A program made the position numbers and the translations under genes. The notes under the pieces are model-generated. The model saw only the letters and a program-made list of their open reading frames with translations, was not told where the DNA came from and did no database searches. From contig NZ_PYCN01000010.1 of the NCBI RefSeq assembly GCF_003062295.1, positions 124,001 to 188,000 of the forward strand: a stretch of 64,000 nt of DNA, read 5' to 3'. Below are positions 1 to 64,000 of this stretch, piece by piece (the stretch's first letter is position 1; the number at the start of each line of letters is the position of its first letter). The stretch comes from Bradyrhizobium algeriense (lineage in GTDB: Bacteria > Pseudomonadota > Alphaproteobacteria > Rhizobiales > Xanthobacteraceae).

Positions 1-490
1 CGCCGGCGATATTCTTCAGCTCGAACAGCCGCGTCATGGTCTCGACCGACATGTCGATCACCGAACGGCCGGGGATGTTGTAGATGATGATCGGAATCCC
101 GATCGCATCGTTGATCGCCTTGAAGTGCTGGTACATGCCTTCCTGGGTCGGCTTGTTGTAATAGGGCGTCACCACCAGCACGGCATTCGCGCCTGCCTTC
201 TCCGCGTGCTCGGCGAGCTCGACGGCCTCCTTGGTCGAATTGGAGCCCGCACCCGCGATGACGGGCGCCCGCCCCTTGGCCTCGTCGATGCACCATTCGA
301 CGACGCGCTTGTGCTCGTCATGGCTCAAGGTGGGGCTTTCGCCGGTCGTGCCGACGGGCACCAGGCCGTGGGTGCCCTCAGCGATCTGCCAGCTCACTAG
401 GCCACGGAAGGCTGCCTCGTCGAGCGAGCCGTTCTTGAATGGCGTGACCAAGGCGGTGAACGAACCCCGGAATTTTGTCTTGGCTGCCAT
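1..490 (-). CDS. dapA: 4-hydroxy-tetrahydrodipicolinate synthase (5' part only)
   Basis: DapA condenses pyruvate with aspartate semialdehyde, the first committed step of lysine and diaminopimelate synthesis, in the cytoplasm. Only the first ~163 residues lie in the window; the gene runs off the left edge. The visible part carries the family motifs in order: a TALVTPF start, GTTGE (pyruvate/phosphate-binding threonines), YYNKP, and YNIPGR with the catalytic tyrosine. The Schiff-base lysine would lie just beyond the edge. The start is the ATG at 490, which gives the normal N-terminus. It is transcribed away from the lytic transglycosylase, leaving a 260-base shared upstream region. Product identity is secure. 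Confidence 0.95.
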
Positions 491-590
491 GGGCTTCCTC
501 CAAACGCTTAAGAAACGGCACGACCGAAACTGGATTTCAATTCATATCGGGTCTGGCGATCAGGCGAAAGGGCTGTGCCGTGCTGCCCTA

Positions 591-631
591 GCGCTTTGTT
601 TTGACGCTGTTTCTCGACGCGGACCGGTGCC
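591..631. repeat. Degenerate copy of a dispersed intergenic repeat
   Basis: The stretch beginning GCGCTTTGTTTTGACGC and ending GACCGGTGCC resembles 58811-58850 (TTGTTTTGACGCG ... GAACCGGTATCC). The two look like diverged members of one non-coding repeat family. This copy lacks the long palindromic arm seen at 58768-58810. It sits in the dapA/slt divergent spacer. Confidence 0.4.
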
Positions 632-751
632 TGACTAGCTCGGAAGGCCTATAGCCGCGATTTTGCCGCGGTGATGGCGCAAACAGGACCGGTCGCGACG
701 TTTTAGCATTTTGTCCACATATTCAATCAAATAGACCTAAGGCTGGAGCGA

Positions 752-3037
752 TTGAATGATTCGCCGCCGCAAAGGAACGCCGTGATCCCTTCCGCCCGCG
801 CCGCCTTGCGATCGACCGCACTGGCCACGAGTCTGGCGCTGGCCTTCGGACTGGCTGCATTCCCGCTGGATGCCTGGGCCAAACCAAAAGTTCCCCTGCC
901 GAAGCCGCGGCCGATCGCCCGCAACGTTGTTCCCAAATCCACTGCACAGTCCGCGGCACAGACCAGCACGACCGCCGCCCACGCCCCGGCAGCGGCGGCC
1001 CCTGTGGCGGCGGCACCGGCTGCGCCCGCTCCTGCGCCGCCACTTCTCGCGCCTGCGACCCGCCAGCATGCCGCCTTGCCGCCCCCGCGCAAGCACGTGG
1101 CGCCGGCAGCGGTAGCTGCGACGTCCTCGACGTCGCAGGCCGACAAGGACGCTCTGGAAAGCGTCATCGAACTGGTGCGCAAGCAGAAGCCTGGGGACGC
1201 CACCCAGGCCCAGGCCGCGATATCGGATCCGGTCGCCCGCAAGCTCGCGGAATGGTTGATCCTGCGCAGCGACAACAATGGCGCCTCCGTGGAGCGCTAT
1301 CGCGCCTTTGTCTCGGCCAATCCGAGCTGGCCGTCGCAGACCTTCCTGCGCCGGCGCATCGAGGCAGCCCTGTGGGACGACCGCCGCGACGACGCCGCGG
1401 TCTCGTCCTGGTTCGGAAACGAATCGCCGATCTCGGCCAAAGGCAAGTTCGCGCTGGCGAAGGCCATGCTCGCGCGCGGCGATCGCACCAATGCCGAACG
1501 GCTGGTCCGCGAGGCCTGGCGCCATGATGGCATGTCGGAAGACACCGAGAGCGCGGCGCTCGATATGTTCGGCGCATTCCTGACGGCGGGCGACCACAAG
1601 ACGCGGATGGACACGCTGCTTTACGGCACCGAGCAGGAAGCCGGCGGCATGCGCGCCGCCAAGCGGCTCGGTTCAGGCCATGTCGCGCTGGCCAAGGCGC
1701 GCATCGCGTCCAACAAGAAATCCTCCAACCTCAAGTCGCTGCTCGATGCGGTGCCACAGGAGCTGCACAGCGATCCCGGCTATATGTTCGCCAGGATCCA
1801 GTGGCTTCGCCGCGAAGAGAAATTCCACGAGGCCGCACGGCTCATGCTGGCGGTGCCGAAAGATCCGAACCGCCTGCACAATCTCAACGAATGGTGGATC
1901 GAGCGGCGCCTCCTGGCGCGCAAGATGCTGGACGTCGGCGAACATCGCACCGCCTATCTGATTGCGCGGGACGCCGCACTTCCCTCCCGCGACATCTACA
2001 AGACCGAGCAGGAATTCACCGCCGGCTGGATTGCGCTGCGGTTCCTGAAAGATCCGGCAGTCGCCGCCCAGCATTTTGCGCGCATCGGTGTCGGCAGCGC
2101 GAACCCGACCGCACTGGCGCGCGCCGGCTACTGGCAGGGCCGCGCGGCGGAAGCGGCGGGCCGCGCACAGGAAGCCCGCGCCGCCTATGGCCGCGCCGCC
2201 GAGCAATCGACCAGCTATTACGGCCAACTGGCGCGCGCCAAGCTCGGCCTGCCGCAGCTCCAGTTGAACGGCGTCCCGTCCGGTCGCGGCCGCGGGGTCG
2301 AGCGGCTGGAGATCGTCCGCGCCGTGCAATTGCTCTATGAGCTCGACGAGCGCGAGCTTGCGATCCCGATTTTCGCCGACGCGGGCGAGAATGCCGATCC
2401 CGATGCCCTGGTCGGCCTCGGCGAGCTCACCTCGCGCTACAGCGACGCCCGCGGCATGCTGCTGCTCGGCAAGGCTGCGCTCAACCGCGGCCTGCCGTTC
2501 GATCACTATGCTTACCCCGTCAACGGCATTCCGTCGTTCAAGCAGATCGGCCCCGAGGTGGAGCCCAGCGTCGTCTATTCGATCGCGCGGCAGGAAAGCG
2601 CCTTCAATCCGTCCGTGGTCTCGCCGGCCCAGGCCTACGGGCTGATGCAGGTGACGCCGGACGCCGGGCGTTATGTCTGCAAGCGGGCCGGCATCAGCTT
2701 CGACCTCAACCGGATGAAGACCGACTCGGTCTACAACGCCACGCTTGGCGCCGCCGAGCTCGGCGGGTTGCTCGAGGACTACCGCGGCTCCTACATCCTG
2801 ACCTTCGCCGGCTACAATGCCGGCCGCGGCAGCGTCAAAAAATGGATCGAGCGCTACGGCGATCCGCGCGATCCCAAGGTCGACGCGGTCGATTGGGTCG
2901 AACAGATTCCGTTCTCCGAGACGCGGAATTACGTGCAGCGGATCATGGAGAACCTGCAGGTCTATCGCGCGCGGTTCGGCGGCGGGACCAGGCTCCAGAT
3001 CGAAGCCGACCTGCATCGCGGCGCCAGCGTCGAATAG
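752..3037 (+). CDS. slt: Soluble lytic murein transglycosylase (Slt70-like)
   Basis: Periplasmic exo-lytic transglycosylase that cleaves peptidoglycan glycan strands to 1,6-anhydro-muropeptides. The protein is ~761 residues from the TTG at 752. A GTG at 782 would begin directly at the signal peptide (IPSARAALRS..., cleavage after DAWA) and is an equally likely start. A Pro/Ala-rich linker follows, then a long alpha-helical superhelix region, and a C-terminal SLT domain with ARQESAF (catalytic glutamate about residue 615), AYGLMQ, and FAGYNAGRG. The length and order match Slt70 proteins. It is divergent from dapA, and no downstream gene is co-directional within 1 kb. Confidence 0.93.
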   Translation: MNDSPPQRNAVIPSARAALRSTALATSLALAFGLAAFPLDAWAKPKVPLPKPRPIARNVVPKSTAQSAAQTSTTAAHAPAAAAPVAAAPAAPAPAPPLLAPATRQHAALPPPRKHVAPAAVAATSSTSQADKDALESVIELVRKQKPGDATQAQAAISDPVARKLAEWLILRSDNNGASVERYRAFVSANPSWPSQTFLRRRIEAALWDDRRDDAAVSSWFGNESPISAKGKFALAKAMLARGDRTNAERLVREAWRHDGMSEDTESAALDMFGAFLTAGDHKTRMDTLLYGTEQEAGGMRAAKRLGSGHVALAKARIASNKKSSNLKSLLDAVPQELHSDPGYMFARIQWLRREEKFHEAARLMLAVPKDPNRLHNLNEWWIERRLLARKMLDVGEHRTAYLIARDAALPSRDIYKTEQEFTAGWIALRFLKDPAVAAQHFARIGVGSANPTALARAGYWQGRAAEAAGRAQEARAAYGRAAEQSTSYYGQLARAKLGLPQLQLNGVPSGRGRGVERLEIVRAVQLLYELDERELAIPIFADAGENADPDALVGLGELTSRYSDARGMLLLGKAALNRGLPFDHYAYPVNGIPSFKQIGPEVEPSVVYSIARQESAFNPSVVSPAQAYGLMQVTPDAGRYVCKRAGISFDLNRMKTDSVYNATLGAAELGGLLEDYRGSYILTFAGYNAGRGSVKKWIERYGDPRDPKVDAVDWVEQIPFSETRNYVQRIMENLQVYRARFGGGTRLQIEADLHRGASVE

Positions 3038-3141
3038 CGGGATCTCAAGGTTACGCCTCCGGCCGTCGCCGCAGACGCCGACCGCCTGCGTTGATTGACC
3101 GCAGATACCCGCATTAGCGGACATCGACCGGTTTCGAGGCT

Positions 3142-4194
3142 CTACTTCGTAATCGAATGCCTCGTTGGCGTAACTGTTGATGTCGGCGCGGCATTCGAGA
3201 TGGCGAAGGTCAACCAGACGTTCCAGCCTTCCGGTCGGTTTTCTGAGGCGAATTCCCTGTAGCCCTTGAAGTTCAGATATCCCTGCTTGTCTCCAATCGG
3301 GAACAGATAGCCGAGTTGGGGGCCAAAGCCGAAAACGCGCGATTTGAATCCGTTGAGGAATGGAGCTGCGCCAATATCGTCAGTGACCTGCTGGTAGGCA
3401 TATCCGACCATGCCGACGAAGAGTTGTTTGGACAGAAAGTGCGATGCACCCCAGTCAAAATGGAAGTCGATGCCATTTTGATATTGCGTGGCGGTATTCT
3501 TGAAATTGTAGGTGAAGCCGCCGACGCCGGAAAATTCGATTCCTGTCGCCGGGTTGAGGTAGGTATAGCCGGCGCCGAAGTCGATGCCGCCATGCCCGAT
3601 GCCTATGTTGGAGAGGCGTCGGGAGTCGTAGGCTCCGACCGGAATGTCGCCGAACCCGTACACCATGTAGTTGTGGACGCCCTGATTCCATTTCAGCGTC
3701 ACCAACGGATAGAGATCACCGACGCCGGTCAGCGAATCCGACAGAAGCCCACTGCGTGTCGCGACAATGGGACCGACCTGTGCGGTCAGCGTACCGGAGA
3801 TGCTGGTGTCAAGGTGGCCGACAGCGCCAATTACGCCGACGGCAAGTTGGCCGCCGAGCACGGGCGTCGCGAAGGTATAGGTCGGCGCAATGAACAACAG
3901 ATCGCCACTGGCCTTCAGATTGGCGTTGAGATTGACGTTTGCCGTCGCCGGGACTTGGCCTATCGAGATTTGGCGTGCTGCCGCAACGTTGCCGGAAGCT
4001 GAGACGCTGGTGTGATAGGCCACTGTGCCGAGCGACCATCCCGGAACCGCCGGGGCGGCAGCCAGGCTACCGAAAAACCCGGGAAGCCAAAGGGACACGC
4101 CGTTCTCGTCCGCCCGGGCTGCCTGAGAATGAAGCGCCAACACAGCTGCGGCAGTAAGTGTCATTCGGCAAATATTCGAGGAAGCGATTTTCAT
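3142..4194 (-). CDS. SphA/phenol MetA-type outer-membrane channel-like protein
   Basis: 350 residues. The start at 4194 is chosen because GGGAGG sits seven bases upstream and it opens with a clear signal peptide (MKIASSNICRM ... ARA). Reading upstream to 4272 would only add a non-signal extension. The mature part alternates short beta-strand-like segments rich in Gly, Tyr, Phe and Asn, with the SLWLPGFFG N-terminus and LTFAISN end typical of the 'MetA pathway of phenol degradation' outer-membrane family (PF13557). Members are thought to pass hydrophobic or aromatic compounds. It is the last gene of the minus-strand sulfatase run, 273 bases beyond the antiporter, so it may have its own promoter. 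The substrate cannot be read from the sequence. Confidence 0.75.
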   Translation of the reverse strand: MKIASSNICRMTLTAAAVLALHSQAARADENGVSLWLPGFFGSLAAAPAVPGWSLGTVAYHTSVSASGNVAAARQISIGQVPATANVNLNANLKASGDLLFIAPTYTFATPVLGGQLAVGVIGAVGHLDTSISGTLTAQVGPIVATRSGLLSDSLTGVGDLYPLVTLKWNQGVHNYMVYGFGDIPVGAYDSRRLSNIGIGHGGIDFGAGYTYLNPATGIEFSGVGGFTYNFKNTATQYQNGIDFHFDWGASHFLSKQLFVGMVGYAYQQVTDDIGAAPFLNGFKSRVFGFGPQLGYLFPIGDKQGYLNFKGYREFASENRPEGWNVWLTFAISNAAPTSTVTPTRHSITK

Positions 4195-4467
4195 CTTAAC
4201 CTCCCAAAAACGCACGAACACCCAGCCAAGTAGATCAGAGTCGAGGTTTAAAGCCTGTGGTTGTTTGGCCACAGGCCGCTCTAAAAAGAAGCCTCTCCAA
4301 AAAATTTATCGCAAGCCGGCCACGCTTTAGTCATCCACTCGATGGCGTCCCTCTCTGAGGCTCGCTTGCCGAAGCGTTGATGCGGGTAACGGCGTCGGCA
4401 AGGATGGGTCAATGATGTGGACCATTTCGTTGTTGACTTGGCCGGCCGGCACTTTTCCCGACCAGCG

Positions 4468-5727
4468 TTACATTTGGTGCGGACCCGATCGACGATCGAG
4501 TTCAGTTCGGGGGCCGGTCTTCAGACGAGACGCAAACCGCTCAGTCAACACCGGACCAAGGACGGATGTTGCGAACACGAGCACAAGCACGACATTGAGC
4601 ATTCGATCGTCGAGCAGCCGTTGACCCGCCGCACCGAGCGTTTCATGCGCGACCAGTGTCGCGGCAAGCGTCGCGGCAACTTGTGGCAGCGTGAGCGACC
4701 AGACCGTGAGCTGTTCATTCCGGCTGTAGCCAAACGCGCGACCCACGCCCCAGGCGGCTATCCACTTGCCGACGAGCAGGGCACCGATGATGCTGGCAAC
4801 GAGCAAGAAGTTGTCGAAAATCCCGTAAACAAAGGTGATCGGGTTGATCATGAATCCGGTAACGACAAAGAAGATCGGAATGAACAGCGATTTACCCATA
4901 AACTGAAGCTTGACACTAGCTGGCGCGTGTTGTGCCGAGGCGTTGATGGCCAGGCCCGCAAGGAACGCACCCACGATGCCCGGCAGTTGGATCGCATCCG
5001 CAAGCACGCCCGCGATGGCCATGATGCTTAGCATCAACACAAAGTAAGCGTCCTCCTCATCCTCGACCCGCTTGAGTACATAGGCGCCGAGCCAGCTCAG
5101 GCCGAACAGGACCAGCGCGATGTAGCCTGCGATCTCGGCCAGCAGGAGCGCCAGACCCGACGGAGAAAAACCCGTCGTATAAATCGAGACGCAAATAGCG
5201 AACACCACGAGCGACAGTGTGTCTGACATGACCGTGGCACCAACCGCTACCGTCACCGGCTCCAGGCTGCCCAGGCCGAGCCTGCTCACTATGCTCAGCC
5301 CCAGCAATGTATGCGAGGCCAGCAGCGATCCGATCACGATCGCCGGAATCGCGGCGTAGCCGAATGCAAGCCCAACGATGGTGCCGAGCACCAGAGGAAT
5401 TGCGGTCGTGGCGATGCCGAGGGCAATCGAGCGGTGACGGGCGCGCCGGAACAACGCGAGATCGATCTCCAAGCCCGCAAAAAACATCAACAGCAGTTTG
5501 CCCAATTCCGCCAGGAAATCTGCGACCGGTCGGACCGTGCCAAAGATGTCCAGAACATACGGCCCAACGATAACGCCGCTGAGCAGCAAACCTACCGGTA
5601 CAGGAACATTCACTCGGCGGGAAAGCCGGGGGATGGTGACAAGCAGCACCATCAACACCGCAAACCTCGCGAGCACCGGCATGGTGAAGAGGTAATCCCG
5701 GAGGAAACTGATCGCGTTGGACAGCAT
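4468..5727 (-). CDS. CPA2-type (Kef/NapA-like) cation:proton antiporter
   Basis: 419-residue inner-membrane protein with about 12 hydrophobic segments. Visible signatures are VPVPVGLLLSGVIVGP near residue 45, LLMFFAGLEIDL near residue 80, LPGIVGAFLAGLAIN in the second half and a FFVVTGF segment, all characteristic of the Na+/H+ exchanger domain PF00999. There is no C-terminal RCK/TrkA-N domain, so it is unlike full KefB/KefC. The start at 5727 has GGAGG about 12 bases upstream and follows the HlyD-like gene by 26 bases, so the two are probably co-transcribed. Whether it moves Na+, K+ or an organic anion is not decidable here. Confidence 0.85.
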   Translation of the reverse strand: MLSNAISFLRDYLFTMPVLARFAVLMVLLVTIPRLSRRVNVPVPVGLLLSGVIVGPYVLDIFGTVRPVADFLAELGKLLLMFFAGLEIDLALFRRARHRSIALGIATTAIPLVLGTIVGLAFGYAAIPAIVIGSLLASHTLLGLSIVSRLGLGSLEPVTVAVGATVMSDTLSLVVFAICVSIYTTGFSPSGLALLLAEIAGYIALVLFGLSWLGAYVLKRVEDEEDAYFVLMLSIMAIAGVLADAIQLPGIVGAFLAGLAINASAQHAPASVKLQFMGKSLFIPIFFVVTGFMINPITFVYGIFDNFLLVASIIGALLVGKWIAAWGVGRAFGYSRNEQLTVWSLTLPQVAATLAATLVAHETLGAAGQRLLDDRMLNVVLVLVFATSVLGPVLTERFASRLKTGPRTELDRRSGPHQM

Positions 5728-5753
5728 ATCTCGACGGCGCCTCCAACACTTGC

Positions 5754-6863
5754 CTAGAGGTAAGCGGTATAGGAGCTGACCCAGACGAGAATGGAGGCAA
5801 GAAGACCGATTACACCTGCCTTTTCGGCAAAGGCTGTGGCGTTCCCGGACATCCCGAGCCGTAGCGAATCCCGGCCCATTTCGTCGGGAACGGAAATTTC
5901 CGCGGGAAAAGCAGTTGCGCCGCCGAGTGACGACGTTCGGGCAAGGGTCCCCGATACGGCGACCTGGCCCTGACCGATACCCTTCGGGATAGCGGTGATC
6001 TTTGCGTGATAGATGCGGCCGGGAACGTTGTCGAAGACGATATCGACCGGCGCGCCGACCCTGATCGTCTGGAAGCCATTTTGTGAAAACATCCCGATGA
6101 TTGTGATCTCGTTTTCGACCACGAACGACATTACCGAGCGTGCCTGCAGCGCACGGTCGCCAACCGTCAGCGTTACGAGGGTCACGTAACCGTCGGCTGG
6201 CGCTCGAACCGTAGTCTGCGACAGTTCCCACTCGGCATTTTCCAACTGCGCCTGAACTTGCGCGACGGTGGTGTTGACGCCGCCAATCTCGGAGTCCAGC
6301 GCCAGTTTGGCGCTCTGTTGTGCTGCCCTGGCCGCACCGAGCTGTGCTGATATGGTCTCAAACTGAACCTGGGTATCCTGCTCCCTGAATTCGGTGTTGG
6401 CCCCGCTCTCGTAAAGCGTCTGAATGTCCTTCAGGCGCTTTGCATTGAATTTGACCTGCGCCTCCAGTCCAGCAACATTGGCGGTTGCCTGTTCGTAGCT
6501 CGACTTCAGTATCTGGGCTTGCTGTTGTGCTCCGGCCAGTGCAGCCCGCAAGTGATTCACCTTATACTGGAACGGCGCCGGGTCTATCTGGAACAGGACG
6601 TCAGCCATCTTTACAGGCACGTTTGGCTTGACTGGAATCGCAACGATCTGACCGCTGACGTTCGGCGTCACCTCGACGACCCGCCCGGTTACAGTGACCT
6701 TGCCGGATGGTGTCAGATAATTGAACAGGGCAAGGAACGTCGCCAGGATAAAAGCACCGATCACAATTGAGATTGTTCCGGACACCCAACTCCAGCGCAC
6801 GATCCTGAATTTCGAGAACAGGAGCCAAAGCGCTACAAAGTAGAGGCAAAGAATAATGAGCAT
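5754..6863 (-). CDS. HlyD/EmrA-like membrane-fusion protein with a C-terminal membrane helix
   Basis: 369 residues. An N-terminal membrane pair (residues ~1-16 and ~30-50) is followed by a biotinyl-lipoyl-like half (VTGRVVEVTPNVSGQIVAIP), a long alpha-helical hairpin (about 85-190), the second lipoyl half (TVRAPADGYVTLVTLTVG) and a beta-barrel part. A final hydrophobic segment (GVIGLLASILVWVSSYTAYL) suggests a C-terminal helix, unusual for HlyD adaptors. No ABC, MFS or RND pump lies beside it; the neighbours are an antiporter (26 bases downstream) and a HAD phosphatase (51 bases upstream). It may work with the antiporter and the outer-membrane protein, but that is inference from order alone. 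Confidence 0.85.
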   Translation of the reverse strand: MLIILCLYFVALWLLFSKFRIVRWSWVSGTISIVIGAFILATFLALFNYLTPSGKVTVTGRVVEVTPNVSGQIVAIPVKPNVPVKMADVLFQIDPAPFQYKVNHLRAALAGAQQQAQILKSSYEQATANVAGLEAQVKFNAKRLKDIQTLYESGANTEFREQDTQVQFETISAQLGAARAAQQSAKLALDSEIGGVNTTVAQVQAQLENAEWELSQTTVRAPADGYVTLVTLTVGDRALQARSVMSFVVENEITIIGMFSQNGFQTIRVGAPVDIVFDNVPGRIYHAKITAIPKGIGQGQVAVSGTLARTSSLGGATAFPAEISVPDEMGRDSLRLGMSGNATAFAEKAGVIGLLASILVWVSSYTAYL

Positions 6864-6914
6864 CGGCCGAACTCGGCTTTCTTGATGCGAAACAGGCTGG
6901 CGAGACGCCCCTGC

Positions 6915-7949
6915 CTAGTCGAACGCAAAGATTCGTTTCCAGTCGTTCTTCATGTTGACCACGGTCCACTTGTTCACCGCCGCCGCGTCCAGCGCTACGT
7001 CGAGCTTGCCGAAATGCGAATGGCGGTCGTAGGCGTATTCGCGTTCCGCGTCGGTGTGGTGCACGATCAAGCCGAACCGCGCGCCACTGGCGCCGAGTGT
7101 CGCCCATTGCAGCATTTCGAGATCGCCGTCGGAGTTGCCGAAGGCCGCAATCGGGCGGCGGCCGATGTGCTCGTTGATGCCGATCGGCTTGCCCGTCTTG
7201 TCGTCGATAAAATTGATTTCGGGCAGCCGGAAGAGCGTTGGCGCGCCGTCCTTCATCTCAAATCGGGTCTTGATCGATGAGCCGATCACCTGCTCCGGCG
7301 GTATTCCGTAGATCCGTTCGGTCCACGGCCGCATGAATTCGATGCCGCCGCCTGACGCGATGAAGGTCTTGAAGCCATTGGCCCGGAGATAGGCGAGCAA
7401 TTCCAGCATCGGCTGGTAGACCAGTTCAGTATAGGGACGCTTGAAGCGGTGATCACGCGCGGTCGCCAGCCAGTCCGTGACGATCTTCTCAAACTCTGCC
7501 GTGGTCATGCCGGCATGTGTCACAGCGATGATTTCGACCAATCCTTTTTCGCCTGACGCCGCAAGCGCCTTGAGATCGCCGTCCAGTACCCCCGCGAAAG
7601 GCTGCTTGGTCTTCCAGTCCGGATGCATGGGCGCAAGCGCCTTCACCCGGTCAAGCGCAAAGGCCAATTGGATATACATCGGCTGCTCGATCCAGAGCGT
7701 ACCGTCATTGTCGAAGGTCGCGATGCGCTGGTCGACCGGGACGAAGAAGGGCCCGCCTTGCGTCGTGACGCGGGCGACAAAGTCGAGGATCGAGGCCTTG
7801 GTCGCCCCTTCGTTCCAGGACGGAAGTGGATCGCGTGCCTGTGCCAGCGCGGAGGTGGAGCGGAACGCGGCAGAGAGCAAGGGGAGCATCGCCAGCGACG
7901 AGAGGAGGATGCGGCGGTCCACGAGCGGAAATCGCACGATCGGTTTCAT
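6915..7949 (-). CDS. Exported HAD-superfamily phosphatase
   Basis: 344 residues. The N-terminus has DRRILLSS followed by a hydrophobic stretch and ALAQA, a signal peptide with a possible Tat-like twin arginine. HAD motif I appears as FDNDGTLW (nucleophile and acid/base aspartates), motif II as the FIASGGG segment, and the acidic motif IV as FGNSDGDLEM. These are the marks of a phosphoserine-phosphatase-like HAD hydrolase placed in the periplasm. AAGGGA lies before the ATG at 7949. It belongs to the sulfatase run, 86 bases after the Gly/His-rich protein. The substrate is unknown; a sugar or amino-acid phosphate ester is plausible. Confidence 0.85.
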   Translation of the reverse strand: MKPIVRFPLVDRRILLSSLAMLPLLSAAFRSTSALAQARDPLPSWNEGATKASILDFVARVTTQGGPFFVPVDQRIATFDNDGTLWIEQPMYIQLAFALDRVKALAPMHPDWKTKQPFAGVLDGDLKALAASGEKGLVEIIAVTHAGMTTAEFEKIVTDWLATARDHRFKRPYTELVYQPMLELLAYLRANGFKTFIASGGGIEFMRPWTERIYGIPPEQVIGSSIKTRFEMKDGAPTLFRLPEINFIDDKTGKPIGINEHIGRRPIAAFGNSDGDLEMLQWATLGASGARFGLIVHHTDAEREYAYDRHSHFGKLDVALDAAAVNKWTVVNMKNDWKRIFAFD

Positions 7950-8035
7950 GGTTGATCCCTTTCAGGTTCGTACACCAGCCAGTTTTCGATCATCAATGCT
8001 CCGCGCAAAGGCGCATGCATGGCTCGTGCGGTCCC

Positions 8036-8815
8036 TCAGTAGCAGGGCGGATAGGGATAATAGCCGCAGTAGGGATAGGCGGCATTTGCTGCCGCTGCAC
8101 CCAGCGCAGCCCCGCCCACCGCGGCGGCACCGACCGCTGCAGCACCGTAGCCGCCGCGATACCAGGCACCGCGAGCGACGTAGGGACGACGCCAGGCGCC
8201 GGCTGCGCCGACACCCCCTACCCGCGCGTAGCCGCCGTGGAAGCCCGCAGCGTGGAAGCCGCCCATGCCGCCCGCGTGGAAGCCGCCACCGTGGAAGCCG
8301 CCGAAACCGAAGCGATCGATGAAGAGCGCCGCCGGCCCGTCGCCGCCGGCCAGATCGCCTTCGAGCACATCGACATCAAAAGTCAGCCGGTCGCCCTCGA
8401 GCTTCGCCGTCTTCAGCACCACGACGGCATCGCGGATTTTCGACCCGTCCGTGCTGAACACCGAGACGGTGGCGTTCGGCGGATCCTTGGTAAAGCTCTC
8501 GTCGCTGGAATTGTTTGGCGACCATTCCTCCAGCAGGCTGGTCGTGAGCGAATGCCCTGCCGCCCGCACCGGGCGGTCCGCAAAAACGATCGAGTTGGGC
8601 GCCACTCCGGTGAGTGTCAGTTTCCCGCCCTGCAGGCTGGCGCCGCGGGCGTTCATGACGATCAACGACGGCACAATCTCCGGCTTGGCCTGGCCGATCG
8701 TCTTCTGCAGGGGCTCGTGCTGGGGCGTAGAAGGCGCGGTCTGGGCCAGCGCCGGTGCTGCCCCGCAGAGCAGGAAGGCGATAATCATGCAGCCAGTTCG
8801 ACTCTTGATGGTCAT
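8036..8815 (-). CDS. Secreted protein with Gly/His/Ala-rich tail
   Basis: 259 residues, not recognised as a named family. A signal peptide (cleavage after PALAQ) leads into about 140 residues of ordinary composition with beta-rich features. A low-complexity tail from about residue 165 follows: repeated GGFHGGG/GGFHAGG units, Ala-Gly stretches and a PYCGYYPYPPCY end with two cysteines. The His/Gly repeats could bind metal or cell-envelope material. AGGAG precedes the ATG at 8815. It lies 51 bases downstream of the first sulfatase and is probably in its operon. Similar Gly-rich tails occur in many rhizobial secreted proteins, so the tail alone is not diagnostic. Confidence 0.8.
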   Translation of the reverse strand: MTIKSRTGCMIIAFLLCGAAPALAQTAPSTPQHEPLQKTIGQAKPEIVPSLIVMNARGASLQGGKLTLTGVAPNSIVFADRPVRAAGHSLTTSLLEEWSPNNSSDESFTKDPPNATVSVFSTDGSKIRDAVVVLKTAKLEGDRLTFDVDVLEGDLAGGDGPAALFIDRFGFGGFHGGGFHAGGMGGFHAAGFHGGYARVGGVGAAGAWRRPYVARGAWYRGGYGAAAVGAAAVGGAALGAAAANAAYPYCGYYPYPPCY

Positions 8816-8866
8816 GATACACTCCTTGCATTTCGCTACTTGCGTTCAATCGGAGTCGTGCCGAAT

Positions 8867-10465
8867 TCAATTGCTGGACGGCGGATTCCTTAGTTTTTCC
8901 ATCGCCTGTTCGACGGAGAAAGAGCCCGGTCTTTGCCTTGGCGGAAACTGCTGGAAGCTCATGAGATGCTGCCCCACGATCGCCTGAGCGGGGACGAGCA
9001 CAAAGGCATGCTCCACGAACCACCGGACGTAATCGCCGGCTTCATGCTGGGCTCGCTCGAACGGGTCGGATCGGAGGTTAAACAACGACGGCAAACGAAG
9101 TTGAATCATCGGCTGCGCCCACACGTCAAACCCATGGGCCTTCTGTTCCATGAATACCGCCTTCCATTGGTCGTAACGAAGACCGGCAAGGTTGCCGTCG
9201 TCAGTCCAGTAGAAGAATTCGCGGCGCTTGTTGGCGCCCTTGCGGGCGAGGAGGTCGCGCTGGTCGTACCCGTCGAGGTGGACCTTGAAGTTCTTGCCGG
9301 CGGCATCGTAACCCACCAGCAGCTTTGTCTTGACGTCGGGCTCGCCCGCCGCCGCGACCAGCGTCGTCGCCCAATCCTCCGCCGAAAACACGTCGTTGAT
9401 GTCGGTTCGCGCAGGCACCAGCCCGGGCCAGCGCACCATCGCCGGGACGCGATAGCCGCCCTCCCAGTTGGTGTTCTTCTCGCCCTTGAATGGCGTGGTT
9501 CCGCCGTCGGGCCATGAGAATGTCTCGGCGCCGTTATCGGTTGTGTAGATAACGATCGTGTTGTTGGCGATGCCGAGATCGTCGAGTTTTTTCAGTAATT
9601 GCCCGACTTGCCCGTCATGCTCCACCATGCCGTCCGGATAGATACCAAGGCCGGTTTTGCCCTGGGACTCAGGCTTGAGACGAGTCCAGATGTGCATGCG
9701 GCTCGAATTGAACCACACAAAGAAAGGCTTCTTGTCGCGATTGGCGCGGTCGATGAAGTCCACGGAGGCGTTGAGGAATTCCTCGTCGACTGTCTCCATG
9801 CGCTTCTTGGTGAGCGGTCCGGTATCCTCGCACTTTTGTTTGCCCCATGGGCCGAAGCGCGGATCGTCGCCCGGTGTGTCGACGGTGGTCGCGACGCATT
9901 TCATAACGCCACGCGGACCAAACTGCGCCCTGAACGCTGGATTTTTCGGATAGTCCGGATGTTCCGGCTCGTCCTCGGCATTCAAGTGATAGAGGTTGCC
10001 GAAGAACTCGTCGAAACCGTGCACCGTGGGCAGGAATTCGTTGCGGTCGCCGAGATGGTTCTTGCCGAACTGCCCGGTCGCATAGCCCTGCGGCTTGAGC
10101 AGATCAGCAATGGTCGGATCCTTTCCCGACAGGCCTTCCTTCGCCCCGGGAAGGCCTACTTTCAGCAATCCAGTGCGCAACGGACTCTGGCCAGTGATGA
10201 ACGCCGCGCGGCCTGCGGTGCAGGATTGCTGTCCGTAATAGTCGGTGAAGATCGCGCCTTCGTTCGCAATGCGGTCGATGTTGGGGGTGCGGTAGCCCAT
10301 CATGCCGCGATTGTAGCCGCTGATGTTCCAGTAGCCGATGTCATCGCCCATGATGACAAGGATGTTGGGCTTCTGTTGTTGCTGGGCAGAAAGCGGCGTG
10401 ACCAATGCTGCCACCGTTGCAACTGAGGTAACGAGACCCAGGCATGCGCGTTTGAAGATGCTCAT
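8867..10465 (-). CDS. Exported arylsulfatase (type I, formylglycine-dependent)
   Basis: 532 residues with a Sec signal peptide ending at PLSAQ. Type I sulfatases hydrolyse sulfate esters using a formylglycine made from cysteine. The modification motif is intact as CTAGR (Cys82, Arg86), and the calcium-site residues show as MGDDIG near residue 40 and TTDNGAE in the middle. The phosphatase/sulfatase fold continues through GGYRVPAMVRWPG. The length is normal for the family. GAGGAA precedes the ATG at 10465. It sits directly downstream of a second sulfatase and a formylglycine-generating enzyme, so all needed maturation is encoded locally. The natural ester substrate cannot be read from the sequence. 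Confidence 0.93.
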   Translation of the reverse strand: MSIFKRACLGLVTSVATVAALVTPLSAQQQQKPNILVIMGDDIGYWNISGYNRGMMGYRTPNIDRIANEGAIFTDYYGQQSCTAGRAAFITGQSPLRTGLLKVGLPGAKEGLSGKDPTIADLLKPQGYATGQFGKNHLGDRNEFLPTVHGFDEFFGNLYHLNAEDEPEHPDYPKNPAFRAQFGPRGVMKCVATTVDTPGDDPRFGPWGKQKCEDTGPLTKKRMETVDEEFLNASVDFIDRANRDKKPFFVWFNSSRMHIWTRLKPESQGKTGLGIYPDGMVEHDGQVGQLLKKLDDLGIANNTIVIYTTDNGAETFSWPDGGTTPFKGEKNTNWEGGYRVPAMVRWPGLVPARTDINDVFSAEDWATTLVAAAGEPDVKTKLLVGYDAAGKNFKVHLDGYDQRDLLARKGANKRREFFYWTDDGNLAGLRYDQWKAVFMEQKAHGFDVWAQPMIQLRLPSLFNLRSDPFERAQHEAGDYVRWFVEHAFVLVPAQAIVGQHLMSFQQFPPRQRPGSFSVEQAMEKLRNPPSSN

Positions 10466-10597
10466 GATTAAGTTCCTCGTTCTATTTCTGCTGGTTGCAC
10501 CGGATCCGGCGCGCCGCTTCGTTGGTGGTTGCTCGCTGAGCGAGGGAGTGATCGGCGGGCGTCACTGAGGGACGCCCGCCGAGTTAGCGTCGTATTG

Positions 10598-12385
10598 TTA
10601 ATCGCTGCGGCCGGCCGTCTTCATATTCTTAACTTGCTGCATGACCTGTTCCAGGTTGTAGCTGGCCGGGTCCTGCAGCGCCGGGAATTTGATGTAAGTC
10701 TCGAGGTGCATCAGCCACAGCTGTTGCCCGATAGGCAGCAAGTTCCAGTCATAGACATAGGCGGTGGACGGAGAAGCAATCGCCCCGCCCATACCGAACA
10801 GCGTCTTCTGCTGCGAGCCAACGGAGGTCTCGAAGGGATCGCGCTTGATGTTGACGACCTGGGTCCAGGAGTAGGGCTGCACTCCGGAAACGAAGCCCGC
10901 TGGGTTGTCGGACACCATCGCGAAGTACATCTTCCAGTTCTTGTAGCGGACGGCCGACGGCGTTGTGCTGGACCAATACAGGAAATGGTCGCGTGCCGAC
11001 TTCTCTGACCTGCCGCTCAGGTATTCCACCTGGTTGACGCCGTCGAGCGTGGTCTTGACGATGCCGGGATACTGCCCGGCCTCGATCCGTTGCTTCAGTT
11101 CGTTGCCTTTGGGTCCGCCGGCGATCTCGACGAGAGTCGGGACCCAGTCGAGGGCGGCAAACATTTCGTTCTTGACCGTGCCAGGCTTGATGACGCCGGG
11201 CCAGCGGATGACTGCAGGAGCGCGCAAACCGCCCTCCCAGGTGCTCAGCTTGCCACCCTTGAACGGCGTGACGCCGCCGTCCGGGAAGGTGATGGTCTCG
11301 GCGCCGTTGTCGGTGGTGAACACGACGATCGTGTTGTTGAGTTGGCCCATGTCTTCGAGCTTCTTCAGCACCACACCGATGTTGTCATCCATCTGCTTCA
11401 TGCCGGCTTCGTTGACGCCCCAGTCCTTTCCGCCGGGCTCGCCCACCATGGCCAGGTACTTGTCCGACAGCACGGTCGTGATGTGCATGCGCGCCGGATT
11501 GTACCAGACGAAGAACGGCTTGTTGGTCTTCTTCGGGTCGTTACGATCGAGGTAGTCGACGACCTTTGCCGAGATTTCCTCGTCCACGGTCTTCGATCGC
11601 TCGAGGGTCAGCGGTCCCTCGCTCCTGCACATTTGTCTAGCGCCAGTGCCGTCGGATGACGTGCACGCGAGGATCGGACGCGGTGGCGTCAGGCAGACCG
11701 TGGTCTTGGGATCCACCGCGCCGGGAAGCTCGGGCACGCCGGGAATCGGAGTGTTCTTGCATGGCGGCGCGACGGTCTGCTGGGTCGGGGTCTTGTTGAT
11801 GTCGGGGAAGCTCACCCCTTGCATCGCATCGAGGTGATAGAGGTAGCCCCAGTATTCCTGGAAACCATGCGCGGTCGGCAGCGATTCGGTGTGGTCGCCG
11901 AGGTGGTTCTTGCCGAACTCCCCGGTGTTGTAGCCGAGATCGAGCAGGAACCTGGCAATCGTCGGCGTGCCGGTCCGCAGATAGGACGGGCTGCCGGGAA
12001 TTTCCGGCAACGTCATGCCGACGCGAACCGGCTGCATGCCGGTGAAGAAGGCCGTACGCCCAGCCGTGCAGCTCTGCTCGGAGTAATAGTGCGTGAACAT
12101 CGCGCCTTCATTTCCGATGCGATCGATGTTGGGCGTCTCGCCGACCATCAGGCCGCGATGGTAAATGCTCGGCTGGTAGAGGCCGATGTCGTCGCCCATG
12201 ATGAAGAGGATATTGGGTTTCTGCGGCGGCTGCTGCGCGGTTGCCGGTGTGCTGGCCGGCCCGCACAGCGACATCAGCATCGACGCGCCAAGCAGCGAGG
12301 CGCAGGACTGCTTGAGCCCACCCCGTGTCTTGCGTGGCGGCGTTGCAATAAATGGCGGCTTGGCAGCGAATACGGTACTCAACAT
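10598..12385 (-). CDS. Second exported arylsulfatase (type I, formylglycine-dependent)
   Basis: 595 residues, paralogous to the neighbouring sulfatase downstream. It has an extended basic N-terminus, a hydrophobic segment and a likely signal cleavage around PATAQ. CTAGR is intact (Cys106), with MGDDIG near residue 64 and TTDNGAE later. It carries a roughly 60-residue insertion rich in Pro and Cys (APPCKNTPIPG ... TVCLTPPRP ... ILACTSS) that the downstream copy lacks, which may shape substrate specificity. GGGAG lies 9 bases upstream of the ATG at 12385. The FGE gene ends only 17 bases before it, so co-transcription is likely. Confidence 0.92.
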   Translation of the reverse strand: MLSTVFAAKPPFIATPPRKTRGGLKQSCASLLGASMLMSLCGPASTPATAQQPPQKPNILFIMGDDIGLYQPSIYHRGLMVGETPNIDRIGNEGAMFTHYYSEQSCTAGRTAFFTGMQPVRVGMTLPEIPGSPSYLRTGTPTIARFLLDLGYNTGEFGKNHLGDHTESLPTAHGFQEYWGYLYHLDAMQGVSFPDINKTPTQQTVAPPCKNTPIPGVPELPGAVDPKTTVCLTPPRPILACTSSDGTGARQMCRSEGPLTLERSKTVDEEISAKVVDYLDRNDPKKTNKPFFVWYNPARMHITTVLSDKYLAMVGEPGGKDWGVNEAGMKQMDDNIGVVLKKLEDMGQLNNTIVVFTTDNGAETITFPDGGVTPFKGGKLSTWEGGLRAPAVIRWPGVIKPGTVKNEMFAALDWVPTLVEIAGGPKGNELKQRIEAGQYPGIVKTTLDGVNQVEYLSGRSEKSARDHFLYWSSTTPSAVRYKNWKMYFAMVSDNPAGFVSGVQPYSWTQVVNIKRDPFETSVGSQQKTLFGMGGAIASPSTAYVYDWNLLPIGQQLWLMHLETYIKFPALQDPASYNLEQVMQQVKNMKTAGRSD

Positions 12386-12402
12386 AGTTTCGCTCTCCCT
12401 TT

Positions 12403-13404
12403 TTATGATGCGTCAGTGGCTCGTCGCCTGATGCATCGAAAGCCAAGGTGACTGGTGGAAGTATCGACCGGCTCCGCATGGCGCGCTGCCGGCCGGTAGC
12501 GTCGGCAGTAGTTCGGCGCGCACAAATGCGAGCCGCCTTTGATGACCTTTCTTGGAATTTTCACATTGGTCGTTCTGGGGTCGTAACTGTCGGCCTCGCG
12601 GCCGCCGCGCGGGTTCTCCGGAATGCAGCAAGCCTTCGGAGCATCTGCCTGATGCTTTGGCGAATACCAGTCGGCCGTCCATTCCCAGACGTTGCCGATC
12701 ATGTCGTGCAGGCCATACCCGTTCGGCGGGAATGCGGTGACCGGTGAAGTGCGTTCGAATCCATCGGCATTGACATTCTCCCGCGGAAACTCACCCTGCC
12801 AGGTATTGGCCATGTGACGGCCGGCCGGCGTGAATTCGTCGCCCCACGCGAATTCGGCGTCGTCGAGCCCGCCGCGCGCTGCGAATTCCCATTCCGCTTC
12901 GGTTGGCAGATCCTTGCCAGCCCATTTGGCGTAGGCGAGCGCATCGCTGAAGGCCACGTGCACGACCGGATGATCGTCCAGCCCACGGATGTTGCTTCCG
13001 GGTCCGTAGGGATGCCGCCATTGCGCACCCTTGGCGAAGGTCCACCACTGGCTGAAGTCGCGGAGGTTGACCGGATGGTTGGGCGGCAAGAACATCAGCG
13101 AGCCCGCGTAGATCATATGCGGGAGCATTCCCGGATAATCCTTGGGGTCAGGTGTGATTTCGGCGACGGTGATGTGCTTGGTGGCCCTTACGAATTCCCT
13201 GAACTGCCGGTTCGTCACGGGATGGCGGTCCAGCCAGAATCCGCCCACGGTGACGCGGTGCGCCGGCGCTTCTTCGGGATAATGCTTGTCCGATCCCATG
13301 CGGAAAGTGCCACCGGGTATCCAGATCATCCCATCAGGCTGCGAGGAGAAGTCATCAACCGTGACATCAGCCTTAGCCGTGGAGGCAGAGAAGAGCGCCG
13401 TCAT
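12403..13404 (-). CDS. Formylglycine-generating enzyme (sulfatase-modifying factor)
   Basis: Oxidises the CxAxR cysteine of type I sulfatases to formylglycine; copper- and oxygen-dependent in characterised members. About 333 residues from the ATG at 13404, which has a GGGGGTGA stretch immediately before it; an ATG at 13467 in the same frame is an alternative. Visible family signatures: PGGTFRMGSD, HPVTNRQFREFV, LPTEAEWEFAARGG, GNVWEWTADW, and the copper-binding cysteine pair in GGSHLCAPNYCRRYR (Cys295 and Cys300), ending GFRC. This is a true FGE rather than an EgtB/PvdO relative, because both active-site cysteines are present. It heads the minus-strand run directly upstream of two CTAGR sulfatases. 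Confidence 0.92.
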   Translation of the reverse strand: MTALFSASTAKADVTVDDFSSQPDGMIWIPGGTFRMGSDKHYPEEAPAHRVTVGGFWLDRHPVTNRQFREFVRATKHITVAEITPDPKDYPGMLPHMIYAGSLMFLPPNHPVNLRDFSQWWTFAKGAQWRHPYGPGSNIRGLDDHPVVHVAFSDALAYAKWAGKDLPTEAEWEFAARGGLDDAEFAWGDEFTPAGRHMANTWQGEFPRENVNADGFERTSPVTAFPPNGYGLHDMIGNVWEWTADWYSPKHQADAPKACCIPENPRGGREADSYDPRTTNVKIPRKVIKGGSHLCAPNYCRRYRPAARHAEPVDTSTSHLGFRCIRRRATDAS

Positions 13405-13919
13405 GTCACCCCCGGTGATTATCGCGGGATACCGGCCAAGGGCTACTCCCGCGAGCATGGGCGCCATTTCACCCGCGGGGAAACCGGCGATCTTGATCTA
13501 AATCAATGCGTCTAATTGCGACCATTCTTTCAATGCGCAGCCGTATAACGGTGGAGATCTGGCATCCGATCTTCCGTACAATTGCACCAGGTCCTGCTCA
13601 ATCTCGTTATGAACGCGATGCATGCGATGACCCTCAACGCGTGAAGCGTTGCGTAGCCTCTGTACCGGGGCGTCATTCCAGTTTTGTAGCGACCTCTGGC
13701 CGAACAACCACAGGCTTTAGACCTCGATATTGATTTTGCTTGGCTTGGTGCTCGCGCGCTTTTAGCGGACGACGCATCTGCTACGCAGCCTGCGGCCTCT
13801 TCGCGCCGCGCGGCGATACGCCTCGCCAGCGCTCCTATCCATCGAGCTTGCGTCGGTCGCACCGCGCGGCGCGCATGCACGATCATCCGGCCGGTAGCAG
13901 ATCCAGCCCGCACCAAAGA
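13405..13919. other. Gap without convincing genes, upstream of the FGE operon
   Basis: About 515 bases hold the promoter region of the FGE-sulfatase run and the downstream flank of a porin gene. Reading frames of up to ~130 codons exist, but their products are Arg/Ala-rich, without ribosome sites or recognisable motifs, as expected for high-GC non-coding DNA. No repeat or RNA gene was recognised. Confidence 0.5.
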
Positions 13920-13950
13920 AAAACCCCGGGCAGTTGCCTGCCGGGGGGTT
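13920..13950 (-). terminator. Rho-independent terminator of the first porin
   Basis: Read on the minus strand, a GC-rich hairpin (two stem blocks, CCCC/GGGG and GGCAG/CTGCC, with a TTGC loop on the plus strand) is followed by GGTTTTTC. It lies 26 bases beyond the porin stop codon. Confidence 0.85.
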
Positions 13951-13976
13951 CTCCGAGTGCTTCAAGTCTTTCGGGA

Positions 13977-15590
13977 TCAGAAGTTACGCTGAGCACGAAG
14001 CTGTAGCAGATACGTGTTCTGATCCTTGAACTCGTAGAGAGCCGTCGGCTTTGGCGCAGTCGCGGCGAACACGGAACTGCCCGACATCTTCTGGTCCAGA
14101 TGCAACCACTGCACTTCGCCCGAGAACGTCAGGTTCTTGACCGGAGTCCAGCGCGTAAGAAGGCCAAGCTGCGAGACGTTGAAGTCGGGATTACAGGAAT
14201 ATGCGCCGGCGGCATTGCCAACCAACGCCTGGCCTGGGTGGTTGGCCGCGAATGCCGCACAATAGGCGCCCTTGGCCGAGGTTGTTCCCGCACCCCCCAG
14301 GTTGTCGTTCGCTCCACCGTCATATCGTACGCTGGAGTAGGCTCCAAACAGGCTGGTTGACCAGTATGGGTTCCAGTTGTGATTGAACGCACCACGGAAG
14401 CCCCAAGCCGTCGTGAGCTTGATGCCGTCCGTGCCGCCAGCGCCAGGAAGATAGACGCCGTCAGAGGTCGCACCGAGTCCAACGCTCTGATAGGCGGTCC
14501 CGCTGCTGCCGAACATCGCAAAGCTGGGCGAGGATCCGCTGTTACCGAGCACATTCTTGGTGTCGCCCTTTGCATAGGACACATCGAACTTGATGTCGTC
14601 GCCAGCACCGGTCGGGAGGTTCTTGATCTGCAGCGCGGCCATCACCGAACCGCCCCACTTTGATTCGGGGTGGCCGGAGATTTCCGAAAAGTTGTTCGCT
14701 CCGTTAAGCGCTCCACCAGCGGTCAGAGCGTTGTACGAAGCGTTAACTTCATGCAGCGCGCCTGAAATCTGGAACAGACCCCAGGCCTGATCGACGCGGA
14801 TTCTGCCGACAACATCGGGAGCGTGCACGCCGGCATAGGCGTTGGTGCTGCCGACTCCGTTCGCGTTAAGACTCGCGAGTGAAACAACGCCGGCAGCCGA
14901 GGTCGAGGCCAGGTTGAACACATTGGTGCGGTTGAAGGTAGACGGATCGTCCAGGCCGATGCTGGCCGACACGCCATTGCCGAACTCAGCGGTGTACTGA
15001 ATGTTGTTCAGGCCGGTGTCGGTGTTGTTGCCGCCGAGCAGGCTCGCAGTGAGGTTGCCCGGGTAACCGTTCCAGGGGGTCGAGTAGGCCGAAGAAGACT
15101 TACCGAAGGTGAAGCCGGCGAACTGGATGAAGAGATATTCGGTGTTGATCTGCTGCCCTTGGCTCAGGCCTCCGTTTTGGCCGGTAGGTCCCACGTCCCT
15201 GACGCTGCCGCTCGGCGAGGTGAACGACCAATCCAGCTGACCGAAGGTACGGACCACGCCATATTCGGTGGCGGTGCGGGTATCAACGGTGAACGCCATA
15301 CGTGAACGGGAAGCGAAAGAATCGCGATAGCGATTTCCCTGACCCAGATCGCCGTTCCAGGCCGGTGTACCGTGCGGTCCGCCGTTGAATGTTGTGTCGA
15401 CGCGCAGATAGCCGCCCAGCTTGATGCAGGTATCCGTGCCGGGGATGTAGAAGAAACCAGCACCGTACAGCGAGCAGACCCTCACGTACTCGACCGCCTT
15501 TGCCTTGACCGGAAGATCGGCCGCCTGTGCCGTGCCGACGGCGAAAATACCAGCGACCGAGCCAAGGATAAGTTTTTTGAACGTTGTCAC
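13977..15590 (-). CDS. Rhizobiales outer-membrane porin (Porin_2 family)
   Basis: About 537 residues. The GTG at 15590 is chosen because AAGGAG lies 9 bases upstream and it opens with a perfect signal peptide (TTFKKLILGS ... AQA). The mature N-terminus ADLPVKAKAVEYVRVCS and the CIKLGGYLRVD block are diagnostic of the alphaproteobacterial porins (PF02530) that form general diffusion channels. The C-terminus ends in the aromatic QRNF motif needed for barrel insertion. It is a close paralogue of the next porin upstream, with long runs of identity at the N-terminus and in the HPESKWGGSVMAALQIKN segment. It has its own promoter region and terminator. Confidence 0.95.
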   Translation of the reverse strand: MTTFKKLILGSVAGIFAVGTAQAADLPVKAKAVEYVRVCSLYGAGFFYIPGTDTCIKLGGYLRVDTTFNGGPHGTPAWNGDLGQGNRYRDSFASRSRMAFTVDTRTATEYGVVRTFGQLDWSFTSPSGSVRDVGPTGQNGGLSQGQQINTEYLFIQFAGFTFGKSSSAYSTPWNGYPGNLTASLLGGNNTDTGLNNIQYTAEFGNGVSASIGLDDPSTFNRTNVFNLASTSAAGVVSLASLNANGVGSTNAYAGVHAPDVVGRIRVDQAWGLFQISGALHEVNASYNALTAGGALNGANNFSEISGHPESKWGGSVMAALQIKNLPTGAGDDIKFDVSYAKGDTKNVLGNSGSSPSFAMFGSSGTAYQSVGLGATSDGVYLPGAGGTDGIKLTTAWGFRGAFNHNWNPYWSTSLFGAYSSVRYDGGANDNLGGAGTTSAKGAYCAAFAANHPGQALVGNAAGAYSCNPDFNVSQLGLLTRWTPVKNLTFSGEVQWLHLDQKMSGSSVFAATAPKPTALYEFKDQNTYLLQLRAQRNF

Positions 15591-15930
15591 TTTGTTGTTC
15601 TCCTTTTGCGTCTGCAGGCTTTTGGATGCAGCAGCATGTTCATATGGCGGAAGGAATACCGCCAAAATCTGAGTCGGAGCGTGACATGAACGTGAACAGC
15701 TCTGGTTTTCCCGTGGCTGTGGGTCTTGTGCAACACATCAGGGCGTTCGGCGTGAGAATCCAATGCTGATGACGCGGATCACGCTGCGCAACGTCAAGCG
15801 CCGGGGCCCTCCGGTGCCGTGGCCATCGCTCTTCGCTGGCAAAGCCTCGTATTCCGCCCGGCGATCGGAGCGCCGCAACCGGAGCGCACGAATTCAGGGC
15901 CCCGGTGTCCTGGACGCGGTCGCACAACGA
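15591..15930. other. Inter-porin spacer (upstream region of the first porin)
   Basis: About 340 bases between the two porin genes. It must contain the promoter and leader of the downstream porin. AAGGAG sits at its edge. I see no gene, RNA or repeat that I can support. Confidence 0.5.
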
Positions 15931-15960
15931 AAAATCCCCGGCAGTTTCCTGCCGGGGATT
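15931..15960 (-). terminator. Rho-independent terminator of the second porin
   Basis: A perfect 12-base stem (AATCCCCGGCAG / CTGCCGGGGATT) with a TTTC loop. On the minus strand it is followed by a run of T. It lies about 30 bases past the porin stop and closely resembles the terminator at 13920. Confidence 0.92.
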
Positions 15961-15988
15961 CTCCTAGAGAGTTGTCAGACGTTCGAGA

Positions 15989-17530
15989 TCAGAAGTTACG
16001 CTGAGCGCGAATGTTCAAGCTGACCGTATCCTGATCCTTGTACTGGTAGATGGCGGTCGGCTTCGGATTCGCCGGCGTCAGGATCTTGGAACCGGAGAAC
16101 TTCTGGTCGAGGTGGAAATAGAGCACTTCGGCCGAGAACGTCAGGTTCTTGACGGGAGTCCAGCGGGTGACCAGACCAATCTGCGAGAGATTGAAGTCGG
16201 GGTTGCAGCTGAAATCCACTGACTGGGCGCCAGTGTTGCTCGCAGCGTAGGCCGCACAATAGCTGGCCTTCGCCGTGCCATCATAACGAACAGCAGCGTA
16301 GCCGCCGAACAGGCTGGTCGACCAGTATGGATCCCAGTTGTGGTTGAACGCACCACGGAAACCAAAACCTTCGGTCAGATGGATCGACCCGTCACCGCCG
16401 GCAGATACCGGAAGATAGACGCCATCGGTTGCGTTAGCGAAGCCGATGCTCTGGTAAGTGCCAGCGGCGCCGCTGCTGTACTTCTGGAAAGGCCGTACGC
16501 CTGCGCTGGTACCAATGACGTTCTTGATGTCGCCCTTGCCCCAGCTCACATCCATCTTGATGTCGTCGCCGGCACCAGTCGGGATGTTCTTGATCTGCAA
16601 CGCAGCCATCACCGAACCGCCCCACTTGCTCTCGGGGTGGCCAGAGATTTCCGACAGGTTGTTCGCTGCGCCCAACGTCAGGTTGTTGTACGAACCGTTA
16701 ACCTCATGCAGTGCGCCTGAAATCTGGAACAGACCCCAAGCCTGGTCGACACGAATGTTACCGACGATGTCGGGAGTATGCACGCCGGCATAAGCGTTAA
16801 CGCCGGCTCCGTTGGCGTTAAGGGATGCGAGCGAAGCCCCGCCCGTAGCCAAGTTGTAGACGCTGGTGCGGTTGAACGCGAGCGGGTCATCCAGACCGAT
16901 GGTGCCCGACACGCCGTTGCCGAATTGCGCGGTGTACTGGATGTTGTTCGTGCCGGTAACGGTGTCATGACCGCCAACCAGGAACGAGGTGTTGTTGCCT
17001 GGATAACCATGCCAGGGCGTCGCATAGGCCGAAGCCGAACGACCGAAGGTGAATCCAGCGAACTGGATGAACAGCATTTCCGTCGCGATCTGCTGGCCGT
17101 TGTTCAGGCCGCCGGCCTGGCCTGCAAATCCAACTTCTCTGACGCTGCCGCTCGGCGAGGCGAACGACCAGTCGAGCTGACCGAAGGTGCGAACCACGCC
17201 GTATTCAGTGGCGGTGCGGGTATCGACCGTCAGCGCCATACGGGAACGGGAAGCGAAGTAATCGCGATAGCGATTGCCTTGACCCTGATCGCCAGCCCAA
17301 GCCGGCTCATCGTACGGCGAACCGTTGAACGTGGTGTCAACGCGCAGGTAACCACCCAGCTTGATGCAGGTGTCGGTGCCCGGGATATAGAAGAAACCGG
17401 CACCATACAGGGAGCAGATCCTCACGTACTCGACCGCTTTGGCCTTTACGGGAAGGTCAGCCGCCTGCGCTCCACTCATAGCGAGAAGACCCGCCGCTGA
17501 GCAGAGCATAAAGCCCTTAACCATCTTCAT
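15989..17530 (-). CDS. Rhizobiales outer-membrane porin (Porin_2 family), paralogue
   Basis: 513 residues. Start ATG at 17530 with GGAGG seven bases upstream; signal peptide MKMVKGFMLCSAAG ... AQA; mature ADLPVKAKAVEYVRICS. It shares the CIKLGGYLRVD, SGHPESKWGGSV and C-terminal IRAQRNF blocks with the porin just downstream, and differs mainly in loop regions. The two genes are in tandem on the same strand with separate terminators, so each is probably transcribed alone. The expected function is a trimeric general diffusion channel in the outer membrane. The differing loops would alter surface exposure and selectivity. Confidence 0.95.
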   Translation of the reverse strand: MKMVKGFMLCSAAGLLAMSGAQAADLPVKAKAVEYVRICSLYGAGFFYIPGTDTCIKLGGYLRVDTTFNGSPYDEPAWAGDQGQGNRYRDYFASRSRMALTVDTRTATEYGVVRTFGQLDWSFASPSGSVREVGFAGQAGGLNNGQQIATEMLFIQFAGFTFGRSASAYATPWHGYPGNNTSFLVGGHDTVTGTNNIQYTAQFGNGVSGTIGLDDPLAFNRTSVYNLATGGASLASLNANGAGVNAYAGVHTPDIVGNIRVDQAWGLFQISGALHEVNGSYNNLTLGAANNLSEISGHPESKWGGSVMAALQIKNIPTGAGDDIKMDVSWGKGDIKNVIGTSAGVRPFQKYSSGAAGTYQSIGFANATDGVYLPVSAGGDGSIHLTEGFGFRGAFNHNWDPYWSTSLFGGYAAVRYDGTAKASYCAAYAASNTGAQSVDFSCNPDFNLSQIGLVTRWTPVKNLTFSAEVLYFHLDQKFSGSKILTPANPKPTAIYQYKDQDTVSLNIRAQRNF

Positions 17531-18506
17531 GTTAAACCTCCAAGTTGCTCTGTAGGGAAGGTTCCGGATCCGCTGGGTGTAAACACCCTAAGGTTGGTTC
17601 CCTTGTCCCCTGAAACCCGCTTAGTCGCTTCGCGCCTTCGGACACTCCCGCATGAACGCGAGGGACTTAAGCGAACCACCTAAAACGGGACGACCTCGGG
17701 ATGCCCCCCTCCGTCGCTCGATCACAATTACCGAGGACTTCTGCACACGCAACAAAGGAACCGCTTCGAACGGCCCGGCCCCGCCCCTTTTCCAAAGGGT
17801 GTTGCTCAAATAACACGCGTTCGTGATCGAGGTTTCTCTTGCAAGATGCTGTTTCTATTCGGTGTTTTCGAATAGTTCCAATTGACGCCACGACTGTCGG
17901 TGTGGGCACTGCAACAGGCGGCTCGTGCCCGCCAGCGTGCCTCTCTCGCATCGAATCGAAGACGAGGCTGCCGAATCCGCAGCGGGCGATTTCGCACCCA
18001 ATATAGAGACAACGGACGAGGCTCATCGCATGCGGGCCCAGGCCGCCACGCGCGTCTCACGGTCGACGGGCCCTCAACTGGGGCAAAAAGCGGCGGAAGG
18101 CGATGGAAGCCTCGATATTTCTCGGGATCGGAAGGCATTTATAGAGTGCGGCAAAACCCGGCGCTTGCGCGCGGCGATCTGGAACCGGGATTTGCGTGGA
18201 ATCGAATCGGTCCGCCGGCGATATCGAATCAATTTCACGCGATTTCGACGCGGCGCGTGAGGCAAACAGACTGCGAAAACTCCCTGCAAGGGCCAGATCC
18301 CGCGTCGCGCACGCCGTACCGATAGCTGAGCCATCTGCGTGTCCCCGAGACCCACAGAGCCCGGAAACATGCGCCTAAACGCGCGATACGGGATATCGGC
18401 CGTTCGTGAGGAATGGGCGCGAAGCGCCGGCGCCTCTAAATGGCCTCGGCGTAATCTGAATCTGCCGCTTGCGGCTGGCCCTCGCCTCAGGCATATCCGC
18501 GCTGAT
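17531..18506. other. Long gene-free stretch between porin and tRNA-Ser
   Basis: Nearly 1 kb without a convincing coding gene. The left end is the porin promoter and leader. Reading frames of 60-150 codons exist on both strands but lack ribosome sites, have Arg-rich products and match nothing I recognise. Such a long leader could hold a regulatory RNA, but no defined structure was identified. Confidence 0.5.
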
Positions 18507-18600
18507 GGAGCTGTGGCCGAGTGGCTGAAGGCGGCGGTTTGCTAAACCGTTATAGGGTTGTAAAGCCCTATCGAGGGTTCGAATCCCTCCGGCTCCGCCA
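18507..18600 (+). tRNA. tRNA-Ser (anticodon GCT)
   Basis: A complete serine tRNA including encoded CCA. The acceptor arm GGAGCTG pairs with CGGCTCC (one G-T). The D-arm contains GCCGAGTGGCTGAAGGC, the anticodon loop is TTTGCTAAA with anticodon GCT (reads AGC/AGT), a long variable arm (TATAGGGTT-GTAA-AGCCCTAT) marks the serine class, and the T-arm reads GAGGGTTCGAATCCCTC. tRNA-Ser genes are common island integration sites, and the DNA to the right looks accessory. Confidence 0.98.
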
Positions 18601-18794
18601 CCCTTCAGCGTGTCCAGCCCTCCATAGTGCGATATGGCCGCCGATGGCCGCATCATCACCAAGCAGCATACACACCGTCGATCCCCGCCGTTTCTACGCT
18701 ACAGCCTCCCCTTCGCTTCTGTTAAGCGAATAGGCTTGAGCATGACCGAGTTGGGGCCGTCTGCTGACCGTTGGTTTCGGCCCCAGCAATAGGA

Positions 18795-19085
18795 TTAGCT
18801 GACAAGCGCGCAGTGAGACCGCGATGAGCGCGGCTGCTTCTGTAGTGCGAGATGGAGTTCTTGTGCTCCACCGACGCACGCACACCCTCTCAAGCGTCGA
18901 CTCGAACTGCGGGGGGCCGGGAGCGGCACGACCTGAATATCGACCGTCTCGGTCCGGGCGAACGGTCCTTCCGTGATCTCGAACGTCAGTTGCGTGCCTG
19001 AGAGAAGCGTCAGGCTCACTTTGAAGTTCGGATAGGTGACGTCCATCTCCTGTCCAATAGGGAAACTCTCCATCGACATCTTCAT
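18795..19085 (-). pseudogene. Truncated MoaF-like small protein gene
   Basis: The first ~55 codons from the ATG at 19085 read like the N-terminal domain of small MoaF-related beta-barrel proteins: FPIGQEMDVTYPNF, LLSGTQLTFEITEGPF, ETVDIQVVPL. The expected continuation (an RPGLFLVSWQE-like strand and the C-terminal strands) is missing. The reading frame instead runs on as Arg/Ser/Cys-rich residues to a stop at 18795, and neither other frame restores the family sequence. I read it as a 3'-truncated or rearranged remnant about 200 bases from the tRNA-Ser. Family assignment is from memory of the motif and is moderate. Confidence 0.45.
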
Positions 19086-19264
19086 AGTCCTTTCCCCGAG
19101 GCGGTGAATGGCCGGGCTAAGCCGGCTGTGGTCGCAGGGGCAGTCGGTGGGAGCGGTTCTTAGGCATGCCCGCCGTCCGACATGGACGGCGGCCTTGCTG
19201 GAAAGGGATGACGCCGGTCGACGAGCGGTCAGTCGCTCGAGATCCCGGTCATCCCCGGCAGAGA

Positions 19265-19918
19265 TCAGCCAGCGGCTTTCGGCACAGGCGTATTCAGAAG
19301 CTGCTGCTCCCACTGAAACGCAATGCCGGTGCCGCCGAGGTGCGAGATCAATATCTCGGTCAGCGCTTCGACGTGCTCGGTGCGCGCCCAGTCGCGCTGC
19401 CAATCACCAGCCAGAGCCATCCAAGTCATCGGGTTTGCGCCAGCGGCGATCATCCGCTGGATGGCAACCTCGTGAGACTCGGTCGAAACCCCGCCCGACG
19501 CGTCGGTGATCACGGTTACGTCCCAGCCTTCGCCGGCAGCTTGGATGACAGGCATCGCGACGCAGACTTCGGTCCACAGGCCTGCGATGACCAGTTGTTT
19601 GCGGCCGGTCGCCTTGACCAGATCGACCACCCTCTTGTCCTCCCAAGTGTTCACCCAGGTGCGGTCGATCACTTCCTGATCCGGGAACACGTCAGTGATT
19701 TGCTTGAAGAGAACGCCGCCACGAGCCGCCAGCACACTGGTGAGGATCGTCGGAACATTGAAGGCTTTTGCAAGCTTCGCCAGAGCGGCCACATTGTTGA
19801 CCACCGCCTGAGGGTCATGGCTGTTCACGTTCGTAAGCTGGAAAGGCTGGTGGTCAATCAGAACGAGTACCGAATCTTCGGGACGAAGAAGCGAAGCAAG
19901 GCCGTTACGAAAGGTCAT
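19265..19918 (-). CDS. Isochorismatase-family cysteine hydrolase (YcaC-like)
   Basis: 217 residues from the ATG at 19918, with AAAGGA eight bases upstream. Members hydrolyse amides or vinyl ethers through a Cys-Asp-Lys triad. The nucleophile is Cys119 in LWTEVCV, the aspartate is Asp22 in VLIDHQPF, and the following GxxxxVCVAMP geometry and SHEVAIQRM segment match YcaC-type hydrolases. The substrate of this subgroup is generally unknown. It is transcribed divergently from a LysR-type regulator with a 152-base spacer, a classic regulator-target pair. Confidence 0.9.
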   Translation of the reverse strand: MTFRNGLASLLRPEDSVLVLIDHQPFQLTNVNSHDPQAVVNNVAALAKLAKAFNVPTILTSVLAARGGVLFKQITDVFPDQEVIDRTWVNTWEDKRVVDLVKATGRKQLVIAGLWTEVCVAMPVIQAAGEGWDVTVITDASGGVSTESHEVAIQRMIAAGANPMTWMALAGDWQRDWARTEHVEALTEILISHLGGTGIAFQWEQQLLNTPVPKAAG

Positions 19919-20070
19919 TATGACATCCTTTGCTGCCGCCCATGAGCGGCATTGGTTTTGCGGGAGACGTGCGCCAGGGCGACGTTGCCTGGTCGCAATT
20001 TGCCGTTCCTTTTGGTGATACGGTAGTGCCATAATCAGGCAAGCTGTGTCGCGAAACGAGGAACACCGAG

Positions 20071-20964
20071 TTGGACATCGAAGATCTACAGACATTCGTC
20101 GCAGTGGCCGATGCAGGGGGCGTATCGGCCGCCGCGCGCCGGCTCGGCGTCTCCAAGTCAATTGTCAGTCGACGGCTCTTTCGGGTTGAAGCGGAGCTTG
20201 GCGTCCAGCTTCTTGCACGAACGACCCGAGGCGCCGCGCTCACGGAAGCGGGAATCACGTTCAGAGACCATGCGGCCCGAGCCAGCGCCGAGATCGATAC
20301 GGCCAGGGAAACGATCCTGCCCAGCGGTGAGTTGCGCGGCCGCCTGAGGGTCGCCATGCCGCTTTCTTTCGGACCGACCCACTTCGCCCCCGTGCTTGCG
20401 GAAATGGCGCAACACCACCCGCAGCTCCACATCCATACCTCCTACAGCGATCGCTTCGTCGATCTGATCGCCGAAGGTTTCGATTGCGCGATCCGGGTTG
20501 GTTATCTTCAGGACTCCAACCTGATCGCGAAGCGCGTCGGGCCGATCTATGGAAAGCTTGTCGCAAGCCCGGATTACATCAAAGCGCACGGTTCACCTGA
20601 GACGGTAGAGCAACTCGTCAACCATCAGGCGCTCATGCAAGGAACGGAAGCCTGGCAGTTCATGGATGGCGACAAGATCGTCACGGTTCAGCCGCAGGGC
20701 AGGTTCAAGGCCGACAACGCTACGGCACTTGCCGCTGCCGCGGCGGCAGGACTCGGCATCGCCTGGCTCCCCGATTGCATCACACACGAATATGTGGCCT
20801 CCGGCGCGCTCGTTCCGGTGATGACGCGCTATCCCCCACCTTCGGCAGGCGCGTATGTCGTCCGACCGCCGGGTCAGCACCCCCCACGGAAAGTCCGGGT
20901 CCTCATCGAAATGCTGATCGAGTACTTCGTACGAAATCCGGACGTTTGGGGTCTCGACCGTTAA
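20071..20964 (+). CDS. LysR-family transcriptional regulator
   Basis: 297 residues from a TTG start at 20071 (GAGGAA eight bases upstream; the family N-terminus MDIEDLQTFVAVADAGG begins here). A winged helix-turn-helix occupies residues ~1-60 (SAAARRLGVSKSIVSRRL), followed by the LysR substrate-binding domain (LRGRLRVAMPLSFG to the C-terminus). It is divergent from the isochorismatase-like gene and probably controls it. The effector is unknown; the sensor domain resembles the large CrgA/DsdC-like branch that often responds to small aromatics or redox stress. Confidence 0.92.
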   Translation: MDIEDLQTFVAVADAGGVSAAARRLGVSKSIVSRRLFRVEAELGVQLLARTTRGAALTEAGITFRDHAARASAEIDTARETILPSGELRGRLRVAMPLSFGPTHFAPVLAEMAQHHPQLHIHTSYSDRFVDLIAEGFDCAIRVGYLQDSNLIAKRVGPIYGKLVASPDYIKAHGSPETVEQLVNHQALMQGTEAWQFMDGDKIVTVQPQGRFKADNATALAAAAAAGLGIAWLPDCITHEYVASGALVPVMTRYPPPSAGAYVVRPPGQHPPRKVRVLIEMLIEYFVRNPDVWGLDR

Positions 20965-21235
20965 AACAGGAACGGGGCGAAGCCTTATCAAAGAATTGCG
21001 TTCGACCGTCGCTCTACTGCGGGCCGCTGAGTTCGACGACATTGCCCGCACGTTCCACTTACTGCGACACAGCTTGACGTATCACAGGGCTAGTTGGGCA
21101 GACGGTCGCTCGCCAGTTTAGGCATTCGTCGGGCCGAAAGCGCTCTTCCCGCTCGCGCGGTCCGGATTAATCGAAATCAGGCATTCGCATCGGCAAGGGC
21201 GAGGCCTCCCGGAAGCCCAAGAGAGGATGACGCTC

Positions 21236-22171
21236 ATGAGTTGGAACCCGGCAATCGACCCCGGCTGCCCCGATGAGGTGGGCATCGACGCGATCGAAAC
21301 TCTCATTGTTCCACGCGCTCGCGATCTCGGCGGCTTTGAGGTTCGGCGCGCCCTGCCGGCGCCGAAGCGGCAGATGGTCGGACCGTTCATCTTCTTCGAT
21401 CAGGTTGGGCCGGCCGAACTCCTGATCGGACAGGGCGTTGACGTTCGGCCGCATCCGCATATCGGTCTCGGCACCGTCACCTATCTATATCGCGGCGACT
21501 TCCATCACCGGGACAGCACCGGAGCCGATCAGACGATCCGTCCGGGCGAGCTGAACTGGATGGTCGCCGGGCGCGGTGTCTCCCATTCCGAGCGCACATC
21601 AGCGGCTGCCCGAAGCGGTCCGAACAGCCTGTTCGGAATTCAGACCTGGCTTGCGCTGCCCGGGCGTCACGAGGATATGGCACCGATGTTCGAGCATCAT
21701 GGCAAGGAGGCGCTGCCGGTTATCGAGGATAGCGGCGTCTCGGTCCGGCTCATCCTCGGGGACGCCTACGGCGAAAAGGCCCCTGCGACGATGTTCTCGG
21801 AAACATTCTACGCCGATGTGGCGCTCGAAGCAGGAAGCCGACTGCCGATGCCGGATGATCACGAAGACCGAGGCATCTACATCGTCGAAGGTTCGATCTC
21901 CATCGCCGGCCAGGAATACGAGGCATCTCAGATGATGGTCTTCCGCCCAGGCGACAGGATCACGGTCGCGGCCGGCGACAGAGGCGCGCGGCTGATGATC
22001 CTCGGCGGCGCGACCCTTTCGGGTCCCCGCTACATCTGGTGGAATTTCGTCGCCTCATCCAGGGAGCGCATCGAAGAGGCCAAGGCCGAATGGCGCGCTG
22101 AAAACTGGGGCAAGGGACGTTTCGATCTTCCCGTCAATGACCGGGATGAGCACATTCCACTTCCGGACTGA
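21236..22171 (+). CDS. Pirin-family bicupin
   Basis: About 311 residues; the ATG at 21236 is preferred over one at 21227 because GAGG lies nine bases before it. The pirin N-terminal domain shows VRRALPAPKRQMVGPFIFFDQVGP and the metal-binding histidines in RPHPHIGL, then GELNWMVAGRGVSHSER with the third histidine and glutamate. The C-terminal pirin domain holds HEDRGIYIVEGSI. Some bacterial pirins act as quercetinases; others regulate by protein contact. All four metal ligands are present, so a catalytic metal site is intact. It stands alone, 271 bases after the LysR gene. Confidence 0.93.
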   Translation: MSWNPAIDPGCPDEVGIDAIETLIVPRARDLGGFEVRRALPAPKRQMVGPFIFFDQVGPAELLIGQGVDVRPHPHIGLGTVTYLYRGDFHHRDSTGADQTIRPGELNWMVAGRGVSHSERTSAAARSGPNSLFGIQTWLALPGRHEDMAPMFEHHGKEALPVIEDSGVSVRLILGDAYGEKAPATMFSETFYADVALEAGSRLPMPDDHEDRGIYIVEGSISIAGQEYEASQMMVFRPGDRITVAAGDRGARLMILGGATLSGPRYIWWNFVASSRERIEEAKAEWRAENWGKGRFDLPVNDRDEHIPLPD

Positions 22172-22376
22172 CCGGTGCTGACAAGTCGATCGCCCATATG
22201 CTACCGGGGCGATCGCAGAAGACACGAACGACTTCGCGTTCCGCGTGATAGCTGAAGGGAAGGCGCAGAAATGGCAAACTATTGGCCAAAGCTCGACTAC
22301 CTCGGCTGGCGTGAGACCTGTTCCGCCCCGGTTGGGGGAGTTCCGATCAGCTTTGCAACACGCAGCGGAGCACAAC

Positions 22377-23336
22377 ATGAAAAAGGAAGAACTCGAAGCG
22401 ATCCTTGGCAGTGGCGAGAACACGCCTGATCTCGGCCCGATCGAAGACTACCTTCATGCCATCGCGACCGAGCCGAAGCTGCCGGATTTAGCCGTCGGAA
22501 TGTGCACGGCGAGAATCGAGGAGGCCGCGCCGAAATTGCGCGCCGTTCTGCTGCGGGCTGCGGATGGCGAGGTATTGTCGGACGACGAAAGCCTGCTGCT
22601 GTTCCGCGGGCTTCATATCCTGGGCGGTGCGCGTGACCAGGAAGCCTGCCAACCGCTCCTGCGCCTGCTGCGCCGGCCCCAAGAAGAACTCGACGACCTG
22701 CTCGGCGATGCCGTCACTGAAAGCCTGGCCAAAATCGTCACTGGCGTGTTCGATGATGATGCCGACGCCCTGTTCGCCTTGATCACCGATCGCTCGATTG
22801 ATGGATTCATTCGTGAAGCGTTGTTCGCCGCGGCGACTTTCCTGGCATGGGAGCGGCGCATCCAGCGCGATCGGTTTCGGGAATTTCTGGTCCGGTTCCA
22901 TGAAGAGCGGCCGGCCGAAGACGGCGATCAGGCCTGGGCGGGCTGGCTGCAGGCAATCGCCTTGCTCGGTCTGCGCGACCTGGTGCCGCTCGTCGACGGT
23001 GCCTTTCGTGAAGACCGCATACCCGAAGAATGGATTGGTCGTCCTCAGTTCGATGAGGACCTTGTCGCAGCCGAACACGCGCCCGACGACATCGATCGGT
23101 TCACGCAAATCAACCTCGGTTACATCGAGGACGTGCTGGTGTCGCTGGATTGGGTGCGGGACAGCGAAGACATCTTCGACGAGGACGGCGAGGAAGCCCC
23201 GTGGACCGATTTCGCGTACCCGAGCGAGCCGGTCAGGAATCCCTGGCGTCACGTCGGCCGTAACGATCCATGCCCCTGCGGGAGCGGCAGGAAGGCCAAG
23301 AAATGCTGCCTTGCCAATGGCGAGCCGCCGGCGTGA
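22377..23336 (+). CDS. DUF1186-type protein with C-terminal SEC-C zinc motif
   Basis: 319 residues. The ATG at 22377 has CGGAG about 7 bases upstream. The body is acidic and alpha-helical, with HEAT-like helices (LLRLLRRPQEELDDLLGDAV, SIDGFIREALFAAATFLAW), consistent with the DUF1186 family. It ends in a SEC-C zinc-binding motif NDPCPCGSGRKAKKCC, the element found at the SecA C-terminus and on many unrelated proteins. The function is unknown; SEC-C often mediates contact with SecB or ribosomes. It appears monocistronic. Confidence 0.85.
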   Translation: MKKEELEAILGSGENTPDLGPIEDYLHAIATEPKLPDLAVGMCTARIEEAAPKLRAVLLRAADGEVLSDDESLLLFRGLHILGGARDQEACQPLLRLLRRPQEELDDLLGDAVTESLAKIVTGVFDDDADALFALITDRSIDGFIREALFAAATFLAWERRIQRDRFREFLVRFHEERPAEDGDQAWAGWLQAIALLGLRDLVPLVDGAFREDRIPEEWIGRPQFDEDLVAAEHAPDDIDRFTQINLGYIEDVLVSLDWVRDSEDIFDEDGEEAPWTDFAYPSEPVRNPWRHVGRNDPCPCGSGRKAKKCCLANGEPPA

Positions 23337-23354
23337 GGCCGGCCGCCCGGAATC

Positions 23355-23621
23355 TCAATGCGCCGTCATCCAGGCGCGGGCTTCGCGCTGTGCGGTGGCG
23401 ATTTCGGCATCCGACATCATCTCGGCGACCTCGCGGCGCATCGAGATCGCATCCGCGCGTCCCTTCAGGGCTGCAAGATTGAACCATTTGTGGGCCGCGA
23501 CGAGATTGACCACGCCGGAACGACCGCTCGCCCAGTACAGGCCGCGCTCGAACAGCACGTCCGGGATCGCGGTGGCCTCCACCGGAATGGCCGCGTCCAG
23601 ATCAAAGTGCCCCTGAAACAT
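23355..23621 (-). CDS. Small Sel1-like repeat protein
   Basis: 88 residues with one TPR/Sel1-like helical pair: AHKWFNLAALKGRADA followed by MSDAEIATAQREARAW, the typical end of rhizobial single Sel1-repeat proteins. GGGGAG lies 8 bases before the ATG at 23621. It converges on the DUF1186 gene with an 18-base gap. The expected role is protein-protein contact; no partner can be inferred. Confidence 0.75.
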   Translation of the reverse strand: MFQGHFDLDAAIPVEATAIPDVLFERGLYWASGRSGVVNLVAAHKWFNLAALKGRADAISMRREVAEMMSDAEIATAQREARAWMTAH

Positions 23622-23904
23622 CCGTAGCTCCCCTTTTTATCGTTGCCGCCCTCCCCCGAGCGCGGCCCCTGTCCACTGTCAAAGCACATCCCCAACGCCG
23701 TTTTCCGGTCTGTTGTTGGGATGATCATGACCGATCAAATTTGAAGGGCAGTTTAAGGTTCGCGATGAACGGGATGTAAACGCGCGCCTTGTGCCGTCGA
23801 ACGCGAAATCGCAGAAATGCCTGCGGCACAGGGAGAAGTTACCAATCGTGAAGTTCGGTTTACCCTGCGGTTTCGTAGAACGATAACCATTGCTGCAAGG
23901 TCGG

Positions 23905-23931
23905 CATCATCATCATCATCATCATCATCAT
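23905..23931. repeat. Trinucleotide microsatellite (CAT)x9
   Basis: Nine uninterrupted CAT units. Depending on frame and strand they would encode poly-His, poly-Ser or poly-Asp. Perfect trinucleotide runs of this length are rare in bacteria and prone to slippage. Confidence 0.97.
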
Positions 23932-24147
23932 TCGTCACCGGGCCGGCCGCAACGGCCGTCGCGCAGTTGCTGCGACCATTCGGGGTCCACGGCGCGGCGG
24001 ATACCGAATTCGCGAGCGACGACGCGCCTGGAACAACAGGCGGAAGCGAAGCAACCGACGCCTGCGAACGATCGATGATGAATCAGGGAAGACCTTGGCG
24101 CCGGACGCCCGATGCGTCGGCTATCGGAACGCTCCGGCGGGAGCGGG

Positions 24148-24205
24148 CGTTCCGGGAGAACGAGGACGTTCCAGGGAACGAGGGCGTTCCGGGAACGAGG
24201 GCGTC
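24148..24205. repeat. Short degenerate tandem repeat, ~17-19 base unit
   Basis: Three consecutive units start with CGTTCC and end with AACGAGG(G/A), namely CGTTCCGGGAGAACGAGGA, CGTTCCAGGGAACGAGGG and CGTTCCGGGAACGAGGG. Unit lengths shrink from 19 to 17 bases. No spacer is present between units, so this is not a CRISPR array. Confidence 0.8.
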
Positions 24206-24489
24206 GGCGAACACGTCAGGACCAGATTTCATGCCGGGGCTTTTGGCCCCACTGAAATTGCGGGTCGTAAGGATACCCGCACCGAACGAAGAAAAACTTA
24301 TTTCTTCTGCCGGACCGGTTTTGAAAGAGCGAGCCTCTTTTGAAAGAACGCTCTTCCGAAATACGATCCAGCCGTTTGACCTGATGTCTCGCCGACACCC
24401 TCTTTTCGTCGACCAGAGCCTTCAGACTTTTATCCGGGGCTCTAATGACGTGCCGGCATCAAGTCGCCGGCAATCTTGGAGAAGCGAAG

Positions 24490-24582
24490 TTACTTCTTCT
24501 TCTTGGCGACCTTGCGGGTCTTCTTCGCAGTCTTCTTCACTGCGCTCTTCGCCTTCTTTGCCTTCTTAGCTTTCTTGGCCAT
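24490..24582 (-). CDS. 30-residue lysine-rich, histone H1-like microprotein
   Basis: A complete 31-codon gene: ATG at 24582, stop TAA at 24490. The product has 18 lysines and one arginine, otherwise mostly alanine, in AKKAKK-type repeats, with no acidic residues. An ideal AGGAGG lies six bases upstream of the ATG. The composition resembles the lysine/alanine tails of bacterial histone H1-like (Hc1/AlgP-type) proteins and suggests nucleic-acid binding. It is not the broken tail of a larger gene, because the start and ribosome site are good. Very short basic genes of this type are easily missed by annotation. Confidence 0.75.
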   Translation of the reverse strand: MAKKAKKAKKAKSAVKKTAKKTRKVAKKKK

Positions 24583-25148
24583 GTTGCCCTCCTAATGTAA
24601 GTGAGATGGCTTAATCGCTGCGTGCACTCGGGAATCGAGATGCACTACATCCCGAATACACCAACACATTCAAAAAAACAGCGTCCCGCTTAAGGAAGTG
24701 TTGACGCAGCAATGTGAGAGCGCGCGAAGCACTTCATTCGACGGCACAACGACAAGCGCGCATGTCGATGCAAAAAGTGCCGCAACGACCGACATCGACG
24801 CTTGTCAATAGTGAAGGAAATGCCTGTGCCGCAGGCATTTCTTGAATTCGCGCAAACGACGATCAACGTGCGCTCAATGCAGGCGCGACTCATTACTGCC
24901 GTCAAAAAGCCGCGTGCACGGACTCTGAGTCGCGAATTTTGGCAATAAAAAAATTTTCATGGTCACAGCGTTGGCGCCTCGTCGGCGCTCGCCAAAACCG
25001 GTTCTCCGGACGAATCGCTGCGACCGATTCGCGTCCGCGTTTCCGTGCGTCATGGTAAATTTTCGGATCGCGATGAACGATCGAAGCGCGCTCGCGCGCA
25101 TCTCTCGTGGCGTCATCGACGACAAGAGTCGTCCCGTTACGGGACGCT
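24583..25148. other. Gap between microprotein gene and gatB
   Basis: About 565 bases with no supported gene. It holds the microprotein promoter and the gatB downstream flank. One clear hairpin (10-base stem at 24817-24841) is listed separately. Short frames on both strands lack ribosome sites. Confidence 0.5.
24817..24841. other. Perfect 10-base-stem hairpin
   Basis: GAAATGCCTG and CAGGCATTTC flank a five-base TGCCG loop. No clear T-run follows on either strand, so it is not a typical terminator; it could be an RNA processing or regulator site. Confidence 0.6.
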
Positions 25149-26633
25149 TCAGATGCCGAGCTTCGCCTTCAGCAGATCATTCACCGCCTGCGGATTGGCC
25201 TTGCCGCCGGACTGCTTCATCACCTGGCCGACGAACCAGCCGGCGAGTTGCGGCTTGGCTTTCGCCTGCGCGACCTTATCCGGATTGCCGGCGATGATGT
25301 CGTCGACGACCTTTTCGATCGCGCTGAGGTCAGTGACCTGCTTCATGCCGCGCGCTTCGACCAGCTCGCGCGGGTCGCCGCCTTCCGTCCAGACGATCTC
25401 GAACAGGTCTTTGGCGATCTTGCCGGAGATGGTGCCCTCGCCGATCAGGTCGACGATCGCCGCCAGCTGCGCCGCCGACACCGGCGAGTCCGTGATTCCA
25501 TGGCCTTCCTTGTTGAGGCGCCCGAACAGCTCGTTGATCACCCAGTTGGCCGCGAGTTTGCCGTCGCGCGTTTTGTCGGCGAGACCATCCAGCACCGTCT
25601 CATAGAACACCGCGCTCTCGCGCTCGGCCACCAGAACGCCGGCATCGTAGGGCGACAGACCGAGGCTCTCGATGAAGCGCGCCTTCTTCTGATCCGGCAG
25701 TTCCGGCAGCTCCGCTTTCAGCGCGTCGACATAGCTCTGCGTGAACTCGAGCGGCAGCAGGTCGGGATCCGGGAAATAGCGATAATCATGGGCTTCTTCC
25801 TTGGAGCGCATCGAGCGCGTCTCGCCCTTGTTCGGGTCGAACAGCCGCGTCTCCTGGTCGATCGCCCCGCCGTCCTCGATGATCTCGATCTGGCGGCGCG
25901 CCTCGTACTCGATCGCCTGGCCGATAAAGTTGATCGAGTTCATGTTCTTGATTTCGCAGCGGGTGCCGAGCGGCCCGCCGGGCTTGCGTACGGACACGTT
26001 GACGTCGGCACGCAAGGACCCCTTCTCCATGTCGCCATCGCAGGTGCCGAGATAGCGCAGAATCGAGCGCATCTTGGTCACATAGGCTTTTGCCTGCTCG
26101 GCATCGCGGATGTCAGGTTTTGACACAATCTCCATCAGCGCCACGCCGCAGCGGTTGAGGTCGACATAGGACATGGTCGGGCTCTGGTCGTGCAGCAATT
26201 TGCCGGCGTCCTGTTCCAGATGCAGCCGCTCGATGCCGATGGTGGCGGTCTTGCCGCCGTCGAGCTCGACCACGATCTCGCCCTCGCCGACGACAGGCGA
26301 TTTGTACTGGCTGATCTGGTAGCCCTGCGGCGAATCCGGATAAAAATAGTTCTTGCGGTCGAACACCGAGCGCAGGTTGATCTGCGCATTCAATCCGAGG
26401 CCCGTCCTGACAGCCTGCCTGACGCATTCCTCGTTGATGACAGGCAGCATGCCCGGCATCGCCGCATCGACCAGCGAGACATGGCTGTTCGGCTCGCCGC
26501 CGAATTCGGTCGAGGCGCCCGAGAACAGCTTTGACTTCGAGGTGACCTGGGCGTGTATTTCCATCCCGATCACGACTTCCCAGTCGCCGGTCTGGCCCTT
26601 GATCAGTTTTCCCGGTTTGACTGACACGTTCAT
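25149..26633 (-). CDS. gatB: Asp/Glu-tRNA amidotransferase subunit B
   Basis: 494 residues. GatB binds misacylated Glu-tRNA(Gln) or Asp-tRNA(Asn) and activates the carboxylate with ATP in the GatCAB complex. Visible motifs: [19 protein letters not shown]-type segment [31 protein letters not shown], and [20 protein letters not shown]; the C-terminal GatB/YqeY tail ends [18 protein letters not shown]. The start at 26633 overlaps the stop of the preceding 97-codon gene by four bases (ATGA type), indicating translational coupling. It is the last gene of the gatC-A-B operon. Confidence 0.97.
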
Positions 26634-26923
26634 GCTTTTCCACTCCCGAGCAGCGCGGACACGATCCGCTCCCATTCGGCTTCCAGAGAATCCTTCGCCG
26701 CCGGCTGGCCGGCCTGGCGGTACCAGTAGCCGGCATTGCCGAGATCACCTTCCACCCGGTGCAGATAGGCGTGCACCCAGGCGGAATTCGCATCACTCTC
26801 GTCCTGCACGATCTTGTGCGCACGATCCCAGTCGCCCTTGGCGGCCCACCATAGTGCAGCCAGCGGTGGTTCCAGGCCCGGCGCAGGCCCAGCGTCCGTC
26901 AGGCTGGCGCGGAAATCTGCCAT
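26630..26923 (-). CDS. Conserved small protein inserted between gatA and gatB
   Basis: 97 residues, soluble, Trp/Ala-rich helices ([45 protein letters not shown]). The spacing of Trp and Ala looks like TPR/Sel1-type helical packing. The start at 26923 follows the gatA stop by one base, and its end overlaps the gatB ATG by four bases, so it is translated as part of the operon. No function is known to me. Its position suggests an accessory link to GatCAB or simple co-expression. Confidence 0.85.
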
Positions 26924-26924
26924 G

Positions 26925-28400
26925 TCACCACCAGCGCGGCGGCGTGAAGCGGCCGGCCGCCTGCTCCACGACTTCGCCGAGCGAGAACAGCGTCTCTTCG
27001 TCGAACGGACGACCGATCAGTTGCAGCCCGAGCGGCAGACCTTGCGCATCCTTGCCGGCCGGCACGGCGATGCCGGGCAGTCCGGCCATGTTCACCGTCA
27101 CTGTAAAGATGTCGTTGAGATACATCTCGACCGGATCGGCGCCGCCCTTCTCGCCGACGCCGAAGGCCGCCGACGGCGTCGCCGGGGTCAGGATCGCGCT
27201 GACGCCTTTTGCAAAACAGTCCTCAAAATCCTTCTTGATCAGCGTGCGGACTTTTTGTGCGCGCAGATAATAGGCATCGTAATAGCCGGCGGAGAGCACA
27301 TAGGTGCCGATCATGACGCGGCGGCGGACTTCGTCGCCAAAACCCTCGGCGCGGGTGTTCTCATAGAGTTCGCCGATCGAGCGGCCGGGCACGCGCAGGC
27401 CGTAGCGCACGCCATCGTAGCGTGCGAGATTGGACGAGGCTTCCGCAGGCGCCACGATGTAATAGGCCGGCAGCGCGTATTTGGTGTGCGGCAGGGACAC
27501 ATCGATCAGTTCGGCGCCGGCTGCCTTCAGCCACGCCGCGCCTTCGCTCCAGAGCTTTTCGATTTCCGCCGGCATGCCGTCGAGGCGGTACTCCTTGGGA
27601 ATGCCAATCCTCATGCCCTTGACGGATTTTCCGATCGCGGCCTCGTAGTCCGGCACCGCGCGATCGACCGAGGTGGTGTCCTTGGGATCGTGCCCGGCCA
27701 TCGAGCGCATCAGGATCGCCGCATCACGCGTGGTACGCGCGATCGGACCTGCCTGGTCGAGCGAAGACGCGAACGCCACGATGCCCCAGCGCGAACAGCG
27801 GCCATAGGTCGGCTTGACGCCCACCGTCGCGGTGAACGCGGCGGGCTGACGGATCGAACCGCCGGTGTCGGTCGCGGTCGCGCCCATGCAGAGCAGCGCC
27901 GCCACGGCGGACGCCGATCCGCCGGATGAGCCGCCCGGCACCAGCGTGGTGTTGGAACCTTCGCGCCGCCACGGATTGACCACCGGGCCGAAGCATGAGG
28001 TCTCGTTCGACGAGCCCATCGCGAATTCGTCGTTGTTGAGCTTGCCGAGCATCACGGCGCCATCGCGCCAGAGCTGCGAGGTCACGGTGGATTCGTAAGG
28101 CGGCACGAAATTGCCGAGAATCTTCGAGCACGCGGTGGTGCGCACGTCTTTGGTTGCGAACAGATCCTTGATCCCGAGCGGAATGCCGGCCAGCGGACCG
28201 CCCTCGCCTTTGGCGATCTTCGCGTCGATCGCGCGCGCCATGGCGCGGGCCTGATCCGGCGTCTCCAGGATGAAGGCGTTGAGTGAACGCGCGGCTTCGA
28301 TTGCGGCGAGATGCGCATCCGTCAGTTCGAGCGAGGTGAAAGACTTGTTCGCGAGGCCGGCCTTGGCCTCCGCGATCGTCATCGATATCAGGTCGGTCAT
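26925..28400 (-). CDS. gatA: Asp/Glu-tRNA amidotransferase subunit A
   Basis: 491 residues; amidase-signature enzyme that releases ammonia from glutamine for GatB. The Ser-cisSer-Lys triad is visible: Lys in [10 protein letters not shown], Ser in [14 protein letters not shown], and the catalytic Ser in [12 protein letters not shown]. The C-terminus carries [13 protein letters not shown] and [15 protein letters not shown]. The start at 28400 overlaps the stop of the upstream 70-codon gene by four bases. Normal length and no missing catalytic residues. Confidence 0.97.
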
Positions 28401-28609
28401 TTATTGATCGGGCTGCAGAAGAATGGAGAAAGCGTCTTGTCGTTGGCGGGATCGGTCGGTTTGGGCCGAGTCCTTTCATTGGCCTCGAGCTGATCGAGCA
28501 CGGCGTCCATCGCCTTGTCGGGATCGGCGGCCTTGCCCTGCCGCTCCATCGCGTCGAGGTAGTTCATATAGGCCTGATAGGCCTTTTCATCGTCGCAGAG
28601 CAGACACAT
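28397..28609 (-). CDS. Conserved small protein between gatC and gatA
   Basis: 70 residues beginning [14 protein letters not shown] with a CxxC pair, then helical charged sequence ([23 protein letters not shown]) and a final Cys near SPFFCSP. The CxxC plus late cysteine could bind metal. Its stop overlaps the gatA start by four bases and it begins 23 bases after gatC, so it is in the operon. I do not recognise a named family; it appears to be a rhizobial small protein linked to gatA. Confidence 0.85.
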
Positions 28610-28632
28610 CGGACTTCCGATCTTTAGGTAAG

Positions 28633-28920
28633 TTATTCGATGACCTTCGGCACCAGAAAGAAATGGTTTTGCGTCTCCGGTGCATTCCCAACGATGTCGT
28701 CGGGGATCTCGCCGTCATTGATCACGTCGGCACGCTTCTTCATTTCCATCGGGGTCACCGAGGTCATCGGTTCGACGCCGTCGACGTTCACCTCCGAAAG
28801 CTGCTCCACGAAAGCCAGCATGGCGTTCAGCTCGCCCTGCAGATGGGGAACCTCGGCCTCGGTGACCGCAATTCGCGCGAGCTGCGCGATGCGGCGGACG
28901 GTGGCGGCATCAACGGACAT
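28633..28920 (-). CDS. gatC: Asp/Glu-tRNA amidotransferase subunit C
   Basis: 95 residues; the small chaperone-like subunit that wraps GatA. Begins [19 protein letters not shown], with the family block [23 protein letters not shown] and a C-terminal [11 protein letters not shown]. The start is the ATG at 28920, the first with the GatC N-terminus. It heads the gatC-(70 aa)-gatA-(97 aa)-gatB operon on the minus strand, and its promoter must lie in 28921-29190. Confidence 0.96.
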
Positions 28921-29192
28921 AAATATAGGCCTCGAATGGAGAATTCGCACCCGCCGTATAGCAGAGGCCGCTTTTGCGCCGCAACCACGGGAACAGGCGG
29001 AGCGGGGACTTCGGACGCCGAATACCCGCCTTTGGAGGTCAGAAGTCGACCCCGCCCCGACGCACGGGATTTTGAGCGCCAAGCGCCCATTTCCCTTGCA
29101 AAAGCACCCTGACGAAACCATTTTGCCGCCTTACGTAGTCGTCCTGAAACAGTCGGGGGATGTAGTCGCGGCCAGACATCGGAGGTCGTGTC

Positions 29193-29303
29193 ATGTCCAC
29201 CATCGAAAATGACAGCGCCGGATCGGAAAGCTGGGATCCTGCCCTCTGGTCCATCGGGACCGTGCTCGGCGTCGCGATCATCTACCTCGCCTGCTTAACC
29301 TGA
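29193..29303 (+). CDS. 36-residue single-span membrane microprotein
   Basis: A 37-codon gene, ATG 29193 to TGA 29303, with GGAGG seven bases upstream. The N-terminal half is acidic and polar (STIENDSAGSESWDP); the C-terminal half is one membrane helix (LWSIGTVLGVAIIYLACL). It is followed 18 bases later by a second tiny gene with an even stronger ribosome site, so the pair is probably bicistronic. I do not recognise the family. Confidence 0.65.
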   Translation: MSTIENDSAGSESWDPALWSIGTVLGVAIIYLACLT

Positions 29304-29321
29304 CCAATAGGAGGGAGAGCT

Positions 29322-29486
29322 ATGTCCCAGGCTAAAATCCTGCAGGAGAAGGCGGAAATGTTCGAGCGCCGCGCGGAAAGCGCGACCGATCCGATCTCAA
29401 AGCAGCACTACAAGGAGATGGCGGCGCATTACCGGTCGCTGGCGGTTGAGCATCTTGAGGTCCACCGCGACGAACCGGCACACTAG
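29322..29486 (+). CDS. 54-residue charged helical protein
   Basis: A 55-codon gene from the ATG at 29322 (AGGAGGGAG six bases upstream) to TAG at 29486. The sequence is one amphipathic, charge-rich helix pair (KILQEKAEMFERRAESATD, SKQHYKEMAAHYRSLAVEHLE), resembling small helical rhizobial hypotheticals. It is probably co-transcribed with the 36-residue membrane protein just upstream. The function is unknown. Confidence 0.7.
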   Translation: MSQAKILQEKAEMFERRAESATDPISKQHYKEMAAHYRSLAVEHLEVHRDEPAH

Positions 29487-29670
29487 GAAGCCGCAAGCCA
29501 AGGCCTCGCGTCGCCCACAGGCGCCAATAAACCAACAAGCCTCAGCTCGCGGACCTCAACAAATTGGAAATTCCTATTGTCTCCGGTATCGTGGACCTCG
29601 GATTTCGAGGCTGACCGGCTACTCGCTCTCCGTGACAAACAAGAAGATCAGAGAACGCGGGGGGCGCAGG

Positions 29671-30462
29671 ATGGATTTCATTGAAGCCAATGGCGTCGGG
29701 CTACGCTGCGAGCTGAGTGGCAGCGGCGACCACACGCTGGTGCTGGTTCACGAAATGGGCGGCTCGCTCGAAAGCTGGGACGACGTTGCGCCAAGGTTCG
29801 CGAAATCGCGCCGCGTGCTGCGCTATGACACACGCGGCGCCGGATTGTCGCAGAAGGTGCGCGGTGAACTTACCCTCGATACGATGGCCGACGACATCGC
29901 AGCCCTGCTCGATCATTTTGGGATCGCCGGCAAGGTTGCGCTGGCGGGGGTGGCCGTCGGGGGTGCGATCGCATTGCACTTCGCGGCACGATACAAGGAG
30001 CGCACCAGCGCCGTTGCGGTCGGCAGCCCGGCCACCGGCATAGCAGCGGAGCGCCGCGCGGCAGCACTGGAGCGCCTCGCACGGATCGAAGCCGCCGGCA
30101 TGGCGTTGGCGGTCGAGGATTCCATGTTGAACGGCTATGCCCCGGAGCTTCGCGGCGGCATCGCCCGGTTCGAGCGTTTTCGGACACGATGGCTCGGCAA
30201 CGATCCCTCGAGCTATGCCACGATCTGGCGAATGCTGGCGGCGGCCGACATGCAGAACGAACTCGCCAGGCTTACGTGTCCGGTCCTCGTGATCGGCGGC
30301 AGCCTCGATCGCGTGCGCCCGCCGCCGTTGGCGGAAAGCGTGGCCAAAGCCATTCCCGGTGCCCGCTACGTCGAAATCCGCACCGGGCACTACATGGCGG
30401 TGCAGACGCCCGATCTGCTCTCCGATTGCATCGACGAGTTCCTGCGATCGGTCGGCGCCTGA
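29671..30462 (+). CDS. Alpha/beta-hydrolase-fold protein with Ala at the nucleophile position
   Basis: 263 residues from the ATG at 29671, which gives the usual N-terminus. The fold resembles 3-oxoadipate enol-lactonase-like hydrolases: LVLVHEMGGSLESW (oxyanion region), RYDTRGAGLS, and a C-terminal acid and histidine, Asp213 in GGSLDRVRPP and His240 in RTGHYMAVQ. The nucleophile elbow, normally G-x-S-x-G, reads G-V-A-V-G with Ala95 in place of serine. Either the enzyme uses another mechanism (cofactor-free chemistry is known in this fold) or it is a pseudo-enzyme. It is 43 bases upstream of a metallo-hydrolase gene, likely one operon. Confidence 0.88.
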   Translation: MDFIEANGVGLRCELSGSGDHTLVLVHEMGGSLESWDDVAPRFAKSRRVLRYDTRGAGLSQKVRGELTLDTMADDIAALLDHFGIAGKVALAGVAVGGAIALHFAARYKERTSAVAVGSPATGIAAERRAAALERLARIEAAGMALAVEDSMLNGYAPELRGGIARFERFRTRWLGNDPSSYATIWRMLAAADMQNELARLTCPVLVIGGSLDRVRPPPLAESVAKAIPGARYVEIRTGHYMAVQTPDLLSDCIDEFLRSVGA

Positions 30463-30505
30463 CAGAAACCTGAATACTCCTCCAACAGCCCCAAGGCCTC
30501 CCCAC

Positions 30506-31384
30506 ATGAATCCGCAACCTCAACACCAGATTCCGGGCGTCTACCATCGCAGGATCGGCGATATCGTCGTCACTACCATCAGCGACGGTTATCTCGATGG
30601 CACTCTCGAGGTGATGCGCAATGTCGATGTCGAGAAGGCGCGTCAGATACTGACGGATTCGTTCCGGCCGGCACGGCGAACCAGCGTCAACACCTTCCTG
30701 ATCCATTCGAAGGGACGCATCGCGATCATCGACACCGGATCGGGCAACTATTTGCAGCCCACAGCCGGCTTCGTTCAGCGCAACCTCGCATTGGCCGGTA
30801 TCGATCCAAAATCGATCGATACCGTGTTGCTGACCCACATGCATCCGGATCATTCCGCCGGCCTGACCGACATGTCGAACGGCCAGCTGCTGTTTCCGAA
30901 CGCGGAACTTGTGATGCACGAGAACGAACTGGCGCACTGGTTCGACGACGGCGCGATGGCAAAAGCCGACGAGCGATCGGCAAAACTCTATTTTCTATCC
31001 GGCCGCGAACAGGTCGCGCCCTACAGGAACAGGACGCGATTGTTCCGGGAGGGTGAGGTGTTTCCCGGCGTGACCGCCGTGCCCAGCCTTGGGCATACGC
31101 CGGGCCACACCGCGTATCTCGTCGCATCGGGCAACGATCAGTTGATGATCTGGGGCGACACCGTGCACGTGCCGGAGGTGCAGACCGCGTTTCCCGAAGC
31201 CGGCATGGCCTTCGACACCGATCTCGCCGCAGCCGCAGCCGCGCGAAAACGCATGTTCGACCGCGTCTCCGCCGACAGCGTCTTGATCGCCGGAATGCAC
31301 CTGCATTTCCCGGCGTTCTCGCGGCTGGCACGGCGGGGGGACGCCTACGCGCTCTATCCCGAAGCCTGGGTCCACGCACTATAG
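30506..31384 (+). CDS. MBL-fold metallo-hydrolase
   Basis: 292 residues from the ATG at 30506. The dinuclear zinc site is visible as TLLTHMHPDHSAG-type sequence (VLLTHMHPDHSAG), the later histidine in LGHTPGHT, the bridging aspartate in WGDTVH, and the final GMHLHFP histidine. The metal ligands are complete, so it should be active. This branch includes quorum-sensing lactonases and other esterases or lactonases; the substrate is not readable. It follows the alpha/beta-hydrolase-like gene by 43 bases and converges on nitronate monooxygenase genes. Confidence 0.9.
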   Translation: MNPQPQHQIPGVYHRRIGDIVVTTISDGYLDGTLEVMRNVDVEKARQILTDSFRPARRTSVNTFLIHSKGRIAIIDTGSGNYLQPTAGFVQRNLALAGIDPKSIDTVLLTHMHPDHSAGLTDMSNGQLLFPNAELVMHENELAHWFDDGAMAKADERSAKLYFLSGREQVAPYRNRTRLFREGEVFPGVTAVPSLGHTPGHTAYLVASGNDQLMIWGDTVHVPEVQTAFPEAGMAFDTDLAAAAAARKRMFDRVSADSVLIAGMHLHFPAFSRLARRGDAYALYPEAWVHAL

Positions 31385-31409
31385 CAGCGCGCGGACGGCG
31401 AACGCCGCA

Positions 31410-32486
31410 CTATCCGCCCAGTGCACCCAGCCGCGCCAGCGCGGCACCCGCAAGCGCACGCGTCAGTTCCGCCGCCGGCATCTCGCGGCCCATCCGTACA
31501 GCCTGCCCGGCCCAGAGATTGGTGAAGTCGACCTTGCCCACCTTTTCGGCCGCCGCCTTGAGCGGCCCGAGCGCCGTCGCGGCGTGCGGGAACGCCGGTG
31601 CATCCGGCGAGATCGGGCCGACCTCGCGCATGACGCGGTTGGCAACACCGCGTGCGGGGCGTCCTGTCATGACATTGGTGATGACGGTGGAATCATCATG
31701 CGCCTGGGCCAGTGCGACGCGGGCCGGCGCGATCACCTTGGATTCCGGGCAGCGCAGATAGGCGCTGCCGATCTGCACGCCGGATGCGCCCAGCGCAAAC
31801 GCCGCCGCGATGCCGCGCCCGTCGGCGATGCCGCCGGCTGCGATCACCGGCACCCTCACCGCATCGACCACCTGCGGCACCAACGCAAACGTGCCGGGTT
31901 GCTGGGCGATATTGTCGGTCAGGAACATGCCGCGATGGCCACCGGCTTCGGCGCCTTGCGCGATGATGACGTCGGCGCCGTTCTCCTCCAGCCAGATCGC
32001 TTCCTTCACGATGGTTGCCGACGACATCACGATGCAGCCGGCCGCCTTGACGCGCTTGACCAGCGCCGGATCCGGCAGGCCAAAGTGGAAGCTGACCACT
32101 TCCGGCTTCAGCTCTTCCACCACGGCGCACATCGCCTCATCGAACGGCGCGCGGTTGGCGGCAGTGACAGGCGCGGCGGGATCGAGGCCCAGCTCCTTGT
32201 AATATGCCCCAAGCCGCGACTTCCATCCGGCCTCACGCGCGGGATCGGCATCGACCGGCGTGTGACACATGAAGTTCATGTTGACCGGCGCCGAGACGCG
32301 CTGGCGGATGATGTTGACCTGCTCGCGCGCCTTCTCGGCCGAGATCATCCCGCACGGCAGCGAGCCGAGCGCCCCGCCCTGCGCCGCCGCGATCACCAGC
32401 TCGGCGTCCATGATGCCGGCCATCGGCGCCAGCACGATCGGAAATTCGGTCTTGAAGAGGTCGATGATCCGGCGGTCTGGCCACAT
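31410..32486 (-). CDS. Nitronate monooxygenase (FMN-dependent)
   Basis: 358 residues. Class I nitronate monooxygenases oxidise alkyl nitronates such as propionate-3-nitronate using FMN and oxygen. Family marks: TEFPIVLAPMAG at the N-terminus, the AEAGGHRG segment with the catalytic histidine, VPQVVDAVRVPVIAAGGIADGRG (FMN phosphate loop) and ALGASGVQIGSAYLRC. The start ATG at 32486 is the first in frame. It lies 38 bases downstream of a paralogue of the same family, and both are divergent from a LysR regulator. Confidence 0.9.
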   Translation of the reverse strand: MWPDRRIIDLFKTEFPIVLAPMAGIMDAELVIAAAQGGALGSLPCGMISAEKAREQVNIIRQRVSAPVNMNFMCHTPVDADPAREAGWKSRLGAYYKELGLDPAAPVTAANRAPFDEAMCAVVEELKPEVVSFHFGLPDPALVKRVKAAGCIVMSSATIVKEAIWLEENGADVIIAQGAEAGGHRGMFLTDNIAQQPGTFALVPQVVDAVRVPVIAAGGIADGRGIAAAFALGASGVQIGSAYLRCPESKVIAPARVALAQAHDDSTVITNVMTGRPARGVANRVMREVGPISPDAPAFPHAATALGPLKAAAEKVGKVDFTNLWAGQAVRMGREMPAAELTRALAGAALARLGALGG

Positions 32487-32524
32487 GGTTTCTACTCGCT
32501 TGGGTGAATTGAAGGTGTGAACGG

Positions 32525-33499
32525 TCAGGCGGCGAAGGAGTTGCGTCGTCCGTTCAATATCTGGTCGGCCTCGGTGACGATCCTGTCAACGATCTCGGCG
32601 GCCGGCGGGATATCATGGATCAGCCCGACCGCTTCGCCCGCGATGACGGCGGCAATATCGAAATTACCCGCGGCCCTCGCAGCCGCATATTCGGCGGCGA
32701 CCGCTTTGACATTTTGCATGAGTTCGACCTCGCGTCCGATCCAGCGCCGCGCATGATCGTTGATCAGGCAACGGCCGGTGAACGGCGCCGGCCAGACATT
32801 GTTGCGCGAGAGATCGAAGATGATTCCGCGGACGCTGTTGCCGCTCGACGCCGCGCAGATGCGCCGTTTCGCTTCCTCGGCACCGTCGCATTCCTGGCTG
32901 GCATAAAAGCGCGTGCCCAGCAGCACACCGGAAGCACCCAGCATCATCATCGCCGCGAGCCCGCGACCATCGCCGATGCCGCCGGCCGCCGCGACCGGTA
33001 CCCGGCCGGCTGCAAGATCGACGATCGCCGGCACAATGTCGATCGTCGTCCGCGACGCGCCATGGCCGCCAGCCTCCGTTCCCTGCGCGATCAGAATGTC
33101 GGCGCCTGCATCGAGGGCCTGCCGCGCCATCGTCTCGTCCTGCACCTGACAGATCAGCAGTGCGCCCGACGACTTAATGCGCGGTGCGAAGGGCTTTGGA
33201 TCGCCGAACGAAAGCATGATCGCGCGCGGACCCACTTCAAGCGCGATCTCGAGCAGCGCCGGCTGTTTCGCAAGACTCCAGGTAATGAAGCCGATGCCGA
33301 AGGGATCAGAGACATCGGCAAGCTTGGCCGTCTCCTGCTCGAGCCATGCCCGGTCACCATAGCCGCCACCGAGAATACCAAACCCCCCTGCGGTGCTGAC
33401 CGCCTTGGTGAGACGCGCGCCCGCGATGACGTCCATCGGCGCCGACAGGATCGGATGCTGGATGCCCAAACGAGCGGTCAACGGTGTCGATATCGGCAT
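32525..33499 (-). CDS. Nitronate monooxygenase-family protein, paralogue
   Basis: 324 residues. N-terminus LTARLGIQHPILSAPMD; FMN region TEAGGHGASRTT with the catalytic-type histidine, IVDLAAGRVPVAAAGGIGDGRG and MLGASGVLLGTRF. It is shorter than its neighbour and more like the enoyl-reductase/NMO-like branch, so the substrate may differ. It is the promoter-proximal gene of a two-gene operon divergent from a LysR regulator at 33603, across a spacer with a palindromic LysR-type site. Confidence 0.88.
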   Translation of the reverse strand: MPISTPLTARLGIQHPILSAPMDVIAGARLTKAVSTAGGFGILGGGYGDRAWLEQETAKLADVSDPFGIGFITWSLAKQPALLEIALEVGPRAIMLSFGDPKPFAPRIKSSGALLICQVQDETMARQALDAGADILIAQGTEAGGHGASRTTIDIVPAIVDLAAGRVPVAAAGGIGDGRGLAAMMMLGASGVLLGTRFYASQECDGAEEAKRRICAASSGNSVRGIIFDLSRNNVWPAPFTGRCLINDHARRWIGREVELMQNVKAVAAEYAAARAAGNFDIAAVIAGEAVGLIHDIPPAAEIVDRIVTEADQILNGRRNSFAA

Positions 33500-33543
33500 G
33501 TCCCTTCCCCGAAGTCTGGACAGCCAGATTAGACCGAACTATC

Positions 33544-33570
33544 ATTCTCTAAAAATGAATACTAGAGAAT
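33544..33570. promoter_or_regulatory. LysR-type T-N11-A palindrome
   Basis: ATTCTCTA and TAGAGAAT form a perfect 8-base inverted repeat separated by 11 bases, the classic LysR-box geometry. A further TCTCTA half-site follows at about 33578. It lies in the spacer between the nitronate monooxygenase operon and the divergent lysR gene, so it is the likely shared operator. Confidence 0.75.
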
Positions 33571-33602
33571 TCAGACATCTCTAAAATGAAACGGAACGCC
33601 CC

Positions 33603-34484
33603 ATGGAGCTGAGCGATCTCCTGACCTTTGCGACCGTCGCACGCCTGGGCGGCATCACCCGCGCCGCCGAAGAACTCAACACCGTGCAGTCCAACGTCAC
33701 CCAACGCGTGAAGGCGCTCGAAGCCGAGATCGGTACCGCGCTGTTCGAGCGGCACAGCCGCGGCATGACGTTGACCGGCGCCGGCCGGCGCCTGCTGCCC
33801 TACGCGCAGCGGATGGCCGCGCTGTCTCGCGAGGCGCTGCTCGCCGCGCGCGACGATGGCGAACCGAAGGGACCCCTCGCGATCGGCTCAATGGAAACGA
33901 CGGCGGCGGTGCGCCTGCCCTCCCTGCTCGCCGAATTCCATCGCCGTTTCCCGGCGGTGCGGCTGAGCCTGCGGACCTCGACGACGGCCGAGCTCGTGGC
34001 CGGTGTGCTCAATGGTACATTCGACGGTGCGTTCGTCGCGGGCCCGATCGATCATGCCGAACTCGATGCGACGGTCGCCTTCCGCGAAGAACTGGTGCTG
34101 GTGACCGCGCGGCGCTGGCAGACCCTCGCCGCCCTGCGCGCGGGCACGCCGGAATCGGGGCCAACCGCGCTGGTGTTCCGCACCGGCTGCACGTACCGCC
34201 AGCGGCTCGAGCAGATTTTTTCGGAATTCGGCTGGCCGTCTTCCGCGCGGTTCGAACTCGGTACGCTCGACGGCATGATCGGTTGCGTCGCCGCCGACAT
34301 GGGCGTGACGATGCTGCCGCGCGCCGTGGTCGGACGGAACGACACCGTCAGCATCCACACGCTGAATCCTGCGCAGTCCAAGGTCGAGACGCTCTTCATC
34401 ACCCGCCGCGCTGTCCATCAATACAGCGCCCTGCAGGGCTTTGCTTCCTGCCTGAGCGGCAATGGCGAGGTTATTGCCGCCTGA
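33603..34484 (+). CDS. LysR-family transcriptional regulator
   Basis: 293 residues from the ATG at 33603. Winged helix-turn-helix at residues ~1-60 (GGITRAAEELNTVQSNVTQRVKAL is the recognition region), then the substrate-binding domain (GPLAIGSMETTAAVRLPSLL onwards). It is of the CynR/PtxR-like general class and ends with a slight convergent overlap onto a small membrane-protein gene. It is divergent from two nitronate monooxygenases, with a palindromic site between them, so it probably regulates them. Confidence 0.92.
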   Translation: MELSDLLTFATVARLGGITRAAEELNTVQSNVTQRVKALEAEIGTALFERHSRGMTLTGAGRRLLPYAQRMAALSREALLAARDDGEPKGPLAIGSMETTAAVRLPSLLAEFHRRFPAVRLSLRTSTTAELVAGVLNGTFDGAFVAGPIDHAELDATVAFREELVLVTARRWQTLAALRAGTPESGPTALVFRTGCTYRQRLEQIFSEFGWPSSARFELGTLDGMIGCVAADMGVTMLPRAVVGRNDTVSIHTLNPAQSKVETLFITRRAVHQYSALQGFASCLSGNGEVIAA

Positions 34485-34686
34485 TACTCCAGCGCCGCGC
34501 CGCGACGCCGGCCCAGATCGCCTCGACCAGCCCGAACGGCCAGGCGCCCTGCAGAAATCCGTAAACTGAGCCGAGCCCGCAAGCTCCGGCGAAGGCGAGG
34601 ATGCACCAGTGGCTGCGATCTTCCAGCGCGTAAGCCACCAGCATCGCGGTCACTGCGAACAGGCCGAACAGGCTAAGCGCATCCAT
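34471..34686 (-). CDS. Small membrane protein
   Basis: 71 residues with two or three hydrophobic helices (LSLFGLFAVTAMLVAYAL; WCILAFAGACGLGSVYGFLQG; FGLVEAIWAGVAARRW). It resembles small rhizobial YgjV-like or hypothetical inner-membrane proteins. The last 14 bases overlap the 3' end of the convergent lysR gene. The function is unknown. Confidence 0.7.
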   Translation of the reverse strand: MDALSLFGLFAVTAMLVAYALEDRSHWCILAFAGACGLGSVYGFLQGAWPFGLVEAIWAGVAARRWSIRRQ

Positions 34687-34878
34687 CGTCTTCTCACTCC
34701 ACTTTTCGTTCCGCCCTGCGAAACGACCCTGCCATATTTTCGCAACAAGCCGCTTTGCGCTGCACGCTTCCGCGCCACAGCGATTGTTTTCAAACCAATT
34801 GAAGCGCTGCGCGCTGCGACGTTAGTATGAGGCGCTAGTTGCCAAAAACCATAACGTCAACATCTGGGAGGGACTGCG

Positions 34879-35814
34879 ATGCGCCTTGCATTCGTATTGA
34901 GCTGTTCTGTTGCCTTGTTAGGTACGGTCGGAACGGCAAGCGCTCAGGATTGGACCAAATCGAAATGGGGACCGAACGACGAGATCGGCGCCGCCAATTA
35001 CATGAAGCCCGAACTCGTCGTGAAGGCGGCGGGTTTGGTCAAGACCGGCAAGACCTACGCGCTCGGCATTCCCGTCGACACCAAGACCCCGGCCTACCCT
35101 CCGCGAGCCTTCAAGATTACGGTGGTGCAGCCCGGTCAGGCCGGCATTCCCGGCTTGGGACCGAGTAAGACCACCTATAATGACGACATCATCGAGGGCT
35201 GGGTCGGCGTCGGCAGCCAGCTCGACGGCCTCGGCCATATCGGCGTCGAGCACGTCTATTACAACGGTAACAAGCTGCTCGATTTCGCCGATCCCACCGG
35301 ATTGAAAAAGCTCGGTGTCGAAAAGATCCCGCCGATGGTGACGCGCGGCGTGCTGCTCGACATGGCGGCTCATTACGGTACCGACGTGATCAAGGAAGGC
35401 ACCGCCTTTAACACCAAGGAGATCGAGGAAGTTGCGAAGAAGCAGGGCGTCGAAATCCGCCAGGGCGACGTCGTGATCTTCCACACCGGCTGGCTGAGCC
35501 TGATCGGCAAGGACGACAAGCGCTTTGGCGCCGGCGAACCCGGTCTCGGCGTCGAAGGGGCCAAGTACCTCACCGGCAAGGGCGTGGTTGCCATCGGCGC
35601 AGATACGTGGGGTCTCGAAGCGGTCCCGTTCGAGACCAAGAACATCTTCGAGGTGCACCAGATCCTGTTGCCGATGAACGGGACCTACATCCTCGAAAAC
35701 ATGGACACGGCCGAACTGGCCAAGGACAAGGCCTATGAGTTCCTGTTCGTGCTCGGCCAGCCGCGGTTCAAAGGCGGCGTGCAGAGCATGATCAACCCGG
35801 TCGCGATCCGGTAA
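34879..35814 (+). CDS. Exported cyclase-family protein (kynurenine formamidase-like fold)
   Basis: 311 residues with a clear signal peptide (LAFVLSCSVALLG ... ASAQ). The cyclase/KynB family (PF04199) hydrolyses N-formyl-amides or related rings with a bound metal. The usual H-x-G-T-H-x-D block appears as VGSQLDGLGHIG, with histidines also in LGHIGVEHVYY. GDVVIFHTGW and GADTWGLEAVP further fit the family. Periplasmic location is unusual for kynurenine formamidase itself, so a different substrate is likely. GGGAGGG lies before the ATG at 34879. Confidence 0.85.
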   Translation: MRLAFVLSCSVALLGTVGTASAQDWTKSKWGPNDEIGAANYMKPELVVKAAGLVKTGKTYALGIPVDTKTPAYPPRAFKITVVQPGQAGIPGLGPSKTTYNDDIIEGWVGVGSQLDGLGHIGVEHVYYNGNKLLDFADPTGLKKLGVEKIPPMVTRGVLLDMAAHYGTDVIKEGTAFNTKEIEEVAKKQGVEIRQGDVVIFHTGWLSLIGKDDKRFGAGEPGLGVEGAKYLTGKGVVAIGADTWGLEAVPFETKNIFEVHQILLPMNGTYILENMDTAELAKDKAYEFLFVLGQPRFKGGVQSMINPVAIR

Positions 35815-35904
35815 CGCCACATCTACAGGCGGCGTGGCGTTCTCGCATGGACGCCACGCCGTGATCGGCTTTGCGCGCATGACGGGCCGGTGTTATGCGG
35901 GGTC

Positions 35905-36387
35905 ATGTCCGCCCCTATCCTTCCCCTGATCGAAGCTGTTACCCACTGGCCTGAGCGTGGTGCCCTGATCGGCCTCGATCTCGGCACCAAGACCATTGGT
36001 GTCGCCGTGTCCGACCCCGACCGGCGGCTGGCTACCGGCGTCGAGACCATCAAGCGCAAGGCCTTCAAGGCCGATGCGGCGCGGCTCCTGGCGATATCGG
36101 GCGAACGCAACGCGGTCGGCTTCGTGCTCGGCCTGCCGATCAACATGGACGGCAGCGAGGGGCCGCGCGCGCAATCGACCCGGGCCTTTGCCCGCAATTT
36201 CTCCAACCTCACAGGACTCGCCATCGCGCTGTGGGACGAGCGGCTCTCGACGGCTGCCGTCGAGCGTGAATTGATCGGCATGGACGTTTCCCGCGCCCGC
36301 CGCGCCGAGGTGATCGACGAGCATGCCGCCATCTTCATCCTGCAGGGCGCGCTGGACCGGCTGACGAAGCTGCGCAGGGACGCTTAA
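35905..36387 (+). CDS. ruvX: Holliday-junction resolvase-like / pre-16S rRNA nuclease RuvX
   Basis: 160 residues, start ATG at 35905 (an ATG at 35890 adds five residues). The RNase H-like YqgF family matures the 5' end of 16S rRNA. Visible: GLDLGTKTIGVAVSD with the first catalytic Asp, FVLGLPINMDGSEGPRA, WDERLSTAAVERELI, and AEVIDEHAAIFILQGALD with the last acidic residues. All catalytic acids are present. It is followed two bases later by an AEC transporter gene, probably in one transcript. Confidence 0.95.
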   Translation: MSAPILPLIEAVTHWPERGALIGLDLGTKTIGVAVSDPDRRLATGVETIKRKAFKADAARLLAISGERNAVGFVLGLPINMDGSEGPRAQSTRAFARNFSNLTGLAIALWDERLSTAAVERELIGMDVSRARRAEVIDEHAAIFILQGALDRLTKLRRDA

Positions 36388-36389
36388 GC

Positions 36390-37313
36390 ATGGCGGTCGT
36401 CAGCGCGGCGCTGCTGCCGGTGTTTTTTCTGATCGTGCTCGGCTTCTTCCTGAAGCGGACCTTGATACGGCCTGAGGCGCAGTGGCATGGGCTGGAACGG
36501 CTGACTTACTACGTGCTGCTTCCGGTCCTGCTGATCCAGACGCTGGTGAAGGCCGACCTTACCAGGGTGCCGCTGGCCGGCGTCGGAGGCGCGCTGCTGC
36601 TGTCGGCGCTCGCGATGTCACTGCTGTGTCTTGCGCTGCGTCCCCTGCTCGCCCGCGCCGCGGTCGATGGTCCCGCCTTTACCTCGATCTTCCAGGGCGC
36701 GACGCGCTGGCAGACCTATGTGGCGCTCGCCGTCTCCGGCAGTCTGTTCGGCGACCTCGGGCTGGCGCTGGCGTCCGTCGCGATGGTCGCCATCATCCCG
36801 CTGGTCAACGTACTCAGTGTCGCGGTGCTTGCCCATTACGCCTCGCCGGAAAAGCGCTCGGCCGGTTCGATCGTCGTGACGGTATTGAGCAATCCACTGA
36901 TCTGGGCCTGCGCGATCGGGCTGGCGCTCAACGTCACGCACATTCCGCTGCCCAAACTCTGGCATGAGGTGGCGGACGCGCTCGGCCGCTCCTCGCTCGC
37001 CATCGGGCTGCTGGTGACCGGCGCCGGCCTGCATCTCGAAGGCCTGTTCCGGCCGAGCCTTGCCGCCGCCGTCGCGGTGTTCCTCAAGCTGGTGCTGATG
37101 CCGGCGATCACGGTCGCGTTGGCGTTACAATTCGGACTTGCCGATTCCAACCTCGCCGTCGTGACGGTCTGTTCGGCGGTGCCCACGGCGTCAAGCGCCT
37201 ACGTGCTGGCCCGGCAAATGGGCGGCGACGCACCGCTATTGGCGCAGATCATCACGCTGCAGACCATTTTGGCGGCGGTGACGATGCCGATCGCGATTGC
37301 GCTGGTGAATTAG
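36390..37313 (+). CDS. AEC-family transporter
   Basis: 307 residues with about ten hydrophobic helices and no signal peptide. Auxin-efflux-carrier (PF03547) signatures: VFFLIVLGFFLKRTLI at the start, LTYYVLLPVLLIQTL, and the C-terminal half repeat ending AVPTASSAYVLARQMGGD. Bacterial members export or import small carboxylates such as malate. It begins two bases after ruvX. The substrate cannot be inferred. Confidence 0.9.
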   Translation: MAVVSAALLPVFFLIVLGFFLKRTLIRPEAQWHGLERLTYYVLLPVLLIQTLVKADLTRVPLAGVGGALLLSALAMSLLCLALRPLLARAAVDGPAFTSIFQGATRWQTYVALAVSGSLFGDLGLALASVAMVAIIPLVNVLSVAVLAHYASPEKRSAGSIVVTVLSNPLIWACAIGLALNVTHIPLPKLWHEVADALGRSSLAIGLLVTGAGLHLEGLFRPSLAAAVAVFLKLVLMPAITVALALQFGLADSNLAVVTVCSAVPTASSAYVLARQMGGDAPLLAQIITLQTILAAVTMPIAIALVN

Positions 37314-37346
37314 GGCGCATTTTCGAAATGCGGACCAATGCTTGAA

Positions 37347-38684
37347 TCACGGAGGTGGTGGCGGCGGAGGCGGCAACTGCAATTTCCGCGCGATTTCCGC
37401 ATATTTTTCCGCACTTACCTGATAGTAGGTGTAGTTCATTTTTGCGATATCGTACAGGGACGCGGCGATTTTGCTGATGTCGACCGGCTCCCTTTTTGCA
37501 CACTCAAATATCTCCTTGATAAGTTTATTCCAGCTTCGCTCATCTTTCATAGTCGTGCTCAAATCAACGATGCTGACCACGTCCATCGGCCTCGAGATTC
37601 GCCGTATGTTGCTCTGTATCTCCAGACTTCGTAACTCGTCTTTTATCCTTGATATCACATCGGAGATCTTCAGGACTTCATCCTGCGTCGAATTAACGTA
37701 CGATAACAGTTCCAGGTAAAGTTGATCGATCAATTTTCTCCGCGCGTACCACGTGAGATTTATCATATTGTAGACCGTCAATTCCTCCTTGTTCGTTGTG
37801 TCGTGAATTCCAAAAATGGGAACATCGATCGGCGCCGCAGTGAAATAGAACTTCATCCGAGTGGCACCATCGATCTCTTCGTAGCGTCGAAGCGTCAGAC
37901 GATAAAGATTATCGGACCCGATCGGACGCATAAAGCAGCCGAGCGGTGCACTCTTCTTGGTGGCGGTTCTCAGCATGCGCGCCAGTTCGGGTTCGTAAAT
38001 GTCGCTATCTGCCCAATGCCCGGACAATTCCTTCCAGTTCCAAGCGCCGGTCGAGACGTTCTTTCCGAACAGCGATTGCCAGTCCTGCGTGCCCATGAAC
38101 AACGCCTCGTCAGGAAGCGCTTCATTTTCGAGCTGCACTTTATTGCTTTCAGAATTTTCCAACTCAATGGAGAAATTTGGAACAAGATCGAAGTTTATCG
38201 CGATGACATGCGTGTAATCGAACGCCCTGCAAATGTCGGCGGCGGTCTTGTGCAGAAAGGATGGATCTATGCTCGGAAATATTCCTCGATCAACGTACAG
38301 CTGCTTGAGAAATTCGAAAACGTGCTCTTGAGATATGGGTACTGATATGTACTGGTTCAGCGCTCGCGGTTTGCTGACACCTGGATCGTGGAGAATAACA
38401 ATTGATCTTGTTTCGTCTTTGCTAAGGGCCGTTTGAAACTGACCGGCCTCAAGCAGGCAGTACCCCCAATCCTGATCCTCTCCCGTGTAAAGCAGGACAA
38501 AGATATCCGCGCTCTGAATCCCTGCGGTTATCTCTGGAGTTAACTCTCTGCCCTTCTGAAAATCTTCTGCGAGAACTACTTTTATCTTGTTGCCTGAATA
38601 CGACGCGATCAAATTCCCGATCTTGCGCGCCGCCTCACTATCTTTCGGCATCTTGTGGCTGATGAAAATCGTTAGATCGGCCAT
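37347..38684 (-). CDS. TIR-domain protein with polyproline C-terminus; candidate immune effector
   Basis: 445 residues from the ATG at 38684 (GGAGAGGGCG immediately upstream). Residues ~1-150 form a TIR-type fold: DLTIFISHKMPKD start, KVVLAEDFQKGREL, SADIFVLLYTG and QDWGYCLLEAGQF. Here Trp73, Cys76 and Glu79 match the W..C..E pattern whose glutamate is catalytic in NAD+-cleaving bacterial and SARM1 TIR domains. Residues ~150-420 are not recognised; they are alpha/beta with a helical end. The protein finishes with eight prolines coded by mixed CCN codons. Base composition is clearly lower in GC than the neighbours (27 of 60 bases in line 38101). No partner defence genes are adjacent. The role as an abortive-infection NADase is inference. 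Confidence 0.8.
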   Translation of the reverse strand: MADLTIFISHKMPKDSEAARKIGNLIASYSGNKIKVVLAEDFQKGRELTPEITAGIQSADIFVLLYTGEDQDWGYCLLEAGQFQTALSKDETRSIVILHDPGVSKPRALNQYISVPISQEHVFEFLKQLYVDRGIFPSIDPSFLHKTAADICRAFDYTHVIAINFDLVPNFSIELENSESNKVQLENEALPDEALFMGTQDWQSLFGKNVSTGAWNWKELSGHWADSDIYEPELARMLRTATKKSAPLGCFMRPIGSDNLYRLTLRRYEEIDGATRMKFYFTAAPIDVPIFGIHDTTNKEELTVYNMINLTWYARRKLIDQLYLELLSYVNSTQDEVLKISDVISRIKDELRSLEIQSNIRRISRPMDVVSIVDLSTTMKDERSWNKLIKEIFECAKREPVDISKIAASLYDIAKMNYTYYQVSAEKYAEIARKLQLPPPPPPPP

Positions 38685-38963
38685 CGCCCTCTCCAATCAA
38701 TTCTCGGTGGCAAATTAGGAACTTAGAAAATACAAAAGAATCGATCTGCTAAATCAACCGCACCAACGTGACGAGCGTCCCAGCAGTCCGCTACTCGTCG
38801 CTTCCCTTCGTGTCGCTTCTCCCGTGACGAGCGGCTCTGCATTCAACCCCATCCTTGGTTGCAGTACAAGGGAGATCGACTTTGGGGTGTGATAAATCTC
38901 CTTGACTACCGGGCTGGGCAGCTAATTTCAGAGATCGCGCTTGGCGCTCGACCGGCCGACCCT

Positions 38964-39746
38964 TTACGCGTTCCCCGCCAGCCAGAACGTCTGTATCGTC
39001 GCAGCCAGATTATTGATGCCGTGCAGGACGATCGTCAGCCAGATGGAGTTCATGCGGTAGCGGAGATAGCCCAGCAGCACGCCGATCGAAAACACCTCGC
39101 CGAAGAAGAACCAGTCGTACTGCAGATGCAGCGAGGTCCAGGCCAGCGACGACAGGAAGATGGCGCCGGCGACGCCGAGCTTTGATTCCGACCAGCCGCG
39201 GTAGAGAAACCCGCGCGAGAATATCTCTTCCCACATCGGCGCGGCGACGCAGAACGCGATCACCAGAAGCCACAGCGCGCCGTCGGCCTGCGCGGATTTC
39301 AGCACCTCGCCCATGAAGCCCGGCGTCACCTCGCGTCCGAGCGCCCGCGACAGCAGGTCCCAGACGCCGACAAGGATGGCCAGGGCCGCGACGCCGATGA
39401 AGAAATTGCGCCATGAAGTCCAGCGCAGCGCCAGATAATCGGTAAAGGATATGCGCGTCGGACGGATCGCGATCCACGTCGCCAACAGCACGGCGGGCAA
39501 TCCCAGGATGACCGAGAGCGAGATGGTCAGGCCGCTGCCGACGACACGGATCGCTTCGGCGACATCGAACGATCCGCCCTGCCGCAGCACGAAGTAGACG
39601 ATGACCGCTACCTGGCCGAGGAACATCGCCGCGAAGATGAACAGGCCCCACAGCGTCGTGCCCCAGAATTTCCAGACGTGTGGCGGTCGCTGATCGGGGA
39701 TCACTGGCGGAACTGCCACGGGAACTGCGGGAGTAAGGGAATCCAT
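38964..39746 (-). CDS. CPBP-family intramembrane metalloprotease
   Basis: 260 residues with about seven membrane helices. The CPBP/CAAX-Abi active site is present: WEEIFSRGFLYR (EE-x-x-x-R), TSLHLQYDWFF, and LHGINN histidine near the C-terminus. Members cleave membrane proteins; some act in bacteriocin self-immunity. The ATG at 39746 is chosen as the first with the proline-rich cytoplasmic start. It lies upstream of the TIR gene on the same strand, about 280 bases away, so co-transcription is possible but not shown. Confidence 0.88.
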   Translation of the reverse strand: MDSLTPAVPVAVPPVIPDQRPPHVWKFWGTTLWGLFIFAAMFLGQVAVIVYFVLRQGGSFDVAEAIRVVGSGLTISLSVILGLPAVLLATWIAIRPTRISFTDYLALRWTSWRNFFIGVAALAILVGVWDLLSRALGREVTPGFMGEVLKSAQADGALWLLVIAFCVAAPMWEEIFSRGFLYRGWSESKLGVAGAIFLSSLAWTSLHLQYDWFFFGEVFSIGVLLGYLRYRMNSIWLTIVLHGINNLAATIQTFWLAGNA

Positions 39747-39760
39747 CAGACGGCTTTCAT

Positions 39761-39994
39761 TAGAGCGGGATGAGATTAGGTTGGGCCGTGACGACGGGCC
39801 ATCTCGTGCCCCCGGACGCAAGCGGCGTGAGTGCTGCGAGCCGGGCCATTCTACTTTGCATGGGGTTGTTTTCGCGATTTTGTGTCTAGGCCCTGCGGTG
39901 TACCACGGAAGAGTATCTGCACTGCGTCCGGGAAACGAGATCGTTAACTTCGCGCTAATGGCGAATCGATTCGACTCGAACCCATCCCGCTCTA
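39761..39994. repeat. 12-base inverted repeats flanking a 210-base non-coding segment
   Basis: TAGAGCGGGATG at 39761-39772 and CATCCCGCTCTA at 39983-39994 are perfect inverted copies. The segment between them has no supported gene. It may be a small palindromic repeat split by an insertion or a MITE-like element. Confidence 0.6.
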
Positions 39995-40006
39995 GCGAGA
40001 TCGTAT

Positions 40007-41650
40007 TCACGGCAGCGCGCGTTCCAGCAGGCCGCTTATGTCGTTATTGGCCAGATCGACCGCGCCGTACATGCCGGCGTGATTCCCGGCAAGGCGCGTG
40101 GCCGCGAATAACTGTGCATGCCGCGACGACACGGCATTGAGCGCGGCAGAAGCCGCCAGCAGCGCCAGCCTTTCGACCGCCAGCCGCGCCACACGCTCGC
40201 TGTCCGGCCGCCGGAACGCCTTGCCGATGAAGGTGACCACCTCGCCCGCGCCCGGCAATCCGAGCGTCTCGCCGGTCAGTTCATGCACGATGCTGGACGC
40301 CACGTCCGGCTCGCGCGACAGCGCACGGAGGACGTCGAGGCACATCACATTGCCGGAGCCTTCCCAGATCGCATTGACCGGCGCCTCCCGGTAATGCCGC
40401 GCCAGAATGCCCTCCTCGACGTAACCATTGCCGCCGAGGCACTCCATCGCCTCATAGAGAAAGCCCGGCGCGCTCTTGCAAACCCAGTATTTGATGGCGG
40501 GCGTCAGCAGCCGCATATAGGCGGCTTCCTTGGCGTCAACGGGCGCGCGGTCGAACGACCGGCACAGCCGCATCACCAGCGCGACCGTGGCCTCGACATG
40601 CAGCGCCATGTCCGACAGCACCGCCTGCATCAGCGGCTGATCGGCGAGATGCTTTTGGAACACGCTGCGATGCCGCGCGTGATGCAGCGCATGCGCGAGG
40701 CCCGATCGCATCAGGCCGGCGGACGCAATCGCGCAATCCTGCCGCGTCAACTGCACCATCTGGATGATGGTGCGGATACCCTTGCCCTCGGCGCCGATGC
40801 GCTCGGCATAGGCGCCGTGAAACTCCACTTCGGACGACGCGTTGGAGCGGTTGCCGAGCTTGTCCTTGAGCCGCTGGAACCGGATCGCGTTGATCGACCC
40901 ATCCGGCGCAAAGCGCGGCATCAGGAAGCAGCTCAGTCCTTCCTCGGCCTGCGCCAGCACCAGAAAGGCGTCGCACATCGGCGCCGACATGAACCATTTA
41001 TGCCCAGTGATGCGGTAGGCGCCGCCATCGCGCTCCGCGCGCGTCATATTGGAGCGGACGTCGGTGCCGCCCTGTTTCTCGGTCATGCCCATGCCAAGCG
41101 TCATGCCGCGCTTGGTCCACCACGGCGCAAACGCCGGATCGTAGGATCGCGTGCCCAGCACCGGCATCACCTTGGCCAGCAGATCGGGCTGTTCCGCCAG
41201 CGCGGCGACGGAGGCCCGCGTCATGGTGATCGGGCAGAGATGCCCGGTCTCGACCTGCGAGGCGATATAAAATTTCGCCGCGCGTATCACCTCCGACGCC
41301 CCGCCGGCGGGCTTGCCGTCGGCGGTCCACGTCGAATTGTGCACGCCGGCATGTGCACTGTGCGCCATCAGCTGGTGATAGGCCGGGTGAAACTCGACCT
41401 CGTCGCGCCGGTTGCCGCGCGCATCGAACGTCCGCAGTTTCGGCGTGTTCTCGTTGGCGACGCGGCCGCGTTCCGCCATCGCCGCCGAGCCCCAATGCTT
41501 GCCGAACTCCGACAGTTCGCCCTCGGCCGAAGCCCCGCCATTGGCGGCGACCGCCTCGACCAGCGGCCGGTCGACCGCATAGAGATCGATATCTTCGAAC
41601 GGCGGCGACTGGTTGAAGACCTCGTGGGTCGCGAATGCTGCCTGGCTCAT
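40007..41650 (-). CDS. aidB: AidB-like acyl-CoA dehydrogenase family protein
   Basis: 547 residues, the length of E. coli AidB (541). AidB binds FAD and DNA, is induced by alkylation damage and is thought to protect DNA. Visible: FNQSPPFEDIDLY N-terminus, the FAD/substrate region TEKQGGTDVRSNM and GHKWFMSAPMCDAFLVLAQ, SNASSEVEFHGAYAERIG, and YEAMECLGGNGYVEE with IWEGSGNVMCLDVLRAL near the C-terminus. It matches AidB rather than ordinary acyl-CoA dehydrogenases because of the long N-terminal domain. The ATG at 41650 follows a VanX-type gene by 21 bases, so they likely share a transcript. Confidence 0.9.
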   Translation of the reverse strand: MSQAAFATHEVFNQSPPFEDIDLYAVDRPLVEAVAANGGASAEGELSEFGKHWGSAAMAERGRVANENTPKLRTFDARGNRRDEVEFHPAYHQLMAHSAHAGVHNSTWTADGKPAGGASEVIRAAKFYIASQVETGHLCPITMTRASVAALAEQPDLLAKVMPVLGTRSYDPAFAPWWTKRGMTLGMGMTEKQGGTDVRSNMTRAERDGGAYRITGHKWFMSAPMCDAFLVLAQAEEGLSCFLMPRFAPDGSINAIRFQRLKDKLGNRSNASSEVEFHGAYAERIGAEGKGIRTIIQMVQLTRQDCAIASAGLMRSGLAHALHHARHRSVFQKHLADQPLMQAVLSDMALHVEATVALVMRLCRSFDRAPVDAKEAAYMRLLTPAIKYWVCKSAPGFLYEAMECLGGNGYVEEGILARHYREAPVNAIWEGSGNVMCLDVLRALSREPDVASSIVHELTGETLGLPGAGEVVTFIGKAFRRPDSERVARLAVERLALLAASAALNAVSSRHAQLFAATRLAGNHAGMYGAVDLANNDISGLLERALP

Positions 41651-41671
41651 GGCTGGTCCTGGAACCGTGAA

Positions 41672-42451
41672 TTACTTCCGCTGGGTGATCGGGAAATCAT
41701 AGGCCTGCCTGCCCGCCCCGGGCAGCGAAAAGTGCCACCACTCCTTCGAATAGTTTACAAATCCTCGCCGCGCCATCACCTGAACCAGCTCCTCCCGCCA
41801 GCGGCGCTGGGCTGCGGTGACGGATTTCGCCGCCGTGTGCGACTTGACGTCGGAACAGTCGTAGCCGGTGCCCATGTCGACGCTGCCGTCCGGCGCGCGA
41901 AGGTTCACGTTGGCGGAGCAGTCGCCATAGTCCTTGGTGGGATCGAAGGTGGCCGAATTGTCGGCTTTCAAATCGACCAGCGTGAGATCGAGCGCGGCGC
42001 CGGTGGAATGGCCGGAGCGTTCGGCGATGTAGCCGAGCCGAAACAGATCGGCCTTGCTGAACGCCGGGTTGTACCGTTTTCCCGCCACCGTCTCCTTGCC
42101 GTCGCGCGACCAGGCCACCATGTCGGCAACCGCGCGCGTCGGCCGGTAGCAGTCGAACATCTTCAGCGACAGGTTCTGCAGCGCGAGATCGTCCTGAACG
42201 CTCTTCAGCAGCGCGCCGACCTCGCGCTTCACCACGCATTCGGCCGCCTCATAGCCCCTGAGCGGGCGGCCGACGAAGTTGTTCGAACCGGCGTAGCGCA
42301 TATCCTGGATGATGGTCGGATCGATATCGCGCAGATAGACGAAACCGGCCGGCAACTTCTGCGCCTGCGCGGCGGTGCCCGTGAGACAGCTTGCCGCCAA
42401 TATGGCCGTGAGCACTATGCGCGCTCTCACTTCCTTATTCGTGCGGATCAC
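41672..42451 (-). CDS. D-Ala-D-Ala dipeptidase (VanX/DdpX family), exported
   Basis: 259 residues from a GTG at 42451 (CGGAG eight bases upstream). It opens with a basic n-region and signal peptide ending GTAAQAQ. The zinc motif is complete: SGHSTGAALDLTLVD (SxHxxGxAxD) and the EWWHFSL end (ExxWH). Periplasmic members release D-Ala from D-Ala-D-Ala for recycling. In the same frame the sequence continues upstream to 42643 and encodes a second signal-like segment (MLAGTIACLAGIAA), so the true start is uncertain. Followed by aidB in the same direction. Confidence 0.88.
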   Translation of the reverse strand: MIRTNKEVRARIVLTAILAASCLTGTAAQAQKLPAGFVYLRDIDPTIIQDMRYAGSNNFVGRPLRGYEAAECVVKREVGALLKSVQDDLALQNLSLKMFDCYRPTRAVADMVAWSRDGKETVAGKRYNPAFSKADLFRLGYIAERSGHSTGAALDLTLVDLKADNSATFDPTKDYGDCSANVNLRAPDGSVDMGTGYDCSDVKSHTAAKSVTAAQRRWREELVQVMARRGFVNYSKEWWHFSLPGAGRQAYDFPITQRK

Positions 42452-42782
42452 TGCACCCGCTCCGAACTGACCACCGGCTTCGTGATCGCGGTATCCATGT
42501 ATCTGTTGCCGGCCAACGCGCTTCTCGGCCATGGCCGGCGTGGCTGCTATCCCTGCGAGGCAGGCGATGGTACCCGCCAGCATCCGCGAAGCGATCCGGA
42601 CGCATTGAATGAAATGCCGCACGTTTTGCCCAGCCTGATGCACCGTGCGCCATCCTAGCTGAATCGCTCCTCAGGGCCCACCGTCCGGCCGTTTACCCTG
42701 CCGCCGAAGCGCTAGTGGATAAGTCCGGACGCCGGATTTGACGCTTGCCCTGCATGGCATCTCTGCCTATAGCAAGGCTTTA
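42452..42782. other. Divergent spacer between the dipeptidase and pyrB
   Basis: About 330 bases between divergent genes. It holds both promoters, and on the minus strand an in-frame upstream extension of the dipeptidase with a second signal-like peptide. No RNA gene or repeat was recognised. Confidence 0.5.
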
Positions 42783-43736
42783 ATGACCCCTGCATCGAAA
42801 TCGACCTTCGTCCTCGGTCACCGGCATCTGCTGGGAATCGAGGGACTTTCCGCTGCCGATATTACCGGCCTGCTCGACCTTTCCGAGGAATATGTCGAGC
42901 TCAACCGCCAGGTGGACAAAAAGCGCACTTCCTTGCGCGGTCGCACCCAGGTGAACCTGTTTTTCGAGGCCTCGACCCGCACCCAATCCTCGTTCGAACT
43001 GGCAGGGAAACGGCTCGGCGCCGACGTCATGAACATGTCGGTGTCCTCATCCTCGATCCGCAAGGGCGAGACGCTGATGGACACGGCGGTGACGCTCAAC
43101 GCCATGCACCCGGATATCCTGGTGGTGCGGCACCACGCCTCCGGCGCGGTGGAACTTCTGGCGCGCAAGGTTGACGGTTCCGTGATCAATGCCGGCGACG
43201 GCGCCCACGAGCATCCGACCCAGGCGCTGCTGGACGCGCTGACCATCCGCCGGAATAAAGGCCGGCTGGAAGGGCTCGTGATCGCGATCTGCGGCGACGT
43301 GATGCATTCCCGCGTGGCGCGCTCCAATATCCTCTTGCTCAACACCATGGGCGCCCGCGTCCGCGTCGTCGCCCCCTCCACGCTGTTGCCGCGCGGCATC
43401 GAGCGGATGGGCGTCGAGGTCGCGCGCGACATGCGCGAGGGCCTCAATGGTGCCGATATCGTGATGATGCTGCGGCTGCAGCGCGAGCGCATGAACGGCT
43501 CGTTCGTGCCGTCGTCGGGCGAATACTTCCACTATTTCGGTCTTGACCAGAAGAAGCTCGCCTATGCCAAGCCGGACGCGCTGGTGATGCATCCGGGGCC
43601 GATGAACCGCGGCGTCGAGATCGACTCGATCGTGGCCGACGGCGCGCAATCGCTGATCCGTGAACAGGTGGAAATGGGAGTGGCGGTGCGGATGGCGGTG
43701 CTCGAAGCACTCGCCCGCAACCTGCCGAACGCGTGA
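42783..43736 (+). CDS. pyrB: Aspartate carbamoyltransferase catalytic subunit
   Basis: 317 residues from the ATG at 42783 with AAGG upstream. Catalyses carbamoyl-aspartate formation in pyrimidine synthesis. Carbamoyl-phosphate site [11 protein letters not shown], active loop [23 protein letters not shown], and [13 protein letters not shown] are all present. It is followed four bases later by a dihydroorotase-like gene that lacks metal ligands, the arrangement of the pseudomonad-type PyrB-PyrC' holoenzyme in which the second subunit is structural. Confidence 0.96.
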
Positions 43737-43740
43737 AACC

Positions 43741-45042
43741 ATGCTGACTGATAGACGCCCGATCCTGCTCGCCAATGCCCGCGTCGTCGATCCCTCCCGG
43801 GATTTCGACGGGCCCGGCGACGTCCTGATTGCCGATGGCACGATCCGCGACTCCAAGCGCGGCATCGGCGCGGCCGGCGTGCCCGAAGGCACCGACATCA
43901 TCAATTGCGCCGGCAAGATCGTCGCCCCCGGGCTGATTGACATGCGCGCCTTTGTCGGCGAGCCCGGCGCCAGCCACCGCGAGACGTTTGCCTCTGCCAG
44001 CCAGGCGGCTGCAGCCGGCGGCATCACTACCATCATCTGCCAGCCGGATACCTCGCCGGTGATCGACAATTCGGCGACGGTGGACTTCGTGCTGCGCCGT
44101 GCGCGCGACACCGCGATCGTCAACATCCACCCGATGGCCGCACTGACCAAAGGCATGGGCGGCCAGGAGATGACCGAGATCGGCCTGTTGAAGGCCGCCG
44201 GCGCCGTCGCCTTCACCGACGGCGACCGGAGCGTCACCAACGCCCAGGTGATGCGCCGGGCGCTCACCTATGCCCGCGATTTCGACGCACTGATCGTCCA
44301 TCACACCGAAGACCCCGATCTGGTCGGCGAAGGCGTGATGAACGAGGGCGAATTCGCCGCGCGACTTGGGCTCGTCGGCATTCCCAATGCCGCCGAAGCC
44401 GTGATGCTCGAGCGCGACATACGCCTGGTGGCGCTGACCGGCGGGCGCTACCACGCGGCCTCGCTGTCCTCGATCGAGTCGCTGGAAATCCTCAAGCGCG
44501 CGCGCGACGCCGGCCTCTACGTCAGCGCCTCCGTGTCGATCAACCATGTCACGCTGAACGAAAACGATATCGGCCCCTACCGGACCTTCCTGAAGCTGTC
44601 GCCGCCGCTGCGCACCGAGGAGGACCGCCTCGCGCTTGTCGCCGCCCTCGCCTCCGGCCTGGTCGACGTCGTGATGTCCGACCACAACCCGCAAGACGTC
44701 GAGGTCAAGCGGCTGCCGTTTGCCGAGGCCGCTGCCGGCGCGGTCGGGCTGCAGACCATGCTGCCGGCGGCGCTGCGGCTGATCCACAATGGCGAGATGG
44801 ACTTCAAGACGCTGATCCGGGCGATGTCGACGCGGCCTGCGGAACTGCTCGGCCTTCCCGGTGGCTCGCTCCGCGCCGGTTCCCCCGCCGACGTCGTCGT
44901 GATCGACCCCGATACGCCCTGGGTGCTCGATCCCGCCGACCTCAAATCGCAGTGCAAGAACACGCCGTTCGATGAAGCCCGCTTCTCGGGGCGCGTCGTG
45001 CGTACTATCGTGGGCGGGCGGACGGTCTATGAACATGTCTGA
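43741..45042 (+). CDS. Dihydroorotase homologue lacking the HxH metal motif (PyrC'-like)
   Basis: 433 residues, start ATG at 43741. The overall fold is a cyclic-amidohydrolase: [15 protein letters not shown] start of the barrel, [25 protein letters not shown], and [16 protein letters not shown]. The first metal motif, D-x-H-x-H in active dihydroorotases, reads D-M-R-A-F here (Arg69 and Phe71 replace both histidines), and the late TDHAPH-type site reads SDHNPQ. These changes mark the inactive PyrC' class that stabilises PyrB. An active dihydroorotase should exist elsewhere in the genome. Confidence 0.9.
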
Positions 45043-45077
45043 TTCGTGCGAAACGGGCCGCGGTGGGAGCTACCGCC

Positions 45078-45668
45078 ATGTCTGACGCATTCCTCATCGT
45101 CGCCTTCCTGCTCGGCTATCTCTTCGGCTCAATCCCGTTCGGCATGGTGCTGACCAGGCTTGCCGGTACGCAGGATCTGCGCTCGATTGGAAGCGGCAAT
45201 ATCGGCGCCACCAACGTGCTGCGCACCGGCCGCAAGGGCCTCGCCGCGGCAACCCTGATCGGCGACATGCTCAAGGGCACGATCGCGGTCATCATCGCCG
45301 GCTATTACGGCGGCGCCAATGCGGCGATGCTGGCCGCGCTCGGCGCCTTCCTCGGCCACCTCTTCCCGGTCTGGCTCAAATTCAACGGCGGCAAGGGCGT
45401 CGCCACCTATATCGGCGTGCTGATCGGCCTGTTCTGGCCGGCAGCCCTGATGTTCTGCCTGATCTGGCTCGCCACCGCCGTCACCACGCGGTACTCCTCG
45501 CTCTCGGCGCTGGTCGCAGCCTTCGTCACGCCGCTGTTCCTGTGGTGGTTCGGCCACCCGGCGCTGGCGTCGCTGTTCGTCGTGCTGACATTGCTGCTGT
45601 TCTGGAAGCACGGCGAAAACATCAAGCGGCTGCAGGCGGGCAACGAAGGCAAGATCGGGGCGAACTAA
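45078..45668 (+). CDS. plsY: Glycerol-3-phosphate acyltransferase PlsY
   Basis: 196 residues; membrane acyltransferase that uses acyl-phosphate to make lysophosphatidic acid. The three PlsY motifs are visible: [29 protein letters not shown], and GHPALASL region. Five to seven membrane helices. ATG at 45078 has GGGAGC seven bases upstream; an in-frame GTG at 45063 is less likely. It follows pyrC' by 35 bases, so pyrB-pyrC'-plsY probably form one operon. Confidence 0.95.
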
Positions 45669-45683
45669 CCCGACCAGCCGGCC

Positions 45684-46283
45684 CTACTCGGCCGGGCTTG
45701 GCGCCAATTGCCGCTCCTCGCGAAGCGGCTCGATCGCCATCCGGTATCCGCGAAGCCTTGCCAGCGGCGTCAGCATGGCGAAGATGAATTTCTGCAAGAA
45801 GATTGGCGGCCCCGCGAGATAAAGGTGGTCGCGATAGGTGTGAAGCACCAGCGCGATGGCGAGGAAATTCGGATCACCCTTGCTGGAAAACCACTCGGGC
45901 CGATGCACGGCAAGGGTTGCGAAATTCGCGAAGAAGCGAAGCTGCTGCTGCGCCGGCCTGAACTCGATCTCCAGTTCAGCCGCGCCATCGCCTGCATTGG
46001 CAAAGAAATGCGGCTTACCACGCGGCACGACCGCACTTCCGCCAGCTTCGACAATCTGTTCCCTGCCCTCGACAACAATTTTGATGCGGCCCGATTTCAC
46101 CGCAAAATGCTCGTCCGCCCCGGGATGGACATGAAGCAGCGCGTTGCCGCCGCCCGAACCGCCCCGCTCCAGGATGACTTCGAACCGGGCGACCGAGGGA
46201 TCGTCGACCGGTCCTGAAAAGACGAAGGTCTCTTTGTTGAAGGCATTGCGCAGCTTCGTTCCGCGCTCGAGTTCGGTCAGCAT
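45684..46283 (-). CDS. Cupin-domain protein
   Basis: About 199 residues. A cupin barrel at residues ~40-110: ALLHVHPGADEHFAVKSGRIKI (first motif with His, His, Glu/His ligands) and PRGKPHFFANAG (second motif with His). A C-terminal ~90-residue helical part (LAIALVLHTYRDHLYLAGPP) is also hydrophobic and may contact membrane. The start at 46283 has AGGAG seven bases upstream; an ATG at 46286 is equivalent. It is preceded by an AraC regulator on the same strand, a likely regulator of it. Confidence 0.85.
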   Translation of the reverse strand: MLTELERGTKLRNAFNKETFVFSGPVDDPSVARFEVILERGGSGGGNALLHVHPGADEHFAVKSGRIKIVVEGREQIVEAGGSAVVPRGKPHFFANAGDGAAELEIEFRPAQQQLRFFANFATLAVHRPEWFSSKGDPNFLAIALVLHTYRDHLYLAGPPIFLQKFIFAMLTPLARLRGYRMAIEPLREERQLAPSPAE

Positions 46284-46340
46284 CATCCATCTCCTCATCT
46301 CGTGCCGTCCACCGGCGTCGGAGATGCGCTGCCTAATGAG

Positions 46341-47177
46341 CTAGGTCATGAATGTATTGTAAAAATCCGACGCTGCGAGTTCGGCGTTCCAGCCGCGATA
46401 TTCCGCGGCCGTCGTGCCGCGAAAGAACGTGTCAGGCGGCGCGCCAGCCAACGACCTGAAATCGTTGATCAGATGCGCCTGGTCGTTGTAGCCGGTCGCA
46501 TAGGCGACGTCGGCCCAATCGCTGCCCCTGAGCCGCGCAGCGACGACCTTTTCCATCCGCGCGACACGGGCGAACTGCTTCGGGCTGACGCCGGTCAGCG
46601 TCTTGAAGCGGCGCTGCAGGCTGCGTTCGCCGACGTCGAGACACGAGGCAAGGTCTTTCATCGAGACCGCTGGATCCTGCTTGAGCGCGCAGATCGCGCG
46701 GTGGACGACAGGATCGAACCGGTTGGTGGCGGCACGCTCGCGCAGAAACTGCCGCATTCGCGCAACGCGCGCTTCCGCATTCTCCGCTTCCGCAAGCATT
46801 TCTTCCAGCAACGATGCCTCGCGGTCTCCAAAAATGTCAGACAGTTCCACGCTGGCATCGGTCATATCGGCCAGATCGCAGCCGAGCACGCGGCAAGCCT
46901 CTTCGGCCTTCAGCCGGACCAGCACGACACCAAGCGGACCACTGGGACGCAGGGTCATCGCTTTGGTTTGCATCCCATTGGCGGTGCGCTTGTAACGGGG
47001 CCGGTGCGCCGCCGTCATCGCCGCACGATAGTGCACGATCAGGACGGGCGACGTCGTCGGCAAGACCTTTATCGTGAGGGCGCGTGCCGAGCGCGCATCA
47101 TCGAAATCGGCATCCCAGATCGCTTCGGCGAAGTCGCTGAGCGCCTCGCCTGCCGGAAAGAAGTGAGATTTGGGCAT
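46341..47177 (-). CDS. AraC-family transcriptional regulator
   Basis: 278 residues from the ATG at 47177 (an in-frame GTG at 47216 adds 13 residues). N-terminal sensor half of the DUF6597 type (SHFFPAGEALSDFAEAIW, LRPSGPLGVVLVRLKAEEACRVLG) and C-terminal double helix-turn-helix (MKDLASCLDVGERSLQRRFKTLTGVSPKQFARVARMEKVV and ADVAYATGYNDQAHLINDFRSLAG). It sits upstream of the cupin gene on the same strand. Confidence 0.9.
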   Translation of the reverse strand: MPKSHFFPAGEALSDFAEAIWDADFDDARSARALTIKVLPTTSPVLIVHYRAAMTAAHRPRYKRTANGMQTKAMTLRPSGPLGVVLVRLKAEEACRVLGCDLADMTDASVELSDIFGDREASLLEEMLAEAENAEARVARMRQFLRERAATNRFDPVVHRAICALKQDPAVSMKDLASCLDVGERSLQRRFKTLTGVSPKQFARVARMEKVVAARLRGSDWADVAYATGYNDQAHLINDFRSLAGAPPDTFFRGTTAAEYRGWNAELAASDFYNTFMT

Positions 47178-47311
47178 GCTTGATTGTCGTTCCTGCCGAA
47201 AGACCGTCCTTGTCACCTCTGTTTGTCGGCGTTCGCCCGGTCAGGTTGCATCGTTCCGCTCAAATAGATTTTGATTGACTTCCCGAAATCGACGGACCGC
47301 GCCCGGTGGTC

Positions 47312-48553
47312 TCATTGCCGCTTTAGCGCGCCCTCGACGAAGCGCGCTGCCGTCAGCGCCGCGGCATCGGCGCCATATCGCGCAATGACCTGCACGCCGA
47401 CCGGCAATCCGCCGTCCGCGATGAGCGTGGGAACATTGACGCAGGGCACGCCCATCAGTGTCCATAATCGGTTGTATCGGGCGTCGCCGGTCGAGGCCAA
47501 ACCCTGTGGCGCAGCGCCGGGCGCCGACAAGGTCAGCAGCACATCGACCTCTTCGAACACTTTTGCCAGTGCATGTCTGGCGCGGCCCGCAACGCCCATG
47601 GCCTCGTCATAGGCGGCCGGTGCCGTCCCCTTGCTTTCGTCGAGCCGTGCGCGCAACAGCGGCGCCATCGCGTCGTAATTTTCGCGGTATTCCCAGGCGA
47701 GCGCCTGATGCGCCTCGAATTCCTGGATCACCGAATGGGCGTGCCACGCCTCCGCAATGATCTCAGGCAAATCAAGCACCCGCACCGAGGCTCCGGCGCG
47801 TTCGGCAGCTTTAGTCGCGATTCGCAGCGCCTCCCCGCCTGACGCCTCCGGCGCACCGGCGAAATCCTGCGTCACGACGCCGATGCGCGGGGTCGGAATG
47901 CTGGGCGGCAGCCGCAATTCGGGCCGGCCCGTCATCGCGGAAAGGCCACGCGCCACGTCGTCCACGCCGGCCGCGAACAGGCCGACCGTATCGAGCGTCC
48001 ACGAATAGCACTTCACGCCGACCGTCGGCAGCAAGCGGTACGACGGCTTGATCGCGGCGACGCCACAGAACGATGCGGGGCGGATCACCGAACCGCCGGT
48101 CTGCGTTCCCAATGCGAGCGGGATCATGCCGGCCGCCACCGCCGCCGCCGAGCCCGATGACGATCCGCCGGGCGTGTGGCCGTGGTTGTGCGGGTTGAGC
48201 GTCGGTGTCGGATCCACGGAGGCGAATGCGGTGGTCGTGGTCTTGCCCACGATGGTTGCGCCCGCCTGCTTCAGCATCATCACCACAGCCGCATCGCCGC
48301 GCGACCGATATCCCCGGTAGATCGGCGAGCCCATCTCGGTCGGGAAATCCGCCGTATCCATGATGTCCTTGATGCCGACCGCAATGCCGCGCAGCGGCCC
48401 GGCGCTTTGCGCGCGAGGACTTTCATTCCGACAAACGAAGGCGCCGATGGACTTTTCATGCGCATTGGTTGCTGCAAGCGACTGCGCGATGGCGTCGTCG
48501 GGTGAAAGTTCGCCGGCATCGATGCGGCGCTGAAGTTCGGCGAGTGAGATCAT
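47312..48553 (-). CDS. Amidase-signature hydrolase
   Basis: 413 residues from the ATG at 48553 (AGGA nine bases upstream). The Ser-cisSer-Lys triad is intact: Lys in GIAVGIKDIMDT, Ser in TPGGSSSGSAAAVAAG, catalytic Ser in GTQTGGSVIRPASFCG. It is related to GatA but shorter and stands alone, so it is a general amidase of unknown substrate. It is divergent from dprA. Confidence 0.92.
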   Translation of the reverse strand: MISLAELQRRIDAGELSPDDAIAQSLAATNAHEKSIGAFVCRNESPRAQSAGPLRGIAVGIKDIMDTADFPTEMGSPIYRGYRSRGDAAVVMMLKQAGATIVGKTTTTAFASVDPTPTLNPHNHGHTPGGSSSGSAAAVAAGMIPLALGTQTGGSVIRPASFCGVAAIKPSYRLLPTVGVKCYSWTLDTVGLFAAGVDDVARGLSAMTGRPELRLPPSIPTPRIGVVTQDFAGAPEASGGEALRIATKAAERAGASVRVLDLPEIIAEAWHAHSVIQEFEAHQALAWEYRENYDAMAPLLRARLDESKGTAPAAYDEAMGVAGRARHALAKVFEEVDVLLTLSAPGAAPQGLASTGDARYNRLWTLMGVPCVNVPTLIADGGLPVGVQVIARYGADAAALTAARFVEGALKRQ

Positions 48554-48672
48554 GAAGGCATTCCTGTGATGAGGATACAGGTTACGGAGGGCCTTGGCAT
48601 GGAGCAAGCTTAACACCCATCACAATCAAACAGGTTGATCACAATCTCAGGTTGGGCAATGCTGCTACCCGC

Positions 48673-49797
48673 ATGCATGACCGGACACAACTCACGCCCC
48701 ACCTCACCGAGACCGACCGGATCGACCGGCTGCGGCTGATCCGCAGCGACAATGTCGGGCCGCGAACCTTCTATTCGCTCCTCAATCATTTCGGTAACGC
48801 GCGCGCGGCCCTGGAGCGGTTGCCCGATCTGGCGCGCCGTGGCGGTGCCGCGCGTTCAGGGCGCATCTGCAGCGAGGAGGAAGCGCGGGCCGAGATCGCC
48901 GCGGCGAAAAGGATCGGCGTCACGCTGGTCGCGCCCGACGAAGCCGCCTATCCCCCGCGGCTGGCGACGCTTGAGGATGCGCCTCCCTTGCTCGGCGTGC
49001 GTGTGCGCGCTGCGCCCGACGTCCTGATCCGGCCGATAATCGCGATCGTCGGCTCGCGCAACGCTTCCGGGGCCGGGCTGAAATTCGCCGGCCAGTTGGC
49101 GCGCGAGCTTGGCGAGGCCGGCTTCGTCGTCATCTCAGGCCTGGCGCGCGGCATCGATCAGGCCGCGCATCGCGCGACGGTCGAAAGCGGCACAGTCGCG
49201 GTGTTGGCCGGCGGTCACGACCGGATCTATCCGCCGGAGCACGGTGACTTGCTCGCCGCCCTGCTCGATCAAGGCGGCGCTATTTCCGAAATGCCGCTCG
49301 GCCATGTGCCGCGCGGCCACGATTTTCCCCGGCGCAATCGCCTGATCTCCGGCGCGTCGCTCGGCGTCGTCGTGATCGAGGCAGCGCATCGCTCGGGATC
49401 GCTGATCACGGCGCGGATGGCCGCCGAACAGGGCCGCGAAGTATTCGCGGTGCCCGGCTCACCGCTCGACCCGCGCGCCGCCGGCACCAATGATTTGATC
49501 AAGCAGGGTGCAACCCTGGTTACGGAAGCCAGTGACGTCATCAACGCGGTGGGGCCGATCATGGAGCGGCCGGTCGTGCTCGAGGCGCGCGAGGGCGATG
49601 ACGAGCCGCTCGATTTCGACATCGATCCGGGCGTGCGCGCACGCATCGTGACGCTGCTCGGGCCGAGCCCGGTCAGCCTCGACGATCTGATCCGGATGTC
49701 GGGCCTCTCGCCCACCATCGTGCGCACGGTGCTGCTGGAGCTCGAACTGGCCGGCCGGCTGGAGCGCCATGGCGGCGGGCTGGTATCGCTGATCTAG
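48673..49797 (+). CDS. dprA: DNA-processing protein DprA
   Basis: 374 residues from the ATG at 48673 (a TTG at 48652 adds seven). DprA loads RecA on incoming single-stranded DNA during transformation. Visible: SAM-like N-terminal helices ([19 protein letters not shown]), the Rossmann core ([40 protein letters not shown]), [51 protein letters not shown], and a C-terminal winged helix ([28 protein letters not shown]). Stop overlaps the convergent HxlR gene. Confidence 0.96.
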
Positions 49798-50195
49798 CTC
49801 TTCTCATTGCGCGCGTCGAAACTCGTCCGCGCGCCCTCGATCTCCGGCAGATGCGCGAACGCCCATTGGCCGAGCGCCTGTACCGGGCTCGCCAGCCCGC
49901 GGCCGAGATCGGTGAGTTCGTAATCGACCCGCGGCGGGATGGTCGGAAACACGGTGCGTGTGACCAGCCCGTCGCGCTCCAGCCCGCGCAGCGTCAAGGT
50001 CAGCATCCGCTGCGAGATGCCGCCGATCGTGCGCTTGAGCTCGTTGAAGCGCTGCGGTCCACCGATCAGCGTCATGATCACAAACACGCTCCATTTGTCG
50101 CCGACCCGCGCCAGCACGGAAGCCACGGCGCGGCAACTATCGCCGGCATGCGGGCCCGGCGGCAGGGCAGGCACAATCTTGTGCTCGGGTCTCAT
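49794..50195 (-). CDS. HxlR-family transcriptional regulator (azoreductase-linked)
   Basis: 133 residues from the ATG at 50195. HxlR/MarR-like winged helix with a redox-type cysteine near the N-terminus ([11 protein letters not shown], Cys21) and the block [50 protein letters not shown]. It is divergent from azoR across a 100-base spacer and overlaps the dprA end by four bases. The cysteine position matches HxlR members that sense quinones or aldehydes, but that is family knowledge, not shown here. Confidence 0.9.
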
Positions 50196-50295
50196 GGCTG
50201 TGCTCGGGTGTAAAAAATGTGCGTTCTTGCGGGGTTCTGCCACGGTCACTCATATAGCGCCAGTTACAAATCTATACCAAAGGGTGACACCAACC

Positions 50296-50904
50296 ATGAA
50301 ACTTCTGCACATCGACTCCAGCGTGCTCGGCCCCCACTCCGTCAGCCGCCAGGTTTCCGCCGCCATTGTCGATCGGCTGCGCCGATCCACCCCCGGCCTC
50401 GAGGTCAGTTATCGCGATCTCACGCTCACGCCACTGGCGCATCTCACCGGTTCACACCTCGCCGCTGGCCAGGGGGCTGCCCCGGACGCGTCGCTGCGCG
50501 AAGATATCGCCGCCGGTCAGGCTGTGCTGGAAGAGTTTCTGGCCGCCGACGTCATCGTGCTCGGCGCCCCCATGTACAACTTCACGATTCCGAGCCAGCT
50601 CAAGGCCTGGATCGACCGCATCCTGGTCGTCGGCAAGACGTTCAAATACTCAGCGCAAGGCGCCGAAGGTCTGGCCGGCAACAAGCGTGTCATCGTCGCG
50701 ATCTCGCGCGGCGGCTTCTATGGCCCGGGCACGCCGGCCGCAGTCGGCGAGCACCTGGAAACCTATTTGCGCTGGGTGTTTGGCTTCATCGGCATCAAGA
50801 ATCCAGAATTCATTTCCGCCGACGGCATCCAGGTCGGCCCCGAACATCGCGAAAAGGCGGTGGCCGGCGCGCTAAAGGCCGCAGGCGATCTGAACGCCGC
50901 CTGA
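50296..50904 (+). CDS. azoR: FMN-dependent NADH-azoreductase
   Basis: 202 residues; two-electron flavoenzyme that reduces azo dyes and quinones. Visible: [21 protein letters not shown] (FMN phosphate loop), [50 protein letters not shown] and the [11 protein letters not shown] segment. Start ATG at 50296. Divergent from an HxlR regulator, the common AzoR/HxlR pairing for quinone defence. Confidence 0.94.
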
Positions 50905-50956
50905 GTTGAGGCAATGGCGGCTGCCGTCGCCGCCCGACGGCAGGCAGCCGCTCAAA

Positions 50957-51148
50957 TCAGAAGACGCCGTTCATGCGCAGCAGCACGATAATCAAGGAGA
51001 CCAGGAGACCGACACCGGAAAACAGCGCGATCGAAACAAATTGCGCGGTGTCCGAATTTTCCGCCGGGGTCGAGGAGATGCCAGTGGTCTTCGGCACGGT
51101 TGCACCCACCCGTTTTTGGTTGCGAGACTCCTGCCTCGAAATCTCCAA
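50957..51148 (-). CDS. Small single-span membrane protein
   Basis: 63 residues with a polar N-terminal half (VGATVPKTTGISSTPAENSD) and one C-terminal membrane helix (FVSIALFSGVGLLVSLIIVLL). Start codon choice is uncertain (TTG at 51148 or a later GTG). No family recognised. It ends 52 bases past azoR on the opposite strand. Confidence 0.5.
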   Translation of the reverse strand: MEISRQESRNQKRVGATVPKTTGISSTPAENSDTAQFVSIALFSGVGLLVSLIIVLLRMNGVF

Positions 51149-51204
51149 CAGCCAAACCCATGGTTCAATGCGCGTTCTGGCTCAGCGCCAATCCGCCGCA
51201 GGGC

Positions 51205-51254
51205 ATCGAAGCCGGCCAGCGACCGAGATCATCAGACCGCCGGCCGGCTTCGAT
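51205..51254. other. 13-base-stem hairpin downstream of the SDR gene
   Basis: ATCGAAGCCGGCC at 51205-51217 and GGCCGGCTTCGAT at 51242-51254 are perfect inverted copies with a 24-base loop. On the minus strand it follows the SDR stop codon (51271) within 20 bases, so a terminator-like or RNA-stability role is possible, though no T-run follows. Confidence 0.6.
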
Positions 51255-51270
51255 ATTGCCGGGATATGCC

Positions 51271-52044
51271 CTACCCCCGATAGATCGGCGCGCCGCTCGG
51301 CGAGGCCGTGGCCCCGCCGTCGACGAACAGTTCCTGCCCCTGCACATGCGCAGAATCGTCCGAAGCGAGGAACAGCACCGTCTTCGAGATATGATCGGGT
51401 TCCCCGATGCGGCCGAGCGGCGTGGTTGCGCCGATGCGCTTCTCGAATGCCTTCTCGGCTTCGGGCGTCGCCAGCGCAGCGCCCCAGATCGGAGTACGGA
51501 TTGCCCCCGGCGAGACCACGTTGACGCGGATATTGCGTGGCGAGAGTTCGGACGCCATCACCCGCGCCATTGCGCGCACACCGGCCTTGCTCGCCGCATA
51601 GGCTGAATAGCCGGGATTCCCGAGCACCGAGATCACTGAACCGTTCAGGATGATGGAGGCGCCGTCGTTGAGATGCGGGACTGCGGCCTGCACGGTGAAG
51701 AACACGGCAGTGACGTTGGTCCGGATCACCTTCTCAAAGGTTTCGAGCGTAGCGGCACCAAGCGGCGTACCGCCCGCGATGCCGGCATTGGCAAAAATGA
51801 CGTCGAGCTTGCCGAATTTCGCGACCGCCTGCTTGATTGCAGCTTCCGTCGCCGCGATGTCGGTGGCATCGGCGACGATGGCGAGCGCATTCGGCCCAAG
51901 TTCTTTCGCAGCCGCTTCCAGCGTCTCCTTGTTGCGCCCTGTTATGGCGACCCGCGCCCCCTCCGCCACGAACAGTCTTGCGGTGGCGAGCCCGATGCCG
52001 CTGTTGCCCCCTGTGATCAACGCCGTCTTGTTCGCGAGCCTCAT
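51271..52044 (-). CDS. Short-chain dehydrogenase/reductase
   Basis: 257 residues from the ATG at 52044. SDR marks: TGGNSGIGLATARLF (NAD(P) loop), DVIFANAG (NNAG-type), NGSVISVLGNPGYSAYAASKAGV with catalytic Ser, Tyr (YxxxK) and Lys, and the LFVDGGATA end. The acidic or basic residue after strand two is Arg in TGRNKET, suggesting NADPH. Divergent from an HxlR regulator across a palindromic operator. Confidence 0.94.
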   Translation of the reverse strand: MRLANKTALITGGNSGIGLATARLFVAEGARVAITGRNKETLEAAAKELGPNALAIVADATDIAATEAAIKQAVAKFGKLDVIFANAGIAGGTPLGAATLETFEKVIRTNVTAVFFTVQAAVPHLNDGASIILNGSVISVLGNPGYSAYAASKAGVRAMARVMASELSPRNIRVNVVSPGAIRTPIWGAALATPEAEKAFEKRIGATTPLGRIGEPDHISKTVLFLASDDSAHVQGQELFVDGGATASPSGAPIYRG

Positions 52045-52058
52045 GGCCGCCTCCAATG

Positions 52059-52112
52059 GTTGCATTATTAAACTAGATTGCCTACCTAGGGCATCTGGTT
52101 TAATATTGCAAC
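52059..52112. promoter_or_regulatory. 20-base inverted repeat, probable HxlR operator
   Basis: GTTGCATTATTAAACTAGAT (52059-52078) and ATCTGGTTTAATATTGCAAC (52093-52112) match as inverted copies at 18 of 20 positions, separated by 14 bases. It lies between the divergent SDR and HxlR genes and is the likely regulator binding site. Confidence 0.75.
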
Positions 52113-52160
52113 TACACAAGACTGTGATCTACCCACAGCGCGTTTTCGACGGAGCCCGCC

Positions 52161-52637
52161 ATGGTGAAACGGACCAGCTTTGAACACGATGACTGCCCAG
52201 TCGCACGCGCGCTGGATGCGATCGGAGATTGGTGGTCGATTCTGATCATTCGCGAAGCGCTGTTCGGGGTCAGCCGCTTCAGCGAATTCCAGAAGAAGCT
52301 GGGCCTCGCCAAGAACATCCTCACGGTGCGGCTGCGCGCGCTGGTCGACCAGGGCATCCTGAAGACCGCGCCCGCCGCCGACGGCAGCGCGTATCAGGAA
52401 TATCTGCTGACGCCGAAGGGGCGCGGCGTCTTCCCGATCCTGGTCGCCTTGCGGCAATGGAGCGAGGAGTTCGACGAGCGCCCGGAAGAGATCGCCACCA
52501 TTCTGGTCGACAAGGAGAAGGGCCGGCTGGTTCGCAAGCTCGAACTCCATTCGCAGGACGGGCGGCTATTGGGTATGGACGATACCGCGCTGAAGCCGCG
52601 GCCGGCGGGCAAGCAGAGTAAGCGCGTTACGGCGTAG
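52161..52637 (+). CDS. HxlR-family transcriptional regulator (SDR-linked)
   Basis: 158 residues from the ATG at 52161. HxlR winged helix: HDDCPVARALDAIGDWWSILIIREALFGVSRFSEFQKKLGLAKNILTVRLRALVDQGIL, with a conserved-position cysteine (Cys12). A C-terminal ~50-residue extension (VDKEKGRLVRKLELHSQDG...) goes beyond the minimal HxlR length. Divergent from the SDR gene with a 20-base inverted repeat between them. Confidence 0.92.
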   Translation: MVKRTSFEHDDCPVARALDAIGDWWSILIIREALFGVSRFSEFQKKLGLAKNILTVRLRALVDQGILKTAPAADGSAYQEYLLTPKGRGVFPILVALRQWSEEFDERPEEIATILVDKEKGRLVRKLELHSQDGRLLGMDDTALKPRPAGKQSKRVTA

Positions 52638-52656
52638 AGGATTGGTGTTCCACGTT

Positions 52657-52745
52657 CGTCATGGCCGGGCTTGTCCCGGCCAGCCACGTCTTTCTTGCTG
52701 GATTGGGGAAAGACGTGGATGCCCGGCACAAGGCCGGGCATGACG
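52657..52745. repeat. Rhizobial palindromic intergenic element
   Basis: CGTCATGGCCGGGCTTGTCCCGGCC on one side and GCCCGGCACAAGGCCGGGCATGACG on the other form a near-palindrome with inner arms ACGTCTTTC/GAAAGACGT. In translation it reads MPGLVPGIHVF and DKPGHDE, the mark of an abundant repeat family in Bradyrhizobium and relatives. Confidence 0.85.
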
Positions 52746-52760
52746 ACTTTGAGGGAGCGC

Positions 52761-53015
52761 TCACGATAGCTTGTGTTTGCTCCTTGTGCGCAGGCGCTCT
52801 TCCGCCTCGAGTTGCGCCATGCCGAGCAGATGGCTGAGCACCTCCAGCCGATGGCGCTCCGCCAGCTTGACCAGTTCGGCAACGGTCTCCGCTATAAAGG
52901 CAACGGCCTCGTCGGGGCCGCCCTCCTCGCCTCGTTCATCGCTTCGTTCATCGGTTGGCGATTTCCGACGCTTGCCTGAAGCTTTTCGCTTTCGGCCGCC
53001 TGCAGCCTTGCTCAA
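52761..53015 (-). CDS. Conserved small cytoplasmic protein
   Basis: 84 residues: a basic Ser/Arg/Lys-rich N-terminus, then a helical body (EAVAFIAETVAELVKLAERHRLEVLSHLLGMAQLEAEERLR) that I have seen as a conserved rhizobial small protein. No known function. It lies between the SDR-linked HxlR gene and topA. Confidence 0.7.
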   Translation of the reverse strand: MSKAAGGRKRKASGKRRKSPTDERSDERGEEGGPDEAVAFIAETVAELVKLAERHRLEVLSHLLGMAQLEAEERLRTRSKHKLS

Positions 53016-53247
53016 AAAATTTGCATCCTAACGCGACACAAAGTATTGCCCAGAAATAACCCCTTTGATGGCGCAACTCTAGGGCGTATTTCGCAACTCG
53101 ACAGATATAAGTCGACCCCAAAAGGTTCCCTGACGGCATTTGTAGATTTGACAGGGGCCGCCTCACCACCCATGTTCGGGTCCAATCGGTAGGCCGCGAG
53201 TCTCGCGGAACCCGCCTTTATCTTTTCCCGTAAGCCATTGGAATGAC

Positions 53248-56001
53248 ATGAATATCGTCATCGTGGAGTCGCCGGCGAAAGCCAAGACTATCAACAAGTA
53301 TTTGGGCGCCTCCTACGAGGTTCTGGCCTCGTTCGGCCATGTCCGCGACCTCCCCGCTAAAAATGGTTCCGTCGATCCGGACGCGAATTTTCAGATGATC
53401 TGGGAGGTGGATCCCAAGGCGGCTGGCCGACTCAACGACATCGCCAAGGCGCTGAAGGGCGCCGACCGGCTGATTCTCGCAACCGACCCTGATCGTGAGG
53501 GCGAAGCGATCTCCTGGCACGTGCTGGAGGTGATGAAAGAGAAGCGCGCGCTGAAAGATCAGAAGATCGAGCGCGTGGTGTTCAACGCCATCACCAAGCA
53601 GGCCGTGACCGATGCGATGAAGGCGCCGCGCCAGATCGACGGCGCGCTGGTCGACGCTTACATGGCTCGCCGTGCGCTGGATTATCTGGTCGGCTTCACG
53701 CTCTCGCCGGTGCTGTGGCGCAAACTGCCGGGCGCGCGCTCGGCGGGACGCGTGCAGTCGGTGGCGCTGCGGCTGGTCTGCGACCGCGAACTCGAGATCG
53801 AAAAATTCGTTCCCCGCGAATACTGGTCGCTGGTCGCGACCCTGACCACGCCGCGCGGCGACAGTTTTGAGGCGCGCCTGGTCGGCGCCGACGGCAAGAA
53901 GATCCAGCGTCTCGACATCGGCTCCGGCGCGGAGGCCGAAGACCTCAAGAAAGCGATCGAGGCGGCGAATTTCACGGTTTCGACCGTGGAAGCAAAGCCC
54001 GCGCGCCGCAATCCGCAGGCGCCGTTCACCACCTCGACGCTGCAGCAGGAAGCCAGCCGCAAACTCGGCTTCGCGCCCGCGCACACCATGCGGATCGCGC
54101 AGCGGCTTTATGAAGGTATCGATATCGGCGGCGAGACCACCGGCCTCATCACCTATATGCGAACCGACGGCGTGCAGATCGACGGCTCCGCGATCACGCA
54201 GGCCCGCAAGGTGATCGGCGAGGATTACGGCAACGCCTACGTGCCGGATGCGCCGCGCCAGTACCAGACCAAGGCCAAGAACGCGCAGGAAGCGCATGAA
54301 GCGATCCGCCCGACCGATCTGTCGCGACGGCCTGCCGAGATGCGCCGCCGCCTCGATACCGATCAGGCCAAGCTTTACGAGTTGATCTGGATCCGCACCA
54401 TTGCGAGCCAGATGGAATCGGCCGAACTCGAACGCACCACCGTGGACATCGCCGCGAAGGCCGGCTCACGCGTGCTGGATCTGCGCGCCTCGGGCCAGGT
54501 CATCAAGTTCGACGGCTTCCTCGCGCTCTATCAGGAAGGCAAGGACGACGACGGCGAGGACGAGGATTCGCGCCGCTTGCCCGCCATGAGCGCGGGCGAA
54601 GCGCTAAAGCGCCAGGCGCTCGCCGTCACCCAGCATTTCACCGAACCGCCGCCGCGCTTCTCTGAAGCCTCGCTGGTCAAGCGGATGGAAGAGCTCGGCA
54701 TCGGCCGTCCCTCGACCTACGCCTCGATCCTGCAGGTGTTGAAGGACCGCGGCTACGTCAAGCTGGAAAAGAAGCGGTTGCATGGCGAGGACAAGGGCCG
54801 CGTCGTGGTCGCGTTCCTCGAGAATTTCTTTGCGCGCTATGTCGAGTACGACTTCACGGCGGCGCTGGAAGAACAGCTCGACCGCATCTCTAACAACGAG
54901 ATTTCCTGGCAGCAGGTGCTGCAGGATTTCTGGATTGGCTTCATCGGCGCGGTCAACGACATCAAGGACCTCCGGGTCTCCGAAGTGCTGGATGCGCTGG
55001 ACGACATGCTGGGGCCGCACATCTACCCCGCCCGCGCCGACGGCGGCGACGTCAGGCAGTGCCCGACCTGCGGCACCGGCAAGCTCAATCTGAAGGCCGG
55101 AAAGTTCGGCGCCTTTGTCGGCTGCTCGAACTATCCGGAATGCCGCTACACCCGGCCGCTGGCCGCCGACGGCGAAGCCAGCGCCGATCGCGTCCTCGGC
55201 AAGGACCCGGAAACCGATCTCGACGTGACGGTGAAGGCCGGACGCTTCGGCCCCTACATCCAGCTCGGCGAGCAGAAGGATTATGCCGAGGGCGAAAAGC
55301 CCCGGCGCGCCGGCATCCCGAAGAACATGTCGCCCGGCGACATGGAATTGGAACTGGCGTTGAAGCTATTGTCGTTGCCGCGCGAAATCGGAAAGCATCC
55401 GGAGACCGGCGAGCCGATCACCGCCGGCATCGGCCGCTTCGGCCCGTTCGTGCGTCATGAAAAGACCTATGCGAGCCTGGAAGCCGGCGACGAAGTGTTC
55501 GACGTCGGCCTCAATCGCGCGGTGACGCTGATTGCGGAAAAGATCGCAAAGGGCCCGAGCGGCCGCCGCTTCGGTGCTGATCCCGGCAAGCCGCTCGGCG
55601 AGCATCCGAGCCTTGGCGGTGTCGCGGTGAAGAATGGCCGCTACGGCGCCTACGTCACGGCCGGCGGGGTCAACGCCACGATCCCGAGCGACAAGACGCC
55701 CGACACGATCACGCTCGCCGAAGCCGTCGCGCTGATCGATGAGCGCGCCGCCAAGGGCGGCGGCAAGCCGAAGCGCGGCGCCAAGAAGAAGGCCGCGCCA
55801 AAGAAGGCAGCAGCCAAAGCTGCCGATCCCGGCGCGCCAAAGCCGGCCAAGAAGGCGGCAGTGAAGAAAGCCGCGGCGAAGCCGAAATCGGAAGCCGTCA
55901 GCAAGGCGCGCGCCCCGGTCGCATCCGCCGCCAAGACATCGGCGGCAAAGCCCGCACCCAAGACGCCTGCGAAAAAGAGCGCGGGCAAGGCCCGGGGATA
56001 A
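53248..56001 (+). CDS. topA: DNA topoisomerase I
   Basis: 917 residues; type IA topoisomerase that relaxes negative supercoils. Toprim domain with MNIVIVESPAKAKTINKYLG and the metal acids in ATDPDREGEAISWH; active-site Tyr303 in LITYMRTDGVQ; zinc-binding CPTCGTGKLNLKAGKFGAFVGCSNYPECRY; and a repeated topoisomerase C-terminal domain. The last ~110 residues are a Lys/Ala-rich unstructured tail (AAKGGGKPKRGAKKKAAPKKAAAK...). The stop codon abuts the GTG of rnr, so the two are co-transcribed. Confidence 0.97.
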   Translation: MNIVIVESPAKAKTINKYLGASYEVLASFGHVRDLPAKNGSVDPDANFQMIWEVDPKAAGRLNDIAKALKGADRLILATDPDREGEAISWHVLEVMKEKRALKDQKIERVVFNAITKQAVTDAMKAPRQIDGALVDAYMARRALDYLVGFTLSPVLWRKLPGARSAGRVQSVALRLVCDRELEIEKFVPREYWSLVATLTTPRGDSFEARLVGADGKKIQRLDIGSGAEAEDLKKAIEAANFTVSTVEAKPARRNPQAPFTTSTLQQEASRKLGFAPAHTMRIAQRLYEGIDIGGETTGLITYMRTDGVQIDGSAITQARKVIGEDYGNAYVPDAPRQYQTKAKNAQEAHEAIRPTDLSRRPAEMRRRLDTDQAKLYELIWIRTIASQMESAELERTTVDIAAKAGSRVLDLRASGQVIKFDGFLALYQEGKDDDGEDEDSRRLPAMSAGEALKRQALAVTQHFTEPPPRFSEASLVKRMEELGIGRPSTYASILQVLKDRGYVKLEKKRLHGEDKGRVVVAFLENFFARYVEYDFTAALEEQLDRISNNEISWQQVLQDFWIGFIGAVNDIKDLRVSEVLDALDDMLGPHIYPARADGGDVRQCPTCGTGKLNLKAGKFGAFVGCSNYPECRYTRPLAADGEASADRVLGKDPETDLDVTVKAGRFGPYIQLGEQKDYAEGEKPRRAGIPKNMSPGDMELELALKLLSLPREIGKHPETGEPITAGIGRFGPFVRHEKTYASLEAGDEVFDVGLNRAVTLIAEKIAKGPSGRRFGADPGKPLGEHPSLGGVAVKNGRYGAYVTAGGVNATIPSDKTPDTITLAEAVALIDERAAKGGGKPKRGAKKKAAPKKAAAKAADPGAPKPAKKAAVKKAAAKPKSEAVSKARAPVASAAKTSAAKPAPKTPAKKSAGKARG

Positions 56002-58344
56002 GTGAAGAGAAAACACGACAATGGTTTTCCAGGCCGGGACGCCATCGTCGCCTTTATCCGTGCGAATCCAGGCAAGATCGGCACGCGGGAAATCGCCCGC
56101 GAGTTCGGCCTGAAGAATGCCGACCGTGCTGAGCTAAAGCGCATCCTGCGCGAACTCGCCGACGAAGGCGCCATCGCCAAGCGCGGCCGGAAAATCCACG
56201 AGACGGCTCTCCTGCCCCCGACGGTGATCGCCGACATCACCGGCCGCGACACCGATGGCGAATTGCTCGCCACTCCCACCGAATGGGACACCGAGGAAAA
56301 CGGTCCCGCGCCGAAGATCCGCATCCATGTCCCGCGCCGTTTGCAACCGGGCACCGCTGCGGGTGTCGGCGACCGGGCCCTGTTGCGGATCGAAAAGGCT
56401 GATGACGGGGAAGTCGCCCCCTATCGCGGTCGGATCATCAAGATCATCGATCAGGCCCGCACGCGCCTGCTCGGCATCTTCCGCGACCTGCCTGGCGGCG
56501 GCGGCCGGCTCGTACCTGTCGACAAGAAGCAGGCCGGGCGCGAATTGAACATCGCGCCGTCGGATACCGGCGGCGCCGAGGATGGCGATCTCGTCAGCGT
56601 CGATCTCGTTCGCGGGCGCGGCTATGGCCTCGCTTCCGGCAAGGTGAAGGAGCGGCTGGGCTCGCTGTCGAGCGAAAAAGCGATCAGCCTGATCGCGATC
56701 CACGCCCACGAAATCCCGCAAGCGTTCTCGCCGTCCGCGTTGCGCGAGGCCGAGGCCGCCGAGCCTGCGGCACTGAAAGGCCGCGAGGACTGGCGCGAGC
56801 TGCCGCTCGTCACCATCGATCCGCCCGACGCGAAAGATCATGACGACGCGGTGCACGCCGCGCCCGATCCAGATCCAAACAACAGGGGCGGCTACATCGT
56901 CCATGTCGCGATTGCCGACGTCGCCTTCTATGTGCGGCCCGGTTTGGCGCTCGATCGTGACGCGCTGACGCGCGGCAACTCGGTGTACTTCCCCGATCGC
57001 GTGGTGCCGATGCTGCCTGAGCGCATCTCCAACGATCTCTGCTCGCTGGTGCCGGGCCAGCCACGCGGCGCGCTCGCGGTGCGGATGGTGATCGGCCCCG
57101 ATGGCCGCAAGCGTTCGCACAGCTTTCATCGGGTGCTGATGCGCTCAGCCGCCAAGCTGCACTATGCGCAGGCGCAAGCCGCCATCGATGGCCGCCCCGA
57201 CGACACCACCGGCCCGCTGCTGGAACCAATCCTGAAGCCCCTCTACACAGCCTATGCACTCGTAAAACTCGCGCGCGACGAGCGCGATCCGCTCGACCTC
57301 GATCTGCCCGAGCGAAAAATCCTGCTCAAGGCTGACGGGTCAGTTGACCGCGTCATCGTACCGGAGCGGCTCGACGCGCACCGCTTGATTGAGGAATTCA
57401 TGATCCTCGCCAACGTCGCAGCCGCCGAAATGCTTGAAAAGAAGGCGTTGCCGCTTATCTATCGGGTGCACGACGAGCCGACCCTGGAGAAGGTTCATAA
57501 CCTCCAGGAATTCCTGAAGACGCTCGACCTGCCGTTCGCGAAGACGGGTGCGTTGCGCCCCTCCTTGTTCAATCGCGTGCTCGTTCAGGTTCGCGGCGAG
57601 GACTACGAACCGCTGGTCAACGAGGTGGTGCTGCGCTCGCAGGCGCAAGCGGAATATTCGGCGGAGAATTACGGCCATTTCGGCCTCAACCTGCGCCGCT
57701 ACGCGCATTTCACCTCACCGATCAGGCGATACGCTGACCTGATCGTGCATCGCGCGCTGATCCGCGCGCTCGGCCTCGGCGAAGGCGCGTTGCCGGAAAC
57801 CGAGACGCTGGAGACGCTCAGCGAGGTCGCGGCGCAGATTTCCGTGACCGAGCGCCGTGCGATGAAAGCGGAACGCGAGACGGCCGATCGCTTGATCGCG
57901 CATTTCCTCGCTGACCGCATCGGCGCGACGTTTCAGGGCCGTATTTCCGGCGTGACCCGCGCCGGGCTGTTTGTGAAGCTTTCGGATACCGGCGCCGACG
58001 GGTTGATCCCGATCCGCACGCTCGGCACCGAGTACTACAATTACGACGAGACGCGTCACGCGCTCGTCGGCTCACGCAGCGGTGCCATGCACCGATTGGG
58101 TGACGTTGTCGACGTGCGTCTGGTAGAAGCAGCGCCAGTGGCCGGCGCGTTACGTTTCGAGCTGTTGTCGGAAGGCCAGGTCATTCCGCGCGGCAGAAAA
58201 CGCGACGGATCGAAAGCACAGGCAACGCCGTCGAAATCGCATCCGGGCCGCAGCCCGCGCGACAAGGTTCGCAAGCCCCACAAGGGCAAGTCCGGCAAAG
58301 CCAAGCCGGGCAAATCGAAGAAAGGCAAGTCATGGAAACGGTGA
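56002..58344 (+). CDS. rnr: Ribonuclease R
   Basis: 780 residues from a GTG immediately after the topA stop. Processive 3'-5' exonuclease for structured RNA. N-terminal winged helix (GTREIAREFGLKNADRAELKRILRELADEG), cold-shock domains, catalytic RNB block with DAKDHDDAVHA (metal acids), FPDRVVPMLPERISNDLCSL and HFTSPIRRYADLIVHRAL, then an S1 domain and a Lys/Gly-rich C-terminal tail. It overlaps the next gene by 13 bases. Confidence 0.97.
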   Translation: MKRKHDNGFPGRDAIVAFIRANPGKIGTREIAREFGLKNADRAELKRILRELADEGAIAKRGRKIHETALLPPTVIADITGRDTDGELLATPTEWDTEENGPAPKIRIHVPRRLQPGTAAGVGDRALLRIEKADDGEVAPYRGRIIKIIDQARTRLLGIFRDLPGGGGRLVPVDKKQAGRELNIAPSDTGGAEDGDLVSVDLVRGRGYGLASGKVKERLGSLSSEKAISLIAIHAHEIPQAFSPSALREAEAAEPAALKGREDWRELPLVTIDPPDAKDHDDAVHAAPDPDPNNRGGYIVHVAIADVAFYVRPGLALDRDALTRGNSVYFPDRVVPMLPERISNDLCSLVPGQPRGALAVRMVIGPDGRKRSHSFHRVLMRSAAKLHYAQAQAAIDGRPDDTTGPLLEPILKPLYTAYALVKLARDERDPLDLDLPERKILLKADGSVDRVIVPERLDAHRLIEEFMILANVAAAEMLEKKALPLIYRVHDEPTLEKVHNLQEFLKTLDLPFAKTGALRPSLFNRVLVQVRGEDYEPLVNEVVLRSQAQAEYSAENYGHFGLNLRRYAHFTSPIRRYADLIVHRALIRALGLGEGALPETETLETLSEVAAQISVTERRAMKAERETADRLIAHFLADRIGATFQGRISGVTRAGLFVKLSDTGADGLIPIRTLGTEYYNYDETRHALVGSRSGAMHRLGDVVDVRLVEAAPVAGALRFELLSEGQVIPRGRKRDGSKAQATPSKSHPGRSPRDKVRKPHKGKSGKAKPGKSKKGKSWKR

Positions 58345-58772
58345 GCAGTGCGACGCCAGTCTGGACCCGGAATACCGTGCAAGCCGAGAAGCGCGACCTC
58401 TGGACCGCGATGAAGCGCGGCTTTCGCTGCCGCTGCCCGCGCTGCGGCGAAGGCAAGCTGTTTCGCGCCTTCCTGAAGACCGCCAATAATTGCTCGGCCT
58501 GCGGCCTCGATTTCACGCCGCATCGCGCCGACGATTTGCCGGCCTATCTCGTGATCGTCGTCGTCGGCCACATCGTGGTACCGGCGGCACTGTGGATCGA
58601 AACCAATTACGCGCCGGCCGTGTGGCTGCAACTGGCGATCTACCTGCCGCTGACTTTCATTTTATCGCTGCTACTGTTGCAGCCGATCAAGGGCGCCGTG
58701 GTCGGCTTCCAATGGGCCTTGCGCATGCACGGCTTTGACGAGAATGCCCCTGGCGACATTCCGCCGGTCTAG
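58332..58772 (+). CDS. DUF983 membrane protein
   Basis: 146 residues. N-terminal zinc-ribbon pair CPRCGEGKLF and CSACGLDF, then three or four membrane helices. Common downstream of rnr in alphaproteobacteria. The function is unknown; the gene overlaps the rnr end by 13 bases, so they are translationally coupled. Its TAG stop lies inside the palindrome at 58768. Confidence 0.9.
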   Translation: METVSSATPVWTRNTVQAEKRDLWTAMKRGFRCRCPRCGEGKLFRAFLKTANNCSACGLDFTPHRADDLPAYLVIVVVGHIVVPAALWIETNYAPAVWLQLAIYLPLTFILSLLLLQPIKGAVVGFQWALRMHGFDENAPGDIPPV

Positions 58773-58810
58773 AGCTTCGGTTCTGATTGAATCAGAACCG
58801 AAGCTCTAGA
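58768..58810 (+). terminator. 21-base perfect palindrome at the operon end
   Basis: TCTAGAGCTTCGGTTCTGATT and its exact inverted copy are separated by one G. A TTCTTGTTTT tail follows on the plus strand. It terminates the topA-rnr-DUF983 operon, with the DUF983 stop codon inside the left arm. It is the core of the dispersed element at 58768-58868. Confidence 0.8.
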
Positions 58811-58868
58811 TTCTTGTTTTGACGCGTTTCCTTCACGCGAACCGGTATCCACTTCGCTCGAAAACGCA
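58811..58868. repeat. Dispersed intergenic repeat, second arm
   Basis: TTGTTTTGACGCG ... CTTCACGCGAACCGGTATCC ACTTCGCTCGAAAACGC, a known rhizobial repeat motif directly after the palindrome at 58768. A diverged copy is at 591-631. Confidence 0.6.
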
Positions 58869-58912
58869 ATAGCTAAAGCGGGCACAACAAGAGCACCAAA
58901 AATGGGGATGGG

Positions 58913-59650
58913 ATGAACGACGTCGCGACTGCCGTACAAGAAGGAAAAGAAGCCGATCACCATCCCTATTTCCGGCCCAAGGATGCAGCCACGCTGATCC
59001 TGATCGACCGCTCCGGCGACAAGCCGAAGGTTCTGGTCGGCAAGCGCCACGACAAAGTGGTGTTCATGCCGGGCAAATATGTTTTTCCCGGCGGCCGCGT
59101 CGACAAGTCGGACAACCGCATTCCTGTTGCCGCGCCGATTTCCGGAGAGCTCGAAACCAACCTGCTCAAGGGTAGCCCGAAGATCGCACCTTCCCGCGCG
59201 CGGGCGCTCGCGGTCGCCGCGATCCGCGAAGCCTGCGAGGAAACCGGTCTCTGCCTCGGCCGCAAGGTTGAAAAACCCGTAAAACTCGACGGCGCCTGGC
59301 AACCGTTCACGGAAGCGGGCCTGCTGCCCGATCCGTCCAACCTGTTCCTGATCGCGCGCGCGATCACCCCGCCCGGCCGCGTCCGCCGCTTCGACACGCG
59401 CTTCTTCACCGCAGATGCTTCCAGCATCGCCCATCGCGTCGAAGGCGTGATCCATGCCGATGCCGAACTGGTCGAACTGGTGTGGGTCGAGATCGGCTCC
59501 CAGCCGCTCGCCGATGCGCATGCCATGACCAAGAACGTGCTCGCCGAACTCGACCGCCGCCTCGCCGCGGGGCCGCTGCGCCACGATGCACCGGTGCCGT
59601 TCTTTCATTTCTACGGCGGCAAGATGCAGAAGGACGTGCTGGGGGCGTAG
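58913..59650 (+). CDS. Nudix hydrolase with expanded Nudix box (NUDT19-like)
   Basis: 245 residues. The Nudix box is split: the GG of YVFPGGRVDK at residues ~60-64 is followed by ~40 residues before REACEETGL at 105-113, about 30 more than the canonical box. An insertion of this kind is characteristic of the NUDT7/NUDT19 CoA-diphosphatase group. Expected role: pyrophosphate hydrolysis of CoA esters or another nucleotide. ATG at 58913. It is transcribed alone after the operon terminator. Confidence 0.85.
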   Translation: MNDVATAVQEGKEADHHPYFRPKDAATLILIDRSGDKPKVLVGKRHDKVVFMPGKYVFPGGRVDKSDNRIPVAAPISGELETNLLKGSPKIAPSRARALAVAAIREACEETGLCLGRKVEKPVKLDGAWQPFTEAGLLPDPSNLFLIARAITPPGRVRRFDTRFFTADASSIAHRVEGVIHADAELVELVWVEIGSQPLADAHAMTKNVLAELDRRLAAGPLRHDAPVPFFHFYGGKMQKDVLGA

Positions 59651-59666
59651 GATCCCGCCCTCTCCA

Positions 59667-59746
59667 CGTCATTGCGAGCGCAGCGAAGCAATCCATTCTT
59701 TCTTTCCGCGGAGAAATGGATTGCTTCGCTGTCGCTCGCAATGACG
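59667..59746. repeat. Dispersed palindromic repeat (second rhizobial family)
   Basis: GTCATTGCGAGCGCAGCGAAGCAATCCAT and its inverse ATGGATTGCTTCGCT ... GCGAGCGACAGC-type arm (here GCTGTCGCTCGCAATGAC) are separated by ~20 bases. This is a second, common Bradyrhizobium intergenic repeat family, different from those at 52657 and 63543. Confidence 0.75.
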
Positions 59747-59874
59747 GTATTGGCGCCGTCGAATTGTTCTCCCCCAGTCCCCTAATTTGCAAAATTCTTC
59801 TCGATGCCGCCTGATGGCGCTGCCCTGATCGCCTCCCTATCTCTTCCCCAACAATAACAGCTACGGATCGGGCA

Positions 59875-61200
59875 ATGGCACAGCGGCAACTCAAGCTCGG
59901 CGCGTTTATGCGTCCGGTCTCCATCCACACCGGCGCGTGGCGCTATCCCGGCGCCTGGCCCGATGCCAATTTCAATTTCGCGCGCATCAAGCAACTGATC
60001 CAGAAGCTGGAGGCCGGCAAGTTCGACGCCTTCTTCATGGCGGACCATCTCGCGGTGCTGAACATGCCGGTCAATGCGCTCAAGCGCAGCCACACCGTGA
60101 CCTCGTTCGAGCCGTTCACGCTGCTGTCGGCGCTGGCCGGCGCCACCGAACATATCGGCCTGATCGCGACGGGATCGACGACGTTCGACGAGCCCTATCA
60201 TGTCGCCCGGCGTTTTGCTTCGCTCGATCACATCAGCGGTGGGCGTGCGGGTTGGAATATCGTCACCACCTCCAATCCGGATGCCGCGCTCAATTTCGGG
60301 CTCGACGACCATATGGAGCACGCCGAGCGCTACAAGCGGGCGCGCGAGTTCTACGACGTGGTCACCGGTCTCTGGGACTCCTTTGCCGATGACGCCTTCG
60401 TGCGCGACGTCGAGGCGGGGCTTTATTTCGACCCGGCGAAAATGCACGTGCTCAATCACAAGGGAAAATATCTCTCGGTGCGCGGGCCGCTCAACATCGC
60501 CCGCCCCGTCCAGGGCTGGCCGCTGATCGTGCAGGCCGGCGCGTCCGAAGACGGCAGGCAACTCGCGGCGGAGACGGCGGAAGCCGTCTTCACCGGCGGC
60601 GGCCCCCTCGCCGACGGCCAAAAACTTTATGCCGATATCAAGGGCCGCATGGAGAAGATCGGCCGCAACCCCGAACACCTGAAGATCCTGCCCGGCGCCT
60701 TCGTGGTGGTCGGCGACAGCGTCGAGGAAGCCAAAGAGAAAAGGGCAAAACTCGACAGCATGGTGCATTACGACAGCGCCATCGCCTCGCTCTCGGTGCA
60801 GCTCGGCACCGATGCTTCCGGCTTCGATCCCGACGGCCAGTTGCCGCCGATCCCCGAAACCAATGCGAGCAAGAGCGGCCGCCAGCGCCTGGTCGACGTC
60901 GCTGCGCGCGACAAGCTCACGGTGCGCCAGCTTGCCCAGCGCGTCGGCGGCTATGGCGGGCTATCGTTCGTCGGCACGCCGCAAACCATCGCCGACCAGA
61001 TGGAGGAATGGCTGATGAGCCGCGGCAGCGACGGCTTCAACATCATGTTCCCGTTCCTTCCCGCCGGGCTCGACGATTTCGTCGACAAGGTGGTTCCGGA
61101 ACTGCAAAGGCGCGGGATTTTCCGCACCGAGTATGAAGGCCGGACGCTGCGGGAGAATTTGGGGCTGCCGAGGCCGAAAAACCGCTTCTTTGAGGGTTAA
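59875..61200 (+). CDS. LLM-class flavin-dependent monooxygenase (NtaA/SnaA/DszA family)
   Basis: 441 residues, ATG at 59875. Two-component FMNH2-dependent monooxygenase typical of nitrilotriacetate, dibenzothiophene or alkanesulfonate oxidation. LKLGAFMRPVSIHTGAWRYPGAW N-terminus, DHLAVLNM, ALAGATEHIGLIATGSTTFDEPYHVARRFASLDHISGGRAGWNIVTT and VQAGASEDG follow the family. It needs an FMN reductase from elsewhere. The substrate is not readable. Confidence 0.92.
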   Translation: MAQRQLKLGAFMRPVSIHTGAWRYPGAWPDANFNFARIKQLIQKLEAGKFDAFFMADHLAVLNMPVNALKRSHTVTSFEPFTLLSALAGATEHIGLIATGSTTFDEPYHVARRFASLDHISGGRAGWNIVTTSNPDAALNFGLDDHMEHAERYKRAREFYDVVTGLWDSFADDAFVRDVEAGLYFDPAKMHVLNHKGKYLSVRGPLNIARPVQGWPLIVQAGASEDGRQLAAETAEAVFTGGGPLADGQKLYADIKGRMEKIGRNPEHLKILPGAFVVVGDSVEEAKEKRAKLDSMVHYDSAIASLSVQLGTDASGFDPDGQLPPIPETNASKSGRQRLVDVAARDKLTVRQLAQRVGGYGGLSFVGTPQTIADQMEEWLMSRGSDGFNIMFPFLPAGLDDFVDKVVPELQRRGIFRTEYEGRTLRENLGLPRPKNRFFEG

Positions 61201-61323
61201 TCCCGCTGAATCCGGCCGGTTTTTGCCCCGAAAACCTTGACTTTGGGCGATCAGAAGCTAGGTTGCGCGCAAATGCAGGCCGATTTGGCCAGCGCCCGAT
61301 ATCCCCTATTTGAGGTTCTGAAC

Positions 61324-61491
61324 ATGGCCAAAGCGGTCACCATCAAGGTCAAGCTCGTTTCCACGGCGGATACCGGCTTCTATTACGTCGCCAAGAAGAA
61401 CTCGCGCACCATGACCGACAAGCTGGTCAAGAAGAAGTACGACCCGGTCGCGCGCAAGCACGTCGAGTTCAAGGAATCGAAGATCAAGTAA
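61324..61491 (+). CDS. rpmG: 50S ribosomal protein L33
   Basis: 55 residues, ATG at 61324. Sequence [29 protein letters not shown] is the L33 family. It lacks the four zinc cysteines, so it is the zinc-independent (C-) form. A strong terminator follows. Confidence 0.96.
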
Positions 61492-61520
61492 TTCGTAGGC
61501 TCATCGCCGACGGATTTTGA

Positions 61521-61546
61521 CGGGGCCCTTTCGGGCCCCGTTTTGA
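61521..61546 (+). terminator. Rho-independent terminator of rpmG
   Basis: CGGGGCCC and GGGCCCCG with a TTTC loop, followed by TTTTGATT on the plus strand. About 30 bases past the rpmG stop. Confidence 0.93.
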
Positions 61547-61549
61547 TTC

Positions 61550-62782
61550 TTACGCCGTCTGCATCTGCGGCGGCCCGCTCGGCCGGATCAGCGCGAACGC
61601 GACCTGGATGATGCCGCCGGCCAGCCCGAGAGCTACGCCGATCCGCCACGCCATGGTGTAGGAGCCGAGCGCGTCGTACAGCACTCCGCCTCCGAAGGCG
61701 CCGAGGAAGCTGCCGACCTGATGGCTCATGAAGGCGAGCCCCTGGATCATCGCCTGCCATTTCAGGCCGAACATCTCGGCGACCGCGCCCGCGACCAGCG
61801 GGCCGACGCCCATCCACAGAAAGCCCATGATGGCGCCGAACAAGAGCGTCGTCGCCGGCGTCGGCGGCAGCGTGAAATACCAGGCGAGCGCGATCGAGCG
61901 GAAGATGTAGATGCCGCCGAGCAGCGCCAGCTTGTTCCAGCGCTCGCCGGCCCAGCCGAAGAAGATGCTGCCGAGCACGTTGAAGCCGCCGATCATGCCG
62001 AGCGTCTGCGCGCTCAACATCGGATCCATGCCGCAGATCGCCAGATACGACGGCAGATGCGTGGTGAGAAACACGAGCTGCATGCCGCAGACGAAATAGG
62101 CGCCGGTCATCACCACGAAGGAGGCGTTGGAGAACGCGATCCTGGTGGCGACGCTGGCCGAAGAGTTGCCGATTTCGTCGTCCGCAGGCTTGGGCAGCGG
62201 AATCTTGTCCACCCTGCCCGCGTACCAGGCGGCCGGAATCATCAGGAGCGAGAGCACCACAAAGCCTGCGAGCCCCATTCGCCAGCCGTAGCCTTCATTG
62301 AGCATCTGCCCGATCGGCGCCGACAGCAGCGCGCCGAGCGATCCCGCGCCCGACACCAGGCCGAGCACCGTCGAGCGCACCGTCGCCGGCACGGCGCGGG
62401 CGGCTACCGACATCGCAATGGCCGCCGCGGTACAGGCGAGCGAGGTGCCGATCAAAATGCCGCCGCCGATCATGACGCTGAGAAAACCGTTCGCGGCCGC
62501 CATCAACGCAAGGCCGGCGACATAAAGCAGCGCGCCTGCCACCATGATGGCCCGAAAACCGTAGCGCACTGTCAGCGCGCCGGCGAACGGCTGCAAAAAT
62601 CCCCAGGCGAGATTTTGCACCGCGAGCGCCAGCGTGAAATCGGACACTGAAATCCGGATGTCCTGCGTCAGCGGCTGCATGAAAAGGCCGAGCGACTGGC
62701 GCAGGCCCATGCTGAGCGTGAGCATGACGGAGGCGCCGATAAGGATGGGAAGCGTGGGCCGCAGGATTTGCAGCAGGGCCAT
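61550..62782 (-). CDS. MFS transporter
   Basis: 410 residues from the ATG at 62782 (GGGAG ten bases upstream). Twelve hydrophobic helices with MFS markers (SMGLRQSLGLFMQPL, GWGRRRPAAGALTVRYGFR-type loop here AGALTVRYGFRAIMVAGAL, and the second-half repeat). It is divergent from a TetR regulator across a perfect operator, so it is probably TetR-controlled efflux or uptake of an unknown compound. Confidence 0.9.
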   Translation of the reverse strand: MALLQILRPTLPILIGASVMLTLSMGLRQSLGLFMQPLTQDIRISVSDFTLALAVQNLAWGFLQPFAGALTVRYGFRAIMVAGALLYVAGLALMAAANGFLSVMIGGGILIGTSLACTAAAIAMSVAARAVPATVRSTVLGLVSGAGSLGALLSAPIGQMLNEGYGWRMGLAGFVVLSLLMIPAAWYAGRVDKIPLPKPADDEIGNSSASVATRIAFSNASFVVMTGAYFVCGMQLVFLTTHLPSYLAICGMDPMLSAQTLGMIGGFNVLGSIFFGWAGERWNKLALLGGIYIFRSIALAWYFTLPPTPATTLLFGAIMGFLWMGVGPLVAGAVAEMFGLKWQAMIQGLAFMSHQVGSFLGAFGGGVLYDALGSYTMAWRIGVALGLAGGIIQVAFALIRPSGPPQMQTA

Positions 62783-62843
62783 TGTTTTTATTCTCCCGAT
62801 CGGCCGCGATTCGAATGCCGCGTCCCGCAATTGATATCTGAAA

Positions 62844-62867
62844 TAGGTACACAGACCTGTGTACCTA
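62844..62867. promoter_or_regulatory. Perfect TetR-type operator palindrome
   Basis: TAGGTACACAG and CTGTGTACCTA are exact inverted 11-base arms with a two-base AC centre, in the spacer between the divergent MFS and TetR genes. It is almost certainly the TetR binding site controlling both promoters. Confidence 0.85.
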
Positions 62868-62915
62868 GGCTATAAGGAGGCTCCGCTGTCAAGCTAAGGT
62901 GACCCGCGCATTCGC

Positions 62916-63533
62916 ATGGCTACCCTGCCCGCCAAACCCGACATGAAGGACCGGATTCTGGAAACCGCGGATAGGCTGTTCTATCTGCAGGGAATTCGCG
63001 CGGTCGGCGTCGACACCATCGCCGCCGAAATCGGCATCAGCAAGCGCACGCTCTACAATCATTTTCCGTCCAAGGACGCGTTGATCGCGGCCTATCTGGC
63101 GCGGCGCTTCGTGGCTCCGCGGCCTTCCGACAAGTCGCCGGTCGAGCAGATTCTCGGCACTTTCGATTCGCTGGAGCGACGTTTTTCTGCGAAGGATTTT
63201 CGCGGCTGCCCCTTTGTCAATGCGGTTGCCGAACTCGGCGAAGACCGGTCGGTCCGCAAGGTTGCTGTTGCCTTCAAGGAAAGCCGCCGCCTCTGGTTTC
63301 GCGACCTGCTGGTGCAGCTCGGCGTCGCCGATCCAGACGCACTGGCGACGCAGCTCGCCTTGCTGGTCGACGGTTCGATCGCGCAGGACCTCGTCCGCAA
63401 CGATCCGGCGATGGCGCGGGCGGCAAAGGAAGCGGCGACGGTGCTGCTGAGGAATGCGGGGGTGAAGGTGGGTGGGAGTGGCTCCACGAACAAACGCGCG
63501 GCAAAGAAGCAGCAGGCAAGATCGGCTTCTTGA
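62916..63533 (+). CDS. TetR-family transcriptional regulator
   Basis: 205 residues from the ATG at 62916. TetR helix-turn-helix (LYLQGIRAVGVDTIAAEIGISKRTLYNHFPSKDALI) and a ligand-binding C-terminal half (CPFVNAVAELGEDRSVRKVAVAFKESRRLW). Divergent from the MFS transporter over the palindrome at 62844. The C-terminus is basic and disordered (SGSTNKRAAKKQQARSAS). Confidence 0.93.
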   Translation: MATLPAKPDMKDRILETADRLFYLQGIRAVGVDTIAAEIGISKRTLYNHFPSKDALIAAYLARRFVAPRPSDKSPVEQILGTFDSLERRFSAKDFRGCPFVNAVAELGEDRSVRKVAVAFKESRRLWFRDLLVQLGVADPDALATQLALLVDGSIAQDLVRNDPAMARAAKEAATVLLRNAGVKVGGSGSTNKRAAKKQQARSAS

Positions 63534-63542
63534 GGCCCGCTT

Positions 63543-63669
63543 CGCCGTCGTCCCTGCGAACGCAGGGACCCATACGCCGTGGCCTTTCAGTGAGGCGATG
63601 TGGTAGGTACCTTCCTAAGATAACAAGCGCCGGTGGCTATGGGTCCCTGCGTTCGCAGGGACGACGGCG
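63543..63669. repeat. Palindromic intergenic element (third family)
   Basis: CGCCGTCGTCCCTGCGAACGCAGGGACC near 63543 and its inverse GGGTCCCTGCGTTCGCAGGGACGACGGCG near 63640 form an outer palindrome, each arm itself a small palindrome (GTCCCTGCG.CGCAGGGAC). A common Bradyrhizobium intergenic repeat, distinct from the two above. Confidence 0.75.
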
Positions 63670-63715
63670 AGAGAGCCACGCTTGCGCAAGAACAAGACGG
63701 CAAAGGGGAGCGACC

Positions 63716-64000
63716 ATGGAAGACCTGAAAGTGACCGCCAACGGTTACGACTTCAAACCGGCGCAGGCGGCGATGCAGCGCTATGTCGACAACAACCTGC
63801 TGTCAGGCATTTCCTGGGCGGTCATGGTCGGGCGCGACCTCGTCGACGTGAATTGCGTCGGATGGGCCGACAAGGAAGCGCAGACGCCGCTCCGCACCGA
63901 CCACATCTTCCGCGTCTTTTCCAATACCAAGCTGGTCACTTCCTGCGCGGCGTTGCTGCTGTTCGAGGAAGGCAAGTTGAAGCTCGATGACCCCATCGAA
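63716..64000 (+). CDS. Class C beta-lactamase-related serine hydrolase (5' part only)
   Basis: First 95 residues of a beta-lactamase/esterase-family protein; the gene runs off the right edge. ATG at 63716 with GGGGAG five bases upstream. The catalytic SxxK motif is present as SNTK (Ser69 and Lys72) inside FRVFSNTKLVTSCAALLLFEEGKLKLDDPIE. The later YxN and HxG motifs lie outside the window. Family includes EstB-like esterases and class C beta-lactamase relatives; substrate unknown. Confidence 0.85.
   Translation, partial: MEDLKVTANGYDFKPAQAAMQRYVDNNLLSGISWAVMVGRDLVDVNCVGWADKEAQTPLRTDHIFRVFSNTKLVTSCAALLLFEEGKLKLDDPIE

Follow-up and report, generated by a model that had tools for sequence, protein, structure and literature searches.

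An operon for the use of sulfate esters, induced at low oxygen by an FNR/FixK-type regulator, is held with moderate confidence to be the best reading, from sequence, of a gene cluster in Bradyrhizobium algeriense, a member of a genus of soil and root-nodule bacteria. The cluster lies in a window of 64,000 nt (assembly GCF_003062295.1, NZ_PYCN01000010.1:124,001-188,000, forward strand). A first-pass annotation had placed eight genes in a single minus-strand run at 3142-13404, and all eight are genuine (Table 1). Its interpretation was supported in part: the ester-processing core stands, and the integrated eight-gene trans-envelope set does not.

Table 1. Features of the cluster and its borders (positions in the 64,000-nt window).
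Feature	Position	Strand	Remark
Lytic transglycosylase (SLT)	752-3037	(+)	Flanking, convergent, outside the unit; Pfam
OMP, PF13557 outer-membrane channel-like protein	3142-4194	(-)	
CPA2-type cation:proton antiporter	4468-5727	(-)	419 aa
HlyD/EmrA-like membrane adaptor	5754-6863	(-)	
HAD hydrolase	6915-7949	(-)	Exported
GH, Gly/His-rich protein	8036-8815	(-)	
SULF2, CTAGR sulfatase	8867-10465	(-)	
SULF1, CTAGR formylglycine-type sulfatase	10598-12385	(-)	
FGE, formylglycine-generating enzyme	12403-13404	(-)	333 aa
FNR/FixK-type palindrome TTGATTTAGATCAA	13493-13506	(-)	Perfect; upstream of FGE; predicted operon control site
Terminator-like hairpin	13929-13942	(-)	3' of the upstream porin stop; upstream border of the unit
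PF02530 porin	13977-15665	(-)	Flanking, outside the unit; Pfam

From FGE to the antiporter the intergenic gaps are 17, 132, 51, 86, 51 and 26 bp. The short spacers originally described therefore hold for seven genes (17-132 bp) and not for OMP, because 273 bp precede it; OMP may be transcribed separately from the other seven. The hairpin at the upstream border is by itself weak evidence, given that 20 such hairpins were found in 16 kb and 14 are expected in shuffles. A scan for sigma-70 promoters gave 2 sites, compared to 3.7 in shuffles, and is uninformative for this locus. The start of FGE was kept at 13404, as first annotated, rather than at the ATG of the longest reading frame (13467), and the start codon and ribosome-binding site place the antiporter start at ATG 5727, not at the mechanically called GTG 6231. 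For OMP, ATG 4194 is the more likely start, because it has a good ribosome-binding site and the longer form carries an in-frame TAG in three congeners upon alignment.

The enzymes of the core are almost certainly an FGE, sulfatases and a HAD hydrolase. Curated Pfam cut-offs are exceeded by FGE (PF03781, 290.6 bits vs 23.3), SULF1 (PF00884, 146.6 bits vs 25), SULF2 (PF00884, 172.7 bits vs 25) and HAD (PF12710, 43.7 bits vs 27), as well as by the HlyD-like protein, the antiporter and OMP. Both catalytic cysteines of FGE align with those of human FGE, and the GldK and EgtB models score far under their cut-offs. Sulfatases share the motif C-x-(P/A)-x-R and residues with roles in metal or substrate contacts; SULF1 and SULF2 both have the C-T-A-G-R, DD, K-x-H, H, DNG and FKGxK motifs. 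The N-terminus of SULF2 is hydrophobic, with a Sec-type signal, and that of SULF1 is signal-like and weaker. SULF1 belongs to a different allele class from that of three otherwise near-identical clusters. No recognisable signal peptide was found in FGE by eye and hydropathy; its N-terminus is weakly hydrophobic and variable among homologues. An exported FGE was rejected, as the best 40 homologous N-terminal regions by identity have no common signal peptide. Without such a signal, sulfatase maturation is most likely cytosolic.

The HAD protein has the motifs FDNDGTLW (with the DxD nucleophile/acid), SGGG and GNSDGD and a twin-arginine-like signal. It matches PDB 4ovy with an E value of 2.2e-132, an entry that gives only HAD as the function, and homology makes its phosphatase activity putative. 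At the level of sequence, FGE, the sulfatases and HAD are supported as an ester-processing core in which both sulfatases and the HAD protein have export signals. The phosphate-ester role is suggested just by membership in the HAD family.

The order of the core is conserved beyond this strain. FGE lies immediately before SULF1 at 23 loci in 22 of 117 sampled Bradyrhizobium genomes, with HAD within 12 kb at 18 of the 23 loci and not near the other five; by gene neighbourhood, FGE-SULF1 is the stable core, with HAD at those 18. All eight genes occur in the same order in only two of the 117 genomes, B. algeriense and the congener G019 (locus L147), which also shares the flanking SLT gene. Lack of this order in other strains had been set beforehand as a ground for refuting the eight-gene proposal, and the congener shows that this ground does not apply. 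The grouping of these genes exceeds chance, because 58 of 62 HAD matches in the genus (0.3 expected) and five of seven antiporter matches (0.03 expected) have an FGE or sulfatase match no more than 12 kb away; the expected counts were calculated for an average genome size of 8.2 Mb. For these counts, one second fragment was set aside for HAD (62 of 63 matches used), as were three second fragments and the matches of about 46-48% identity for FGE (136 used among the matches listed), eight matches of 41-45% for SULF1, six SULF1 genes for SULF2, one 36% match and short, mostly C-terminal matches for GH, several fragments together with every match at or below 33% for HlyD, and all matches up to 32% for the antiporter. 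Four further genomes, G025, G047 and G096, which had no FGE in the stretch, and G083, which had no box, lie outside the 23 loci.

Control by an FNR/FixK-type regulator is likely, given the palindrome upstream of FGE. The strict pattern TTGAT-N4-ATCAA has its sole match in the 64-kb window at this site (0.06 expected); 34 sites occur in 8.9 Mb, and the reversed control pattern occurs at none. The box is found upstream of FGE at 18 of the 23 orthologous loci, B. algeriense counted, and each of 19 other half-site orders is found at 0 of 23. The sequences that flank the box have diverged, with mean ungapped identities of 0.33 and 0.42 and four dissimilar flank groups by eye. Five of the 23 loci have no box, including two of the three most similar clusters (G103 and G028 contig C239). 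At L148, L149, L036 and L057 FGE is preceded by weaker boxes (TTGA/C-N6-G/TCAA), which were not counted. An unlinked CTAGR sulfatase gene of the same genome is preceded by a second perfect box (C221:265675), 79 bp from its ATG, and this box, together with the conserved box at FGE, leads to the prediction of low-oxygen control. The genome also encodes a protein of the Crp/Fnr superfamily (L238), an assignment that is at the superfamily level and does not distinguish FixK, FnrN and AadR; one box lies 87 bp 5' of the start of its gene and two lie past the 3' end. Strictly anaerobic control would be awkward because FGE requires oxygen; low oxygen could suffice. In the portions of the published work covered, the FixK2 box is given as TTGA/C-N6-T/GCAA (PMC9104804) and the FnrN/FixK consensus as TTGANCNNGATCAANG (PMC4999443). 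No word with sulfat-, arylsulf- or sulfon- appears in the covered part of PMC9104804, or in the main text of PMC10454721 on the FixK2 modules of B. diazoefficiens USDA110, a strain that may or may not carry the FGE-SULF1 core. The FixK2-dependent genes of PMC9104804 include blr3815, which encodes a HAD hydrolase and may belong to the HAD family of the cluster. A literature search for FixK2 together with sulfatase returned one paper, which concerns small RNAs.

Judged by gene order and family, the transport genes are a variable addition to a core that is common among relatives. The HlyD-like protein, with two N-terminal hydrophobic segments and one C-terminal, exceeds the cut-off of PF13437 and barely that of PF16576 (30.5 vs 30), and thus an HlyD-type adaptor, as in tripartite systems, is present. 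The antiporter matches PF00999 (Na_H_Exchanger, 176.6 bits), with a match to TIGR00932 under its cut-off, and PF13557 is the sole Pfam match of OMP. Among the eight genes there is no MFS, RND or ABC inner-membrane pump, only the Na_H_Exchanger, and no TolC-type outer-membrane factor. A tripartite pump was ruled out: no known one can be assembled from a PF13557 channel that is not a TolC-type duct and a Na_H_Exchanger/CPA2-type antiporter, and the HlyD and antiporter genes occur separately. Close orthologues of the antiporter (at least 89% identity, five genomes) adjoin FGE-SULF1, and the HlyD protein is missing from three of those five loci (G007, G053, G001). For HlyD, 19 of 22 orthologues have no SULF1 within 12 kb and 17 of 22 have GH-family genes within that distance. 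HlyD-family matches of 25-33% identity near FGE were left uncounted, because HlyD-like genes are abundant (24-72 first-look candidates per listed genome). At L072, an FGE/SULF/HAD locus includes a relative of the antiporter (44% identity) encoded on the other strand. The antiporter was rejected as a general sulfatase partner, being found in two of 367 genomes of the class (E <=1e-60), B. algeriense counted.

The GH protein has no Pfam match. It is secreted, with a beta domain of about 120 residues, a Gly/His-rich stretch and a C-terminal CGYYPYPPCY, a signature kept in 32 of 36 distinct homologues. An AlphaFold2 model from three sequences has a mean pLDDT of 50, with values of at least 50 only at residues 49-169 minus 80-86, and a Foldseek search with this model found nothing at E <=0.001 (best 5.9e-3, TM 0.14). 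The best sequence match in the PDB has an E value of only 0.07.

In the proposed mechanism, a FixK-, FnrN- or AadR-type protein would bind the box at low oxygen and start transcription near 13458. While the sulfatases are still unfolded, cytosolic FGE would turn their CTAGR cysteine into formylglycine, and the sulfatases would then be exported by Sec and release sulfate in the periplasm. Their substrates would be small esters, probably of the aryl or sugar type, which may enter via the PF13557 channel. HAD, probably exported by Tat, would dephosphorylate the same or a related molecule, and the antiporter and HlyD-like protein would be accessory envelope functions gained in this lineage. That the released sulfate serves as a sulfur source has slightly less than an even chance.

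Arylsulfatases clustered with transport genes are also found in another rhizobium. In the part of PMC4053727 covered, the arylsulfatase-transporter clusters of Sinorhizobium medicae are interpreted as serving ester-sulfur utilisation, and nodule sulfatase activity was measured. The ssu/tau-ats clusters III and IV described there have ABC sulfonate-type transporters, which the eight genes of B. algeriense do not; B. algeriense differs in turn in having FGE, HAD, GH, the HlyD-like protein, the antiporter, PF13557 and the FNR/FixK box. The eight genes also have no ABC sulfur-ester transporter, an observation against the sulfur-ester reading. The combination of HAD, MoxR, DUF58, VWA and arylsulfatase genes occurs in Azospirillum (L169), Rhizobium leguminosarum WSM1325 (L170), Alloyangia (L171) and Klebsiella aerogenes (L172), and was not found described in a literature search. 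The same HAD family is near an arylsulfatase in all four, with FGE in L169 and L170 and chuR, the anaerobic maturase, in L172. The MoxR, VWA and BatD genes of these clusters are missing among the eight genes, and the GH, HlyD-like and antiporter genes of B. algeriense were not seen in those stretches. The ats cluster of Pseudomonas aeruginosa is likewise an arylsulfatase cluster, reportedly sulfur-regulated for sulfur scavenging and placed by the title of its report in the cys regulon, as opposed to the FNR/FixK-type element of B. algeriense.

Desulfation of a cell-surface, plant or soil-matrix polymer, for remodelling or access to carbon rather than sulfur supply, is unlikely. The presence of OMP and of the secreted GH protein would suit it, but none of the eight genes encodes a glycoside hydrolase, a lyase or a TonB-dependent receptor. 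By sequence, the solved chain nearest to SULF1 and SULF2 is PDB 7aj0, a distant relative, followed in score by human arylsulfatase A. The covered part of PMC8484680 identifies 7aj0 as PsFucS1, an S1_13 sulfatase. SULF1 and SULF2 could instead be those members of the superfamily that hydrolyse phosphonates or phosphodiesters, as hinted at by weak matches of both to PehA and of SULF2 to a type I phosphodiesterase model. This is very improbable: Sulfatase is the top Pfam match by more than 100 bits in both, and the neighbouring FGE and CTAGR motif suit formylglycine enzymes, although such hydrolases use formylglycine too.

It is quite improbable that HAD, with MoxR-DUF58-VWA-BatD where present, is a module for sulfatase maturation or quality control, in which HAD would help to make or activate the sulfatase instead of acting on phosphate esters. 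HAD is near sulfatases with either type of maturase, both in the annotated clusters L169-L172 and across the phylum, where 23 of 32 HAD loci are linked to a sulfatase (21), FGE (9) or an anaerobic maturase (5). HAD loci are often close to MoxR-DUF58-VWA-BatD genes (MoxR in 14 of the 32, VWA in 14, both in 13), and MoxR/VWA pairs are described as maturation chaperones in part of PMC9976466. Nevertheless, the eight genes have no MoxR or VWA, nine of the 32 loci have neither sulfatase nor maturase within about 8 kb, and HAD has an export signal while FGE seems cytosolic. The first-pass reading, one trans-envelope system for sulfate and phosphate esters with transport by way of HlyD, the antiporter and OMP, draws on the full order and SLT gene kept in G019. 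It is very improbable, given the rarity of that order, the separate occurrence of HlyD and the antiporter and an OMP that is not a TolC-type exit duct.

The linkage of HAD to sulfatases or their maturases, at 58 of 62 matches in the genus and 23 of 32 loci across the phylum, points to a partner enzyme that is annotated only as a "HAD family hydrolase". A wider proposal combines a FixK-type low-oxygen desulfation regulon, as in nodules, of FGE, sulfatases and a sulfatase-specific HAD partner, with a role for the same HAD throughout Pseudomonadota as a partner of sulfatases matured by either type of enzyme, frequently alongside MoxR/VWA chaperones. This proposal is doubtful; if true, HAD would be a regular part of bacterial sulfatase systems that has so far gone undescribed. 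Sulfate esters and sulfonates form a large share of organic soil sulfur, according to the covered part of PMC4053727. For the use of organic sulfur by rhizobia within nodules, an FGE-sulfatase operon with a conserved, predicted low-oxygen-type switch gives a testable entry.

The 8.9-Mb genome that contains the window carries, in one run, genes for a formylglycine-generating enzyme (FGE), two CTAGR sulfatases (SULF1 and SULF2), a secreted Gly/His-rich protein (GH), an exported HAD hydrolase, an HlyD-like membrane adaptor, a CPA2-type antiporter and a PF13557 outer-membrane channel-like protein (OMP). The borders of this unit are marked by a terminator-like hairpin upstream and by a convergent lytic transglycosylase (SLT) gene. 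A tandem pair of similar porin-like genes lies immediately upstream (13977-17530), the nearer of which is PF02530 in a Pfam scan of that gene. Both sulfatases have the remaining expected sulfatase motifs in addition to CTAGR, and both active-site cysteines of the FGE match human FGE in an alignment. The HAD protein has a DxD motif, and from motifs only we infer that its chemistry would be that of a phosphatase. Hydropathy gives signal-like N-termini for SULF1, SULF2, HAD and GH, the weakest being that of SULF1, and that of HAD includes a twin arginine (DRRILLS). The FGE has no signal-like N-terminus by hydropathy, and its N-terminal region is variable among homologues; bacterial FGE works in the cytosol, ahead of sulfatase export.

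Window positions of the eight-gene unit and of the elements before it
Feature	Position	Strand	Detail
Eight-gene unit	13404 to 3142	minus	FGE, SULF1, SULF2, GH, HAD, HlyD-like, antiporter, OMP
Intergenic spacers, FGE to OMP in gene order			17, 132, 51, 86, 51, 26, 273 bp
Terminator-like hairpin	13942-13929		3' of upstream porin gene
Predicted control box, TTGATTTAGATCAA	13506-13493		sole TTGAT-N4-ATCAA match in window

Across 117 genomes sampled from the genus, with a neighbour distance of 12 kb, SULF1 has 36 matches, spread over 31 genomes; an FGE match is in range for 26 of them. FGE is immediately 5' of SULF1 at 23 loci in 22 genomes, and HAD is within 12 kb at 18 of the 23, the exceptions being G004, G010, G017, G028 (contig C29) and G053. 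The first-pass annotation proposed a search of other genomes for the same order; the complete order does recur in G019, where the unit also adjoins an SLT gene, but beyond B. algeriense itself it is found in no further genome of the 117. An FGE-SULF1-SULF2-GH-HAD-OMP order that lacks the HlyD-like and antiporter genes is present in G103, with an extra sulfatase ahead of OMP, and on contig C239 of G028. The antiporter occurs without HlyD in G007, G053 and G001, and Microvirga brassicacearum retains FGE-SULF1-SULF2-HAD-GH as far as the contig end (L032). HlyD orthologues are within 12 kb of GH-family genes in 17 of 22 cases and of OMP in 14, and at four loci (L163-L166) GH and OMP are accompanied, by clustering, by a DUF1254/DUF1214-family gene, Pfam-confirmed in L163 and L165. 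The transport genes are thus a changeable add-on and not a conserved machine. The earlier proposal of one trans-envelope set with the sulfatases is not supported, given that HlyD and the antiporter are variably present and HlyD is within 12 kb of SULF1 in 3 of 22 cases.

Few genomes have the antiporter subfamily (2 of 367 in the class), and relatives at 42-43% are in G106, G083 and G783 (L156, L157, L207). In two congeners the FGE copies look broken, with a split frame or one internal stop (L149:5084-6057 and G031:C1:4172009-4173034); the SULF1 and HAD frames are open at both loci.

In the genus, 58 of 62 HAD matches have an FGE or sulfatase match no more than 12 kb away, where 0.3 would be expected for an assumed mean genome of 8.2 Mb. 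At E <= 1e-50, HAD is found in 31 of 349 phylum genomes. A comparison of 32 of the 34 listed loci, which excludes the window locus and G103 and includes one locus of the same genus (L206), places within about 8 kb a sulfatase at 21, FGE at 9 and an anaerobic maturase at 5, such that one or more of these three occur at 23 loci and all are missing at 9; MoxR is present at 14, VWA at 14 and both at 13. Annotated plasmid loci are in line with this and include FGE-HAD-MoxR-DUF58-DUF4381-VWA-VWA-(BatD)-arylsulfatase in Azospirillum (L169), a similar gene set in Rhizobium leguminosarum WSM1325 (L170), arylsulfatase-HAD-MoxR-DUF58-VWA in Alloyangia (L171), and arylsulfatase-chuR-HAD adjoining a Bat operon in Klebsiella aerogenes (L172), where we take chuR to be the anaerobic maturase. 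As evidence the other way, no sulfatase is annotated next to HAD in Sinorhizobium meliloti M162, though its gene table is incomplete and ORF clustering places a sulfatase-family ORF there; Neorhizobium has FGE-HAD with no annotated sulfatase in the compared stretch. Among 80 named FGE loci, 20 of them shorter than 15 kb, a sulfatase is found at 64, HAD at 35, both at 33, OMP at 22, MoxR at 10, GH at 2 and an antiporter relative at 1. The HAD family is seen near MoxR, DUF58, VWA and BatD at L178, L181, L182, L185-L191, L194, L198-L201 and L169-L172, and many of these loci also have a sulfatase and FGE or an anaerobic maturase.

The box before FGE is an FNR/FixK-type palindrome, expected 0.06 times in the window and present at least once in 5 of 100 shuffles; the whole genome has 34 strict boxes, against zero for the reversed control pattern. 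At 18 of the 23 orthologous loci, the window locus counted, the box lies in the 300 bp that precede the conserved FGE domain; it is absent at G103, G028 contig C239, G012, G020 and G053, and each of 19 alternative half-site orders in palindromes of equal spacing is found at 0 of 23. The 40-bp flanks have a mean ungapped identity of 0.33 (left) and 0.42 (right) and fall by eye into four dissimilar groups. Since the loci are related, the 18 are not 18 independent events. The strict box seems to characterise few lineages rather than FGE-sulfatase loci generally, because a scan of FGE stretches (106 matches, certain loci counted twice) showed it outside the core orthologues in L037 and L068 alone. 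For FNR/FixK-class regulators the box is typically centred at -41.5, which would put the predicted transcription start near 13458; this fits translation from the ATG at 13404, not 13467. The FixK2 box is given as TTGA/C-N6-T/GCAA in PMC9104804, where blr3815, a HAD hydrolase, and bll4634, an efflux adaptor, are listed as FixK2-dependent. In PMC4999443, TTGANCNNGATCAANG is common to FnrN and FixK, with AadR a relative; therefore the box alone does not name the acting protein.

Elsewhere in the genome, an unlinked CTAGR sulfatase (L243:7675-9450) that has a twin-arginine-like signal is preceded by a box (C221:265675-265688) 79 bp 5' of its ATG, and a Cache/cyclase-like gene follows this sulfatase. 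At L238, one box is 87 bp ahead of the start of a Crp/Fnr-family gene and two more are past its 3' end. Ten proteins scanned near at least 8 of the 34 sites include no classic target of FixK, for example fixNOQP. Six of the 34 boxes fall inside 20 kb (L246, C221:712001-732000).

For FGE, SULF2, GH, HAD and OMP of the window, identity to the G019, G103 and G028 (C239) proteins is 90-97%, whereas SULF1 (10598-12385) is only 73% identical to its counterparts there, which share 95-96% among themselves. The window SULF1 is 80-82% identical to those of G007, G001, B. lablabi and the B. valentinum C29 copy, and 85-89% to those of eight further genomes. Apparently, the SULF1 allele was exchanged in one of these lineages.

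The Gly/His-rich GH represents one variant within a secreted protein family built of a beta domain, a stretch of low complexity and the C-terminal motif CGYYP(Y/F)PPC(Y), the last present in 32 of 36 distinct homologues, with two of the other four truncated by contig ends. The GH model has pLDDT of at least 50 over 49-169 except 80-86; no Pfam family was matched, and searches by PDB sequence and by fold gave nothing significant. The CGYYPYPPCY tail, encoded at 8036-8068, is conserved despite the low-complexity middle of the family's proteins. One GH relative, on a Rhizobium plasmid (L167), has HAD on one side and a cytochrome c3-family gene on the other, and another adjoins an arylsulfatase gene (L173).

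Pairs of FGE with a sulfatase are already known, as are sulfatase-transporter clusters in rhizobia. No description of the eight-gene combination, of FixK-type sulfatase control or of the HAD-sulfatase-MoxR linkage was found in searches of open-licence PMC literature, and subscription papers may hold one. The nearest solved sulfatase to SULF1 and SULF2 is PsFucS1 (7aj0), which acts on fucoidan oligosaccharides according to PMC8484680 and is too distant for a substrate to be assigned. Rhizobial precedent for ester-sulfur use and sulfatase activity in nodules are described in PMC4053727. In the favoured mechanism, an FNR/FixK-type regulator would induce the unit at low oxygen, and cytosolic FGE would activate SULF1 and SULF2; esters may come in via OMP, and SULF1, SULF2 and HAD would then act on them in the periplasm.
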